Assembly (NCBI GenBank): GCA_037833965.1 | Contig: AP031358.1 | Coordinates: 11,850,001-11,914,000, forward strand | Direction: 5' to 3' | Length of the DNA: 64,000 nt | Origin: Marchantia polymorpha subsp. ruderalis | Taxonomy: Eukaryota > Streptophyta > Marchantiopsida > Marchantiales > Marchantiaceae | Translations under genes and position numbers: made by a program | Part shown: positions 1-64,000 of the stretch, in pieces | Layout: each line of letters starts with the position of its first letter | Position numbering within the stretch: the first letter of the stretch is position 1 | The notes under the pieces: model-generated | Database searches by the model: none | What the model was told of the DNA's origin: nothing | What the model saw: the letters and a program-made list of their open reading frames with translations, nothing else

Positions 1-37
1 GATATCATCTAGGGTCCCACACTCGTGGACTGGGGAC

Positions 38-665
38 ATGGACGGTATGTACGGGGCCATGAAGGGCCCACGGCAGTACTCTTGTGCAGTGGGCACCATT
101 GAGTTGGATGATTTCATCCAGGAGTTTGACACGTGGTGCGATATGCAGTTCTTGCGTAACCCCACGTTGTTTACACCCTTCTTTGCATGGAAGGGGTTGT
201 TTCAGCATCTAAAAGGGCCTTCCATGGATAACTACCATGAGTTTGGGAGAGAGTATGCTGTGGAGATTGACGCATGGAGGCGTTATTGATCTCCAAACTA
301 TATGTCGATCACCCAGGATGGTGTTGGTACCAGTGGAGGTGCGAGTGGTAGCATCACCGATGGTACTAGTGGAGTAGGTACCACCAGCGGTGCTCTTGGC
401 GTTGCCAGCACGAGTAGGGAGACTACTGGCGTACCTTCGTTCAGTCCCATTCCTGAGTTCTTCAAGAGGTTGAGGAAGAACTATCAGGGGGTGAGGACGG
501 AGAAGTTGAGGAATCTCCAGGAGTTTGAGCGGAAGACTGGTGAGAGTCTTTGGGAGGCATACACTCGTATGCGGCGGTTGATCTCAGTTACTCACGGTGT
601 AATTGAGGCACAGGCGGTCCAATATTGGTAGAGGATACTGGACAGAGAGCTACGGCGGAGGGTTT
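38..665 (+). pseudogene. Element 1 gag (capsid-like) fragment
   Basis: One frame runs from the window start to about 660, with stops at 287 (TGA, where TGG would be expected) and 629 (TAG, where CAG would be expected). The first part has the aromatic-rich helical look of a retrotransposon gag (residues such as FIQEFDTWC and the WKGLFQHLKG segment). It is followed by a Gly/Ser/Thr-rich stretch (302-430) and a second helical block typical of retrotransposon gag. Near 660 the meaning moves to another frame, giving the segment DATLLSDASSTLAYVFALSE. Gag would form the particle that packages element RNA. The family cannot be fixed by eye. Confidence 0.6.
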
Positions 666-1280
666 TGCGATGCTACCCTCTTGAGCGATGCGTCATCGAC
701 ACTGGCCTATGTGTTTGCTCTTTCTGAGAAGATTGAGCTTAGCATAGTGGAAAAGAGAGTGGTGACTTCTTCATTCGCTAGAGACGCAGCCACTACCTCT
801 CGTGTCCCGCAGAGCACGGCACAATCTAGACCCTTTGGTGGTGGTAGTGGTGGGGGTCACGGAGTGCAGACACGACACCAGACGGCCGCTAGAGATACAG
901 AGGCACGTGCACCAGTGCCGTCGTTTGCTGGCCAGTAGCAGGGATCAGCATGTTGGACATGTGGAGGGGATCATCTGCGGAGAGATTGTCCCCAGGAGGC
1001 CGGAGGTCGGAGTTCACAGGCCATACTCCAGTCAGCCCAGGTGGTGTGTGACCAATGTGGTCGAGCAGGTCATACTCGAGATCGGTGTTTTGATCTTCAT
1101 CCAAAGTTGACATCTGGTGGTAGAGGTCGTGGTGGTGATGCTTCTCGAGATCGAGGTGGCCGTGCTGGTAGAGGTGGTCGAGGTGCCGGTGTAGTTGGAC
1201 GTCCTGTAGCGAGTGCTACTTCGGCCACAAAGAGCGCGATGGCTGCCCAGATTGAGCAGTCGGAGTAGAGGCTTGCTGCT
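666..1280 (+). pseudogene. Element 1 nucleocapsid region with two zinc knuckles
   Basis: This frame continues gag after the shift near 660. It contains two nucleic-acid-binding knuckles. The first is CWTCGGDHLRRDC (about 955-993), spaced C-x2-C-x3-H-x4-C, one residue short of the classical spacing. The second is CDQCGRAGHTRDRC (about 1047-1088) with classical C-x2-C-x4-H-x4-C spacing. An Arg/Gly-rich tail (about 1120-1200) follows, as is common next to nucleocapsid knuckles. TAG stops interrupt the frame at 936 and 1266; in both cases the context reads well with CAG (Gln). Confidence 0.75.
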
Positions 1281-2411
1281 ATGGCGAGTTCTGGGGCGAG
1301 CACTTCCACCTCTTACGAGGAAGAAGATTTCCCTTATTTAGCGAGTGCAGCACAGGTGGAGGCATCGGTTGCAGTGACTAGAGGTGCAGCTCGAGCTCCA
1401 GAGCCACGTGGGGCAACAGGGAAGTTGGACCCTCAGAGGGGTGAGGGTGGGCGTCATGCCAGACTTCTCCAGTCGTTTTTGTTGTTAGAGGTGGGCAGTA
1501 CTTCATCCATGAGACCTGTACCACCTAGTGACCTTAGTGGGAGGACTGAGACATCTACGTCACGTGTGGTGGACACGGACACACCATCTAGTGCAGTGAC
1601 GCGGATGGCTAGCTCAGTGATGAGATTTCCACTATTTTTAGGTACGGAGTTGATGGACTCAGGGATCGACTTGGCTCGGGTTTTTTGTGCAGCAGCCCCG
1701 TTGTGTGAACGTGGGAGTATCACTGCTACGAGTGCCGAGATAGGCGAGACTATTTGTGAGAAGCTATCCTCTACGACTCCATCGAGCGATGAGTCGACAT
1801 GGCAGGCGGCAGCAGCACGGATGGAGTCCTTGCCAGCCCGACCAGCCAATGATCGGGAGAGGGTTATCCTCGGTGTGTGTATGATGGACAACTGGAGCGG
1901 TGTATTTTGCTTGGTGAGTGCTACAGGGCAGGTGTACGTTCCAGCCAGAGTGTTGCTGGATTCTTGTGCACAGCCTTTGATGTTGGGCAAGATTGCCTCC
2001 ATTAGTTTGGGAGTTGGAGCCTTGTCCGTTCCAGATTCAAACATCACTCGGTAGCACCAGCAACAGGTCTTACAGGATGACCAGAGAGCGCATATCAGTG
2101 CAGTTGAGGCATGGTCATGCTCAGGATAGCTCGCAGTTTGGAGTTCGAGCGGTGGTTACATCAGTAGAGTCATATGATGTGCTTGTTGTTGGAGCGGTGT
2201 TATATCCGATGGGATTTCGGATGGATTATTGGACGGAGACGGCAGCTTATCGCCCTGGTTGGGAGTCCGGTGATGGACGTATGAGTGAGCTGCCTGTGAC
2301 GTTCATTTCTCGAGATCGACCTCTTGGATCTTCTCATGCAGTTTTAGCCTTTATTGCGGATTTCAGTGGAGTGCTCACATGGCCTGATGACTTGTTGAAG
2401 GGGAACAGGTC
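1281..2411 (+). pseudogene. Element 1 linker and aspartic-protease-like segment
   Basis: Residues at 1281-1880 form a low-complexity Ser/Thr-rich linker. From about 1880 the frame resembles a retroviral-type aspartic protease: a hydrophobic strand followed by VLLDSCAQPLMLG at 1950-1988. Here the usual D-S/T-G-A catalytic triad reads D-S-C-A (1959-1970), so the conserved glycine is replaced. After a frameshift near 2005 the sequence continues in another frame to 2451 with a conserved-looking domain (segments MDYWTETAAYRPGW and LPVTFISRDRP) that I cannot name. The next domain, the methyltransferase, needs another frame change near 2400. Confidence 0.5.
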
Positions 2412-3869
2412 AGCCGAGGATACTCCATCTATGAGGAGGTGGAAGAGATGATGAGTGTCGCAGCGGAAGTGTCATCATCTTTGGATGTTCCACTTTGGGG
2501 TTCTTGCCACGCATTACAGCACGAGGCTGATAGGTTGGTGAAGAAGGCTTGGAGTGAGATCTTTTTACCAGCAGAGGCAGAGCGAGTCTCAAGTGGTCGG
2601 CTAGTATGTGGTCTTAGCACCTTATCACAATTAGTTACTACACCTATCGTATGGGAGTATTCCCTAGAGGGTGTTTGTTTGCTGGATCTTTTTGGAGGAA
2701 TCAGCACGGGTTTGGCTGCAGTGTTGCAGTCAGGTATTCTTGTACGTAGATACTTGTACGTGGAGAAGGACGAGACTCCACGTCGGGTTTATTCACGACA
2801 TGTTACACGGTTGATGCAGCGTTTTCCTTTGTTGTTGCCGCGATCAGCTGTTCGAGGATACCAGAAGGCGTTGCCTTCAGACATTTCATTGTTGGGGGCG
2901 CCAGACCTCGATCGAGTTGGACATATCGAATTGGTGATTGCGGGATGGCCATGTCAGGGGCACACACGCGATGGGCATGAAGCAGGGTTACATGACCCGA
3001 GATCTCGGATGTTTTGGGAGATGCTACGAGTGTTACGTCATCTCCAGGAGCAGCATACACGTTCTCCCGCATACATTCTGGAGAACGTACCATTGTTGGG
3101 TGACACTTAGACCCAGTTGATGGCGAGTGTCCATGAGGTCAGGGCATGGATTGGATCAGTAGTGTTGCTGGATGCAGCGAGGGTTGGTTCACGTGCTCAT
3201 CGTGCACGTTTATGGTGGACCAACCTTGTGCCACGAGAGATATTGCGTCATGCGTATGATTCTGTGCATCGCGATCCTACACTCACCGTTGACAAGATCT
3301 TGGATGTCTCTCGATACTATCAGGTGATGAGAGTTGCTGACAGGTCACCTATGGCATTGGTGAACCGCGTAGGTCAGCCTCGGATGGCTTTACCTACGTT
3401 AGTCAGTTATCCGGCATCACATGCATATCGTGATGGTGGACCTGGACTACTGTGGAACAGTACCCTAAATCAGTTGGTGGAGCCCAACGCCGATGAGAGA
3501 GAGCGTGCGATGGGATTTATGACTAGTGAGACCGCGGCTTCTTTAGTTTTAGAGGCGTCGCGTCGTCAGGTTTTGGATCATGCTATGAACCTGAACTGCT
3601 TGACATGGATCATGAGCTTGGGTTTGGCCGAGCAACGCCGTTTGCGCGTTGATTTGGTGGTTGTTACACCACTTGTTAGCTCATTGCCTACTGGGACGGT
3701 AGTGGCAATGGCTGGGGGCGACAGGCGAGATATTCGTCATCCTTGGAGTTCATGGGACGTGACGAGAGGACTTGCTAGAGTGGCCGCTCACGCAGTTGGA
3801 GATGTTGGTCACGTGGAGGTTGCTACGAAGGAGGGTACGGAGAGCCCTTCTTTGGAGGAGGTGTCATAG
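2412..3869 (+). pseudogene. Element 1 cytosine-5 DNA methyltransferase domain
   Basis: The frame carries the landmark motifs of C5 cytosine methyltransferases in canonical order. Motif I, LDLFGGISTGL (SAM binding), is at 2682-2714. Motif IV, WPCQG, is at about 2946-2960 with the catalytic Cys at 2952-2954. Motif VI, ENV, is at about 3081-3089. A motif VIII-like RARLWW block is at 3201-3218. Late motifs include ERERAMGF (3495-3518) and a motif X-like HAMNLNCLTW block near 3580. The order I-IV-VI-VIII-X is that of DNMT1/DNMT3 types, not the rearranged plant DRM order. The domain lies between protease and reverse transcriptase in the same orientation, so it is part of the element. One TAG at 3108-3110 splits it; otherwise the frame is open for about 485 codons. 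In an intact copy it would methylate DNA, possibly the element's own cDNA (inference). Confidence 0.85.
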
Positions 3870-4087
3870 CAACCAGTGACAATATCGCCTCCCTCGTGTG
3901 GGTCTATGGAGGAGGAGTGGGAGCCATCAATTGGTTCTTAGATCACTGGAGGAGAGAGGCGACCGTTGACACAATTCCTACGTGACTATAGGAGTTGTTT
4001 TGCCTTCAGTATGAAGGAGTTGGGTATTTTGATTGGACCCGGCATACAGATAGAGTTGGCTAGTGATACGCCAATTGATATAGTGAT
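3870..4087 (+). other. Element 1 spacer between methyltransferase and reverse transcriptase
   Basis: The methyltransferase frame continues past the TAG at 3867 with a second TAG at 3939, then about 45 readable codons ending in a TGA beyond 4090. Reverse transcriptase begins in a different frame at about 4080. At least one indel therefore lies near 4075-4090. No separate domain is visible here. Confidence 0.5.
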
Positions 4088-4723
4088 ATGGAAAGGGACT
4101 TGATTCGGAGTCGGACGTTGATGTTATTGGAGGCTGGGTTAGTGGAGTTGTCGCATGGTGAGTATGCTTCAGCCACTGTTATGCCAGCGAAGAAGGATGT
4201 ACATGGCAACTACACGGATAGGCAGATGTGTGGAGATTACCGTCTTATCAATTGGCAGACGAAGGCCGATAAGTATGCCATGCCTACACCTGAGGAGACC
4301 TTCGATGTGGTGGGACATGCGAGGATTTTTAGTACTTTGGATCTTCGGGCGGGATACCATCAGTTGCCGATTCGAGAGGAGTACAAGGCCAAGACAGCGT
4401 TTTGGGGTGTCAACTCCCACGGCAAGGATTGTTTGTATCAGTGGCGATTCTTACCCTTTGGGTTGAAGAATGCACCTGCCGAGTTCCAAAGAGTGATGGA
4501 CAGGATTCTAGCGGGGCTAGATTTAGTCAGATGTTACATTGATGATATCTTGGTGTTTAGCGACACGGTGGAGCAACACCCGATACATTTGCAGATTGTG
4601 CTTGAGCGGTTGAGGGCTCATGGTCTGCGGTTACATCCTGGGAAGTGTAGGTTCTTCCAGGAGAAGGTGGAGTACTTGGATCATGTGATCTACCCAAGTG
4701 ATTTGGGAGTTGAGCAGGCATAG
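4088..4723 (+). pseudogene. Element 1 Ty3/gypsy reverse transcriptase
   Basis: This is a clear Ty3/gypsy reverse transcriptase. It has the DYRLIN segment near 4229, STLDLRAGYHQL at 4331-4366, the FLPFGLKNAPAEFQR palm block at 4448-4492, and the catalytic box YIDDILVFS at 4535-4561 with both Asp residues. It would copy element RNA to DNA. The thumb/connection region continues past a TAG at 4721. The 'GLKNAPAEFQRVM' wording differs from that of elements A and B, so element 1 is a separate lineage. Confidence 0.85.
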
Positions 4724-5230
4724 GTGGAGGCTATTGAGCGCATTCCTCGTCCGGCGGATGTGAGTAGGGTTCGTGCATTCATGGGTTTGGCGAACTATTA
4801 CCGGAGTTATGTGAAGGGATTCAGTGCTATAGCGAAGCCTTTGAACTAGTTGCTGAAGTCGGATCAGGAATAGCAATGGGGAGATGAGCAGGAGAGAGCT
4901 TTTGTTGAGCTCAAGGCCAGGTTGGTGGCCGCTCCCATCTTGAGGAGACCTATCAGAGGTCATCCATACCAGTTGCACACTGATTGGAGTATGTTGGGAC
5001 TTGGAGCGGTGTTGACGCAGTGTGATGATGAGGGCAAGGAGTTGGTAGTTGCGTACGCTAGTCGTTCGAACAATACAACAGAGTCGCGGTATAGTTCGTA
5101 CGAGGGAGAGTGTTTGGCAGCGGTGTGGGCTGTGGCACACTTCAAGGTTTTACTTGTTTGGTACGCAGTTTACCCTTGTTACCGATCAAGTGGTTGATGG
5201 AGTCTAACAAGCTCACATGGAAGCTTGCAC
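4724..5230 (+). pseudogene. Element 1 RT connection and RNase H, cut by element A
   Basis: In the same frame as the reverse transcriptase, the connection region (FMGLANYYRSYVKGF at about 4778-4822) leads into RNase H: HTDWSMLGLGAVLTQ (about 4976-5020), YASRSNNTTESRYSSYEGECLA, and a frame-shifted TDxxxxxWLMES near 5180-5210. TAG stops occur at 4721, 4847 and 4871. The coding sense stops at 5230, exactly where the LTR end of element A begins. Nothing resembling the rest of this RNase H or an integrase for element 1 appears on the far side of element A. Confidence 0.75.
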
Positions 5231-5973
5231 TGCAACCTCCGTGCTGACTCTCACTCAGGTTTACCTCAGATGGCTTTTCGGTAGCTCATCATGATTCTAG
5301 AAGACTAGGATTCCGCATCATACTCAGAAGCTAAACACCCTCTCACACAATCTCTCAAGGTATCACTCCAACTCATACACTCATCGACACTCCAAGGTAC
5401 TGAAAATTCGTCACTCTTTCATATATGAAACAAGTCTATACATATGAACTCTCCAAACTTGCTTGAGAGGCTCTTCCCTACCTCTCTGTATATATTACTT
5501 GAGAATTTACCATAGTAACAAATGGTAATTTCTATCTAACTTACTTTTAAGAAGATAAACCATAGTAAGGTTGACTAGTTATCAATATGTGGCAACATGC
5601 CATTGGCCCCCTAAACCTTCTAGATGTTTACTAATCCCTAGATTGAGGTGGCGACATGCCATTTCCAACTTCTAGATTTTCCACTTTCCACTAAGTCAAC
5701 ATTAGACTTAGTCTAACCAATGGAATACTCTTTACTTTAGTCAAACCAATCAAAACTAAACATGAAGTTCAAAAGTCTTTTCTCTTGGAATCTAGACTTT
5801 TGTACAAGACAAAATAGAAGTGCTCACTCAAATCTTCTAGAACTTCTCTAGTTATTCCGCCAAGTATAGACATTATAGCTAAACTAGCTAGATTTAGTCA
5901 TAACTATCCTAACCATGATTAACTCCTTGGCTAATTCTAGTTTTATTTCACACATGCAATATCTGGTCTTACA
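5231..5973 (-). repeat. Element A 3' LTR
   Basis: On the plus strand it starts TGCAACCTCC and ends TGGTCTTACA, which is TG...CA in element orientation. It matches 25343-26085 almost base for base and has the same 743-bp length. A polypurine-type tract lies just inside, at 5974-5990 (read on the minus strand as a G-run before TAAA). Confidence 0.95.
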
Positions 5974-6026
5974 TTTACCCCCGGACCAAGATTTCACGAT
6001 GCCCTCGGAGTGAAAGAATCTGATCT

Positions 6027-6968
6027 TCAATGGAATAATTTCAACTTGTCGTGGTTGACTCGATCGAAGTGACGTCCTCTTAACTCCTTGATATCATAAG
6101 TAAAGTTTCCCCACAACTTCTCAACTATGAAAGGTCCAAAATACTTAGGAAGAAACTTTTTCCTAGCTCTCTTGTATCTAATTGCATCAAGGAGCATCAC
6201 CCAATCACCTTCCTTGAACGGTTTCAAGTTCTGGTTTCCACTTCGTTTGTCGTGATACTTCTTCTGCAATTGTTGAGCCCGCTCCACTCGTACCATGGCT
6301 AGTGCTCGAGCTTCATCCAACTCCATCAATTGTTGTTGGCGAGACTTTATGGCTTCTGCTCCATTTGATTTCTTCAACCTTTGCTGGATTGTCATGAAAG
6401 TAGTCAAGTCAAATTGTATTGGGAGCTTTGACTCAACTCCATACACCATCCGAAAAGGTGAATATCCGGTAGATGTTTTCCAAGTCGTTCGATACTCCCA
6501 CAAGATAGCATGCAACCTCTTGTCCCAGTTTTGCTTGCTCCCGTCCATGTCTGCATCCTTGGCCAACATCATACAAAGAGTGTAGTTGGTCCGCTCCGCC
6601 AACCCATTAGCATTGGGTTTGTAGGAAGTGGTCACTCGAGACTTGATGGAAAAATGATCTAACATTGTTTGGATCATACTTCCCACAAACTCTCCTCCTC
6701 TATCCGACACTAACTCCAAAGGACAACCAAATCTGGTAATGATTCTCTCATACAAAAACCTACCAACCTCCTTCTCATTAGTAGATTTTAGTGGTCTTGC
6801 CTCTACCCACTTGGTAAGATAATCTGTAGCTATCACAATGAACTTATTTCCACGAGGAGTAAAATTCAAAGTAACTACCAAATCTATCCCCCATTTTTCA
6901 AAAGGACCTAACATTGGAACTGAAATCAAAGGAGGGATTTTCATGGACTTTTTAGCAAAAGCTTGACA
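6027..6968 (-). pseudogene. Element A integrase catalytic and C-terminal part
   Basis: This minus-strand frame holds the integrase core. The first catalytic Asp is in KWGIDLV (near 6890), the second in VSDRGGEFVG (near 6700), and the Glu in NANGLAERTNY (near 6600). A C-terminal region ending KLKLFH follows. No chromodomain is visible after it. The frame begins abruptly at 6968 because element B is inserted there; the N-terminal zinc-binding part lies at 20199-20370. Near the end, TGA at 6027-6029 stands where B has CGA, a CpG-type C-to-T change. Confidence 0.85.
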
Positions 6969-7828
6969 TGTAAGACCGGGTGTTGCACATATGTACTAAG
7001 TCTTAGAAGTGGTCAAGGGAATAAGGATGATTAGCCAAGGCATAGCTAAGACTAGCTAGTTATGACTAAACTAGTTAGTTATAACTAAGTTTATCTAGTC
7101 ATGACTAAGTTTAGCTACAATGTCTATAGTTGGCGGAATAATTAGCGGAGTTCTAGAAGAATGGAGTGAGCACTTCTATTTTGTCTTTTACAAGGAGTGA
7201 GCACTTCTATTTTGTCTTATACAAAAGTTCTAGATTCCAAGGGATTAGATATTTGACTAGAAGCTTGGATTTGATTGGTTTGACTAAATGTATGAAAGAT
7301 GATTGGCTAGACTAAGTCTAATGTTGACTTAGTGGCTAGGAAGCTTGTAGAAGTTTAAAAGCTTCAAATGGCATGTCGCCACCTCAACCTTGGATTCCGA
7401 AAGCTTCTAGAAGGTTTAGGTAGGCCAATGACATGTTGCCACGTAGAGAAGGTTAGTCAAACTTACCTAGGTAAAAGTAAGTTAGGAGAAATTACCACAT
7501 GTTACTATGGTAACTTCTCAAGTAGTATAAATAGAGAGGTAGAGTAGCACCTCTCAAGCAAGTTTGGAGAGTCATGTGTGAGTACTTGTTTCAGGAATGA
7601 AGGAGTGAAGTTTTTGAGTATCTTGGAGTATCGACGTGTGTTTGCGTTTGTGTGAAGAGAGTGATGTGAGGAGAGTTTGTGTGTGAGTTGGAGTGATACA
7701 TGGAGAGTTTGTGAGAGAAGGTGTTTGGGACATTAGTGTGAGGATGAATCCTAGTCTTCTAGAACCATGATGCGCTACCGCAAAGCCATCAGAGGTAAAC
7801 CTGAGTGAGAGTCAGCCCGGAGGTTGCA
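6969..7828 (+). repeat. Element B 5' LTR
   Basis: It starts TGTAAGACCGGG and ends GGAGGTTGCA. Short repeats of a CTAGTTATGACTAA-like motif lie at about 7050-7115 in U3. A TATA box lies at 7526-7534. The sequence is essentially identical to the split 3' LTR. Confidence 0.95.
7526..7534 (+). promoter_or_regulatory. TATA box of element B 5' LTR
   Basis: TATAAATAG lies about 300 bp before the LTR end, as expected for the U3 promoter that starts genomic RNA at R. The same motif is at 19896-19904 in the 3' LTR. Element A has a TATATA variant at the equivalent place. Confidence 0.65.
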
Positions 7829-7850
7829 TTTTTGGTTCCGTTGCCGGGAC
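7829..7850 (+). other. Element B primer-binding site
   Basis: Directly after the LTR, the sequence TTTTTGGTTCCGTTGCCGGG resembles the TGGCGCCGTTGCCGGGGA-type primer site of plant Tat/Athila elements. The minus strand of element A has a similar site at 25318-25342, with TTTCC in place of TTGCC. The tRNA identity is not determined. Confidence 0.55.
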
Positions 7851-8506
7851 CTCAATCTAGAAGGCGGAATGTTTAGTATTCGATTTCTAGCTAGAGAGAA
7901 AGTATCCATGAGGGATCACTTGGTGTTAACATTGGGGAATGAAAGAGCGTAGAGTGTGCTTGAGAGCGAAAATCCCTTTGTTTATCCAATAGTCTCATAT
8001 GATAGCCTAGAAGTGATTTTGTACGTTTTGTACACGTAAATAGGTCTTTTTGAGAGAAAAGTGATCTTAGACACCGAAAAAATATTTTTGAAGGTATTTT
8101 TCAAAGTTTTTATTGATTTTAGAGTGGAAGATAGAGAACATTTACGTTTTTGTTTCAGGTCCAGATCATGTGTTAACAGAAAGATATGAGAGTTAGAAGT
8201 TGAGTGGGTTTTCACGGGTATCAAAAGTCTGCTCTCTGGAAAGTTTGTACAGAGTTGATTACTTTTTCTGTATTTCAAGTTAGGATTTGAAACTTCGTAC
8301 GAGTGTGTATTGGAAGATAAGCTACGTTTGAGTCAAAATTTCACTGAGAGATCACGTCTAGAGACGAAGTTATGTTGATTTGAAGTTGAGGGGGTACAAA
8401 AGCAAGATAACAAAGCAAAAGTTTTTGATGTCTTTATTCACAGTTTTTGTCAAGTAGATAGCGTTTCTGGGAGAGGTCTTTTGAGTGGTTTCTACCTTAT
8501 GGGAAA
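7851..8506 (+). other. Element B untranslated leader
   Basis: About 650 bp of AT-rich leader lie between the primer site and the first ORF. A recognisable copy lies on the minus strand of element A (about 24667-25317). No domain is visible in either strand; minus-strand ORFs here are chance. Confidence 0.6.
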
Positions 8507-8950
8507 ATGAGTGAACAAGAAGGTTGGAAGGTTAGGTTATCCAAAGTACCTCAAGGCTTGGATGTTATAGTGTCTTTAGACTCCAATACAAGAGAATTCA
8601 AGGTGGAGTTTGAAGAAAGAGTAGTGAGTCAATCTCCAAGAGTCAAACGTGAAACTTGTTTTTATTGTGGAGAGGAGGGCCATAAGGTTGTCAATTGTTC
8701 CCTGCGGAACAAAGATAGAAGATTGAGGAGCAAGAGGAACTTGGGAGATTTGAAACTTCACTTGGGACCATCATCGCCACATGAATCCCAAAGCGCGACC
8801 TTCTGTGACAATTGCGGAGTGATTGGGCTACCAGCGGGACACGAATGCAGCGGAGTGAAGACACTTCTGGAATCACTTGTGGAAGGGTTTGACGGCAAGC
8901 TAAGTGCTGAAACAGAGAAAGTGACCTCAGCGGGCTCAAGCTCCAACTGA
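8507..8950 (+). CDS. Element B leader ORF: small zinc-knuckle protein upstream of gag
   Basis: This is an intact 147-codon ORF starting at ATG 8507. After a basic/acidic N-terminal ~50 residues it has a classical zinc knuckle, CFYCGEEGHKVVNC (residues 52-65), spaced C-x2-C-x4-H-x4-C. A second Cys/His cluster, CDNCGVIGLPAGHEC, follows (residues ~101-115). The gag-pol frame starts 216 bp downstream and has its own knuckle, so this is an extra protein and not the gag nucleocapsid. It could be an RNA-binding accessory protein or a displaced gag exon joined by splicing. A diverged copy exists in element A with a TAG in the first knuckle. Function is unknown. Confidence 0.6.
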   Translation: MSEQEGWKVRLSKVPQGLDVIVSLDSNTREFKVEFEERVVSQSPRVKRETCFYCGEEGHKVVNCSLRNKDRRLRSKRNLGDLKLHLGPSSPHESQSATFCDNCGVIGLPAGHECSGVKTLLESLVEGFDGKLSAETEKVTSAGSSSN

Positions 8951-9166
8951 AGATGGAGATCATCATTCGAATGATGGAGAAGATGATGATGAGGGTAAGA
9001 CTCATCGTATGCCTAGGAGAGGAGAGAGCTTTGGCTATCTTGGAACAACCAATTCCTTTTGTGTTTCCTTTGATGAATTACTCAAGGATGGAGTTAGTGT
9101 TGTTTATTTGTATTAAGAAGCCCCATATAAATTTCCAATAGAATAGAAAAAAAAATTAAAAATTAG
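8951..9166 (+). other. Element B spacer between leader ORF and gag
   Basis: This 216-bp spacer is Asp/Glu- and Met-coding-like but has stops in all plus frames. It is conserved in element A (24003-24220, minus strand). An A-rich run at 9147-9160 lies just before gag. Confidence 0.5.
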
Positions 9167-10681
9167 TTGGAAATGGGGAAGCTTCCGGTATTTTATGGGA
9201 GGGAGAATGAGGATGTAGAAGCTTTTGTTAGGGACTTCAAGAGTGCTTGCATAGGAAACAATGAGAGAAAGAAAGACGAGTGGGCTATGCTTTTGCCGGA
9301 TTTCTTGGAGGATTCTGCTCTCAAGTGGTACAAGGAGTACAAGAGGGAGCATTCGGAGGACGACACGTGGGAGACATTAACGGAGAACCTAATCGAAAAC
9401 TTTCTTCCCAGTGAAAGTTATGAAAAGTTGATGTGTGAGGTCACCTTCTTGAAACAAGGAGAGAACGAGAAGGTGAGGACCTATGTGGAGAGAACCGAGA
9501 AGTTGGAATCTAGATTCCACGTGGTGTTGAGGAAGGGCGGAGACGAAGTGGATGCTACAATGGTGGGGATAAGGGCGATGCTCATGAAGAACTTCGTTGG
9601 AGGTTTGAGACCTGAGATTCGAAGTAAGGTGAGATACGAGAAGCCCTCTTCTAAGGCTGAAGCCATTCGAATTGCTATTAGAATGGAGGAGAGCTTAGAA
9701 GATGATGATTCTAGCTTGGTGGCTAGAGAAGTAGCTCCACCGGTTGTAGGAAGGTCCATTGTTTCAAACCCTTCTACTTCATCCACGATAGCGAATCCTA
9801 GTGTGGATTTTCAAAATGAGTTGAAATCTATCACGGAGACTCTAGCAAATCTCAAGATCAATGTAGTACAGTTGTGGGAGAAGAGGAATCAGAACGTAGG
9901 AGGAGGCTCTAGGGGGTATGGAAATTATCTTCCAAGAGGAAATCCACCTTCAGGAAACTTTGCGGTTTCTTGCTTTTCTTGTGGAGGTCCTCATTTTCAG
10001 AGGAATTGTCCTAACCCTCGACAACATGATGGAGTTCGGCACAACAACAATGCACCGGCCACGCAACAAGCCAAGGATAAGGGAGTAGCATCCATTGATG
10101 TATTCCCTCATCAATGCACTTTTGAGAAAGGGGAGAGCTCGAAATCGAAAGTGGATATCCTTGCTCATGAGAAGAAGCGTGCCCGATTTGCGGACGAGTC
10201 GATTTTCATGGAGGACACGCCAAGTCGAAGTACACGGTCAAGTGGAGTGAGTCAACCAAGAGTACCAAGGAAGAAGTTGGGCATGGATGACTTTTCCATT
10301 TCATCTTCTCAAGCTAAGTATGACGTGGTGGAGGATGTAGGAAATCAGAAGGCCAATATAACAGTTGGTCAGCTGATTGCCTTGAATCCAGCCATTCGGA
10401 AGGAGTTAAGAGGAGGTCTTAGCTCCACAAGGACCCAGAAGCGGAAATCTAAGGGGAAGGCTCACATGACCAATGTGGGAGTTGGGGTGGTGGATGCGGC
10501 TGCTTCGGAGGTATGTACACATGCTTCAAAGATCGAAGTGAGGATCAATGGACATGATGTATCAGATGTGTTGGTTGATGGTGGATCGGTCGTGAATGCC
10601 ATGTCTGAGAGGTTGATGCAGAAGTTGGGTATGCAACCTTCTAGACCTTCTAGCATAATTGTTGGTATGGCCAACAAATAG
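9167..10681 (+). pseudogene. Element B gag and protease
   Basis: ATG at 9167 opens gag: MEMGKLPVFYGRENEDVEAF, then a capsid-like helical region (WYKEYKREH, LKQGENEKVRTYVERTEKLE). A zinc knuckle, CFSCGGPHFQRNC, lies at about 9971-10009 with the short C-x2-C-x3-H-x4-C spacing. An Arg/Ser-rich linker follows. The aspartic protease follows at about 10530, with DVLVDGGSVVNAMSE carrying D-G-G at the active site. The frame stops at TAG 10679-10681, where element A has CAG (Gln), so this is a C-to-T nonsense change inside protease. The same frame resumes immediately and runs into reverse transcriptase. Confidence 0.85.
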
Positions 10682-11998
10682 AAGGTAAGACCACTGGGGG
10701 TGGTAGACAAAGTTGTGGTTAGTGTGAGGGGAGTGCAAACTTTGCTTTCCTTTCAAATTCTCAAGGAAGCTAGCTACGACTTGCTGTTGGGACGTCCTTG
10801 GTTGAGAGCGGTAAGGACTACGGACCGATGGCACAAGGGCTATTTGAGTATAGGCCCGAAGAACCATCGAGTTAAGGTTCCTTTGACGAGAGGAGGGGAA
10901 TCCACCACTGACTCAGATAGACCAACTGACGAGTATTGGGAATCTGAGAGTGAAGAGAGTGGTAGCTTTTCAGAAGTTGACACAGACATATCATCTTCTG
11001 ATCAAGAAACATCATCGGAGTACTCTTCTGATGATAATGTTCAAGTAGAAGTCATTGCTGCCATGGAGTTGTTGCCTAGGCCTGGAGTGAAGAAAGATCC
11101 TGACAAAGTGGAGATGAGCAAAGAGGAGGTGTGTCGACGACTGTCCACTCTCAGGTTTGGTCCCAAGGTTACCAAGGAAGAAAAGGCAAAGTTTCTGGAT
11201 ATATTTCGCAAATATATTCATGTTTTTGCCTTTAGTTACAAGGATCTTAAGCATGTGACGTTGGAGACTCATCGCATCGAGTTGGAGGAGAAACCTCGTC
11301 CTATTCGGCAAAAGCAACGCCGAATAAATCCACCTACGGCTCTTGTGGTGAAGGAGGAGATCGACAAGCTCAAGGAGGCTGGCTTCATCTACGAGGTAGA
11401 AAATTCTGAATGGGTGTCTCCAATTGTGATAGTGAAGAAGAAGAATGGTAAGCTACGAGTGTGCGTAGATTACAAAAAGTTGAATGCTGTCACAAAGAAA
11501 GACTACTATCCCTTGCTTTTCATAGATGAGATTCTAGAGGAGGTTGCTGGCCATGAGTGGTATAGTTTTGGAGATGGTTATAGTGGCTATAACCAAATCC
11601 AAATTGCCTTAGAAGACCAACTCAAAACAACTTTTACCACTCCATGGGGAACCTTCGCTTTTAGAGTGATGCCGTTTGGTCTATGTAATGCTCCTGCCAC
11701 TTTTCAAAGGTTCATGAATAGAGTGTTTGAACCTTTCATTGGAAAGTTTGTAAGGGATTTCATAGATGATTTTTGTGTTTACGGGAGGAAAGCGGATCAT
11801 TTTGATCATTTGATCAAAATACTTCAACGGCTGGAGGAAGCTAAGGCTTCACTCAATCCAGAAAAATGCATTTTTGGATGTGAGGAAGGCCTATTGTTGG
11901 GGCATATCATCTCCAAGAATGGTATAGCGGTGGATCCAGAGAAGGTGACACGGATCATGGAGTTACCTTTTCCGGCGACTTTAACCAAGTTGAGGTAA
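10682..11998 (+). pseudogene. Element B reverse transcriptase
   Basis: It continues the gag frame. After the end of protease (LLGRPWLRAVRTTDRW) and an acidic Ser/Glu/Asp spacer (about 10905-11040), reverse transcriptase begins near 11280. Landmarks are VCVDYKKLNAVTKKDYYP, FGDGYSGYNQIQIA, FRVMPFGLCNAPATFQRFM and the catalytic box FIDDFCVYG (about 11758-11784), with both Asp residues. The frame ends at TAA 11996-11998, where element A has CAA (Gln). The wording resembles the Tat/Athila branch of Ty3/gypsy. Confidence 0.9.
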
Positions 11999-13939
11999 TT
12001 CCTTGGTATAGTGGGGTACTATCGACGGTTCATCTTGTCCTTCTCCAACAAAGCTCATGCCTTGACAAATTACATGAAGAAGGGAGTGGAGTACGAACTC
12101 ATTTTCAAGGATGAAGCTGCAAAGACGGCGTTCGAAGTTCTCAAGAAGGCGTTGGTGACGGCTCCAATTTTGGCGAAACCGGATTGGGGTAAACCTTTCA
12201 TTCTCTACACAGATGCATCAAATATTGCTGTAGGATGCACCTTGAGTCAATTAGATGATGAAAAGCATGATCATCCAATTGCCTATGCTAGTAGACAAAT
12301 GGTTCAAGCGGAGAAGAACTACTCAGTGACAGAGAGAGAGGCCTTAGCTGTAATCTTCTCACTTAAGAAGTTTCGACATTATTTGTTGGGTGGGAGATTC
12401 ACTATAGTGACTGATCATAAGGCTTTGAAATACATTTTCAACAAGCCTAATGCTGAAGGGAGGATAGCTAGATGGAAGCTACTACTAGCAGAGTTTGATT
12501 ATACCATTGAGGATAGACCTGGAAAGAAGCATGCTAATGCGGATTTGATGTCGAGAGCATATGATGATGGAGGAGATCAGTCAGTAGATGACACCTTTCC
12601 GGATGAGGACTTGCTAGTCATGGACACGGTGACAACAGTACCGGAGGAGAACAAGGAAATTTGGGATTTCATCTCTAGAGGAGAGTTTCCTCAAGGAATG
12701 CATCAAAGGGAGAAAAATGCATTAGTGAAGAGATGTCAACCTTATATGATCATGGAGAAGGTACTTTTTCATCAAGGAGCTGACGGACTTCTACGAAGGG
12801 CGGTTGGGAGAGGAGAGGCACTACAACTCATGAAGGAGTTTCATGATGGTGCAGTATGTGGAGGACATTTTGCGGGGAAGGTAACTGCCTTCAAAATTCT
12901 TGATGCTGGTTATCATTGGAAGGGTATTTTTAAAGATTGTGTGGAATATTGCAAAAGTTGTGATGTGTGTCAAGCTTTTGCTAAAAAGTCCATGAAAACC
13001 CCTCCTATGATTTCTGTACCAGTGTTAGGTCCTTTTGAAAAGTGGGGAATAGATTTTGTAGGTCCTTTGAATCTTACTCCTCGAGGGAATAAGTTCATTG
13101 TGATAGCTACATATTATCTTACGAAGTGGGTAGAGGCAAGACCACTTAAATCTACTAATGAGAAGGAGGTTGGTAGATTTTTATATGAAAGAATCATTAC
13201 TCGATTTGGTTGTCCATTGGAGTTAGTATCAGATAGAGGAGGAGAATTTGTGGGAAGTATGATTCAAGCCATGTTGGAGCACTTCTCCATCAAGGCTCGA
13301 GTGACCACTTCCTACAAACCTAACGCTAACGGGTTGGCGGAGCGGACCAACTACACTTTGTGTATGATGTTGGCCAAGGATGCAGACATGGACGGGAGTA
13401 AACACAATTGGGACAAGAGGCTCCATGCTATCTTATGGGAGTATCGCACAACATGGAAGACATCTACCGGATACTCACCTTTTCGGATGGTGTGTGGAGT
13501 TGAGTCAAAACTTCCCATACAGTTTGACTTGACAACATTCACAACAATCCAGCAAAGGTTGAAGAAATCAAATGGAGCAGAAGCCATCAAGTCTCGCCAA
13601 CAACAATTGATGGAGTTGGAGGAAGCTCGAGCACTAGCCATGGTACGAGTGGAGCGGGCTCAACAGTTGCAGAAGAAGTATCACGACAAACGAAGTGGAA
13701 ACCAGAACTTGAAGCCGTTCAAGGAAGGTGATTGGATGATGCTCTTTGATGCAATTAGATACAAGAGAGCTAGGAAAAAGTTTCTTCCTAAGTATTTTGG
13801 ACCTTTCATAGTTGAGAAGGTGTGGGGAAATTTCACTTATGACATCAAGGAGTTATGAGGACGTCACTTCGATCGAGTCAACCACGACAAGTTGAAGTTA
13901 TTCCATCGAAGATCAGATTCTTTCACTCCGAGGGCGTAG
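11999..13939 (+). pseudogene. Element B RNase H and integrase
   Basis: It continues the same frame. RNase H shows YTDASNIAVG (Asp), TEREALAVIF (Glu) and TDHKALKYIF (Asp) at 12208-12440. Integrase follows: a zinc-binding HHCC region (FHDGAVCGGHFAG, then CKSCDVC) at 12840-12975, then the core with GIDFVGPL, VSDRGGEF and NANGLAERTNY (Asp, Asp, Glu). The C-terminus has FLPKYFGPFIVEK. A TGA at 13856-13858 falls near the end, where element A has AGA. Without it the frame would end at TAG 13937-13939. No chromodomain is seen. Confidence 0.9.
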
Positions 13940-13962
13940 TGAAATCTTAGTCCGGGGGTAAA
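13940..13962 (+). other. Element B polypurine-type tract
   Basis: A GGGGGTAAA run sits directly before the 3' LTR, in the position of the plus-strand primer. The same motif lies inside element A's 3' LTR at 5974-5984 (minus strand). Confidence 0.5.
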
Positions 13963-14488
13963 TGTAAGACCGGGTGTTGCACATATGTACTAAGTCTTAG
14001 AAGTGGTCAAGGGAATAAGGATGATTAGCCAAGGCATAGCTAAGACTAGCTAGTTATGACTAAACTAGTTAGTTATAACTAAGTTTATCTAGTCATGACT
14101 AAGTTTAGCTACAATGTCTATAGTTGGCGGAATAATTAGCGGAGTTCTAGAAGAATGGAGTGAGCACTTCTATTTTGTCTTTTACAAGGAGTGAGCACTT
14201 CTATTTTGTCTTATACAAAAGTTCTAGATTCCAAGGGATTAGATATTTGACTAGAAGCTTGGATTTGATTGGTTTGACTAAATGTATGAAAGATGATTGG
14301 CTAGACTAAGTCTAATGTTGACTTAGTGGCTAGGAAGCTTGTAGAAGTTTAAAAGCTTCAAATGGCATGTCGCCACCTCAACCTTGGATTCCGAAAGCTT
14401 CTAGAAGGTTTAGGTAGGCCAATGACATGTTGCCACGTAGAGAAGGTTAGTCAAACTTACCTAGGTAAAAGTAAGTTAGGAGAAATTA
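13963..14488 (+). repeat. Element B 3' LTR, left part
   Basis: It matches 6969-7494 of the 5' LTR and is interrupted at 14488 by element C. The last five bases, AATTA, are the left copy of C's target duplication. Confidence 0.95.
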
Positions 14489-15728
14489 TGTGGTACCCCA
14501 CTTTTGGCAATTTTGAGAAAATTAAAACATTTTTGGAAAACTATACCCTGGCAGCATTGTAAATAGCCTTCGGTATGCCTAGAGTGAATCCGGAAGATCG
14601 CGGGGATTCTCGAGGGATCTTGTAGAATCTGGGATTTGGGGTGCAGCAGTAAGGACAGGCACCACCCTCCCTGCGAGCTCTGCAGTTAGGATCTCTACGG
14701 CGCAAGGCGCAAAACCCGCCTTCGGAGGTTGCGTCCGCGGCTGTAGGGAAACCCTCCATAATTAGGTCAACCCTCGGGCGCCTTGACCAAGTTAGGATCC
14801 CGTTGGAAAGAGCTCGACGCACTGATTCCAACGAGCCCAAGAACGCTTGGAACGGATGAGGACTTAGGGAGTTATCGCTATTGGAAGAAACGGAGGCGGT
14901 CGCCTACGGCGGAAAGAGTTCGCCACCGGCGCGAATTCCGCCTACGCGGAAGGGGGAATCAAGTTTTGTCCTATGCGCGGACGAAGGCGTTCGCCTGTGC
15001 ACAGGCGAAGTAGGGTTAGGGGAGGCGCGAAGTCCGCCTACGCACAGGCGCTCGCCTGTGCACAGGCGCTTCGGCGTCGGCGGAAAATCCGCCTTGGGCC
15101 CTAGAAATGCGCCTTGTGAGGTAGAAAGTGTACGGCGCCTTCCGCGCCAGCGCGGCGCCGCGTACGTCGGAAGAGCCGCCAGAGTAATCAAATCGGTACG
15201 GACCATGCGGACGGGAAGGGTGGATGCGCTCTTGGACGGACGGAGTTGCGGCGGCGGAAGCGCCGACGAAGAGACAAGGAACGGACAGACTGGACGGAGA
15301 CGGCTGACCACGGTCAACGCCTTCCGCGCCAGCACGACGTAGCGCACGGAATTCGCCTGCGCACAGGCGAACGCCTGTGCACAGGAGGATGAAGTTCTGT
15401 GCCGGCGGAGAATCCGCCGAGGCTCTTGCCTGCGCACAGGCAGGAGTTGAACTTTTGTCCGACATGCGGACACACGCGTCAAGGCAGAGGGGGATTGGCC
15501 GAGGGGCGGTACGAACAAGTGTACCGCGCAAGGCGGAAAACTCGCCTTCGGCGCTACGCCCCCATGTCCGCAGGGTAATACGCTCGCGGAGTTCAAATCC
15601 GCCAATTCGAGCGTGAGAGTTTAATCGACGACGGCGGAGCGTGAAGCCGCGCGTGAGAGCGAAGACCGTTCCAGCGTACAGCCGGCGCGGCCATCAAGTG
15701 AGACGTTCTTCACGAGCAAGGGCCGACC
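14489..15728 (+). other. Element C palindrome-rich leader
   Basis: This non-coding GC-rich segment (on the plus strand) carries the perfect 16-bp palindrome CGCCTGTGCACAGGCG at 14992-15007 and 15053-15068. Variants lie at 15035-15050, 15354-15369, 15372-15385 and 15428-15441. Shorter CGCCTTCGG/CCGCC motifs recur throughout. Long ORFs on both strands here reflect the GC-rich composition and lack any family signature. Confidence 0.6.
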
Positions 15729-18700
15729 ATGACCTTCGACCGGGCGGCGGAGAACGTCCCATTCTTGAATTCGCGATTCCAATCTCTTGTGCGCGCTGCG
15801 CGCATCCATCTGCTGGCTGCGGAACATTCTCGACGTCGTCGCACAGGAGATTTCTTGTTGATTGAGGGAGAAGTGAGTGCGCGTGATTTGGAATTGAGGG
15901 CGATTAGAGTTTGCCGAGAGAGAAAGAAACCCGGGCGGTGCGGAAGTAGAATGAGCGGGCGAGCGAACCCCAGGAACGCAATGACGAGACCGAGCAGATT
16001 GCGGATGGTGCCACTTCGCCTATCGCAGAACGGGCTGCGCGCTTTTGAGGAGCGCTTAATAGCAAGAAAGCTCGATTTCTTGCTATGGGGATGGAATTAC
16101 ATCTGTGCGAATATGGTGCGCGAGTGGCTAGAGCCACAGGGACCACCCTCGCGCGGATTGCGTCCGCATGTTGACCGGTGGACAGTCCAAGATTGGGCGC
16201 AGGCGTTGGGAAGATGTGCTGGCATGCCAGGGCATCTCCTTTTCGACAGTGAGAGCATCAAGGTGACCAAGCAAGAAGAGGCGCAATTTGTGGAGCTGTT
16301 CAAGACCGGGAGGTCTACCAAGAATGGGTACAGGACCCGTGATTACAAGGATCGATTTCGCCGGACTTTGTCCGCGGCGCTGATGCAATTACTGCAGCCG
16401 CACCGCGCCTGCTACATCACATTGTGGCAGGTCTCTTTTGTGGAGTGCGTCATCGAGGGAACTCCAATTCACTGGGCGAGCATCCTGCACAGGGTGATGC
16501 GACAGCACGCGTTTGAGGAGAAGGGGGGAACTCTAAACCATCTTTCTCCTTTCCTCATCAATTTTTATCGACAGCGGAATTGTTTGACAGCGGCGGAGCT
16601 TGAACATTTTCCGCCATTGTCCATCGACCATCCCGGGAAGTATGTGCGGGAGAACGAGGTCGACACTGATGCAGAGGAGTCACCGACTTCTACCCCATCA
16701 AGACGGAGGGACGAAGGGAGACACACTCCTGCAGCACGAGTGCCGCGGAAGCGGCGATGGAGGGAAGAGTCTGAAGAGGAGCAGCATCAAGAACCCTCTG
16801 CTCCCATTCGACCGCGGCCGCTGTGCGAGCCATACAGCCGGCCGAAGCAGAAGGCACGCAGACTGGTGTTACCAGCCGACAGTGCGGACACGGCGACAAT
16901 TGCGACGGAGATAGGAAGTGCGTCGCCAGAGGAGCATGAGGAAGCGCGGACGACCGCAGGAGCGACGGGCCACGCTGCAACCTCGACGGGAGAGAGGCCG
17001 CCTACGGGCCAAGGGCCTCCGGAGTTACCACGTGCGATGCGGACAGATGTTCCGTTTGCGCACAGACGAGCCTCCGCGGACGGACGAGCCTCCGCGGACC
17101 GGCGAACACAAGTGGACGTGGATCTACGCTTACGCGTGGGAAGGAGCAGTCCGCCTGTGCACAGGCGCTCGCCTGTGCACAGGACGCTTCCACACGTGCC
17201 GCCTGTGCACAGGCAAGAATCACCCCCGTTCCAACGTAGGAAGGGGAAGGAGCCGGCGGAAGAACCGCCTACGAGACACCGGCCCTCGGGGCCAGACCCT
17301 CCGGCGCACCACGCGCCGCAATTTGCGCCTTCGGCGCCAGGGCCTTCGAGCCGAGGAGATACGAGCAGAGAGCGTGCGGAGGCCGCATCATCGGCGGGAA
17401 GTCCACCGATAGATGCGCCTTCGGCGGTAGGGCCTATAGGCCAAGGAACATCGGGCGTGCGGCCCCCGGCCATGTCGCCTTCGGCGATAGATGTCCGCGG
17501 CGCTACGCCTGCGGCGGACAAGACGCCGGCAAATGCGCCTGCGCACGGGCCGGGCACAGCCCCCACGGACCGATCAAGGGAGCAGCAACAGACGGAGGAG
17601 CGGAGTGACTGTCCGCGGGATGAAATCTCGATGCGCGATGCGTAATCAAACCCCGCGCAGTCACCCTCCGCTCGATCGCCTTCGGCGGCGGACGACGGCG
17701 GCAGAGAGGATGCGGTAGACAATCAACAAGCGAGCGACGGGGATGCCGCACGGGTACATTCGCCTTCCGCCTTAGACATTTTGGCGACGAGCAGCGAGGC
17801 TGCAGCCGTGCCTTCGCAGGCAGCACACGTCGATGACGTGCAGCCCCACTCGGGGCAGTCGCCGACGCAATCAATGGCGACTGAAATTCTCCACTCGGAT
17901 GATGACGACGGAGGCTCCACGGAAGAAATGTCAGGAGCAGAAGACACCGAGGAGGAGGAGGAGGAAATTGTTGGAGCGCCGGCGGCGGCGCTCTCTGAGC
18001 AGGTGATTCCGTTGCTGCGGTACTTGGATCGCAAGGTCGTTAAATACGCCGACCCACTCCAGCCGGGATCTTACATCGAGTTAGTGCGCAGGCGGACTCG
18101 CACTAAAGTCCACACCAGCAAGCTATTAGCTAGAGTGGACCAGGAGTTGAAGGAATTGAAGGAGAAGCATGCGTGCTTGTGGGGTCAGTACAAGCTTAAT
18201 CAGAAATTCTACAAGCACTCCGAGAAGATGAAGGATGAGAAACTGGGCGAGCTCACCAAGGAGCAGGTGAAGGTCAAGGAAGCACTCATTTCTGAGCAGG
18301 CCCAGAATCGGATTTTGTCAGAGGAGCTCGTGCGACAGACGCGGTTGTTGGAACAATGTCAGCTCGCACGGCAGGTGGATGAAGAGTTAATCCGCAGGTT
18401 ACAGTCAGAGTGTGGCGAATTGAGAGCGCAACGTGCTGAAGCCGAATCGCAATTAGTGATAATTGAAGAGGATCGCAGGAAGGAGGCGGATCGCACGAAG
18501 GTGGAGACGGCGAGGCGAGTCGCCCACTGTCTCAAGGGCTACGCCCACTGGGAAGTGAAGGCGCAGGAGAAACTCACACTGCGTGAGTTTGAATTGCGCG
18601 CAGCCGGGTTGTTGTCAGGCGACAGTAGGAGTCGGCGGAAGGTAGCAAAGAAGCTCGATGCCTTTCTGTCGAAGGCACAGGATACCATGTCCGCCCTCGA

Positions 18701-18854
18701 AGGGGAGGTGTCCGCGGCGTTGCAGCGGTTGGGACTGCGCAGTCGAGCGGAAGATTGGCAGGGTAGGGAGTTAGTGCGCGGCAGTCGGCCGCGCAGGAGA
18801 CGTAGTACAGGTTCCGCGGAGTGTAGTGTAGCGTGGTTCCGTGCAGGCGTGTAG
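15729..18854 (+). pseudogene. Element C long ORF: plant-transposon-like domain, repeat-rich middle, coiled coil
   Basis: Two open stretches (15729-17645 and 17781-18854) and the 135 bp between them are one frame, broken only by TAA at 17643-17645 (one C-to-T from CAA). Read through, it has about 1041 codons. Residues ~92-300 form a globular helical domain (motifs FLLWGWNYICANMVREWL, HRACYITLWQVSFVE, GTPIHWASILHRVM) whose layout recalls the 'putative plant transposon protein' domain found in many plant mobile genes; this is a weak match by eye. Residues ~300-700 are Pro/Ser/Ala-rich and encode the palindromic repeats as PPVHRRSPVHR. An acidic patch is at ~718-748. Residues ~770-1000 are a long coiled coil. 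ATG 15951 is an alternative start. Function is unknown; a structural, gag-like role is possible. Confidence 0.55.
17152..17214 (+). repeat. Palindrome cluster inside element C ORF
   Basis: The exact 16-bp palindrome CGCCTGTGCACAGGCG at 17152-17167 is followed by truncated copies at 17170-17183 and 17200-17214. It is in frame within the long ORF and matches the copies in the leader. Confidence 0.8.
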
Positions 18855-19859
18855 CGTAGTGCAGTGTAGTGCTAGGTAGGACTTAGAAGGTATAAAATAG
18901 TTCCAGGCGTTTTGCCTGGGGTTCTTTCCCATCAGAAGTATAGATCAGGAACCCATTTCCTTTGCGTGTTTGTGTCCTTGAGTTCTGTCACCACGCACGA
19001 GGAGTTACAACTTAGCGTTCCGCATTTTGTAGCTGAAGGCCTTCGGCCGAATGTTCAGAGCTAGTACATTGGTTAGAGACTTGAGTAGTTCGGATCTGCA
19101 CCTGCGGGTGACTGCCGATGCTCAGAGCCAGTGACTAGTTAGATACTTGAACAGTTTCGCCCCTACACCTTCCAGTGTTTCTTTCTGATTGTACTCCTTG
19201 GGATTTTTCCCCTGAATGCCAAAGTGAAGTTTTGCTACTTCGTGTAAGCCTTGGTTGTAAATTCAGGTTACGCTGCAGCAGGTGCCTTGAGGGTAACCCC
19301 TGTAGTATTTCTGGGAATGACAAGTGCCTGAGAATTCAAACTCTTCAATAGACTGTTGTTGTGTTACTGGAATGTTTCACAGTGAGTCCTTCAGTGTGGA
19401 CCTGTGTTCTCTGCGCGTTTTGTGAGTTGAGAGTGTTGTTCACCGCGTCTGAGTGACTTCGATCCGAAGTAGGCAGTCCAAACCGGGTTTCCTACACTAG
19501 CAGCAAGCTAGTGGAAGTGTTGTAAAAGCCGGAGTTGGAAGTCACTACCCGCAGCTTCGCCGAGTGTGCTCGCGAGAGACTTTCCCCCTGAAATCCTGAA
19601 GTAGAGGTCCTAACGGATCTCTGGGTTGTGTTTCTGTAGTTTCAGGTGTGTGTGTGTGTGTTACGCTGCACTGTGCGACCTCCGAGTGCGCTCCGAGTAA
19701 ACACTTGCAGTATTTCTGGGAGTGACAGTTGCCTGAGAATTCAAACTCCTCAATAGTCTGTTAAAACGTGACACTTTGTACCCTGTGTGTTCCTCTGTCC
19801 CTGTGGGTTCGACCTTTCTACCACTATATTGCAGTTTTAGCCTTTAGTGGGTTATTACA
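18855..19859 (+). other. Element C 3' non-coding tail with TATA box and internal duplication
   Basis: TATAAAATAG lies at 18891-18900, after the ORF, with no gene behind it in the element. The remaining ~960 bp contain a diverged duplication: the CTGGGAATGACAAGTGCCTG...ACTCTTCAATAGACTGTT block near 19310-19355 recurs near 19714-19762. GGTTACGCTGCAGCAGG-like and CCCCTGAA-like blocks recur at the same ~400-bp offset. A promoter near the 3' end followed by ~960 bp is the layout of an LTR (U3-R-U5), which supports the solo-LTR reading without proving it. Confidence 0.5.
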
Positions 19860-20198
19860 AATTACCACATGTTACTATGGTAACTTCTCAAGTAGTATAA
19901 ATAGAGAGGTAGAGTAGCACCTCTCAAGCAAGTTTGGAGAGTCATGTGTGAGTACTTGTTTCAGGAATGAAGGAGTGAAGTTTTTGAGTATCTTGGAGTA
20001 TCGACGTGTGTTTGCGTTTGTGTGAAGAGAGTGATGTGAGGAGAGTTTGTGTGTGAGTTGGAGTGATACATGGAGAGTTTGTGAGAGAAGGTGTTTGGAA
20101 CATTAGTGTGAGGATGAATCCTAGTCTTCTAGAACCATGATGCGCTACCGCAAAGCCATCAGAGGTAAACCTGAGTGAGAGTCAGCCCGGAGGTTGCA
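19860..20198 (+). repeat. Element B 3' LTR, right part
   Basis: It begins with the right copy of the AATTA duplication (19860-19864) and continues LTR B to GGAGGTTGCA at 20198. A TATA box lies at 19896-19904. There is one visible difference from the 5' LTR (A at 20099). Confidence 0.95.
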
Positions 20199-20370
20199 GA
20201 CACACATCACAACTCTTGCAAAATTCCACACAATCTTTGAAAATACCCTTCCAATGATATCCAGCATCAAGGATCTTGAAGGCTGTTACCTTCCCCGCAA
20301 AATGTCCTCCACACACGGCACCTTCGTGAAACTCCTTCATGAGTTGCAATGCTTCGCCTCTTCCAACAGC
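20199..20370 (-). pseudogene. Element A integrase N-terminal zinc-binding part
   Basis: Downstream of the TGA at 20371-20373 (minus strand), the frame continues with the HHCC zinc-binding region of integrase (FHEGAVCGGHFAG and CKSCDVC). It is cut at 20199 by element B. Its continuation is at 6968 and leftward; the junction is in frame once one GACA copy is removed. Confidence 0.75.
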
Positions 20371-21303
20371 TCATCGTAGCAGACCGTCAGCTCCTTGATG
20401 AAATAACACCTTCTCAATGATCATATAGGGTTGACATCTTTTTACCAATGCATTCCTTTCTCTTGAATGCATACCTTGAGGAAATTCTCCTTTGGAAATG
20501 AACTCCCAAATATCCTTGTACTCCTCTAGTACCAATGTCACCGTGTCCATGACCAACAAATCTTCGTCCGGAAAAGTGTCATCCACAGATTGATCTCCTC
20601 CCTCATCATAAGCTCTTGACAACAAATCCGCATTAGCATGCTTCTTTCCCGGTCGATCCTCAATGGTATAATCAAATTCCGCTAGTAGTAGTTTCCATCT
20701 AACTATCCTCCCCTCAGCATTAGGCTTGTTGAAAATATATTTCAAGGCCTTATGATCAGTCACTATAGTGAATTTTCCACCCAAAAGATAGTGTCGAAAC
20801 CTCTTAAGTGAAAAGATGACAGCTAAAGCCTCCCTTTCGGTCACTGAATAATTCTTCTCTGCTTGTACCATCTGTCTACTAGCATAGGCAATTGGATGAT
20901 CAGGCTTTTCATCATCAAATTGACTCAAGGTGCATCCTACAGCAATATTTGATGCATCTGTATACAGAAGAAAAGGTTTACCCCAATCAGGTTTCGCCAA
21001 AATTGGAGCCGTCACCAACGCCTTCTTGAGTGCCTCAAACGCCAACTTCGCCTCTTCATCATTGAAGATGAGCTCGTATACGGTCCTCTTCTTCATGTAA
21101 CTCGTCAAGGCATGAGCTTTGTTGGAGAAGGACAAGATGAACCTTTGATAGTACCCTACTATACCAAGGAATTGTCTCAACTTGGTCAACGTCACCGGAA
21201 AAGGTAACTCCATGATCCTCGTCACCTTCTCTGGATCCACAGCTATACCATTCTTGGAAATAATATGCCCCAACAATAAACCTTCCTCACATCCAAAAAT
21301 GCA
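20371..21303 (-). pseudogene. Element A RNase H and RT connection
   Basis: The minus-strand frame starts after a TAA (21304-21306) that interrupts the reverse transcriptase. It contains the connection (FLGIVGYYQRF) and RNase H (YTDASNIAVG, TEREALAVIF, TDHKALKYIF). It ends at TGA 20371-20373, where element B has AGG. Protein wording is almost identical to 11890-12800 of element B. Confidence 0.85.
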
Positions 21304-22190
21304 TTATTCTGGATTGAGTGAAGCTTTGGCTTCCTCCAAACGTTGGAGTATTTTGATCAAATGATCAAAATGATCCTCCTTCTTCCCGTACACACAAAAG
21401 TCATCTATGAAATCTCTCACAAACTTTCCAATGAAAGGTTCAAACACCCTATTCATGAACCTTTGGAAAGTGACTGGAGCATTACATAGACCAAATGGCA
21501 TTACTCTAAAGGCAAAAGTTCCCCATGGTGTGATAAAGGTAGTTTTCAATTGATCCTCTGAAGCAATTTGGATTTGATTATAGCCACTATAACCATCTCC
21601 AAAACTATACCACTCATGGCTTGCTACCTCCTCTAAAATCTCATCTATAAAAGGTAAAGGATAGTAGTCCTTCTTTGTGACAACTTTCAACTTCTTGTAA
21701 TCTACACATACATGTAGTTTACCATTCTTTTTCTTCACTATCACAATAGGAGACACCCATTTCAAATTTTCTACCTCATAGATGAAGCTAGCCTCCCTCA
21801 GCTTGTCAAGCTCCTCTTTTACCACCACAGCTGTAGGAGGATTGATTCGTCGTTGCTTATGCCGAATAGGGCAAGCTTTCTCCTCCAACTCAATGTGATG
21901 AGTTTCAAGTGTCACATGCTTCAAATCTTTGTAACTAAAGGCAACGACATGGATATATTTGTGAAATATATCCAAAAATCTTGCCTTCTCCTCCATGGTA
22001 ACATTTGGACCAAACTTGAGGGTGGAAAGTCTTCGACACACCTCCTCCTCGCTCATCTCCACTTTGTCCGGATCTTTCTTCACCCCCGGTCTAAGAAGCA
22101 ACTCCATGGCAGCAACCACTTGAACTTGTACATCATCACCTGAAGAGTCGTCTGACGATGTTTCTTGATCAGAAGTTGACATGTCGGTGT
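21304..22190 (-). pseudogene. Element A reverse transcriptase
   Basis: This minus-strand reverse transcriptase has VCVDYKKLKVVTKKDYYP, FGDGYSGYNQIQIA, FRVMPFGLCNAPVTFQRFM and the catalytic box FIDDFCVYG. It is separated from gag-protease by a 1-bp deletion near 22190 (element B has GAAGTTGAC where A has one T fewer). It is cut at TAA 21304-21306 within LNPExCIFG, where B has AAA. Confidence 0.9.
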
Positions 22191-24002
22191 CACTTCTGAA
22201 AAACTGCCACTCTCCTCACTCTCAGATTCCCAATATTTGTCGGTTGGTCTATCTGAGTCGGTAAGAGAACTTCCTCCTCCTGTCAAAGGAACCTTCACCC
22301 GATGGTTCTTTGGGCCTATCCTCAGATAGCCCTTGTGCCATCGATCAGTAGTTCTCACTGCCCTCAACCAAGGACGTCCCAACAGCAAATCATAACTAGC
22401 TTCCTTGAGTACTTGGAAGGGAAGTAAGGTTTGCACACCTCTCACACTTACCACAACTTTGTCAACCACACCAAGTGGTTTTACCTTCTGTTTGTTGGCC
22501 ATACGAACAATTATACTTGAAGGTTTGAAAAGTCGCATCCCCAACTTCATCAACAATCTTTCAGACATTGCATTTACAGCAGAACCACCATCTACTAGCA
22601 CGTCTGAAACATCATGCCCATCGATCCTCACTTCGATCTTTGAGGCATGTGTACATACCTCCGAGGCAGCAGCATCCACCACACCAACTCCCACATTAGT
22701 CATGTGAGCCTTTTCCTTGGATCTTCGCTTCTTGATCCTTGTGGAGCTAAGGCCTCCTCTCAACTTCTTCCGTATGGCTCGATTTAAAGCAATGAGTTGG
22801 CCAACTGTGATATTGGCCTTCTGACTTCCTACATCTTCCACCACGTCATATTTAGCTTGAGAAGATGAAATGGAAAAGTCATTCATGCCCAACTTCTTTC
22901 TTGGTACTCTTGGTTGACTAACTCCACTTGATCGTGTACTCCGACTTGGCATGTACTCCATGGAAATTGACTCATTTGCAAATCGAGCACGTTTCTTCTC
23001 ATGTGCAAGGATATCCACCTTCGACTTTGAGCTCTCTCCTTTCTCAAAGGTGCATTGATGAGGAAATACATCAATGGACGCTACTCCCTTATCCTTGGCT
23101 TGTTGTGTGGCCGGTGCATTGTTGTTGTGCCGAACTCCATCATGTTGTCGAGGGTTAGGACAATTTTGCTGAAAATGAGGACCAACACAAGTAAAACAAG
23201 AAACTGCAAAGTTTCCTTGAGGTGGATTTCCTCTTGGAGTATAATTTCCATACCCTCTAGAACTTCCTCCTACATTCTGATTCCTCTTCTCCCACAACTG
23301 TACTACATTGATCTTAAGGTCTGCTAGAGTTTCCGTAATAGATTTCAACTCATTTTGCAAATCTACATTAGGATTCACCATTGTGGATAAACTAGCAAGA
23401 TTTGAACCCATGGATCTTCCTACAACCAATGGAGTTACTTCTCCAGCCACCAAGCTAGAATCATCATCTTCTAAGCTTTCCTCCATTCTAATAGCAATTC
23501 GAATGGCTTCAGCTTTAGAAGAAGGCTTCTCATATCTCACCTTACTTCGAATCTCGGGTCTCAAACCTCCGACGAAGTTCTTCATGAGCATTGCTCGTAT
23601 CCCCACCATTGTAGCATCCACTTCGTCTCCACCCTTCCTCAACACCACGTGGAACCTCGACTCTAACTTCTCAGTTCTCTCCACATAGGTCTTCACCTTC
23701 TCGTTCTCTCCTTGTTTCAAGAAGGTGACCTCACACATCAGCTTTTCATAACTTTCATTGGGAAGAAAGTTTTCGATGAGGCTCTCCGTCAATGTCTCCC
23801 AAGTGTCCTCCTCCACATGTTCTCTCTTGTACTCCTGGTACCATTTGAGAGCAGAATCCTCCAAAAAATCCGGCAAAAGCATAGCCCACTCAACCTTCTT
23901 CCTTTCATTGTTCCCTATGCAAGCCCTCTTGAAGTCCCTAACAAAGGCTTCTACATCCTCATTTTCCCTCCCATAAAACACCGGAAGCTTGCCCATTTCC
24001 AA
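22191..24002 (-). pseudogene. Element A gag and protease
   Basis: The frame starts at ATG 24000-24002 with the same MEMGKLPVFYGRENEDVEAF wording as element B. It has a capsid-like region, a knuckle spaced C-x2-C-x3-H-x4-C (CFTCVGPHFQQNC) and protease with DVLVDGGSAVNAMSE. Here the protease region is open through LLGRPWLRAVRTTDRW, unlike B, which has a TAG. The true frame is lost at the 1-bp deletion near 22190, after which the open reading continues out of frame to 22080. Confidence 0.85.
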
Positions 24003-24220
24003 CTAATATTTTTTTATAATTTTTTTTTCTATTGGAAATTTATATGGGACTTCCTAATACAATACAAACAACACTAACTCCATCCTTGAGTAATTCATCA
24101 AAGGAAACACAAAAAGAATTGGTTGCTCCAAGATAGCCAAAGCTCTCTCCTCCCCTAGGCATACAATGAGTCTTACCCTCATCATCATCTTCTCCATCAT
24201 CCGAATGATGATCTCCATCT

Positions 24221-24666
24221 TCAGTTCGAGCTTGAACCCGCTGAGGTCACTTTCTCCGTTTCAGCACTTAGCTTGCTGTCAAACCCTTCCACAAGTGATT
24301 CTAGAAGCGCCTTCACTCCGCTGCATTCGTGTCCAGCCGGTAGTCCAATCACTCCGCAATTGTCACAAAAGGTTGCACTTTGGGATTCATGTGGCGATGA
24401 TGGTCCCAAGTGAAGTTTCAAATCTCCCAAGGTCCTCTTGCTCCTTAATCTTCTATCCTTGTTCCGCAGGGAACAATTGACAACCTTATGTCCCTACTCT
24501 CCACAATAAAAGCAAGTCTCACGTTTCACTCTTGGGGATTGACTAACTACTATTTCTTCAAACTCCACCTTGAATTCTCTTGTATTGGAATCTAGAGACA
24601 CTATAACATCCAAACCTTGAGGTACTTTCAATAACCTAACCTTCCAGCCCCCTTGATCACTCATTT
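24221..24666 (-). pseudogene. Element A leader ORF (zinc-knuckle protein), broken
   Basis: This is the minus-strand copy of B's 147-codon leader ORF, starting at ATG 24664-24666. The first knuckle reads CFYCGE-stop-GHKVVNC because a Glu codon became TAG. The second Cys/His cluster (CDNCGVIGLPAGHEC) and the C-terminus are intact. The protein sequence is otherwise closely conserved with B. Confidence 0.65.
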
Positions 24667-25342
24667 TTCCATAAGGTGGAAACCACTCAAAAGGTCTCTC
24701 CCAGAAACGTTATCTGCTAGGCCAAAACTGCGAATAAAGAAACCCAAAACTTTTGCTCTCTTATCCTGATTTTGTACCCGCTGAACTTCAAATCATCATA
24801 ACTTACTCTCTAGCTGTGATCTCTCAGTGAAATTTTGACTTGCACGTAGTTAATCTTCCAATACACATGTGTAAGAAGTTTCAAAGCCTAACTTGAAATA
24901 CACAAAAAGTAATTTACTCTGTACAAACTTTCCAGAGAGCAAACTTTTGGTACCCGTGAAAACCCCCTCAACTTCTAACTCTCATATCTTTCTGTTAACA
25001 CATGGTTTGAACATGAATCAAAAACGTGAACGTTTTCTATCTTCCACTCTAAAATCAATAAAAACTCTGAAAAATACCTTCAAAAATACTTTTTCGATGT
25101 CTAAGATCACTTTTCTCTCAAAAAGACCTATTTATGTGAACAAAACATACAAAATTACTTCTAGGATATCATATGAAACTATTGGATAAACAAAGGGAAT
25201 TTCGCTCTCAAGCACACTCTCCGCTCTTTCATTCCCCAATGTTAACACCAAGTGATCCCTCATGGATACTTTCTCTCGAGCTAGAAATCGAATCCTAAAC
25301 ATTCCGCCTTCTAGATTGAGGTCCCGGAAACGGAACCAAAAA
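24667..25342 (-). other. Element A leader and primer-binding site
   Basis: This is non-coding leader like that of B. The primer site abuts the LTR at 25318-25342 (minus strand TTTTTGGTTCCGTTTCCGGG). Confidence 0.6.
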
Positions 25343-26085
25343 TGCAACCTCCGGGCTGACTCTCACTCAGGTTTAGCTCAGATGGCTTTTCGGTAGCTCA
25401 TCATGATTCTAGAAGACTAGGATTCCGCATCATACTCAGAAGCTAAACACCCTCTCACACAATCTCTCAAGGTATCACTCCAACTCATACACTCATCGAC
25501 ACTCCAAGGTACTGAAAATTCGTCACTCTTTCATATATGAAACAAGTCTATACATATGAACTCTCCAAACTTGCTTGAGAGGCTCTTCCCTACCTCTCTG
25601 TATATATTACTTGAGAATTTACCATAGTAACAAATGGTAATTTCTATCTAACTTACTTTTAAGAAGATAAACCATAGTAAGGTTGACTAGTTATCAATAT
25701 GTGGCAACATGCCATTGGCCCCCTAAACCTTCTAGATGTTTACTAATCCCTAGATTGAGGTGGCGACATGCCATTTCCAACTTCTAGATTTTCCACTTTC
25801 CACTAAGTCAACATTAGACTTAGTCTAACCAATGGAATACTCTTTACTTTAGTCAAACCAATCAAAACTAAACATGAAGTTCAAAAGTCTTTTCTCTTGG
25901 AATCTAGACTTTTGTACAAGACAAAATAGAAGTGCTCACTCAAATCTTCTAGAACTTCTCTAGTTATTCCGCCAAGTATAGACATTATAGCTAAACTAGC
26001 TAGATTTAGTCATAACTATCCTAACCATGATTAACTCCTTGGCTAATTCTAGTTTTATTTCACACATGCAATATCTGGTCTTACA
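25343..26085 (-). repeat. Element A 5' LTR
   Basis: 743 bp, TG...CA in element orientation, nearly identical to 5231-5973. It is followed directly by LINE-derived sequence at 26086 with no copy of the left flank (TGCAC). Confidence 0.95.
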
Positions 26086-26828
26086 GTCCTGGTTGTAATA
26101 AGACAGATTGGCAGCGTTTGGAGAGTATACAAAAGATCTTCTTACAATAAGAAATGGGTGTGATGATCCAAACTTCATATGTTATTCTTCTTGCGGAAAC
26201 AGGTTGTCTACCTCTTGATGTTGAAGCTCTCTTCTTGACTATCGCTTACGTCAAAAGAGTGAGAGATCTTGATGCTTTTTGACTTACTCTTGAAGCTTTG
26301 TGTGCCACACGTTCCAATGGATGGTTTGAAGATGTGATGACTTGATCTTTGAGGTGGAATGTGACGGAACTCGATTAGAATTTGCAACCTATGGTCCTTA
26401 GCGAGCGTATCAAGGAAGAATTTCTCACTATTATTTGAAGTAGACGAGGCACTAAAATGGATTTTTATCAACTTCATGTGAATTTTATGCTTGTTTATTG
26501 TGAGCAAGTATACTTACTTGTTCATATCTCTACATTTTTACGTCATATTATTGCTAGGCATAGAATAGTATCTCATAGTCTTGGGATTGAAGAAGTATGT
26601 TGGTTGAACATTGATAGGAGTGAACGTATTTGTAGACTATGTGATGGAAGAAAACTTGAGTATGAAGAGCATGTGGTTCTTACTTGTACTAGATATATAG
26701 AGATTAGAGTGGCTCATAAAGTTATTGTTGAGAATTTTTATTTTTTGCTTCAGTTTGAGCCTTATAATTTAGGTTGTTACATTATAGATTTTATTAGTTA
26801 CTGTTCTAATGCTCTTTGCCCTAGCTAG
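26086..26828 (+). pseudogene. LINE (non-LTR retrotransposon) ORF2 C-terminal relic
   Basis: One plus frame runs from 26088 to the TAG at 26826 with several in-frame stops (TAA, TGA, TAG) before 26440 and none after. It has features of the C-terminal part of a plant or moss LINE ORF2: DWQRLESIQKIFL, YVILLAETGCLPLDVEAL, SNGWFEDVM, then RHRIVSHSLGIEEVCW and a terminal zinc-binding motif, CRLCDGRKLEYEEHVVLTC (C-x2-C-x8-H-x4-C). This motif usually follows the reverse transcriptase in LINEs. The polymerase part is absent because element A's LTR ends at 26085. Downstream ~150 bp may be its 3' end. Confidence 0.75.
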
Positions 26829-28617
26829 GGTATTCTTTTGATTCTCTTAGAGGTTGGAGTTGGATTGTTTGTATTGTGTTTTTCAGACTTTTAACTCTTT
26901 GATTCTTGCGGGCTTATCTATTTACCATTCATATATTAGTGATATATTAATGAAAGTAAAGATATTATATATTAGGAGATATAAAAATATTTTTATATAT
27001 ATTTCATGTTGTATATAATATTAGAATCGTAATGGCTAGGTTGAATATGTAAAATATTATTTATCATATGAATTTGGAATAAGATTAAATTACATTGTTT
27101 ACTCTATTGCTTTAGGTCAAAATATTTGACATATTTTGAAACAAACGTTGTTTTAATGTAAAGAGTATATAGCCATGTATAGATATTGAATGTAGATTGT
27201 CTCAAATGGGCTAGATTGGAATTATCACTTTTTCAAACAAAATATATTGAAAATTAGTTTTCAAACTTTTTAAAAAAGTTATATGTTGCCAAATGACATG
27301 CATGTAAATAACAAATTAGGTTTAAACAATGATAGGCAAAAATGACACAGCATAATCTATGAATACTCACCAAAAAAATGTATATTATGCATTATGCCAA
27401 ATTTGTCATTTTGAGTGTTATCAAAGTTTTCACTTGAGTTCTATTGTGAGATCTGTATTCAATGGGTAGTTTTTTCATTGTATTCTCAGGAAAAATCTTA
27501 TCAAAGAATGATGACAATTTGATTGTTGTCCTGCTTTTGCACATAGATACATCTTCAGTATGGATAAATCTGAAATTTAGATGCTTTTTAATTTTGTAAC
27601 ATTGTTGCGACACACCTTATATGGGTAAATTGCTGTTGCTTGGGGTAAATAGTAAAAAAGAAAATCATATTCATATGTTTCTTTATACTTGATGAAATAA
27701 ATTTACACAATTGATTGTTGCTAGATGCATTAGTTGATGATACGTATAATGATAATGATCAAAAACTACATAATCAATACATAGTATCGTATGGTTTGAA
27801 AGTTGTCAAACTTATTATAATTCTGCAAGTCACAATGCATCTACTCATCGGCCTACATTTGAAGGTTCTTTTGTTGTATGATTCATCTCAACAATCAATG
27901 AAAACTGCACATCGAATGAGATCATGCATGTAGTTCATCATCTCACCCAATCTGTAGGTCGCAGCGAATAAGACCATATGAAGCGTTCTCCGAAAAACAG
28001 TTCGTGTAGAACACACAAGGAATTGACATCTGAAAAATCCAGAAGCAAGAATAATCACTAATCTAAAACTTTTTCGTGCTGTACAGAAAATACTGAAAGG
28101 GTTAACAAGCTCAAAGGGAGAGAGTATAACAGAAGCTGATATTCAGAATATAGAAGCAAAATTCCACACTTCCAACTTTGATTCAAGAATGAATTCTCGA
28201 ATTCTAAGAATGGTCTTCAAGCTTGACATCATTTGAAGACTACTAGAATCTACCCCATGAGAATCCAGAATCTATGACAAAACTTTTAAAAGAAAAGCCT
28301 TGGTTTCCTCAAAATTTTGTGAAAATAAACCTCTTGTGTAGATGGGTGCTTGCTATCAACGACTTGCCGGAGGCCGAGACAGGCAATAAAGTCTTATTGC
28401 ACAATTTTGAGAAAAGAGATGTGCCTATCTAGTGCGTTCCCTTGAAAGGAATCATCTACTCCTAATTTGATACTTAGTGGGCCAAGCCAACTGATACGTT
28501 ACCGGACATACTATTTGTAGTCTTTAGAAACCATTTCAGAGGTCTCCTTTGTGCTATCCTCAGATCGGAGAGCAGTAGTGACAGTACGCAAGCGTTTCAT
28601 CAAGTGTCACAAGATGG
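26829..28617. other. AT-rich intergenic stretch
   Basis: About 26.83-27.95 kb is AT-rich and has only short ORFs without recognisable domains. From about 27.95 kb the composition becomes more balanced, which probably reflects the 3' untranslated region of the minus-strand cytochrome b5-like gene ending at 28618. No RNA gene was recognised. Confidence 0.5.
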
Positions 28618-30740
28618 TCATTGTATCAAATCGCCAATGTAGTAGCTGTCCAGTCTTTCGTATGCCCATGCTGGATGTTGAGGTCTGTAATACGCATCAA
28701 GCCCCAAGTAATCAGATTTTTTATTGATCCCTCCTGACTTTTGAGTAAAACTTGGCGTTCTTAATCAGCCTGTCAGAACTTGTCGACTCTAGCTCACTGA
28801 ATCACTATGGTCAAACCTGCTTAAGACATTGAGCAAATGTCGCTGCCAATCACATTCTAAAAGTTCATACCACAGTCTCAACCCCCGACAAACAACACGC
28901 GTGAATCCTCTCTGTTCAGCTGCTATCTTCAAGCTACATAACTGTTCCACAAAGAACTTCGTACCAAATACCACAAATGAATGCTTACTGCCAACATGAG
29001 GACTCCTGGTAACGATTACAAAATGAAATCCGAACTTCAGCTGCAATCTTCAAGACTGATATAAACTAAGCCTCGTTCAGCAAGGCAAAAGCTGTATCTG
29101 AAGAGGACATTCCTGAGAAAATTGGAAGCAACTACGATAATACTGTCACTACCCAGTAAAAGAGTAAGTAAAGGGTAGAAACTTTACCCGTAAAACCCTT
29201 TTGTGTTTTCCCCACCCGCGTTGTTCAACATGCTCTCTCCTCCAGGGTGCTCATCCAGGTAAGGTGTCACATCATATATCTGAGCACCAACCTCTCTGTT
29301 AGAACAGGTAAGAAACTAATATAGAGCGGCTTATCTCAGAAGGACCTTGGAGCTAACACTCCAAATAAATCATCTAACGTTCTAAAAGCAACTTGCAATA
29401 TACATCCATCTAATTGACTTCTCCGAGCTGTAAGCCATCCACTTGCAATGTATGCATCTTAACTAGCCTGTATCCTAACATGCACCAAGAAAGCTGACTA
29501 GACAGTGTAAGGTCTGAAGAGCTCAAGAGAGTTCAGCGTAGACAAATAGCTGATAGATCACAACCAATTGTCAAAATCGCGTAAATCTGATGTATAAGGA
29601 TTGCGATATCTTTCAGCTATGTGGTTACAACTGTGTGACCAGGAGAGACTGGAAAGCTGGGGCAAGATACCAAGGTTCATACCTTGTTCTTTATGATCAA
29701 CCACACACTTTCTGCGCTGTTGTGCTTAGAGACTTCCTCCGCAGTATAATTACGCTTTTCCGTGGGTTTGCCCTGAGAGCAAAAAAATACGGAATAACTC
29801 AATGTATCAGCGATTGAGTTTCTTAGCTTATACTGAAATACATGGACTTCAACCCAGAAAAGAACATATAACATATTAAGAGCCTGGGTAATCAATGAAT
29901 GTGAATCAGTGAATGAAATATTCGGTACATGGAGAGAAAGAGCAATACTTTGCGGGATTGTATTCAGCACCTTGACAGCCGCATTCTCTACACCCGACTT
30001 ACTCATTCTTCCATGCTCAGCCCCTGCAAGAGCGAAAAAATAAACACTTAGAGCAATCTCGGACAAAAAAATCCATCGCCTGCCTTACTAACCCAGCACC
30101 TGGCGATTTCCAGAAGGAGACATATTATGCCGTGAAAGTCTCTGCATCCCAAAAAGTTCTTGTTACCCAGCTAGAGGTTCAATTAAGACCCATAAGAACT
30201 ACTGAGAACCATCTGCAATAAAAAAAATTTCCTTCAAGATTGCCCACCGCCTTGGTTCCTGAGCTTTCCAGATCCTAAAGCTAAAGAAAGGTTCAAATTG
30301 AACAAAGCAAAATATCCTGCGGGCTGGCCATCCGCCAATGAATATTGCAGCATTTCCACACTCTTTCGGATTCATTCATCATCAACTTCCATTGTCTGAC
30401 TCGACATCTCATTCACCTAACTTTACAAGAGAGACAGTGAAGTGATAGCAAGACACCCCACCAGCCAGCTGCATTACATCTTTGCCAACTCTCTTCCCAT
30501 CTCTACCTTCGCGTCTACCGTGGACTCCAACAATGTCCGTCCATCACATCCAAGATCCGTTCAAAACACTGGTCTAAGACAAGAATCGGGGATGCCATGT
30601 AACTCAACAGCCGAAAAATCACAAAAAGCAGGTGAAGGAGAGGAGAGCTTACGAGCAGAAAGAGCCGGATAGAGGATGACAAGAGACATTCCCACTGCCA
30701 GCAAGATCGCAACAACGATGGAAAGCAGAAGATTTTCCAT
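28618..30740 (-). CDS. CB5LP: Membrane-anchored cytochrome b5-like protein, five exons
   Basis: Exons read on the minus strand are 30740-30653, 30023-29971, 29772-29683, 29279-29188 and 28684-28618. All introns are GT-AG and the joined CDS is 390 bp, giving 129 residues. Residues ~5-27 are a hydrophobic N-terminal membrane anchor. Residues ~55-126 are a cytochrome b5 heme domain: YTAEEVSKHN, then WLIIKNKIYDVTPYLDEHPGG with His88 and PQHP with His111 as the expected axial heme ligands (spacing 23, as in plant b5-like CB5LP). The protein would carry electrons at an internal membrane for partner oxidases or desaturases. The exon 2 donor (AAG|GTGCTG) was chosen over a stronger-looking GTATTG site 22 bp further because only it keeps the frame. 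ATG 30740 is the first Met before the anchor. Confidence 0.85.
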
Positions 30741-31106
30741 CTCTACACGAACAACGCGACCTTTCGTCAACGTCCGCGAGACGATCTATCGCTCGAGCTC
30801 TGCGGGCACAACCAGCAGGCGAGCATGAAAATCGAACCTTCCACAGCCAGCAGACCGTCGCGCGTCTTCAATGTTCTGTTCGGTTCGTTACCTGAAGAGT
30901 GTTTTCAGCAAGCGCAGTGTAATGTCCACGAGCTGTCGAGCGAATGTGGAGCGCTCCTGTACACGAGGCAAGACGAGCTTTACCTTTTCTGCGCTTTTAC
31001 CGAGGGGTAATTTTCGGGAATTGAAGTATTTTTCCTTTTAAAAAATATATATATGGAGGTTGGGCCAGGCGACATTGTAGCAGTGGCACTAGTAGCATGT
31101 AAGAAC
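30741..31106. other. 5' flank of the cytochrome b5-like gene
   Basis: GC-balanced sequence from 30741 to about 31015 would hold the 5' untranslated region and promoter of the minus-strand gene. An alternating TATATATA tract lies at about 31047-31056. A 61-codon plus-strand ORF at 30825 has no family signature. Confidence 0.4.
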
Positions 31107-31153
31107 AGAAACCTCGTCTTCATCACGTCTGGTGATATGAGGATGAGGTTTCT
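31107..31153. repeat. Imperfect hairpin of ~20-bp arms
   Basis: AGAAACCTCGTCTTCATCAC (31107-31126) faces GTGATATGAGGATGAGGTTTCT (31132-31153) across a 5-base loop. The outer nine pairs are perfect; the rest pair with wobbles and a small bulge. It could be a small foldback element or an RNA hairpin. Confidence 0.6.
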
Positions 31154-32510
31154 ATAAGTCTTCCATCATGGACGGCATTCGCAATTGGAATGACTACTTG
31201 GCCACCATTGGTGACTGGCACATAACTGCTGTCGCTCTGGGGTTGCTAGCCTTAGTTAGGTCAGGTTAGGTTATGACAAATAATTATGATGGCAAGTTGG
31301 CAAAGTAAAAGACAAATCTTGCAGTAGAACGTGAAGTGCGAAAGGGAATATTGTCCACTTCCCAAGGGATGATGTTTTAGACCCATACCCTCTACTTTAG
31401 CAAATATCCGCCGGCTTACTACGAATCTGATGTCAATCATTCGTTCTTCTTACAGTGCAAATGTCAAATCTATCTCCATTTTTCTATCTTTCTATGCCTT
31501 TGATTATGAAACATGGAGAGGTGACTGGATAGACAGGGGCATTATTCTCAACGAATTTTTTAACTCATTATATTCCATTTTACATTTGGAGTTCTGGATA
31601 GTAGTGGAGATTTTCGTGATCTATATCTTTGGGATACACAAGAAGTCCTTGCTGATATTTTTAATAAAATATACGTTTGATATTTCAATATGGGAGTGGG
31701 AGAAAGCCTCGAACAATGAAGAAGAAAGTTACAAATTCTTCTCACGTATATAGTATCACCCGATGATTAGTGCTTGATAGGCTCAAGTATCTGAATTTAT
31801 CATCTCAAAAAGTTGCAAATTATGATGGTTACATAAGAACTCAATGGGAAACAGCGAAACGAGAAAAAGCAATTCATGGAAATAGGCTATATGTATTTGG
31901 GGTTAGGACTCATGTAGTAGTAGGATTTGCCGATTTTTCGACATATTAACGACCGTCAGTTTCGCCCAGTCGGGGATAGCTGATGAATAGGCTTGTAATG
32001 TGGAGACAGATGTTTTAGGGCGGCTGGTTTTCGGTGATTTGTAGTGATGACTGTCAGTAGAGAGTGGGTTCTACTCAAACTAGTGCGTACGTTGACAGAG
32101 AAGGTACCAACCATTCTCTATGGAGGAGCCTACTTTCTCTCCACTTGCCTCGCTTTCTTTATTCACTCTTGGTCGGAGTTTAGTGATCGTGCGCTTTAAA
32201 ATATCAAAACTCGGGAAATTAATAAGATCTTGAGATTCGATATTATTGTACAAGGTGTTTTGCATTTTGGGGTTCACACAAAGAACATCTATCAATGGAA
32301 CAAAAGTACGGACACAACCACTTGGAGAATTAAAGCAAGGGGATAGTATAATACTATGCCCCAAAAGCATCAAAATGGCCAATAAATCTTCCACCTCAGT
32401 TATGAACACAAAATGGTGGATACATGTTATCACTTTCCTTATTGTATGGTATGATGAGATTAACATACGAAATTCTAATTGTTTGATATATACTTCTCTT
32501 GAGTTATCCA
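31154..32510. other. Unassigned intergenic stretch
   Basis: No recognisable domain was found on either strand. The longest ORFs are 107 codons (31430-31753, plus) and 143 codons (32080-32511, minus). Both are Ile/Phe/Leu-rich without family motifs, and stops crowd adjoining frames. The segment could be decayed transposon sequence. Confidence 0.4.
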
Positions 32511-32516
32511 TATTTT

Positions 32517-32550
32517 GATTGTAACTAAATAATGATATTTAGTTACAATC
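32517..32550. repeat. Perfect 15-bp inverted repeat
   Basis: GATTGTAACTAAATA, a 4-base loop (ATGA) and its exact complement. It sits at the border where the very AT-rich block begins. Confidence 0.85.
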
Positions 32551-34459
32551 AGAGATGTAAAGTATTCAATTTATATATTTAAACTCTTAAATTATTGAAT
32601 GTGCATTGCATAGATTTTCTGATGATTTTCAAATTAATTGATATGATGGATCATAACTTCAAGTGTGTCAATAATTTATCATGAGATAAATATTGCCTTA
32701 ATTTCATTTGTTTTGTTGATTTTCTATCATTGATATGCTAATAAAGTTACGGAGGATATGATGTTCAAGGATTTTGTATTATTTTGTTTGTGATACATAG
32801 AATTTCAATTATGACACATGAAATATATAATCAAGATACACCTCACCAACACATTTCATTATATGATGAAAATCATTAGTTGTAAAACATTTCAGCAAAC
32901 ACTTTTCAACACTACAAATGACTAATGAATTAAGAATCAAATTTTGAACTGATTACAAGACATAAATGTGGTAGATTATCAAATATAATATTCTATCAAA
33001 AAATCCAATTCCTGGATATAAATCTTTCCATGATGTTTTAGTTGATCCTTAGCAATCAGCACATTCTCCTTAACTTGTTGTAACACTGTCAGGATAGATA
33101 TTACAAATTTTTTAATCATCAGTACTTTAAAAAAGAATTCATTGTTTGTAGTAAACCTCATCAAATTTGATGATGGAATTAAAATATCATCATACATAAA
33201 ATAGAATGACAATATTTTCATGGAGTAACAAGATTTTCAAAATAATATATTCTAATGAAAGATCAATTGAGCAGAAGCACATAATTTAATAATGTGAATC
33301 AATCAAAAATATCAAGAAAAAATTTGATTTTAGATGATTTTTTGTCAATTTTACAACAAGATGAAGTATTAAACTAAATATTGGATTGCCAATATATTTA
33401 TTGATCAATATATTATTTTTTATTTTTCAATAAAAAAATTTATGAAAGATTTTAGTGGCAAAAAACCAAAAGCAAAAGTTCAAAGATTTATTTTACAAAC
33501 AAATTATAAATTTATGTAGTACCAAATTAATCAAACCTCATAAATTTTTGCAAATGCTATATTTGCTAGAATTCAGATAAATTTGGTAAATTTTTCTTCT
33601 TCTTTTTTGCATTAATACTTCAATTTCACTTTTTTCATTATCCTATGATTTGGAAATAAATTGAAGCGTTTTGAATTTTTTTGCATGCATAATATGTTCC
33701 AAGGAACTGTTATATGAGAGAATGCGGAAGTCATTTCTTTCCCATTTAACCGAAGTCATATATGGATATTTTGTTGTTAGCCCACGGCACAACTGACGCG
33801 AATGCATGAAGTGTTAATTCAAACAATTTATTAAAACAATTATTTTTGTTGTGTTTGTTGAAGGCGTTTTTCACATACGAGTCATGTGCGTATACAACAT
33901 GCAAATCACGATATTTGCTCTCCTACGATTACATCCGTGCTTTAATGCTTGTCCAGATGCATATGTTATTGATTCATCATCTTACTAATAAACGCATCTT
34001 GACTAAAATTGCTTTCATCACGAAAGACGCTTTTAATTCCTTGGAACTATTGTAAGAATCATTGTGCACCTTGGTGTGCAATCCCTTTGCCATGATGAAA
34101 AATTGCCAATTTCCTTCAATGTTTGTTGTTGTTAAAATTTTTAAAGCTTGTTGTACAGACATCGTGCCCAGAATCTTTGGTTTCAAATGTGCATGAAGAT
34201 GAAAACCATTTGTGACAAACAATTGTGGTGGAATTTATTTCATTCAACGCATCATTCACAATATAACAAATGTTCAAATTATCCACAATGTCTATCATCA
34301 GCTTTAACAATTCTTGGTGTTATTGAAAGATGATCAATTTTAGATATTAGATATAAGAGATGTTGATAACCATCTTGCAAAAAAATAACGATAGACTTTT
34401 TGCAATGCTTCACCATTGCGTGAACGACGCTTGAACATGTCGTTTGTCAATCACGTGAA

Positions 34460-35180
34460 TCATCAATCAACAACTATGTTCAATGAGTAGCGTAAAATAT
34501 TGCCAAACTTGATTCATTGCATGTGTATTTTGAGTATTTGAAATTTATTTTTTGATGAAATTTTGTTAAATTCAAATATGCACAAAGAATGTGAGTACAA
34601 TCTTATTGAAATTTTTGTTCAACATCCCATGTGTGACATTTTTTACTACAATATTGATCTGATGAGCAACACATCAAATATAAAGCATTTGATTGAAACT
34701 TTTTTTTTCAACAACGTGATAACTTCAATATGCTAATTGAAATGATTTTGTCGTTTCAAGATGAAAACATGCTATCAAGCAAAGTTTTGATGAGTTTGAA
34801 ATAATTTTGAGCAATATATCCTTTAAAGAATGAAACCAACACAAAATAAAAGTTGCACATCACACCTTTCACACACGCAAATTTGTTGGTCATACATGAA
34901 CATCTAGATGAGTATTTGCATAAGCAATCAATAAAACGTCTCAATAACAATATTCAAGAAGTAGCGTAGAATACTGTCAAACTTGATTTTGATTTTGCCA
35001 AATTTTGTTGAGCTCGAAGATGTACAAAGAATGTATGAACAATTTGATTGAACTTCTTGTTCAACATACCATGCATGGTATTTTTTACTATAATATTGAG
35101 CTAATGAGCAACACATCAAATACAAAAAACATGATTGAAACATATTTTTTTCAACAACTACAATAGCTGAATGTTCTTAA
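34460..35180. repeat. Diverged direct duplication in the AT-rich block
   Basis: Landmarks GTAGCGTAAAATATTGCCAAACTTGATT, CAAAGAATGTGAGTACAAT and GAGCAACACATCAAATA (about 34490, 34580, 34660) recur in the same order about 445 bp later in the 34960-35120 interval, with many substitutions and a shortened interior. Confidence 0.65.
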
Positions 35181-35379
35181 TTTGTTAACATTATACACGT
35201 TCACGCTTTTTACAATTGATATGGACGCAAAATACACATTGAACAGTCGTGATTTTGCCGTCAAACAACACCATTGAAGTCAAGCATGCGGTTGAATTCA
35301 GTTTCCAACTAGTCTAACAATTGATATCTTGCCGTCTAGCAATTGCTGGACTGATTTGAAACTAATTTGAATAAAAAAA

Positions 35380-35915
35380 TTATGAAATGTACCTAGGTGC
35401 TTCTAATGTAGCTAAGAAAATACATACAACTATTAAAACAAATAATTATAGAATTTTTATGAAAAAATAATGAAATAAAGATATGAAATGTATCCAAAAT
35501 ATTTTGTTTTAGCCAAAAAAATACACAATGATCAAAAAAAGCATGCTACAATAATGATATGAAAAAAGTGAAAATAAAATATGAAATGTACTTGAGTACT
35601 TCTATTTTAGCTAAAAAAAAAGCACAATGATTAAAAAAAACATGCTAGTGTAATAATATGGAAGAAAAAAATTTAAAGTATATGAATTGTACCTAAGCTC
35701 TTCTAATCTAGCCACAAAAAAAGTCACAATGATTAGAAAAAATATGCTATAGAATTGATATGAAAGTTAAAAAGTGAAAAAAAAAATTGAAATGTACTTG
35801 AAATCTTTTGTTTAATGAAAACAAATATTCACAATGATAAAGAAACATGCTTAATATGATACAAAGATAAAATTATGAAAAAAAGCATGAAATGTAAGTA
35901 AGATGTATTTTTTTA
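35380..35915. repeat. Tandem array of about six ~100-bp units
   Basis: ATGAAATGTA-type unit starts recur near 35384, 35485, 35580, 35685, 35789 and 35888, followed by CTTCTAATTTAGCTA-like and CACAATGATnAAAAAA-CATGCTA-like blocks. Units are diverged in sequence and 95-105 bp long. Confidence 0.7.
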
Positions 35916-37599
35916 ACTTTTTCTGTTGTGCACAACTTTCTATTCACTGCCAAGTTCATTTGACCAAAAATTTGAATACTTATTCGAAACTTCTCGTTAA
36001 TTTAAAAGCACATTTAGATTTATAAACCGTAGGTCATAAATCAAGCGCATGCACTCACATGCTGCTTTGGAAGCACACATTCATAACCTGATTTCCTTCT
36101 TCTCGTCTTACTCTTGCCAGCATGTGTGGAAGTAGTCTGTGACCGACTTTATAATGTATGAAACTTTGGTTAGATTAATTTTGGCAAATTGGCCAAATTA
36201 ATTTTTGCAAAGTTGGCATTAAAAATATAAACCAAATTTTAGTAGTCATATAATTAACACACATATTTTTTATCTATCAAAAACAAAAATTGCTTACATG
36301 AAAATTATTACAACAAAACCAACTCTTCATCTTCAATAAAATCCACTCTGATTATAAATAATTGAAGATGACTACAAATCATCCTTCTTTTCTGAATCAA
36401 CGTTCTTGTTCCACATTAATTCAAATTTTTTAATTATCAAAAGTGCATTAGCCAAAAATTTGATAAATTTTCAAGTTAATTCATATTATAGATTTATTTA
36501 TTTTTGAATCAAAAAGGTTTGTTTTGTTATATTTATGGATTAAAAAATAGTTTTTTTTCTTTTCTCAAGTATCTCATGATTAACTACCAAGGTTTAAAAA
36601 AGCAGATGATGTTGATTGATTGATGAATTTTTTTGATTATGATACTTATTTTTGCAATTGTGACACATGAAATATAGTATGTAGTTTCATATATGACAAC
36701 AGTTATAAGTTGTATGACACTTCATCAACACGTTTCAATATCATAAAAGTATCAATGAATATAAAATTAGCTGTGATATTCTTACAAGAAACAACTTTTT
36801 TCTAGAAAAATCAAACACAATACATATTTGATAAATTATTTTTTTACAATAAACATTTGCAGTATGTTTTAAACAGTCATATTGTTTGTCTACTTGATTA
36901 GGTGTAGATTTTTATAAATATGTTTTACAAATTGTTGACAACAGCTATTTTGATCCAAAAAAAAATTATTATTTTTAAGCCTCATCAAACTTGATGGCGT
37001 TATTGAATGAGCATCGTATTTAAATGAAGACATCTTTGTGGATACATTGATAAAATTTTTACATAAGAGTAAAAAAAAAATTTACTCTTGTTGCTCTTTT
37101 GATGTTAATGTCTATCACATATAGTCTATATTTTCATTGAATTTCTCTGTTTGATCATAAGTTTGAAGATAATAAGCCATTAACATTGATAATTGTTATA
37201 TATATATATAATTCTTTACAAAAAAAAGGTGAAATAAATGAATCTATCAATGATTGAAGCTTTGCTTAAATCATGATTAATAAAAATTGTACTATATATT
37301 ATTTAAAAAAGTACTAAGCAATCACTATTTTTACTGCTGATTTCATGTGAAGCATTTTATTTAGTTTATCCGCAAATATCAGAACTAAATAATTTGTTAA
37401 CAACAAAATTTGTGACTCATATATCAAATTCGTGATGATATATTTTCATTGTTGTTTTAAGATAGTAAGAAGTTGGTTAATTTATTTTGCTTGTTTTGTT
37501 GACAAATCTTATAAATTTAAACATAAATCTCCACATTTTTGTATTTTGGATCAATACATTCGTTGTATGCTTTTCAAAGTCTATCCACTCTCTAATGAC

Positions 37600-39182
37600 A
37601 TGTGATATCCAAACTAACTATCAATGAGATTTAACTTATATGAATTTTTGATGTCTCATCATGATTCTATAATATAAGGATCCATCTACATGCCTCTATA
37701 TTAAACCACACACATCTTCGTTTCACTTATCATTCTATATCAATCATTTATCGTCATTTCAAGATGATTGTGTAACTCAACCTCTTATTAATGAAACAAA
37801 AAATCACACAATGAAATCTTTAGAATTATTTAAGAGTATTTTTTTCAAAAACTAATTATACAACTAGAAAATTTACAATATTAATATGACAAGTATCATC
37901 TAATTTACTTAAATTAATATAAATATTGCTAGTTTTTATTACTCTTTATTATGTGGCAACATGTCATTGATTTATCTAAAGCTTCCAAGAACATATCTTG
38001 ATTCAAGGTTGGGATGACAATATGTCATTTGAAAACTTGAAACTTCTAGAATTTACATTTGTCATTAAGTTTACTTTAGATTTAGTTTACTCAATGCTGA
38101 TTGCTTTGACTATAGGGTTTATTGTAATACACTTTGCCCAAATTTTATGAATTTAATACAGTTTTATACACTATCATACAAATTTGAACTTAAACATTGC
38201 TCTAATGCGAGTTATAAAGGGTTTAAAATGTAAAAAAATGACTTGAGTATGCATTGATGAGACTACAGGTCCTTGATTTTTCCTCACACACCGCTATTTG
38301 AGCATTCATTCATAGTATGTCGACCAAGTCGATATCTATTGACGATGTCTGATATCGACACCCTATATGAAGACTATTTGATTCTTACAAATTTGTTATA
38401 TGCAACTAAAAGCTTTTAAATGCCATATGTCTCCAGTGTAATTCAACCATCGTGGCCAAGGTCAATAGTTTGAAAGCGCATGTGATGGCATGCACAAAAC
38501 ATCATAAGTCTATGATTGACTCAATGAATGTTGTGTTGTGAAGTCTTTGGACAGCTCCACAATTAAAGCTTAAATAGAGATATGCTACAATGGTGAGGTT
38601 GTTCGTCGACATGAAAAATCTCATAGAGATGAGGAAAAAAACTTTTCTCCAAGATACTTTCATCATTTATGATTGCAATTGATGAGGCACAAGAGCCATA
38701 GGCGGAGTCACCAAAACATATCATGCAATATGAGGCTAGATTAGAGAAGATTTCTAGAGATGAGTTTGAAAGTTTGACTTTCAAACTTAAATTTGAAGTC
38801 TAAGTAGTTCAATTTGGAACTATTTGGTCAAGATGATGATGTCGCATAGTAGATTTTAATAAAATACAATGCAATTTTTCAGCCATGTATTATATTATGT
38901 GTATAATACTCTTGTTTAATATATATTCATCATTATTTGATTATTATTTAATCAAACCAATCAAAACTAACATGTAATCAAAATTTCATTTTTGTGGATC
39001 TAGATTTTGATAAGAGACATGATAGTAGTGCTTATAGTAATATGCTAATTATTTATCAAGTATGGATTAAATAGCCAAATTTAGTCATAATTAACTAAAT
39101 CTAGTCACAGTTTGACTATCCTTTGTCAACTCTTTGACTATATATAGTATAATTTCACACATACAACTACCGATATTATGTA
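37600..39182 (-). repeat. Relic LTR related to element A, split by an insertion
   Basis: 37612-38112 and 38943-39182 follow the order of element A's LTR in the same minus orientation. Shared landmarks include TCTCATCATGATTCTA, ATGTGGCAACATG-CATTG, GACAATATGTCATTT, TCAAACCAATCAAAACTAA and TTTCACACATACAACT. Most differences replace C or G of the young LTR with T or A. About 830 bp of unrelated sequence (38113-38942) splits the copy. Confidence 0.7.
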
Positions 39183-42100
39183 TTGCAATGACAATAATTG
39201 TATTGAGAACTTTTTATAAATTAATTGTGCCTAATACTTAATTCTGCAATATCTAGTTACGTTATTTATGAAATGTTAAACCTTAATAGATGTTTGTATT
39301 TTCAGTTTCTATTGTTTTCATGATCTTTTCATATATGTCATGTATCATTTTGCTTCATCGATTGATTTCAATATTCAAATTTGTAACATATTAAAACATG
39401 GAATGTGTGCGAAAGCACAAATAGAGTATAAATTATTTTTTTGTTCAAATTAATTTTTTAAATACAATATTTTTTGGTTATTAAACACATCATTGCCATA
39501 AAATATACAATTATGTATCATACAAAAAAAAATTTGCATTGATTTTTTTGTTATGAGTTATAAATAGTTTGATATAGTTGAATATTATTGAAAATTTATT
39601 ATGTCTTTCACTTAGAAACCACATGAATTTTAAATTTAAATGAAAAAATTGAATGAAGAAGTAAATTAAATACAAAATGGTCTTAAAGTATGAAAAAAAA
39701 GCTTGTGTTCATCTATTGAAAATGATTTTCATGATAATTGAACTATTTTAACTAAATCAACTTAAATTCAACTTTATTTCTTTATATAAATTATCATATA
39801 TTGAAATCAAAAAAAATTTGAGATAATTAGATATAAATCTTATGATAGTTTCATTATTGATAATAAGAAATAAATTATGCAAGTAAACAAAATTTATTGA
39901 GTGATAAAATATCAACTTTAACTTTATTTCAACATAATTTTTTTATTAAATATCACTATCATTATCAATCATGAAGTCTTTTAATAAAATTGTTAATAAA
40001 TCTAATGCTAAGATATTGATAGTTAGACCAACAAAATTAGCTCAATTTTATTATTTGATTGAAATAACAAACAACTTGCTAATGTTTATTTGATATCTTG
40101 AGTATATGATTGACAATAAAAGCAACCAGTGAGTAAGATTTTTCTTAGAATTTTAAATTTACTTAAAATAAGATTGTACAACAAGATTTTTAACTTAAAT
40201 CTTAAAAAAATCATTTAAATCATGATTCCAACAAAATGCATCATCAAGAGATTTCAACTATGTATGATTGTGAAAAGGATGTTATTTCATCAAAAAGGAG
40301 ACATTTAGTTCAAAAACAAAGTTGATTATAGAAATTATTACACGTTATAAGGTAATTTTTTTAAATTCTGATACGTGAAATATACTATTTTTTATAAGAT
40401 TGTACAAAAAGATTTTAAATGCTATCATGAAACAATTTTTAAAATTATATGAAATTATACAAGAAATCATTTCATAAAATTGTATGTTTTGATTTTTATT
40501 AGAAATTGTAGATATTTTGAAACTTACCTATTGAAAACTTAACTTTTTTGTGATACTTATAGATTATTTGATCATTTGGATAAAAGTTACATTTTTAAAA
40601 TTTACTTGCTATAAGAATGTGAATCGCTTTTTATATGAAAATATATTGGTAATACTATGATGTTTTTGAATATTTCATCAGATTAAAACAAAGTAGTTTG
40701 TGAAAAATATTATAAAGTCAATTGCTTAAGAAATTTTTATAAAGTCATAAATGGACATTTTTTACAAGGTCTATGCTTACAAGTTGAATTATAGTAATAA
40801 GTATATAAACTATATGATTTTGATCTAAGAATCGTACATGAACAGAAGCAAGCAAAAGTGTGACAATCTGCTACAAATTAATTTTTTAAAAAAATTGGGT
40901 AATTTGGAATACATTCACAAGATATTCATTCTTTGAAATGATGAGAATGAATCAAAAACCAAATTCATTTTATTTGACAATTCATATGATAATACAATGT
41001 AAACCTAAAAAACAAAGTGCAACAAAAGTCTTCAAATCATAACAATAGCAACAAATGAAGTTAAGGGAAGCTAAATTATAATCATAATACATGTGTAACG
41101 ATCTTGTCAATCGCAAAAGAGATAAACAATATTTGATATGGAAAACAAATTTTGAAGAAATGCAATGAAGATGATTGAATGATGTATTTCACTCATGTAT
41201 GTACAAAAGAACTGAAATTTTTTGAAAACCATTTATTTGTTATAGAAAAGAAAACTGAAAGTACCAAATTTGATTACATTAATCACAAAAAATGAAGATA
41301 TTTCATCAACAAGCAAATTTGTGTACTTTAAGAATTAAATAAAATCTTGAATTGAAAAAATGCAAGACTTGTAATCTTGTGATTATGATTGTTCTAAACT
41401 GAATTAAATAGTTTGATCATATTTGATCATGATCAAGTTACCAAATCATGAATAAATGTTGTCAATGATTGTTAACCTAGCAAAATAACTAAAATAAATA
41501 TAAGAAGTTATGGCTAAGCACTCATATTTATTTTTGTTATTAAATTAAATTATATTTGGTCAACAAATTTGTTGATCAAACATGAAACAAATAAGTTTGT
41601 TGATCAAACAAATTTATTTTATAAATAATTTCAATCCGTATGCTGACATGATGACATCAACAATTTTTCAATGATTTCTTTTTCATAATATATTATATTA
41701 TTATGTATGTATTATTTTATATCATATTCCTAAATTTCAATTAATTTGATTACAAAAAATAATATATATACTTGAATTATATTTATCAACTATAAACTTA
41801 TTAAATTTTCATTTTAATAAAGTAATATTATTTTTGATAGTTCAAGTTTAATCTAAAATTTAAATTTTGATGTGATTGATTCATATAATATACATAGAAA
41901 ATAAGTAATTTACAATCTTCATCTTAATAAAAATTTACTATACAATGAATCATGAAAATAAATATGTTTTTTAAAATCAAAGAATACTCTCAATCAATAT
42001 GCTAACGTGCTAAAATCAAGATTTTTTCATGCTTTTTCAAAATCCTCAAGATTTTGATATAAACTCAATTATTTAACAAAAGTTCTCTATTTTTTAAAAC

Positions 42101-45100
42101 CAATTCCTTAAATTTTAAGTAAAAATTTATATTAAAAATAATTGAATATTTTCTAATTTTATTTTAAATATCAATTATTTGTCATTTGCATGAGATTGAA
42201 AATTATACTGAGTTATTTTTTAGCATTAAATTCCGATTGATTCATCATTTCATAAAATTTAAAACGAATCAATTCTTGGATATAAACCTTAGCAGGAATT
42301 TTTTTTATCTATAGAGATAAATGACTACTTCTTGATTTAATGTAATAATTTGTTAATATGAATCCTAAATTATCAAATCGATGTTACTTTAAACAACTCA
42401 TATTCTTTAAGAAACCTCATTAAATTTGATGGAGATAGAAGTTAATCATCTTACATGAAATATAATTGAAACATGTTTGCTAAGAAGAAAAATATATAAT
42501 GCAATACATATAATAAAAGATCAATTGAACATAAGCACTCAATGTAATGATGTGAGTAAGCCAAAAATATCAAAGAGAAAATCAATAATATGTGATATTA
42601 ATCACACTTTTACAAAGTAGCTATAAAGCTATGGAGGTTATTGAAGTAGACATTTAATATCCAATATATTGATTGATAAATCAATAAGAAAATAATTATG
42701 AAATATTTCAAATATATAAACATTTAAAAGCAAGTATTCAAGAAAAAAATTTACATAACAAATGTGAATTTATCTATGAAAATTATATATTAATGCTTCA
42801 AAGGTTGAACAAATGATGAATATACAATGAATTTTATTATTTTATGTACTATGACATTTAAATCTTTTCAAATATAACGTATTTAAATTAATAATAAAAA
42901 TTTATAACTTTCTAATTTTTACCATAATAGTTGATATGATCAAGAAACACAAATTTCAAAAAATTTCTGTACACATTTTTGTCAAAATGTTATGATGTAT
43001 TGATTTGTGATACAAAATATATTTTTAAATAATAAATATTAAATTAAATTAATTAAAAACAGATTTGAAACTGATAAATGATTAAAAATTAAAAGATAAA
43101 AAATATCTCAAATTTAAAAAAATTTATATGTCAATTTATGATAAAAAATCAAACAATAATATTTTGCATGAAAATGTTCAAATCTATGTTGATGTTAAAA
43201 AATAATTATACCATAGATTATGGATGATGTAAACAAATTTCAAGTCTAATTTCAATCAAATATTATCAAAAATAAATCTTCATTTTCATATATTGCAAAT
43301 ATATTATGGTTTTTATTTTCAAGCTTGCAAACATGTTAATGTGAAAATTTATCATGTTGATTGGGTTTGGATTGTTTACTCAATTTAGCAAAAGTTACGC
43401 TAGATAAATTTGCTTGTGAATGTGAAAATTGAAGAATTAGTGACAGGGAGGATTTAAATTTGATCTAGCAAGTAACACAAATTTCATTTTTTCTTTATTT
43501 TTCTTGTGATAGTAAAAAAAAGCTACACCACAATCCTAAATATGTATGAGATGTTCACAAATTGTTGAATGTTATTGCTTAAGTATTATTATCATATTTG
43601 ATGATCATTTATGAAATTTTGGAGATAACAAGCCATGAATTAAAAGATTTTAAAGATAATAACATGATTAAAAATAATATATCATGATTTTTTTAAATTA
43701 ATAGTATCATTTCATCTATGTGATGTTTAGACCACTTTCAGTTTTATCAATAAAATGATTATTGAATCTTATATTGCAAATTTTGGTATAAAATCATATT
43801 ATATTTTTTTGTTAAAATAATTAAGAATAATTTAATCAAAATGATACAATTTATAAAAGATGTTTTTTTTACATAGGATTTATATTTTTTATTAGACACA
43901 TTCATACGCAATATAATTAATCCTATATGCCCCCAAAAAATTTACTCTTTGAACATGTTTTTTATAATGCTTAAGCAAGTTGAATCGATTTTTTAAGAAT
44001 TGAATATTATCAAAGATTCGTTTTGTCTTTCATCAACAAACCTCATGTCTTGATAACTTACATCAATAATTCAACTAAACATGATATGATCTTCAAAGAT
44101 AGACATATAATGATTGCATTTGATCTTTTGAAGAATTTTTTTATGAAGTATGGAGTTATGTTCGGATCAACTTAGAGAGAGCTTTTTTTTTATATAAAGA
44201 TCATCAAATTTGAAAAGATTTGATGTATCATTCAATTATGAATACTATTAAATATATAATGCAAGTAAAAAATATTACTTAGTGACAAGTCATGATAGTT
44301 TTTTGGAATTTTTTGTTGCTTACACAAGTTTGAACATTATATTTTGAATAAAAGATCCACTATTATTGTAAATCTTTGAAATAAACATTTTAAGATTTTT
44401 ATTTATAAAAAAATATAAATTAGGAAAAAAAATTAGAAAAAATTGCTAATATTGATATGATGTCTTGAGCATGTGATGAATATATATAAGTATTGGACTT
44501 GCTGATGTTACAGTAAAATTTGTACAATAAGATTTACATCAATTTCAAGCCACGAGCTAAAGTAAAAAAAATGCATTTATCAAAAGTTGTCAACGTATAT
44601 GATTGTGAAAACAAAACATTTTTGAAATATGTACTATTTCAATATTTAGTTTCATTGCAAACATTAATACAACTCATAAAGTAATTTTACAAAAATTAAA
44701 TAACTGAAAACCACTTTGCAAGTAATGTGTCCAAGATTTTTGACCTTGATTGTCATTGATAGAGAGTATTCTATAAATTTGTGAAATTCTTATAGTATAT
44801 GTTACAAAATTCCTTTTTTTTTTCATATGCTATGATTTTTAAATTTTTAGTCAAGGTTTAAATCCAATTTTATAATTTTTTGAAATCTTATTTGTTGAAA
44901 AAATATATTCATTATGATATTTTAATTTTATTTCATCACTTGGATGAAAATTAAATGTCAAAAATCTATTTATGAGAGAAAAATGAGTAGTTTGTGTATG
45001 AGAACAATAATAACACATGGATGGAAATAAGCTGGAATCAAATAATTTTTTTTTTATAAGAATTATTAAATAAAAAAATATTATGTAATTTTTTGAAAAA

Positions 45101-45864
45101 GGTTTTAACAATTGCTTAAGTCACAAGTGACCATTTTCTAAAACTCCAATGCTTACAAGTTGGAATAGATCAACTGTACGAGTTGTATAATATTAATCTA
45201 AGATTCAGATCTAGACAGTAGTAAACAAGATTGAGTCAGTATGCTATACATTATTTTGTGAAAATATTGGATATTCCAAAATAAATCTAATGATATTATA
45301 TCTTAAGAATGATGTATGAGATTAAATCAAAACTTAACATTTAATTTGATTTGACTAACTTCATGATAATTTAATGTATTCTGAAGAAAAAAAATGCGAA
45401 AAAAATCACAAAATCACTACAGAAATAACTATTGGATTGGGAAATAGCTAAAGCTATGTGACATCTGTTTCAATCTTGACAATCGCAAAAGAAGAATAAC
45501 ATCAATTGATTTAGAACACAAAAGTTTAAAAAATGTAATTAAGGTGATCGAATGATGTTATTTCACATGATTATATACAAAAGTAATCAGAAAAATTTTA
45601 ATATAAATTATTTATGGAAAAAAGGAGAAGAAAGACTTGATTTGTATGATTTGATTGGTTGGATAAAATATAAATTTGACTTAATGCCAAATTGAACTTT
45701 GAAAAAATTCCAAGTACTCAACGTTATATTGTCAAGTTAACTTAAGGATAAAGAAGTCTTAATAAACTAATGACATCTTATCGTACCCATATGTAGATAG
45801 TTAAAACTAAATATGAAGAAAGTAATGATTAAAAATAGATTAATTATAGTGTACACGTTATCTA

Positions 45865-45914
45865 AATTTTATGTGATAAACATGTAAAAATGTACATGTT
45901 TATCACATAAAATT
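45865..45914. repeat. Perfect 22-bp inverted repeat
   Basis: The 22-bp arms at 45865-45886 and 45893-45914 are exact reverse complements around a 6-base spacer. The arm begins AATTTTATGTGATAAACATG. Perfect arms inside a heavily decayed block suggest a young foldback or a gene-conversion product. Confidence 0.85.
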
Positions 45915-46915
45915 AAATGTCTTAGTAAGCTGTGAACATAACGCTAGCAATTTGTGTGATTGATGGATAGAATTGCTATGTCATCAATCCCTTATAAATG
46001 AATTGGATGATGAGAATGAATTCTATCTTCTTGTGTTCATTGAAAAAAATTATATGAGACAAGGCCTACTCAATTTAGATATATATGATCTTCAGAATTT
46101 ATGTATGATTGAGATATATTTTATGAGAGATAATTTTTCTTCCTCATTGAAATTATAGTTATCATAGACAATATTAATGTCTATCAAGATTAATTCTAAT
46201 GAATAAAATTATTTCAAAAAACTATTATTCATTTTGATAAAATTGGAAAGAATACAAATAAGAAGATAAAAGTAATATTTTTAAATAAGTTGTAAAGTAA
46301 ATGTGTGACTGTTTATTTCAGCAATCAAAAATTTATTTTGGAGGTATTTTTTAGTTTTTTTTATAGTTTTTATTGAGATATAAGTGAAGGAAATTTGTGA
46401 AGGTGTGTGTCAATTTACGGGCATGGATATCAATCTCCTAGATTGACAATGAATTTTCAACAAGCCATTTAAAATAAATTTGAATTAGATTTAGTCAAGA
46501 ATTCATGATTCTTGTGTACTTAATTTTGTTCAGTTGATTTCAAGAGGAATGCTTCTGGTTTGCATTATATTGATAAAAACATGCACACAAAATTATTCAT
46601 AATTATCTATGCACAACTTTATTCAAATGAAACAATAAATATAATTGTATGTTGTAACTTGTCTATAATTCATTTGATCTCACTCATCTATATGTACATA
46701 TTTTCAATAAATAATCAAACTAATATATCCAAACTATCAAACTTTTCAAAATATTACAATTAGTTGATCATGAAATTCTATATGCTCAAATTAAAATGTA
46801 CATCTATAAAAGTATAAAATAATCATTAAAGAATAGATTAGTTTTTTAATCATTCAGGTTTAGTTTTACAATAAGATGTTCATTTCATAAATTTATATAA
46901 TCTATTAAATAAGTT

Positions 46916-47694
46916 ATAAGAGCGAGGCTATCAGATTGATTACCATTTACGATATCAGATACACACGATGCAATGCCGATGTTCAAGACGAAATATGACA
47001 TGAAATGAAATGAAATGAATGCTGGTTGGCGAATACTGAATCATCGGTCCTGTAGCTGTAGTTACCGTAAACTCACCCGTTGCTTACTGCGTCGAACCAG
47101 CAAAATTTGAATACTGTAATGTGAAAGGTTTGCTACCCATGTGTAATGAGCTTCGTTCGTGACTAAAATAATTTGGATGGGAGACAAGAAGCAGAAGACA
47201 TTACAAGGTTTAGGATGTTTTCATATACTCTGCATCTCCTTACAACTTTAATGATATGTGTGTTTGTATGTATACTTTCATTTTATTTTATAGATATGCA
47301 AGTTCTGCAAGGATCCTTCATTCCCCGTAAATCTCCGGGCCCATTGAGATTGCAGTAAAAAACAAGTGGGTACTTCGTGATCCAAATTACATCACAACAA
47401 CAAAATTGGAACTTAATCAGAGGTTCTTTGGATCGAAAAGAAATTCGATGCTCCATCCCTCATAAGAATTAGTGTCCACTGTGACTGCAGCCATTGTCAG
47501 TTATTAGGGCTTGTCCTCGAGCCCAGCATGTTTTTGGAGACTATATTGTGAAAAACAATGCTACCCAAAAGCAAAAAGTGCCATTCGTGATTAGAAGAAT
47601 TTGGATCAGAGACAATAAGCGGAGGACATTCCAAGGTTTAGGATGGTTTAGATGCATATACTCTTCATCTCCTTGAACTATTAATGTACGTTTC

Positions 47695-47745
<51 letters not shown>

Positions 47746-50700
47746 ATAGACATTCATTTTAGATCTACACATATGAAATATATTTGATCATCCATCCCAA
47801 TAAGGCTTAGTGCCCATTGTGACTGCAGCCGTAGTCAATTAGCAGGGCACGTCCTGGAACCCAGCATTTTTTGAATATCATACTGTGAAAAACAATGCCC
47901 TCGTTTGTATTAAGTTTCATTCGTGACGAAAAGAATTCGGTTCAAAGACAAGAAGCTCAGGACATTTCAAGGTTTTTGTTGGTTTCATATATTCTGCATC
48001 TCCTCAAATTATGATTGTTTGGTTCTAATATATTACAAATTTATTTTAGTACCCTTTTATGCAAGTTGTAAAATGATCCTTCATTTTCTGTAACGCTCCG
48101 TGACCATTAAGATCGCACTCACAAACAGATGGGCACTTCGCAGACCACAGTAGATCACAGCAAGAAAATTGGAACTTATTCAGAGGTATTTTGGACCGAA
48201 AAGAAATTCGATGCTCCATCCCCGGTTAGCCTTAGTGCCCATTGTGACTGGCAGCAACAGTCAGTTAGTAGGGCGTGTTCTGGAACCCCTTAATACGATC
48301 ACACTCTTCAAAATCATAAGAGCGAGGCTATCAAATTGATCATGAGACGTGATGCAATGCCGATGTTCCAGACGAAAGATGAAATGAAATGAATGCTGGT
48401 TCACGAATACTGAATCATCACTCCTGTAGCTACCGTGATCTCACCCGTTGCTTACTGCGTCGAACCAGCAAAATTTGAATACTGTATTGTGAAAGGTCTG
48501 CTACCCATCTGTAATGAGTCTCATCCGTGACAAATATTTGGGATCAGAGACAAGCAGTAGAGGACATTCCAAGGTTTAGGATGGTTTCATATACTCTGCA
48601 TCTCCTTAAAATTTCAACGATATTTGTATGTGTATATATACCTTCACTTTATATTCTAGATATGCAAGTTCTGCAACGATCCTTCATTCCCCGTAACTCT
48701 CCGTGCCCATTGAGATTGCAGTAATAAACAAGTGGGCACTTCGCGATCCGATTACATCATAACACGAAAACTGGAACTTATTCAGAGGTTCTTTGGATCG
48801 AAAGAAATTCGATGCTCCATCCCCCATAAGGCTTGGTGCCCATTGTGACTGCAGCCATAGTCGGTTATTAGGACTTGTCCTCGAGCACCAGCTCCCATTC
48901 GAACACTTTAATTTGAAAAGCAATGCTACCCGTTAGTAAAAAGTGTTATTCGTGACTAGAAGAATTTGGATCAGAGATACAAAGCAGAAGACATTCCAAG
49001 GTTTTCGATGGTTTCATCTGATCTGCATCTCCTTAAACTATTAATGTTTGGTTGTATATATATTACACATTCATTTTAGTACCCATTTATGCAAGTTGTG
49101 AAATGATACTTCATTCTCTGTAACGCTCCGTGGCCATTTTGATCGAACCCATAAACAAATGGGCACTTCGAAATCCAAATTAGATCACAACAAGAAAATT
49201 TGAACTTATTCAGAAGCTCGTTGGACCGAAAAGACAATTGATCTTCCATTCCTCATAGGTCTCGCTGCCCATTGTGACTGCAGCCATAGTCAAATAGTAG
49301 GGCACGTCCTGGAACCCAGCATTTTTTTGAATATCCTAATGTGAAAAAAAATGCTACACATCTGTAATAAGTTTCTTTCGTGACTCAAAGAATTTAGTTC
49401 GGAGACAAGAAGCAGAGGACATTTCAAGGTATTCGATGGTTTCATATTCTCTGCATCTCCTTAAACTATTTGTGTTTGGTTGTGTATATATTACACATTC
49501 ATTTTAGTTCCCATTCATGCAAGTTGTGAAATGATCCTTCATTCTCTGTAACGCTCCATGACCATTGTGATCGAAACCATAAACAAATGGGCACTTCGAA
49601 ATCCAAATTAGATCAAAACCAGAAAATTAGAACCTATTCAGAGGTATTTTGGACCGGAATGAAACTAGATGCTCCATCCCCCTAAGGCTTAGTTTAGTGC
49701 CCATTGTGACTGCAGCCACAGTCAGTTAGTAGGCGTGTACTGGAACTGCTTAATACGATCACAATCTTCAAAACCCATAATAGCGAGGCTATCAAATTGA
49801 TTATGAGACGTGATGCAATGCAGATGCTCAAGGCGAAAGATGACATGAAATTAAGTGAATTCTTGTTTGCGAATACTGAATCATCAGTCCTGTAGCTGTA
49901 GCTATCGTAATATCACCCGTTGCTTACTGCGTCGAATCAGCAGTATTTATAAACTGCATTGTGAAAAACAAGGCTACCCCTTTGTAATGAGTTTTATTCG
50001 TGACTAAAAGTATGTGGATCAGAGACAAAAAAGCGGAAGACATTTCAACGTTTATGATGGCCTCATATACTCTGCAGTTCCTTTTGAATTAACGTATGTG
50101 TGTATATATGTAAACTCATTTTAGACTAAAGATGTGCAAGTTCTGTTACGATCCTTCATCTACCGTAACGCTCAGTGCCCATTTTGATTGCAGTCATAAA
50201 CAAGAAGGCACTTCAAGACCCAAATTAGATCACAGCAAGACAATTGGAACTTATTCAGAGGTTATTTGAATCAAGAAGAAATTCGATGCTCCATCCCCCA
50301 TAAGGCTTAGTGACCGTTATGACTGCAGCCATAGTCGGTTAGTAGGGCTTGTTATGGAACCCAACATTATTTCGGAGACTATATTTAGAAAAACAACGCT
50401 ACCCATTGGTTATAAGGTTCATTCGAAACTAAATGAATTTGGATCAGAGACAAGAAGCAGAAGACATTCCAAGGTTTAGGACTGTTTCATATACTCTTCA
50501 TCTCCTTAAACTATTCATGTAGGTTTGTGTATATTTTACACATTCATTTTAAGTCCCAACATATGCAAGTTGAATAACGATCTTTCATTACCTGTAACGC
50601 TTGGTGCCAATTGTGATTGGAACCAAAAGCAAGTGGGCACTTCGCGATACAAACTATATCACAAGAAGAAAATTGAATATATTCAGAGGTTCATCGCACC

Positions 50701-51480
50701 AAAAATAGATTCGATCATTCCCCAAAGGGTTAGTGCATTGTGACTGCAGCCATAGTCAGTTAGTAGGGAGTGTCATGAAACCGCTTAATATTATCACTCT
50801 CTTCAAAACCCATAAGACCGAGGCGATCTGATTGATTATGAGACGTTATGCAGTGCCCATGTTCATGCCGAAATATGAAAAGAAATGACCGCTGGTTTTA
50901 CGAATATTGAATCGTCAGTCCTGAAGCTACCGTGATCTCACCCGTTGCTTACTGCGTCGAGTCAGCAATATTTTGAATACTGTATTGTGAAAAAGTATGC
51001 AACCCATTTTGTTAGGAGTTTCATTCGTCACTAGTAGAATGGCATCAGAAACAAGAAGCTGAAGACATCCCCAAGTTTTAAGATTTTTTCTTTGCTCTGA
51101 TTCATTTGCTCTGCATAGGCTTAAAGAACTCATGTATGTTCGAATTTATAGATACACGTACATTCTAGATCCCCAGATATGCAAGTTGTGTAACGATCCT
51201 TCACCCTGCGTAACGCTCCGTGCCCATTGTGATTGCAGCCATTAACAAGTGGGCACTTCGAACTCCAAATTAGATCACAACCAGAAGATTAGAACTTGTT
51301 CAGAGGTTCTTTGGACGGATTGGATGAAATTCGATCCTCCATCCCCCCTATAAATATGCGTGACCCGTGGGACTGCAGTCATAGTCAGGAGTGCACATCG
51401 CAGTCAACATGACGTCACAGCAGGAAATTGGAATGAATTTAGACGTTCGGTGCACCGAAGAGAAACACCGAACAGGGAGT
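46916..51480. repeat. Higher-order array of diverged ~430-bp and ~200-bp repeat units
   Basis: A unit of roughly 430 bp recurs about nine times. Landmarks are GTGACTGCAGCCATAGTCAG (near 47485, 47822, 48848, 49277, 49712, 50322, 50743, 51372), GACATTCCAAGGTTTAGGATGG, CTCTGCATCTCCTTA and AACGATCCTTCATT. A second block (GAGCGAGGCTATCA...CACCCGTTGCTTACTGCGTCGAA) is interposed near 46921, 48325, 49785 and 50818, so a composite of ~1.0-1.45 kb repeats. No ORF is conserved between units, so this looks like satellite-type non-coding DNA. Confidence 0.85.
47696..47749. repeat. (AAAT)n microsatellite
   Basis: About 13 uninterrupted copies of the 4-bp unit lie within the larger repeat array, at the point where neighbouring units have a short A/T tract. 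Confidence 0.95.
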
Positions 51481-54137
51481 GATATAATTTAGAAGAGTGA
51501 GCCAATATAAAGCCGAGAGGACCAAGCCGAGCGGCAATGCTCAACCCGGCTTCCTGTTGGCGGAATGATGCCACCGACGGCGAAATGCAGAAAGAACAAA
51601 GCCTCGGTGCAGGAATCCGGACCCAATAATGATGGGAAAAATGTCCAGCTCCAGACTGGACAAAACGGTTCGTGGACAGAGTGGGGGAAATAGTGGAGTA
51701 AAAAGTCGCAAATGGAGTGAAATGGGATGGAGATGGTGGACCACGTCACGGGGGGATGGGGTGGGATGCAGCAGCTGGTTGCACTGCTGCTGTTGCTGGT
51801 GCTGCAGCAGGTCAGGGGAAGGAATTAAGGTGACCAGTGTTTAACTCGTGTCTAGGGCGAGGACGGTCAGGACAAACGTGTCCTTACTTTCATTGTAAGT
51901 AAGTGTAAGTAAGTCAGGGGAGGAAGAAAGAGAGATCCAGAGCTATGGCGCTGGTGCTGCTGGTCTGGTGGTGGCCAAACAACACGACGCACCAGCAGCA
52001 GCAGAAGCAGCAGCAGCCAGGAGGAGGAGTAGGAGTAGGAGGTGGAGCAGCAGCCTCAAAGCGCATTTGAGCAGCAGCAGCAGTCGAGGTCATATTCGAT
52101 TGATTGATCGTGAAGAAGCAGGAGGAGCAGCAGGAGGTCGAGGTCGAGGCTGAAGCCCAACAACGACCTGTTGGAGGAGGAAGAAGGGAAGCCAGGAAGG
52201 AAGCGAGCGATGAGGTGAGAGAGAGGAGAGAGGCACGAGAGGATAGAGACAGAGAGGTAGATTTGTGAAGGACCTGAGGTGAGGCGAGGTGGGGTGAAAT
52301 GGGAACAGAACAACGTCGAGCCATGGTCTTAAAACCCTAAAAACGAGACTTGGATTTGAAGTCGAAGAGTTGACCACCGACTTCAGACAGAGAGACACAG
52401 GCTAATTTGAAGTGAGGACGAAGAGAGGAGAAGGGCAGTGGAGAGAAGCACTTTTTGTGGTATGTATCTATTACCTCTCGAGTAGAGTAGAATGAGATGT
52501 TTCGTGTTTGAAGAAGGAGGTGTCTTTTCCAATCTAACGTCACGAAGACGGCACATTCGGTCGCTCCCGCCTTTTTCTCTAATTCTTCCTTCTTATTGCG
52601 CTGTTTCTGGAGGCCAATGTGATCGCTTACTTTACTTCCTGCCCCACCAAGGGTTTCTGCCTTTCCTCCTACCCCTTCTCGGACTCCACGTCCTTCCTTC
52701 CGGCCTCCCCCTTCTTTCCGAGTTCTAAGTCCTATATATTGCTTGCTGATTCTTCCCAATCTGCTCACTCAGGCTTTGCGGGTTTCGAGAGCTCTCTGTT
52801 CCTACATTTAGTCTTCTTTCCCGGAGTTTCATCAGTGTCGGCCGTCTGAGCGGATCACTTAAGCGCGAGACATTCTTAGGTCTCGACGCGAACAATCGGG
52901 GCATCCCCTGAATTTCCCTGCCTGGGATGCCCGACACAGGGCCCATCCATTGTTCTTGCTCTGTCAGTGCGAAATCCGTCAGGGATGTCCAATTTCGATT
53001 TTGACCTGTTGATCTCATTGTCAACTGCGTACGGTACACGCACGGCCGTCTCTGTTCATGAATGTCTCGAGTCTATGTGACGGAAACTCTTCCGTCCTAT
53101 CTGACAGGGCTGGCAGTCTCCTGTCACACGTCTCGCCTGTGTCAGGACAGAACGCCCTGTGTTAAGTGATCGAGGCCTTCGGTTGATTAAGTAATTAGCA
53201 ATAAATTGGAACTTATTGGGACCCAATTCGTGTCTCGCCCTACTCTTGACGAGCGTCGGACAATTTGGTGAAGGATAAGGATTAGTAGTGGCTGGTCAGT
53301 AACCCAGTGAATTAGTGCATCGGAGGATTTTTCGTCTCAGTTACGTCTTCGCGAGAATTGGGTTTCGAATTTTTTTAAGACGGACTGGATTTTATGCGAG
53401 TGGTTGGATTCATCAAGGCACTCGGTGAATGCTCTGTCGGTATGTGTAAATTTTGGTCGGGCACAACGGCGTAGGCCTGAACGTAAGTCTCCCAACTTCT
53501 TCACGGGTCGCCATCCCCTGTTTCTGGGCCAGCAGCTACTGCGTTGCATAGTTTTGGGTGTTCATTTGGATTATGCGGGAGAGAGGTTGTTGTCGGGGTC
53601 AGGGGATGGTACACTGCAGGTAGCTCACGCAGGATGTGTGATGCTGCCTGTAGAAGGTCGTGATTTGGCCGGCACAGGGACCATTATGACGGTTCGAATT
53701 CCATGGATTTTAGGAGTAGTAATTTTGGTCCGAGGCCTTGGAAGCTTAGCCTTCGGTAGCGCTCTTCGTCCTTGTAATTTTTGACCTTTGGGAGGAGGAG
53801 GGGGTGGAGGGCGGGGAGGGTGGACACTGTAAGGATACTCGGACCGGACTACCGACCGGTTTCCTTCGCGTGCTACAGATCGTTACATCCTGTCGGTGAC
53901 AGAAGGGATCTTGAATTTGCAAAGGACATAACCTGGATCCGAACGATTTGTACTAGGAAGTAGTGCCTTGCCGTATTTTGGAAAAATAATTCACTGATCC
54001 TTGGTGCAGGCTATTGAATGTGCACTGACTGATTTTTTTGGTGCCCCACGTGCTGTACCTGCAGTCTGTTGCCGGAAAAATTCTGGTGAAGGAGAGGGAA
54101 GATTGTCAGAGGCGTTACGTTTGTGGTGACTGTTGCA
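51481..54137 (+). other. Upstream region and probable 5' untranslated region of the CUE-domain gene
   Basis: 51481-52440 includes a CAG/CAA microsatellite (about 51990-52090) and purine-rich GGAGGA runs. 52530-52840 is pyrimidine-rich, as in plant 5' leaders. Several short upstream ATG ORFs occur before 54138. A 5' UTR intron is possible but no boundary can be fixed. ORFs on both strands here lack family signatures. Confidence 0.4.
51990..52085. repeat. CAG-rich microsatellite region
   Basis: CAGCAGCAGCAGAAGCAGCAGCAG at about 51991-52014 is followed by GGAGGA/GTAGGA runs and another GCAGCAGCAGCAG run near 52070. It is non-coding as far as can be seen. Confidence 0.85.
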
Positions 54138-56102
54138 ATGTCTGCGGTGGTTTGCGGGAAGCGGTCCCTTTTCGACGATCTGCACGGCTCGCCTCCCATC
54201 GCTAAAAGAATCCGCTGTGGGGGCAATTCTCCCATTCGCTTCCAGTCCGTTGTCTCGCCGATTAGAATTGGCGCAGGAGGAGCTGCGGAGGCAGGGTCGC
54301 CCGGGCGGCCTTCTGTCTCTTACTTGGACGAGCATCTTACTCAGCTTCGAGCTTCTTTTCCCGAGATGGACGGACAGGTTTTGCCTGCTTTTGCCTGTTT
54401 TTTTTGCAATGCAGAGCAGATTTTATCAGTTTAAGTCCTTTTGTCGAATTTTTTTTGAAGTTTCTGCTCCCGGAGTTGTCTTTTTTAGGGTTAAAGATTG
54501 TTTTTTTATCTGTCTTTTTCTCAATTTTCACTGTTTTTTGGCGTGGTTTCAGCTGGTGGAGAAAGTTTACGAGTCATGCGGGAGGAATTTGGATTCCGCT
54601 ATCAAGAGCCTAACTGATCTCAGACTCAGTTCTTGTGAACTTATCAACCCTTGCGAGAATGGAGGGCATTCCGCTTCCTCTGGTGCACCCTCTTCATCAG
54701 CAAGCGTTGCGGCTGTCACTGAAGGTGATTCGACGTTCAAAAGATTTTTTGGGTTGTTGTTGTTAAGTTCTTCTTAAATTCTGTTGCATGATTTAGTGAT
54801 TTTTTAGCTCGAGTTAACTTGATGGTTATTTTGCTGCAGGGTATGGACAAAATACTGTCGTCCAAACTTCTCTGGGGGAAGATAAAACATGCCAACAACC
54901 TGCGGGAAATATCCCCGGCGATGGCACCGAGTGGGTCGACCTCCTCGTGAGGGAGATGTTGAGTGCTTCAGACTTGGAAGACGCCAGGATGAGGGCTACT
55001 CGTTTGTTGGAGGCGTTTGAGAAAACAGTTGCCTCTCGCACGGGAGTTATCACAGAGGTCGTCAGAAAAGTAAGAATCTATTCTTTTGCATTCTTTTTAA
55101 ATTTTGTTATGAATCTTTCGAACTCACGAATCGTTTTGGACGAATGTAGCTAACATTTTAATTGGGTTTTCGGCAGGAAAACATGGCTCTCAAGGAACAA
55201 CTCCAAGGTTTGCTGAGAGATAACCATATCCTCAAAAGGGCAGTTGCTATTCAGCACGAACGCCAACTGGAGCATGAAGAGCGATCCAGGGAACTTGAAG
55301 CAGTGAAGCAGCTTCTCACACAACACCAAGAACAGCTTCGGAGCCTTGAGGTACGCGTTTATCTGATCTTTTTCCTTGATTTGATTGTTAATATGTTATC
55401 TTCCTCTGTTTCTACTTGCATACCAGAATGTTTTGCATTGTTAGCATGCTAAATCTTAGTACAATATTAGAGAAATCGTTTGAACATCAGTTTGAATTGT
55501 GTTTCACGAAGTTTCTTGTTTTGTCTCGGTCTCGAAACGAATGAGATCGAAGGCAATGATTCTTAGAAGTATTCTGTCTTGTATGGGAACTTTGAGCATG
55601 TTATTTCAACCAAATGTGGTATGGTTAGTCGTGACTTGGATCTGAGTCCCAAACGGCTCGCGCTTGTGGATCTGCATACACATCTTTCATAGCTGTACTA
55701 TCTCGAAATCATGTGGCTCTCGTTTAAGGATCGTTTGACTCCAAAGTGCTTGAGCTGTTCGTTCCCGCAAGCCGTAAGCCGGAAAGCGGCTGGAGGGTAA
55801 TTCTGAGAACATGAATGACGTAACGCTTTCTTGCATATGCCTCCCTCGCTCAAATCTTCAAAATATGGTCTGTCTGTTTCGCTCCCCTCTAAGAAACGCC
55901 TCTTCCATGCCGAATTCGCAAGCCCTCTTTGGAGATCGCTCAAGAACTCAGCAATTTTGTAGCTGTAGCTGCCTCTCCTTCGCTTTCCGCTATTAATCTA
56001 TCAGTGTGTGTGCAGCTTAACAACTACGCTCTTACTTTGCACCTGCGCAAAGCGCAAGAAGGGAGTTCCATTCCCGGACGATTTCATCCCAATTTGTATT
56101 AG
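54138..56102 (+). CDS. Plant CUE-domain protein with C-terminal coiled coil, five exons
   Basis: Exons are 54138-54377, 54553-54724, 54840-55069, 55177-55350 and 56016-56102. All introns are GT-AG, and the 903-bp CDS gives 300 residues. The N-terminus (MSAVVCGKRSLFDDL...KRIRC) and the C-terminus (LNNYALTLHL...SSIPGRFHPN, residues 273-298) match a conserved plant family of CUE-domain proteins annotated in Arabidopsis as 'ubiquitin system component Cue'. The CUE domain (residues ~62-105, LTQLRASFPEMD...CGRNLDSAIKSL) is a small three-helix ubiquitin-binding fold. Residues ~155-290 are helical, with a coiled coil at ~215-275 (ENMALKEQLQ...RSLE). It probably binds ubiquitin or a ubiquitinated partner; its pathway is not established here. 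ATG 54138 starts the conserved N-terminus. Intron 4 is long (665 bp). Confidence 0.9.
55377..55672. repeat. Intron 4 segment duplicated downstream
   Basis: This part of intron 4 recurs at 58274-58583, including GTTTCTACTTGCATAC, TTAGCATGCTAAATCTTAGTACAATATTAG, TCTCGGTCTCGAAACGAATGAGATCGAAGG and the shared end GCGCTTGTGGATC. Identity is high with scattered single-base changes and a small insertion (TATGG) in the copy. Confidence 0.9.
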
Positions 56103-56354
56103 TAGCTTGGCATAAGCAACTCCATCTACTACTCTTCGAAATGCAAAGGTCGACTTCGATGAGTCAGGGTTACTTATTCCTATCTGATTTTCAAGGACTT
56201 CCGAGATGGGGGCCACTCAGAGTCCCCTTAGGTTGTTGGAATTTTGGTGATGCGAACTAGCGAACATACTTCAAATTTCGGGTGGGTCTCGGATTTTGGG
56301 AGGACGTAGTTTGCGGGAATACAGGGGAAATGATCTTACTGTCAAAGGACAAAT
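56103..56354 (+). other. Probable 3' untranslated region of the CUE-domain gene
   Basis: 252 bp between the stop codon and the first repeat unit. No coding sense. Transcription may end here or in the repeat array. Confidence 0.45.
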
Positions 56355-59300
56355 CATCACGTGTTAGATTAGACAAGACGTTCGCGATAGATAACCTGTT
56401 CTGGGATGATAATTTGTGAATTGTACATGTAGTTCATCATCATAAGTCTACGGAGAATGTAAATGTCCTCTTATAAAACTATCGCATTATTTTGTGCTCC
56501 GATCGAGCAGCAATGACAATTATTCTGAGGAATCCTTGTCTGATAAAGTGCTTACGCTTGACACCGTCCGAGAGGTGGTACGGACCATCTCGAGATTGTC
56601 CGTCCATGTCGGACGTCCGATCTCAAGTCCGACGCGGGGAATGTACTGTGAAACTGCTGCGGCCCGCTACAGACAATGTTTTGGTGATCGCACAGGCACT
56701 CTTCACGCGCATCGCATGGGCACGAAGAGCATCGACGCTCGAGAGTCGACCATGAACGTCTACACTCGCTCGAGAGTTGACCGAAATTAACCGCGCTTCG
56801 AGCATCGAACTAGCACTGTTACTCACACACAAATCGAACTAGCACTGTTACTCACACACAAACGCATCGACTGCACTTCGGATGTGCACCACGAGCACTG
56901 TTACTTTCTTGGGAGTTGACCTAAACTTCCGCGACCACGAGTATCGATAATTTCCTAGACCTGACCCGAATGTTCGCGACAGACAACTTATGGAGATTGA
57001 GCTAAGACGCCACACTGAAATTCATCGATTGCACGCCGAATGTGCACGATGAGCTATCGATACTCTCTCGAGAGATGACCTGAAGGTATCGCGGGAGCTA
57101 ACCCAAACGTCTCGCGACCATGACTATCGATACTTTCTCGAGATTTGACCAAAGCATACCGCGACAGAAACCGTTTTGAGGATCAATCTATTACACCGAT
57201 TGTATCGTCTGTACACTAAACGTGCACGATGAGTATCGATACTCTCTCGAGAGTTGACCTAAAGGTCCCGCGACCATGAGCATCGATTTTCTGTCGGAAT
57301 TTGACCAAAACAGCCCACGACAGACAGCGTTTAGGAGATCGATCGCGCACTATTACCCTACACTGAGACGGATCGAATGCACACTGAATGTGCACGATCG
57401 ACAGACAATTTTGCGACAGTTTTGTGAATAATCACGTGTTAGAATAGACAAGACGTTCGCGATAGATAACCTGTTCTGGGATGATATTTTGTGAATTATA
57501 CATGTAGTTCATCATCATAAATTTACGGAGAATGTAAATGTCCTCTTACAAAACTATCGCATTATTTTGTGCTCCGATCGAGCAGCAATGACAATTCTTC
57601 CGAGGAATCTTTGTCCTATAAAGTGCATAAGCTTGACACCGTCCGAGAGATTGTACGGATTACCTCGAAATTGTCCGCTCACTGTCGTGCGTCCGATTGT
57701 ACGGACTACCTCGAAATTGTCCGCTCACTGTCGTGCGTCCGATCTTAAGTCCGACGAGGGGAATGTACGGTGAAACCCCCGCGGCCCGCTACAGACAATG
57801 TTTTGGTGACCGCACTGGCACTCTTTACGCTCATCGCATGTGCGCGATGAGCATCGACACGCCCTGGAGAGTTGACTTCAACGCACCGCGACCATGAAAG
57901 TCGACACTCGCCCGAGCGTTGACCGAAATAAACCGCGACTAACAGTGCGTCGAGCATCGAACTAGCATTACCACCGTACACAAACGCATCGACTGAACGC
58001 CAATGTGCATGACGAGCATCGATACTTTATCGAGAGTATCGAGACCTAAACTTCCGCGACCACGAGTATCGAGAATTTCTGGAGACTTGACCCGAACGTC
58101 CCGCGACAGATAACTTTTGGAGATCGAACTTATCCCGCACACTGAAACTAATCGATTGCACGCCGAAATTGCACGATGAGTGTGGATACCTTCTCGAGAG
58201 CTAACCCAAACGTCCCGCGACCATGACCATCGATACATTCTCGAGACTTGACCAAAACATACTGCGACAGACAACGTTTTGCTGATTTGTTTGTTAAGAT
58301 GTTATCTTCGTCTGTTTCTACTTGCATACTAGAATGTTTTGCCTTATTAGCATGCTAAATCTTAGTACAATATTAGAAAAATTGTTTGAACATCAGCTTG
58401 AATTATGTTTCACGAGGTTTCTTATGTTGTCTCGGTCTCGAAACGAATGAGATCGAAGGCAATGATTTCTAGAAGTATTCTGTCTTGTATGGGAACTTTG
58501 AGCATGTTATTTCAACCAAATGTGGTATGGTATGGTTAGTCGTCACTTGGATCTGAGTCCCAAACGGCTCGCGCTTGTGGATCCTTAGATTAGGCAAGAC
58601 GTTCGCGATAGATAACCTTTTCTGGGATGATATTTTGTGAATTGTACATGTAGTTCATCATCATAAGTCTACGGAGAATGTAAATGTCCTCTTTCAAAAC
58701 TATCGCATTATTTTGAGCTCCGATCGAGCAGCAATGACAATTCGTCCAAGGAATATCTATATTCGATAGAATGCATACGCTTGACACCGTCCGAAAGATC
58801 GTACGGACTACCTCTATATTGTCCGTCCATTGTCGTACGTCTGATCTTATGTCCGACGCGGAGAACATACGATGAGCCGCCTGCGGCCCTGCTAGAGACA
58901 ATGTTTTGGTCATTGCACGGGCACTCCTTACGCTCACCGAATGTGCACGATGGGCACCTATATTCGCTCGAGAGTTGACTTAGACGCCCGCGACCACGAA
59001 CATCGATACTCGCTCGAGAGTTGACCTAAATGTGACGCGACATGCGCATCGACATTTGCTCGAGAGTTGACATAAGCGTGACGCGACCACTCACATCGAT
59101 ACGTTCTCGAGACTTGACCGAAACAAACCGCGACTGACAGCGTTTTGAGCATCGAACGTGCACGATTACTTACACTATCGCATCGACTGCACACCGAATG
59201 TGCACGAAGAGCATCGATACTTTCACGAGATTACTCGAACTTCCCGAGAGATATCTCGAACTTTCCGCGACCACGAGTATCGATACTTTATCGAGACTTG

Positions 59301-59630
59301 ACCAAAACGTCCCACGATAGACAACTTCTGGGGATCGAACTTTTACCCCACACTGAATCGCATCGATTGCACGCCGATTGTTCACAGTGAGCATCGATAC
59401 TTTCTCGACATTTGACGTAAACTTGCCGCGAACACGAGTATCGATACGTTATCGAGACTTGGCCCAAACGTACCGCGATAGACAACTTTTGGGAATCGAA
59501 CTATTACCCCACACTGAATCGCATCGACTGCACACCGAGTGTGCACGATGAGTGTGGATACTTTCTCGAGAGTAAACCTGAACGTCCCGCGACCATGAGC
59601 ATCGATACTTTGTCGTTAGCACCCGATCAA
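56355..59630. repeat. Tandem array of three ~1.1-kb units with nested ~65-bp subrepeats
   Basis: A lead segment (GACAAGACGTTCGCGATAGATAACCT...GAGCAGCAATGACAATT...CTTGACACCGTCCGAGAG...AGACAATGTTTTGGTGA) begins near 56360, 57435 and 58588. Each is followed by many diverged copies of a short unit around CTCGAGAGTTGACC, CGCGACCAGAGCATCGATACTTT and TCGAACTATTACCCCACACTGA. In the second unit a 45-bp stretch (57652-57741) is doubled. The third is preceded by the intron-4 copy (58274-58583). Non-coding. Confidence 0.85.
58274..58583. repeat. Copy of CUE-gene intron 4 segment
   Basis: This is a downstream copy of 55377-55672, in the same orientation, lying between repeat units two and three. It contains no exon sequence and no splice signals of the gene. 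Confidence 0.9.
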
Positions 59631-60984
59631 AGCTTCGATTGTGAGTAACTCATCCGAACTCAGTGAGTGTATAGAGTTCATCTATGGACATCCGGAAGGA
59701 AGAAAAGAGGAAGTGTATTCGATTGTGGTTCGGGGATATATGATCGAAGTGGGGAAATTTACGACCGCTGAATTGAGAGCATTTTGAGTCTGGTGAAACG
59801 AGGAAGCGTGAGGCGAGTGAAGTCCATTCCGGAATGATGTGGAAACGACGACCTCCACATCAAATGAGGGTAAAGAAGAAAGGTTTTGCAAGTCACTTTT
59901 AATTCGCAATTTTAATATCAGCTCTGTAGGCAAAGTCTCAAACCTGCCCTACAGATAAAATAGCCTTCGGATGCACATCGGAGAGAAAAACGTGGGAGAG
60001 TCGGAAACTCGTAAAATTCACCGTTTTTTTTTCATACACATTCTTGACCATGATGCCTGGACTCTGTTTCGTTCCAAAGTAAATTATGAATTCTACACCT
60101 TATTACTGAACACAGGATTTCGCATTAGGAGAAGAGGAATCGTAGAGTAAAACGAGATTTGGAATGGCTTAGCAAAGAACGGGCATGCATGGGCAGGCAT
60201 AAGCAAGATCGTGCAAACTCATTAACTAATTTCTTATTTCTCAGTCTCTTATTCATGTTCTGGACTCTAGATGCAGATGATCGCAGATGCGATACGGCGC
60301 CAGTTTAGTAGAAGTTAATTACACATTGTCTTGGATTGGTGGCAATGGGGTCCGGCATCAGCAAAGGTTTCCGAGTATGTTGGTGTGCAGAGATGTAATT
60401 TCATCTTGCATTCAAGTTACATGATATATGGACGTAGACTTGCAAATTTTCGTGAAAGTGCTCCAGAGCCTACAATGTTATGCAACATGGATACACAATT
60501 CTTTAGGATAGTGTGTAATATATAATAGAAATTGTCAGAAAACCTTAGGAAATTCATTGGAATATAATCAAGTAATTCGAGATTTCTTACTTTTTACTGG
60601 GTTTATTTGATCATTTGACCTAGTTAGTGAGATGACATATCATGTAGATGTGTGAGATAGATCTGAGGTGAGATTGCATATTCAAAGTGTTGAATATATA
60701 TCTCACTAGATAGGTGAGATTGAAACCTCTGTCACGGGAAGGAAAACTTAGGAAATTGTAAGTCCACTATACATTAAGCTGCCTTCTCGTCTGTGACAGA
60801 GGGAAATGTCCTTTGATTTTTTTAGCGCACGCATCCACTCTAAAGCTGGATTCAGCACCCGAGCGGTCTTTTTGACGAGTATCTGGACATTCCATGCGTA
60901 TCTGAACATTCGATGAACCCTCTCGTATACGTGCCTTGTTCTTTTGGCGAAGTTTAGCTGAATATTTTCTTGTCTCTGTTTCAT
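59631..60984. other. Intergenic stretch without recognised features
   Basis: Short ORFs only (at most 83 codons), no domain wording on either strand, no RNA gene recognised. An A/G-rich GAGATG/GTGAGAT motif repeats around 60630-60720. Confidence 0.4.
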
Positions 60985-62200
60985 ACTATCACAGCGGAAT
61001 TTACTATTTCTTTCGACAAAATTTAGTTGCAGATTTCGATGTCTCTGTTTTCTTCAATCACAGTGCAAGGAATCGGGCCAACTTCATTACGGTGAAATGA
61101 CATTTTCACGCGTTGTTTTCTTTCGGCGGATTTTAGTTGCAGATTTCGCTGTCTCTGTTTTCTTCAATCACAGTGCAAGGATCGGACAGATTTCAGATGT
61201 AAATTTTGCTCTCTGTTTTCTTCGATCACAGTGCAAGGAATCGAAACAAATTTATTATGCTAAAATGATAGTTTCACTTGCTTTTTTCTTTCGGCGAATT
61301 TTAGTTGCAGAATTAGTTTTCTCCGTTTACTTCATCACAGCGCAAGGAATGGAATGACGCAAGCAATAGAACCAGATTTGTTCGTTTAAAGTTATAGTTT
61401 CAATATACTTTTTCCGGCAAATTTTAGGTGCATATTTCGATGTTTTGTTCGTTTTTATCACAGTGTAGGGATCAGAGCCAAAGTTATTACACTAAAGTTA
61501 CAGTTTCAGGGTTTAGATTTCGTTTTGTCTCTGTTCTTTCAGTGTAAGGATCGCATTTAAATTTCTTCTGTTCAAAGTTTCAGGCATCTTCTTCTTTCGG
61601 GCAAATTTTAACTGCACATTTTGGTGTCTCTGTTTTCTTTCAAAGAGTATATGATGGAACCAATTTGTTACTTTAAAATTTTAGTTTCAATCTACTTTTT
61701 CCAGCAAATTTTAGGTGCATATTTCGATGTTTTGTTTGTCTTTATCACAGTGGAAGGATCAGAGCCAAATTTATTACACCTAAGTTACAGTTTCAGGGTT
61801 TAGATTTCGTTTTGTCTCTGTTCTTTCACAGTGTAAAGATGGCAGTCAAATTTCTTCCGTTCAAAGTTTCAGGCATCTTCTTCTTTCGGGCAAATTTTAA
61901 CTGCACATTTTGATGTCTCTGTTTTCTTCCACAGAGTATACAATGGAACCAATTTGTTACTGAAAAATTAGAGTTTCATGAGCATTCTTCTTCAACGAAT
62001 TTCAGGTCCACACTTCCTCGTTTCCGTTACCTTCGATAACAGTGAAAGGGATGGACCAAATGTGTTTCGTTAAAATTTTAGTTTCACGCGACTCGTTCTT
62101 TCGGCGAATTTTAACGGCAGAGTTGGTTTTCGTCGTTCCGTTAGATCACATAGCAAGGATTTGAACCAAATTAATACGGAATTTTTTCACTCTGGTGAGT
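60985..62200. repeat. Tandem array of ~100-115-bp units
   Basis: The core TTTTAGTTGCAGATTTCGATGTCTCTG followed by TTTTCTTC-ATCACAGTGCAAGGATC recurs with changes near 61024, 61131, 61190, 61300, 61422, 61512, 61605, 61710, 61798, 61897, 62003 and 62108. A composite of about 290 bp also repeats: 61400-61620 matches 61690-61910 closely. Short plus-strand ORFs in the array are by-products of the repeat. Confidence 0.85.
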
Positions 62201-64000
62201 GAAGATGATTTTGTATTTCGCATAAGAGGAATTCCAAGTACTCCAACTAAAACCCGAAACGAAGTAAGCTCGTTAGTGTTGGAAAGGCTTGTTCCGAAAA
62301 CAATCAAGTGTGGGCTTTATGTGCGTACTAATGTTTCAATACAATTGAGTATCTATTCAAAAGGAGATTTAATACAAAGGCCACAGTGGAAAATCAAATC
62401 CACTTTGACTTGAACTTATTTGCTACGCCATTTTTCGACTTGTATAAGAAATTGCATATGAGACTTGCATAACGATCTAGCTAAAAACTATATCGAAAAA
62501 CACTTGAGGTTGAAGTCGCCAAAATTTCCAAGGCACCGAACCTTGTCCATTTGAACATGGCTTCTCAGTTATATATCGGAATTGAACACATGCCTAGAAC
62601 CTCAGCACACGTAATGGGGATATGACGGTGAAGAGTGATAACTCCAGGATTCAGAAAGTAGTGACGTAAAATGTTGGCAGCTGTTTGAGAAACGGAGCAC
62701 ATGAACAACGCTTGAGAATCCGTGTCGTGGATGAACTGAAGGAGGAAGAAAGGCCTGCCTACCCGAATTATACTATGACTGACAAATAGCCATCGATCGT
62801 TCGATAGCTCCGGAATTGAAGTAATGCCCGTGTCTAAGACGCAATTTTTTCTGCAACAGACATTGAATGAAGTAATTAAAAACATGAAATTATTCTGATC
62901 GTGAATCATGACTTTGGATTTTAAGTCCCTCGAGCTACTGGCGTTCATAACATGTGATTATGGTCCAGTACGAAGCTTAAATGCTACGTAGCTTTTAAGC
63001 TTTTAAGCTTTTGAGCTTTTCATCGAGGCCAAAAGGCTTCCTCGAAGTGGCCATCAGATGACACTCTTCTGACAGACGACTGTAGATAACATATTTACAA
63101 TCTTCTCTCGATGGATCGAGCCGAGCCAAATAAGGTAAAGCGTTGCTTGGATTTATAATGTACCACCATGTTCAAGTCTGAGCGTTTGTGTATCTGTTGG
63201 TTCACGATAAATTTTTTTGGAGCTCAGAACTGAAATCTGAAATCTGAAATAAAGAGCTTTTCTTACTCCTCGAGCTTCCTGGCAGATGAGCCGGGAAGAT
63301 TAGTGCAAGCAAAGGAGCCACTTCTTTTCGAAGAATCGAGAACATTTATTGGTCCATCCACAGCTTCAGTCATGAGATTGTGACTTTCTAATGACTTTAA
63401 ATCTACCATCCCCATGTAAGCCTCGTGCTTTCTTTCGCTCGGACTCGGTCACAACACACCATCATCATAGTATAACGTCACCACTTCATTCCAGGCTCCT
63501 TGAAAATTTATGTCTTGCTCCCCGAGTCTGGCTTTACACGCCAAACGGCCGCACAGCAGTTTCTCATCCATTCTACACCGTGAGGAGATGCTGGCAGAGT
63601 GTACGGGATTTCTAGGCGCAATCGGTCCAGTCCGGTCATTCAGATTTTACGGGTCAATCCACTCTGGTCTTGGGGTCGTCTGGTCAATTTCTCTCCAACC
63701 TTCGAGAAATCGTACACCGAAAGTGTGATGCATCTTCCAACTTCTCTCTTTCCTGCTTCCTTCCCCTCCTGCTGCTTCTTTCGGTCTGTCTGTTCATCGT
63801 TCCATCCAGAACGTCATGCAGTTGGCAAGGTACTCTTTCCTTCCCTCCGTCAGTCTTAAATCATGATCAGTCGGTGCAAGTCACCTTTCTTCCATGACAA
63901 AAGGTCCAGCTCAATCAATCCATTCATCCATCCAGTGGTGATGGTGATGGTCTTGCTCTTGCTGAGTTGTTGTTCGTAGTCAGTCCTTGGATCCTACTCC
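62201..64000. other. Window end: no supported gene
   Basis: ORFs at 62195-62413 (plus) and 62565-62948 (minus) lack recognisable motifs. The minus one is preceded by a good-looking 3' splice site (TGTCTGTTGCAG, about 62850-62861), so a terminal exon is conceivable but unsupported. An AAGCTTTT-type short repeat lies at 62986-63020. The last ~500 bp are pyrimidine-rich and could be a leader of a gene beyond the window. Confidence 0.3.

What the first reader, a model, noticed from the sequence alone, without database searches (positions are those of the whole stretch)
2412..3869. Cytosine-5 DNA methyltransferase captured inside a Ty3/gypsy polyprotein
Seen: canonical-order methyltransferase motifs (FGG, PCQ with catalytic Cys, ENV, RxR, late motifs) sit between a protease-like segment and a Ty3/gypsy reverse transcriptase on the same strand. 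Known: such captures are reported in charophytes and dinoflagellates. Inference: this is a land-plant (or charophyte-grade) member; it could let element cDNA be methylated as it is made, linking the element to host silencing. The exact domain order protease-MTase-RT and the unknown domain before it (about 2090-2350) deserve description.
Basis: partly seen in the sequence, partly recalled or inferred. Interest (0 to 1): 0.88.

Follow-up and report, generated by a model that had tools for sequence, protein, structure and literature searches.

The report
Liverwort retrotransposon carrying DNA methyltransferase
A jumping gene of the liverwort Marchantia carries its own DNA-methylating enzyme, the kind of enzyme plants use to silence jumping genes, and relatives of it occur in other liverworts, peat moss and green algae.

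Summary
Window 2661-3611 encodes a DNMT3-class cytosine-5 methyltransferase between a retroviral-type protease and a Ty3/gypsy reverse transcriptase. This copy is dead, but its family is large in its own genome (Marchantia polymorpha), has copies with intact reading frames, and its MTase is under purifying selection (dN/dS 0.13). Relatives occur in other liverworts, Sphagnum, Closterium, Mesostigma and Cymbomonas. The closest published case is KnitGypsy-Dnmt3 of the charophyte Klebsormidium; one paper says such elements are absent from land plants.

UAG stands in 29 of 30 host copies (27 of those 29 with CARYYA) and in a distant environmental element; Pol (RT-RNaseH-integrase-PHD) follows in frame. 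(2) Four mapped copies have split repeats (A1...B1-A2-B2) yet TG...CA ends and 4-bp target duplications. (3) MTase and RT trees show the same groups.

Best reading: the MTase is made with Gag, packaged, and methylates new cDNA. Anatomy and selection are shown; readthrough is strongly supported by sequence; catalysis, packaging and purpose are inferred.

The parts
38..935 (+). Gag part of ORF1 (broken), from the ATG that matches residue 1 of P0097
   Evidence: tblastn P0097 1-209 at 38-664 (91%) and 211 onward from 669; weak Pfam Retrotrans_gag in 290-628 (E 0.008, below cut-off)
951..1088 (+). two CCHC zinc knuckles
   Evidence: read in the translation of 939-1265; Pfam zf-CCHC E 0.0068, below cut-off, for the first
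   Evidence: alignment to P0097 residues 632-772; Pfam Asp_protease_2 in relatives
2661..3611 (+). DNMT3-class cytosine-5 methyltransferase domain, one internal stop in this copy
3612..3866 (+). fast-evolving tail of ORF1 (85 aa)
3867..3875 (+). ORF1 stop TAG followed by CAACCA (UAG-CARYYA), Pol in the same frame
3915..5230 (+). start of Pol: reverse transcriptase and part of RNase H; integrase and PHD finger missing in this copy
   Evidence: whole ORF2 seen in L121 and L122
5231..5973 (+). repeat of the element whose insertion cuts this copy; its partner is 25343-26085 (99.7% alike)

Best explanation
The window holds a decayed copy of a Ty3/gypsy retrotransposon family that carries a DNMT3-class methyltransferase as the last domain of its Gag-side protein. 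Most ribosomes stop at the leaky UAG and make Gag-protease-MTase; a minority read through and add RT-RNaseH-integrase-PHD. The MTase is therefore made in Gag-like amounts, packaged with the RNA, and most likely methylates the new cDNA de novo, so that copies reach the nucleus already methylated. The DDE integrase then inserts the DNA with a 4-bp duplication, and the PHD finger probably reads the H3 tail at the landing site. Shown here: anatomy, distribution, selection on the MTase, ends and recent insertion of subfamily-A copies. Strongly supported by sequence: readthrough. Inferred: catalysis, packaging, cDNA as the substrate, and the benefit (shielding from host sensing or decay, and a quiet landing).
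For: MTase between protease and RT across species. MTase dN/dS 0.13 between two host subfamilies, like PR 0.11, gag 0.14 and start of Pol 0.12, against 0.57 for the ORF1 tail. Catalytic Cys in 109 of 110 domains, motif VI Glu in 115 of 122. DNMT3 class by profile (DNMT3A 1e-19) and fold (all 50 listed matches). UAG in 29 of 30 host copies, 27 of these 29 with CARYYA, Pol in frame; the same in L029. Same five groups in RT and MTase trees. TG...CA ends, 4-bp duplications in 4 of 4 copies, A1 and A2 98.9-99.7% alike. Published: related SymbioDIRS-Dnmt3 enzymes methylate CG in yeast (PMC5890265, section read).
Against: In that paper the KnitGypsy-Dnmt3 enzyme showed no activity in yeast (called inconclusive there, as DNMT3B failed too). 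RNA or a nuclear target is not excluded. Most retrotransposons do without such an enzyme. Host copies share ancestry, so the junction rests on two subfamilies plus one distant element. The four copies with mapped ends each have 1-3 stops in ORF1, so those copies themselves are not intact. In the tree the element MTases do not nest within host DNMT3, and host DNMT3 matches phage MTases about as well as theirs.
Confidence: 0.58

Rival explanations
1. The MTase works in the nucleus for targeting or self-restraint rather than on cDNA in particles: with the PHD finger it marks the landing site, so that new copies are silenced at once and harm the host less.
For: DNMT3-class enzyme plus a PHD finger best matching CHD4, PHF12, DPF, ATXR5, KDM5 and PHF21A; that several of these read unmodified H3 is recalled. 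PMC5890265 offers self-restraint as one option (section read).
Against: The MTase is on the Gag side, away from integrase and PHD in most relatives, which suggests particles; but the second architecture puts it next to integrase.
Confidence: 0.2
2. The MTase methylates the element's RNA, not DNA.
For: Raised for SymbioLINE in PMC5890265 (section read). The enzyme would sit beside the packaged RNA. DNMT2, a tRNA enzyme, is a weak profile match (1e-5).
Against: Profile and fold favour DNMT3 by far.
Confidence: 0.08
3. The ORF1 stop is not read through: Pol is made by splicing or re-initiation, and the UAG context is inherited chance.
For: Annotated gene models bridge the stop (P0103, P0106, P0112). 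Host copies are related. In the window TAGCARYYA is not enriched overall (2 found, 3.7 expected).
Against: Of 852 TAGs on the window's + strand only 2 have the context, one of them this stop; L029, with a 46%-identical MTase, has the same context and frame. Some relatives fuse both parts in one frame (P0131, 2318 aa).
Confidence: 0.08
4. Chance juxtaposition or one host gene hit by a transposon.
For: The window copy alone is broken and could suggest it.
Against:: repeated, selected, in the same order in several species.
Confidence: 0.01

Closest known systems
KnitGypsy-Dnmt3 of Klebsormidium nitens (de Mendoza et al. 2018, PMC5890265; abstract, passages with the Fig. 4 legend, and two sections read)
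   Same: Gypsy domains with a Dnmt3-type MTase, purifying selection on it, and, by the legend, repeats laid out as in DIRS elements.
   Different: There placed in the Pol ORF of a charophyte alga; its sequence and exact domain order could not be compared here. Here: land plants, MTase at the end of the Gag-side ORF before a UAG-CARYYA, PHD finger, ends and target duplications mapped.
SymbioDIRS-Dnmt3 and SymbioLINE-Dnmt of dinoflagellates (same paper)
   Same: Retrotransposon-borne cytosine MTases; the DIRS ones methylate CG in yeast.
   Different: Other retrotransposon classes; DIRS uses a tyrosine recombinase, this family a DDE integrase with 4-bp duplications.
Type I stop-codon readthrough of tobamoviruses (PMC5382211, passages read)
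   Same: UAG followed by CARYYA with the polymerase part downstream in frame.
   Different: Here in a Ty3/gypsy element; readthrough itself was not measured. A similar use in the soybean element SIRE1 is recalled and was not confirmed.
DNMT3A/DNMT3B and plant DNMT3
   Same: Motif order, profile and fold.
   Different: PCQ or ECQ instead of DNMT3A's PCN, own target-recognition stretch, no ADD or PWWP domain seen; 22 element MTases form a clade apart from host DNMT3, host DRMs and DNMT3A.

Membership tests
DNMT3 class | best profile match to DNMT3 rather than DNMT1, CMT, DRM, DNMT2 or bacterial enzymes | tested here: met
   DNMT3A 1e-19, DNMT3B 1e-17, DRM2 1e-8, HaeIII and HhaI 1e-6, DNMT2 1e-5; DNMT1 and CMT not listed up to 0.1
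DNMT3 class | fold closest to DNMT3 | tested here: met
   all 50 listed PDB matches of the model of relative P0001 are DNMT3A, 3B or 3C entries (985 matches at E <= 10 in all)
DNMT3 class | groups within DNMT3 in a tree | tested here: inconclusive
   element MTases form their own long-branched clade beside DNMT3 and DRM (84/90), rooted on phage MTases; partial outgroup sequences
DNMT3 class | de novo CpG methylation | not testable with these tools
   needs an enzyme assay
Ty3/gypsy | Gag-CCHC, protease, then RT-RNaseH-integrase | tested here: met
Ty3/gypsy | TG...CA ends and short target duplication by a DDE integrase | tested here: met
   4 of 4 mapped subfamily-A copies, 4 bp
Ty3/gypsy | simple direct long terminal repeats | tested here: not met
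   no such pair in four copies searched; split repeats A1...B1-A2-B2 in four mapped copies; not found in L114, subfamily B
KnitGypsy-Dnmt3 kind | Gypsy domains, Dnmt3-type MTase in the coding part, DIRS-like repeat layout | tested here: met
   against the legend and text of PMC5890265; kind, not sequence kinship
KnitGypsy-Dnmt3 kind | groups with the Klebsormidium sequences | not tested
   no Klebsormidium protein among the hits, which are limited by length and shared words; its sequence was not at hand
Type I readthrough | UAG followed by CARYYA and an in-frame continuation | tested here: met
   27 of 30 host copies (29 of 30 UAG) and L029
Type I readthrough | measured readthrough product | not testable with these tools
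   needs a reporter assay

The most novel reading that the evidence does not exclude
A self-methylating Ty3/gypsy lineage has lived in the green lineage since before land plants and has inserted recently in liverworts. It makes its DNMT3-class enzyme in Gag amounts upstream of a tobamovirus-type leaky UAG, regenerates its ends from an internal B1-A2 junction (CA-GC-TG) trimmed by integrase, delivers pre-methylated cDNA, and inserts it with an integrase fused to a histone-reading PHD finger. It would give host genomes a second, parasite-run source of de novo methylation.
Probability: 0.33. Interest if true: 0.88.

Novelty: new variant of a known kind. Interest (0 to 1): 0.76.

Why it matters
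Transposons are normally the target of cytosine methylation. Here a land-plant transposon carries the writer and keeps it under selection, in a genetically tractable plant. One paper states that methylase-bearing transposons are not present in land plants such as tracheophytes (PMC6338049, passages read); the Marchantia copies contradict the first half of that (vascular plants were not surveyed here). The question why a transposon would methylate itself becomes testable in a model organism. The Gag-side position and the leaky UAG predict how much enzyme there is and where it acts, and split-repeat ends joined to DDE integration raise a concrete question about how such elements finish reverse transcription.

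Tried and rejected
IMG/VR scans for related loci gave 0, 28 and 60 loci; none of the 88 has a family protease, RT, RNase H, integrase or PHD at the thresholds; three or four served as outgroup. The prokaryote collection gave one locus, L029, in a cyanobacterial bin; it is a retroelement with intact frames, most likely misbinned from an alga, so it is no evidence for a bacterial origin. Rfam and tRNA scans were empty. No simple LTR pair showed up in four copies, with 1.5 or 3.5 kb upstream and 4.5-5.3 kb downstream; this led to the split repeats. RNA folding after the stop: window z -0.8, L121 z -1.6, L029 z -4.4; no covariation test. DRM, DNMT1/CMT, DNMT2 or bacterial identity of the MTase was considered and is less likely. 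No age in years was given, for want of a rate.

Full report
CHECK OF THE OBSERVATION. Stop-to-stop frames of window 1-5300 hold, in order on the + strand, a weak Gag hit, a weak CCHC hit, a DNA methylase (PF00145, E 6e-8), RVT_1 (E 7e-31) and RNase H (E 1e-28); the protease has no Pfam hit in the window itself and is seen through its relatives. A search with the 492-aa MTase stretch (2391-3866, one TAG read as Q) gave 96 homologues at E <= 0.001; only the 7993 candidates sharing most words were scored. Named ones are from Marchantia polymorpha (up to 92% over the part covered), Calypogeia fissa, Sphagnum and Riccia sorocarpa; the others are unnamed, mostly environmental. A length-shifted search gave 39 hits, among them the 1278-aa Marchantia protein P0097 (88% over the whole stretch) and one from Cymbomonas. 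A third search, with the diverged relative P0129, gave 17, among them Closterium and Mesostigma. The Calypogeia, Sphagnum and Riccia proteins P0002, P0017 and P0061 lie on contigs of 8.8, 23 and 49 Mb, which speaks against contamination. No vascular plant is named among the hits, but no survey of vascular plants was made.

STATE OF THIS COPY. tblastn with P0097 and P0106 shows at least four frame changes (near 665, 2013, 2400 and 4077) and 9 in-frame stops between 38 and 5194 besides the ORF1 terminator, 8 of them TAG. Motif X is altered. At 5231 another element is inserted; its repeats 5231-5973 and 25343-26085 are 99.7% alike. Integrase hits further on in the window are distant (25-37%) and belong to nested elements. 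The window copy is dead; the biology must be read from its kin.

THE FAMILY IN ITS OWN GENOME. The window is C9:11850001-11914000 of a genome of 241,466,482 bases in 9 contigs. One copy there is 100% identical over 1278 aa to P0097, named from M. polymorpha subsp. ruderalis, so the host is almost certainly M. polymorpha; which accession is not told. P0097 matched 36 places (37 rows, one place in two pieces; 36 of 1650 first-look candidates scored), 18 of 36 without an internal stop. PF00145 matched 123 places of 290 candidates; at least three are host genes by motif order, two DRM-like and one DNMT3-like. The family RT matched 104 places of 3754 candidates. 70 of those 104 have a listed MTase upstream on the same strand. 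Of the other 34 I looked at five: two have the MTase (L140, L145), one only its C-terminus (L141), one only the junction (L142), one neither (L143). All these lists are capped, so the counts are lower bounds.

ARCHITECTURE. Of 150 homologues most are fragments (58 PR-MT, 56 MT only, 5 PR only); the longer ones give PR-MT-RT-RH-IN. A second order, RT-RH-MT-IN-PHD, is seen in four proteins (P0133, P0140, P0145, P0146), with one RT-RH-MT (P0149) and five MT-IN-PHD fragments; in the MTase tree the four, the five and Cymbomonas form one clade (SH-aLRT 99, quick tree). In two host copies ORF2 is 1045 and 1042 aa: RT, RNase H, integrase, PHD. The PHD piece of P0018 best matches CHD4, PHF12, DPF, ATXR5, KDM5 and PHF21A. 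For the 17 proteins with enough of both domains, plus the window copy, the RT and MTase trees show the same five groups, so the two domains have travelled together.

THE STOP AFTER THE MTASE. Homologous proteins end at much the same distance after the MTase: 85 aa in Marchantia P0097, P0100 and P0101 (others 76-87, P0056 47 by a different domain end), 87 in Calypogeia P0002 and P0028 and Sphagnum P0054, 103 in seven environmental proteins. In the window the stop is TAG followed by CAACCA, and Pol goes on in the same frame 45 nt later, until a later frame change. Of 30 host loci one (L112) could not be read at the junction by script; the other 29 have TAG, 27 with CARYYA and two with CAACAA, and Pol is open to the locus edge (498-499 codons) in 22 of 29. 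In one search the L112 junction reads TAA. That pattern search, with the stop left free and up to 3 mismatches, matched 96 places, reversed control 0: TAG 87, TAA 5, sense codons 4; its hexamer counts are biased by the pattern. The element L029, 46% identical in the MTase, has ORF1 of at least 1162 aa, TAG-CAATCA, then in-frame ORF2 of at least 908 aa, with no stop in either. UAG-CARYYA is the type I readthrough signal of tobamoviruses (PMC5382211, passages read). TAGCARYYA as such is not enriched in the window (2 found, 3.7 expected); what counts is its place. Host copies are related, so the independent evidence is two Marchantia subfamilies plus L029. Some kin instead fuse both parts (P0131, one 2318-aa frame).

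SELECTION. Between two host subfamilies (8 and 7 copies chosen for an ORF1 without stops; 56 non-independent pairs) dN/dS is 0.13 for the MTase, 0.11 protease, 0.14 gag, 0.12 start of Pol, 0.20-0.23 linkers, 0.57 ORF1 tail. Choosing copies without stops may lower these ratios; the tail serves as internal contrast. In 10 of 10 pairs of relatives with both, the MTase is more conserved than the protease; against RT it is less conserved in 9 of 11, equal in 1, more in 1. Catalytic Cys is kept in 109 of 110 domains, motif VI Glu in 115 of 122.

ENDS. Four subfamily-A copies (L092, L104, L100, L107) begin TGTCATGG with repeat A1 (about 285 bp) and end B1-A2-B2 (112, about 287, 112 bp) in CGACA, flanked by 4-bp direct duplications in all four (read by eye). 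At the internal B1-A2 junction the CA and TG are separated by two bases (GC) that integrated ends lack; it looks like a template for joined ends, trimmed by integrase (inference). A1 and A2 are 98.9-99.7% alike and B1 and B2 100% within a copy, so insertion was recent, although each of these four has 1-3 stops in ORF1. L093, L096 and L102 show the same B1-A2-B2; in L114 (subfamily B) no repeat was found in the stretches held. Copy L092 spans about 10.9 kb with a leader of about 2.9 kb. PMC5890265 says of KnitGypsy-Dnmt3 that its repeats are as in DIRS while its domains are those of Gypsy (legend read).

CLASS OF THE ENZYME. A profile of 46 family MTases scores DNMT3A at 1e-19, DNMT3B 1e-17, DRM2 1e-8, HaeIII and HhaI 1e-6, DNMT2 1e-5; DNMT1 and CMT are not listed up to 0.1. 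A model of relative P0001 (mean pLDDT 67, pTM 0.72, core residues mostly above 80) has only DNMT3 entries among its 50 listed PDB matches. In a tree with the host's own DNMT3 (exon pieces), two host DRMs, part of DNMT3A and three phage MTases, the 22 element MTases form one clade (100/99), beside and not within DNMT3 and DRM; by BLAST the host DNMT3 matches phage MTases about as well as the element ones. So DNMT3 class rests on profile and fold, and descent from a plant DNMT3 is not shown.

LITERATURE. Paper searches of the held open library listed no report of MTase-bearing Ty3 elements in bryophytes, Closterium or Mesostigma; subscription papers are mostly not held. Read: PMC5890265 abstract, passages and two sections; passages only of PMC6338049, PMC12344493, PMC5382211, PMC6453930, PMC9516144 and PMC10952607.

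CONCLUSION. A real, selected domain of a land-plant retrotransposon family; known in kind from a charophyte alga, new in host range as far as these searches go, in the Gag-side place before a leaky UAG, and in the described ends. What the enzyme does for the element remains to be shown.

Noticed in passing
5231-26085: A nested, young retroelement (repeats 99.7% alike) holds further inverted and nested Ty3 copies and cuts the MTase element.
   Followed up: partly
L091-L120, ORF1: Between the two subfamilies dS is 0.26 in the MTase and 0.19 in the ORF1 tail but 0.53-0.61 in gag and protease, which suggests exchange between subfamilies around the MTase.
   Followed up: no
ORF1 copies and window 38-5194: Stops in decayed copies are mostly TAG: 35 of 47 and 8 of 9 in the window, as CAG to TAG decay of CHG methylation would give (inference).
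   Followed up: no
P0133, P0140, P0145, P0146, P0134: Related elements place the MTase between RNase H and integrase; the Cymbomonas protein groups with them.
   Followed up: partly
L029: A retroelement with intact ORFs sits in a contig binned as an uncultured cyanobacterium; most likely misbinned algal DNA.
   Followed up: partly
L139 (C6:12458500-12461500): The host's own DNMT3-like gene has PCQ at motif IV, like most element enzymes and unlike DNMT3A's PCN.
   Followed up: partly
14860-18854: GC-rich stretch with long overlapping frames (647 and 402 aa) between nested elements; 17751-18119 matches part of Marchantia gene model P0095 at 42%.
   Followed up: no
47000-50890 and 55377-59651: Two fields of diverged tandem repeats, periods of about 428 bp and of 46 to 161 bp.
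   Followed up: no
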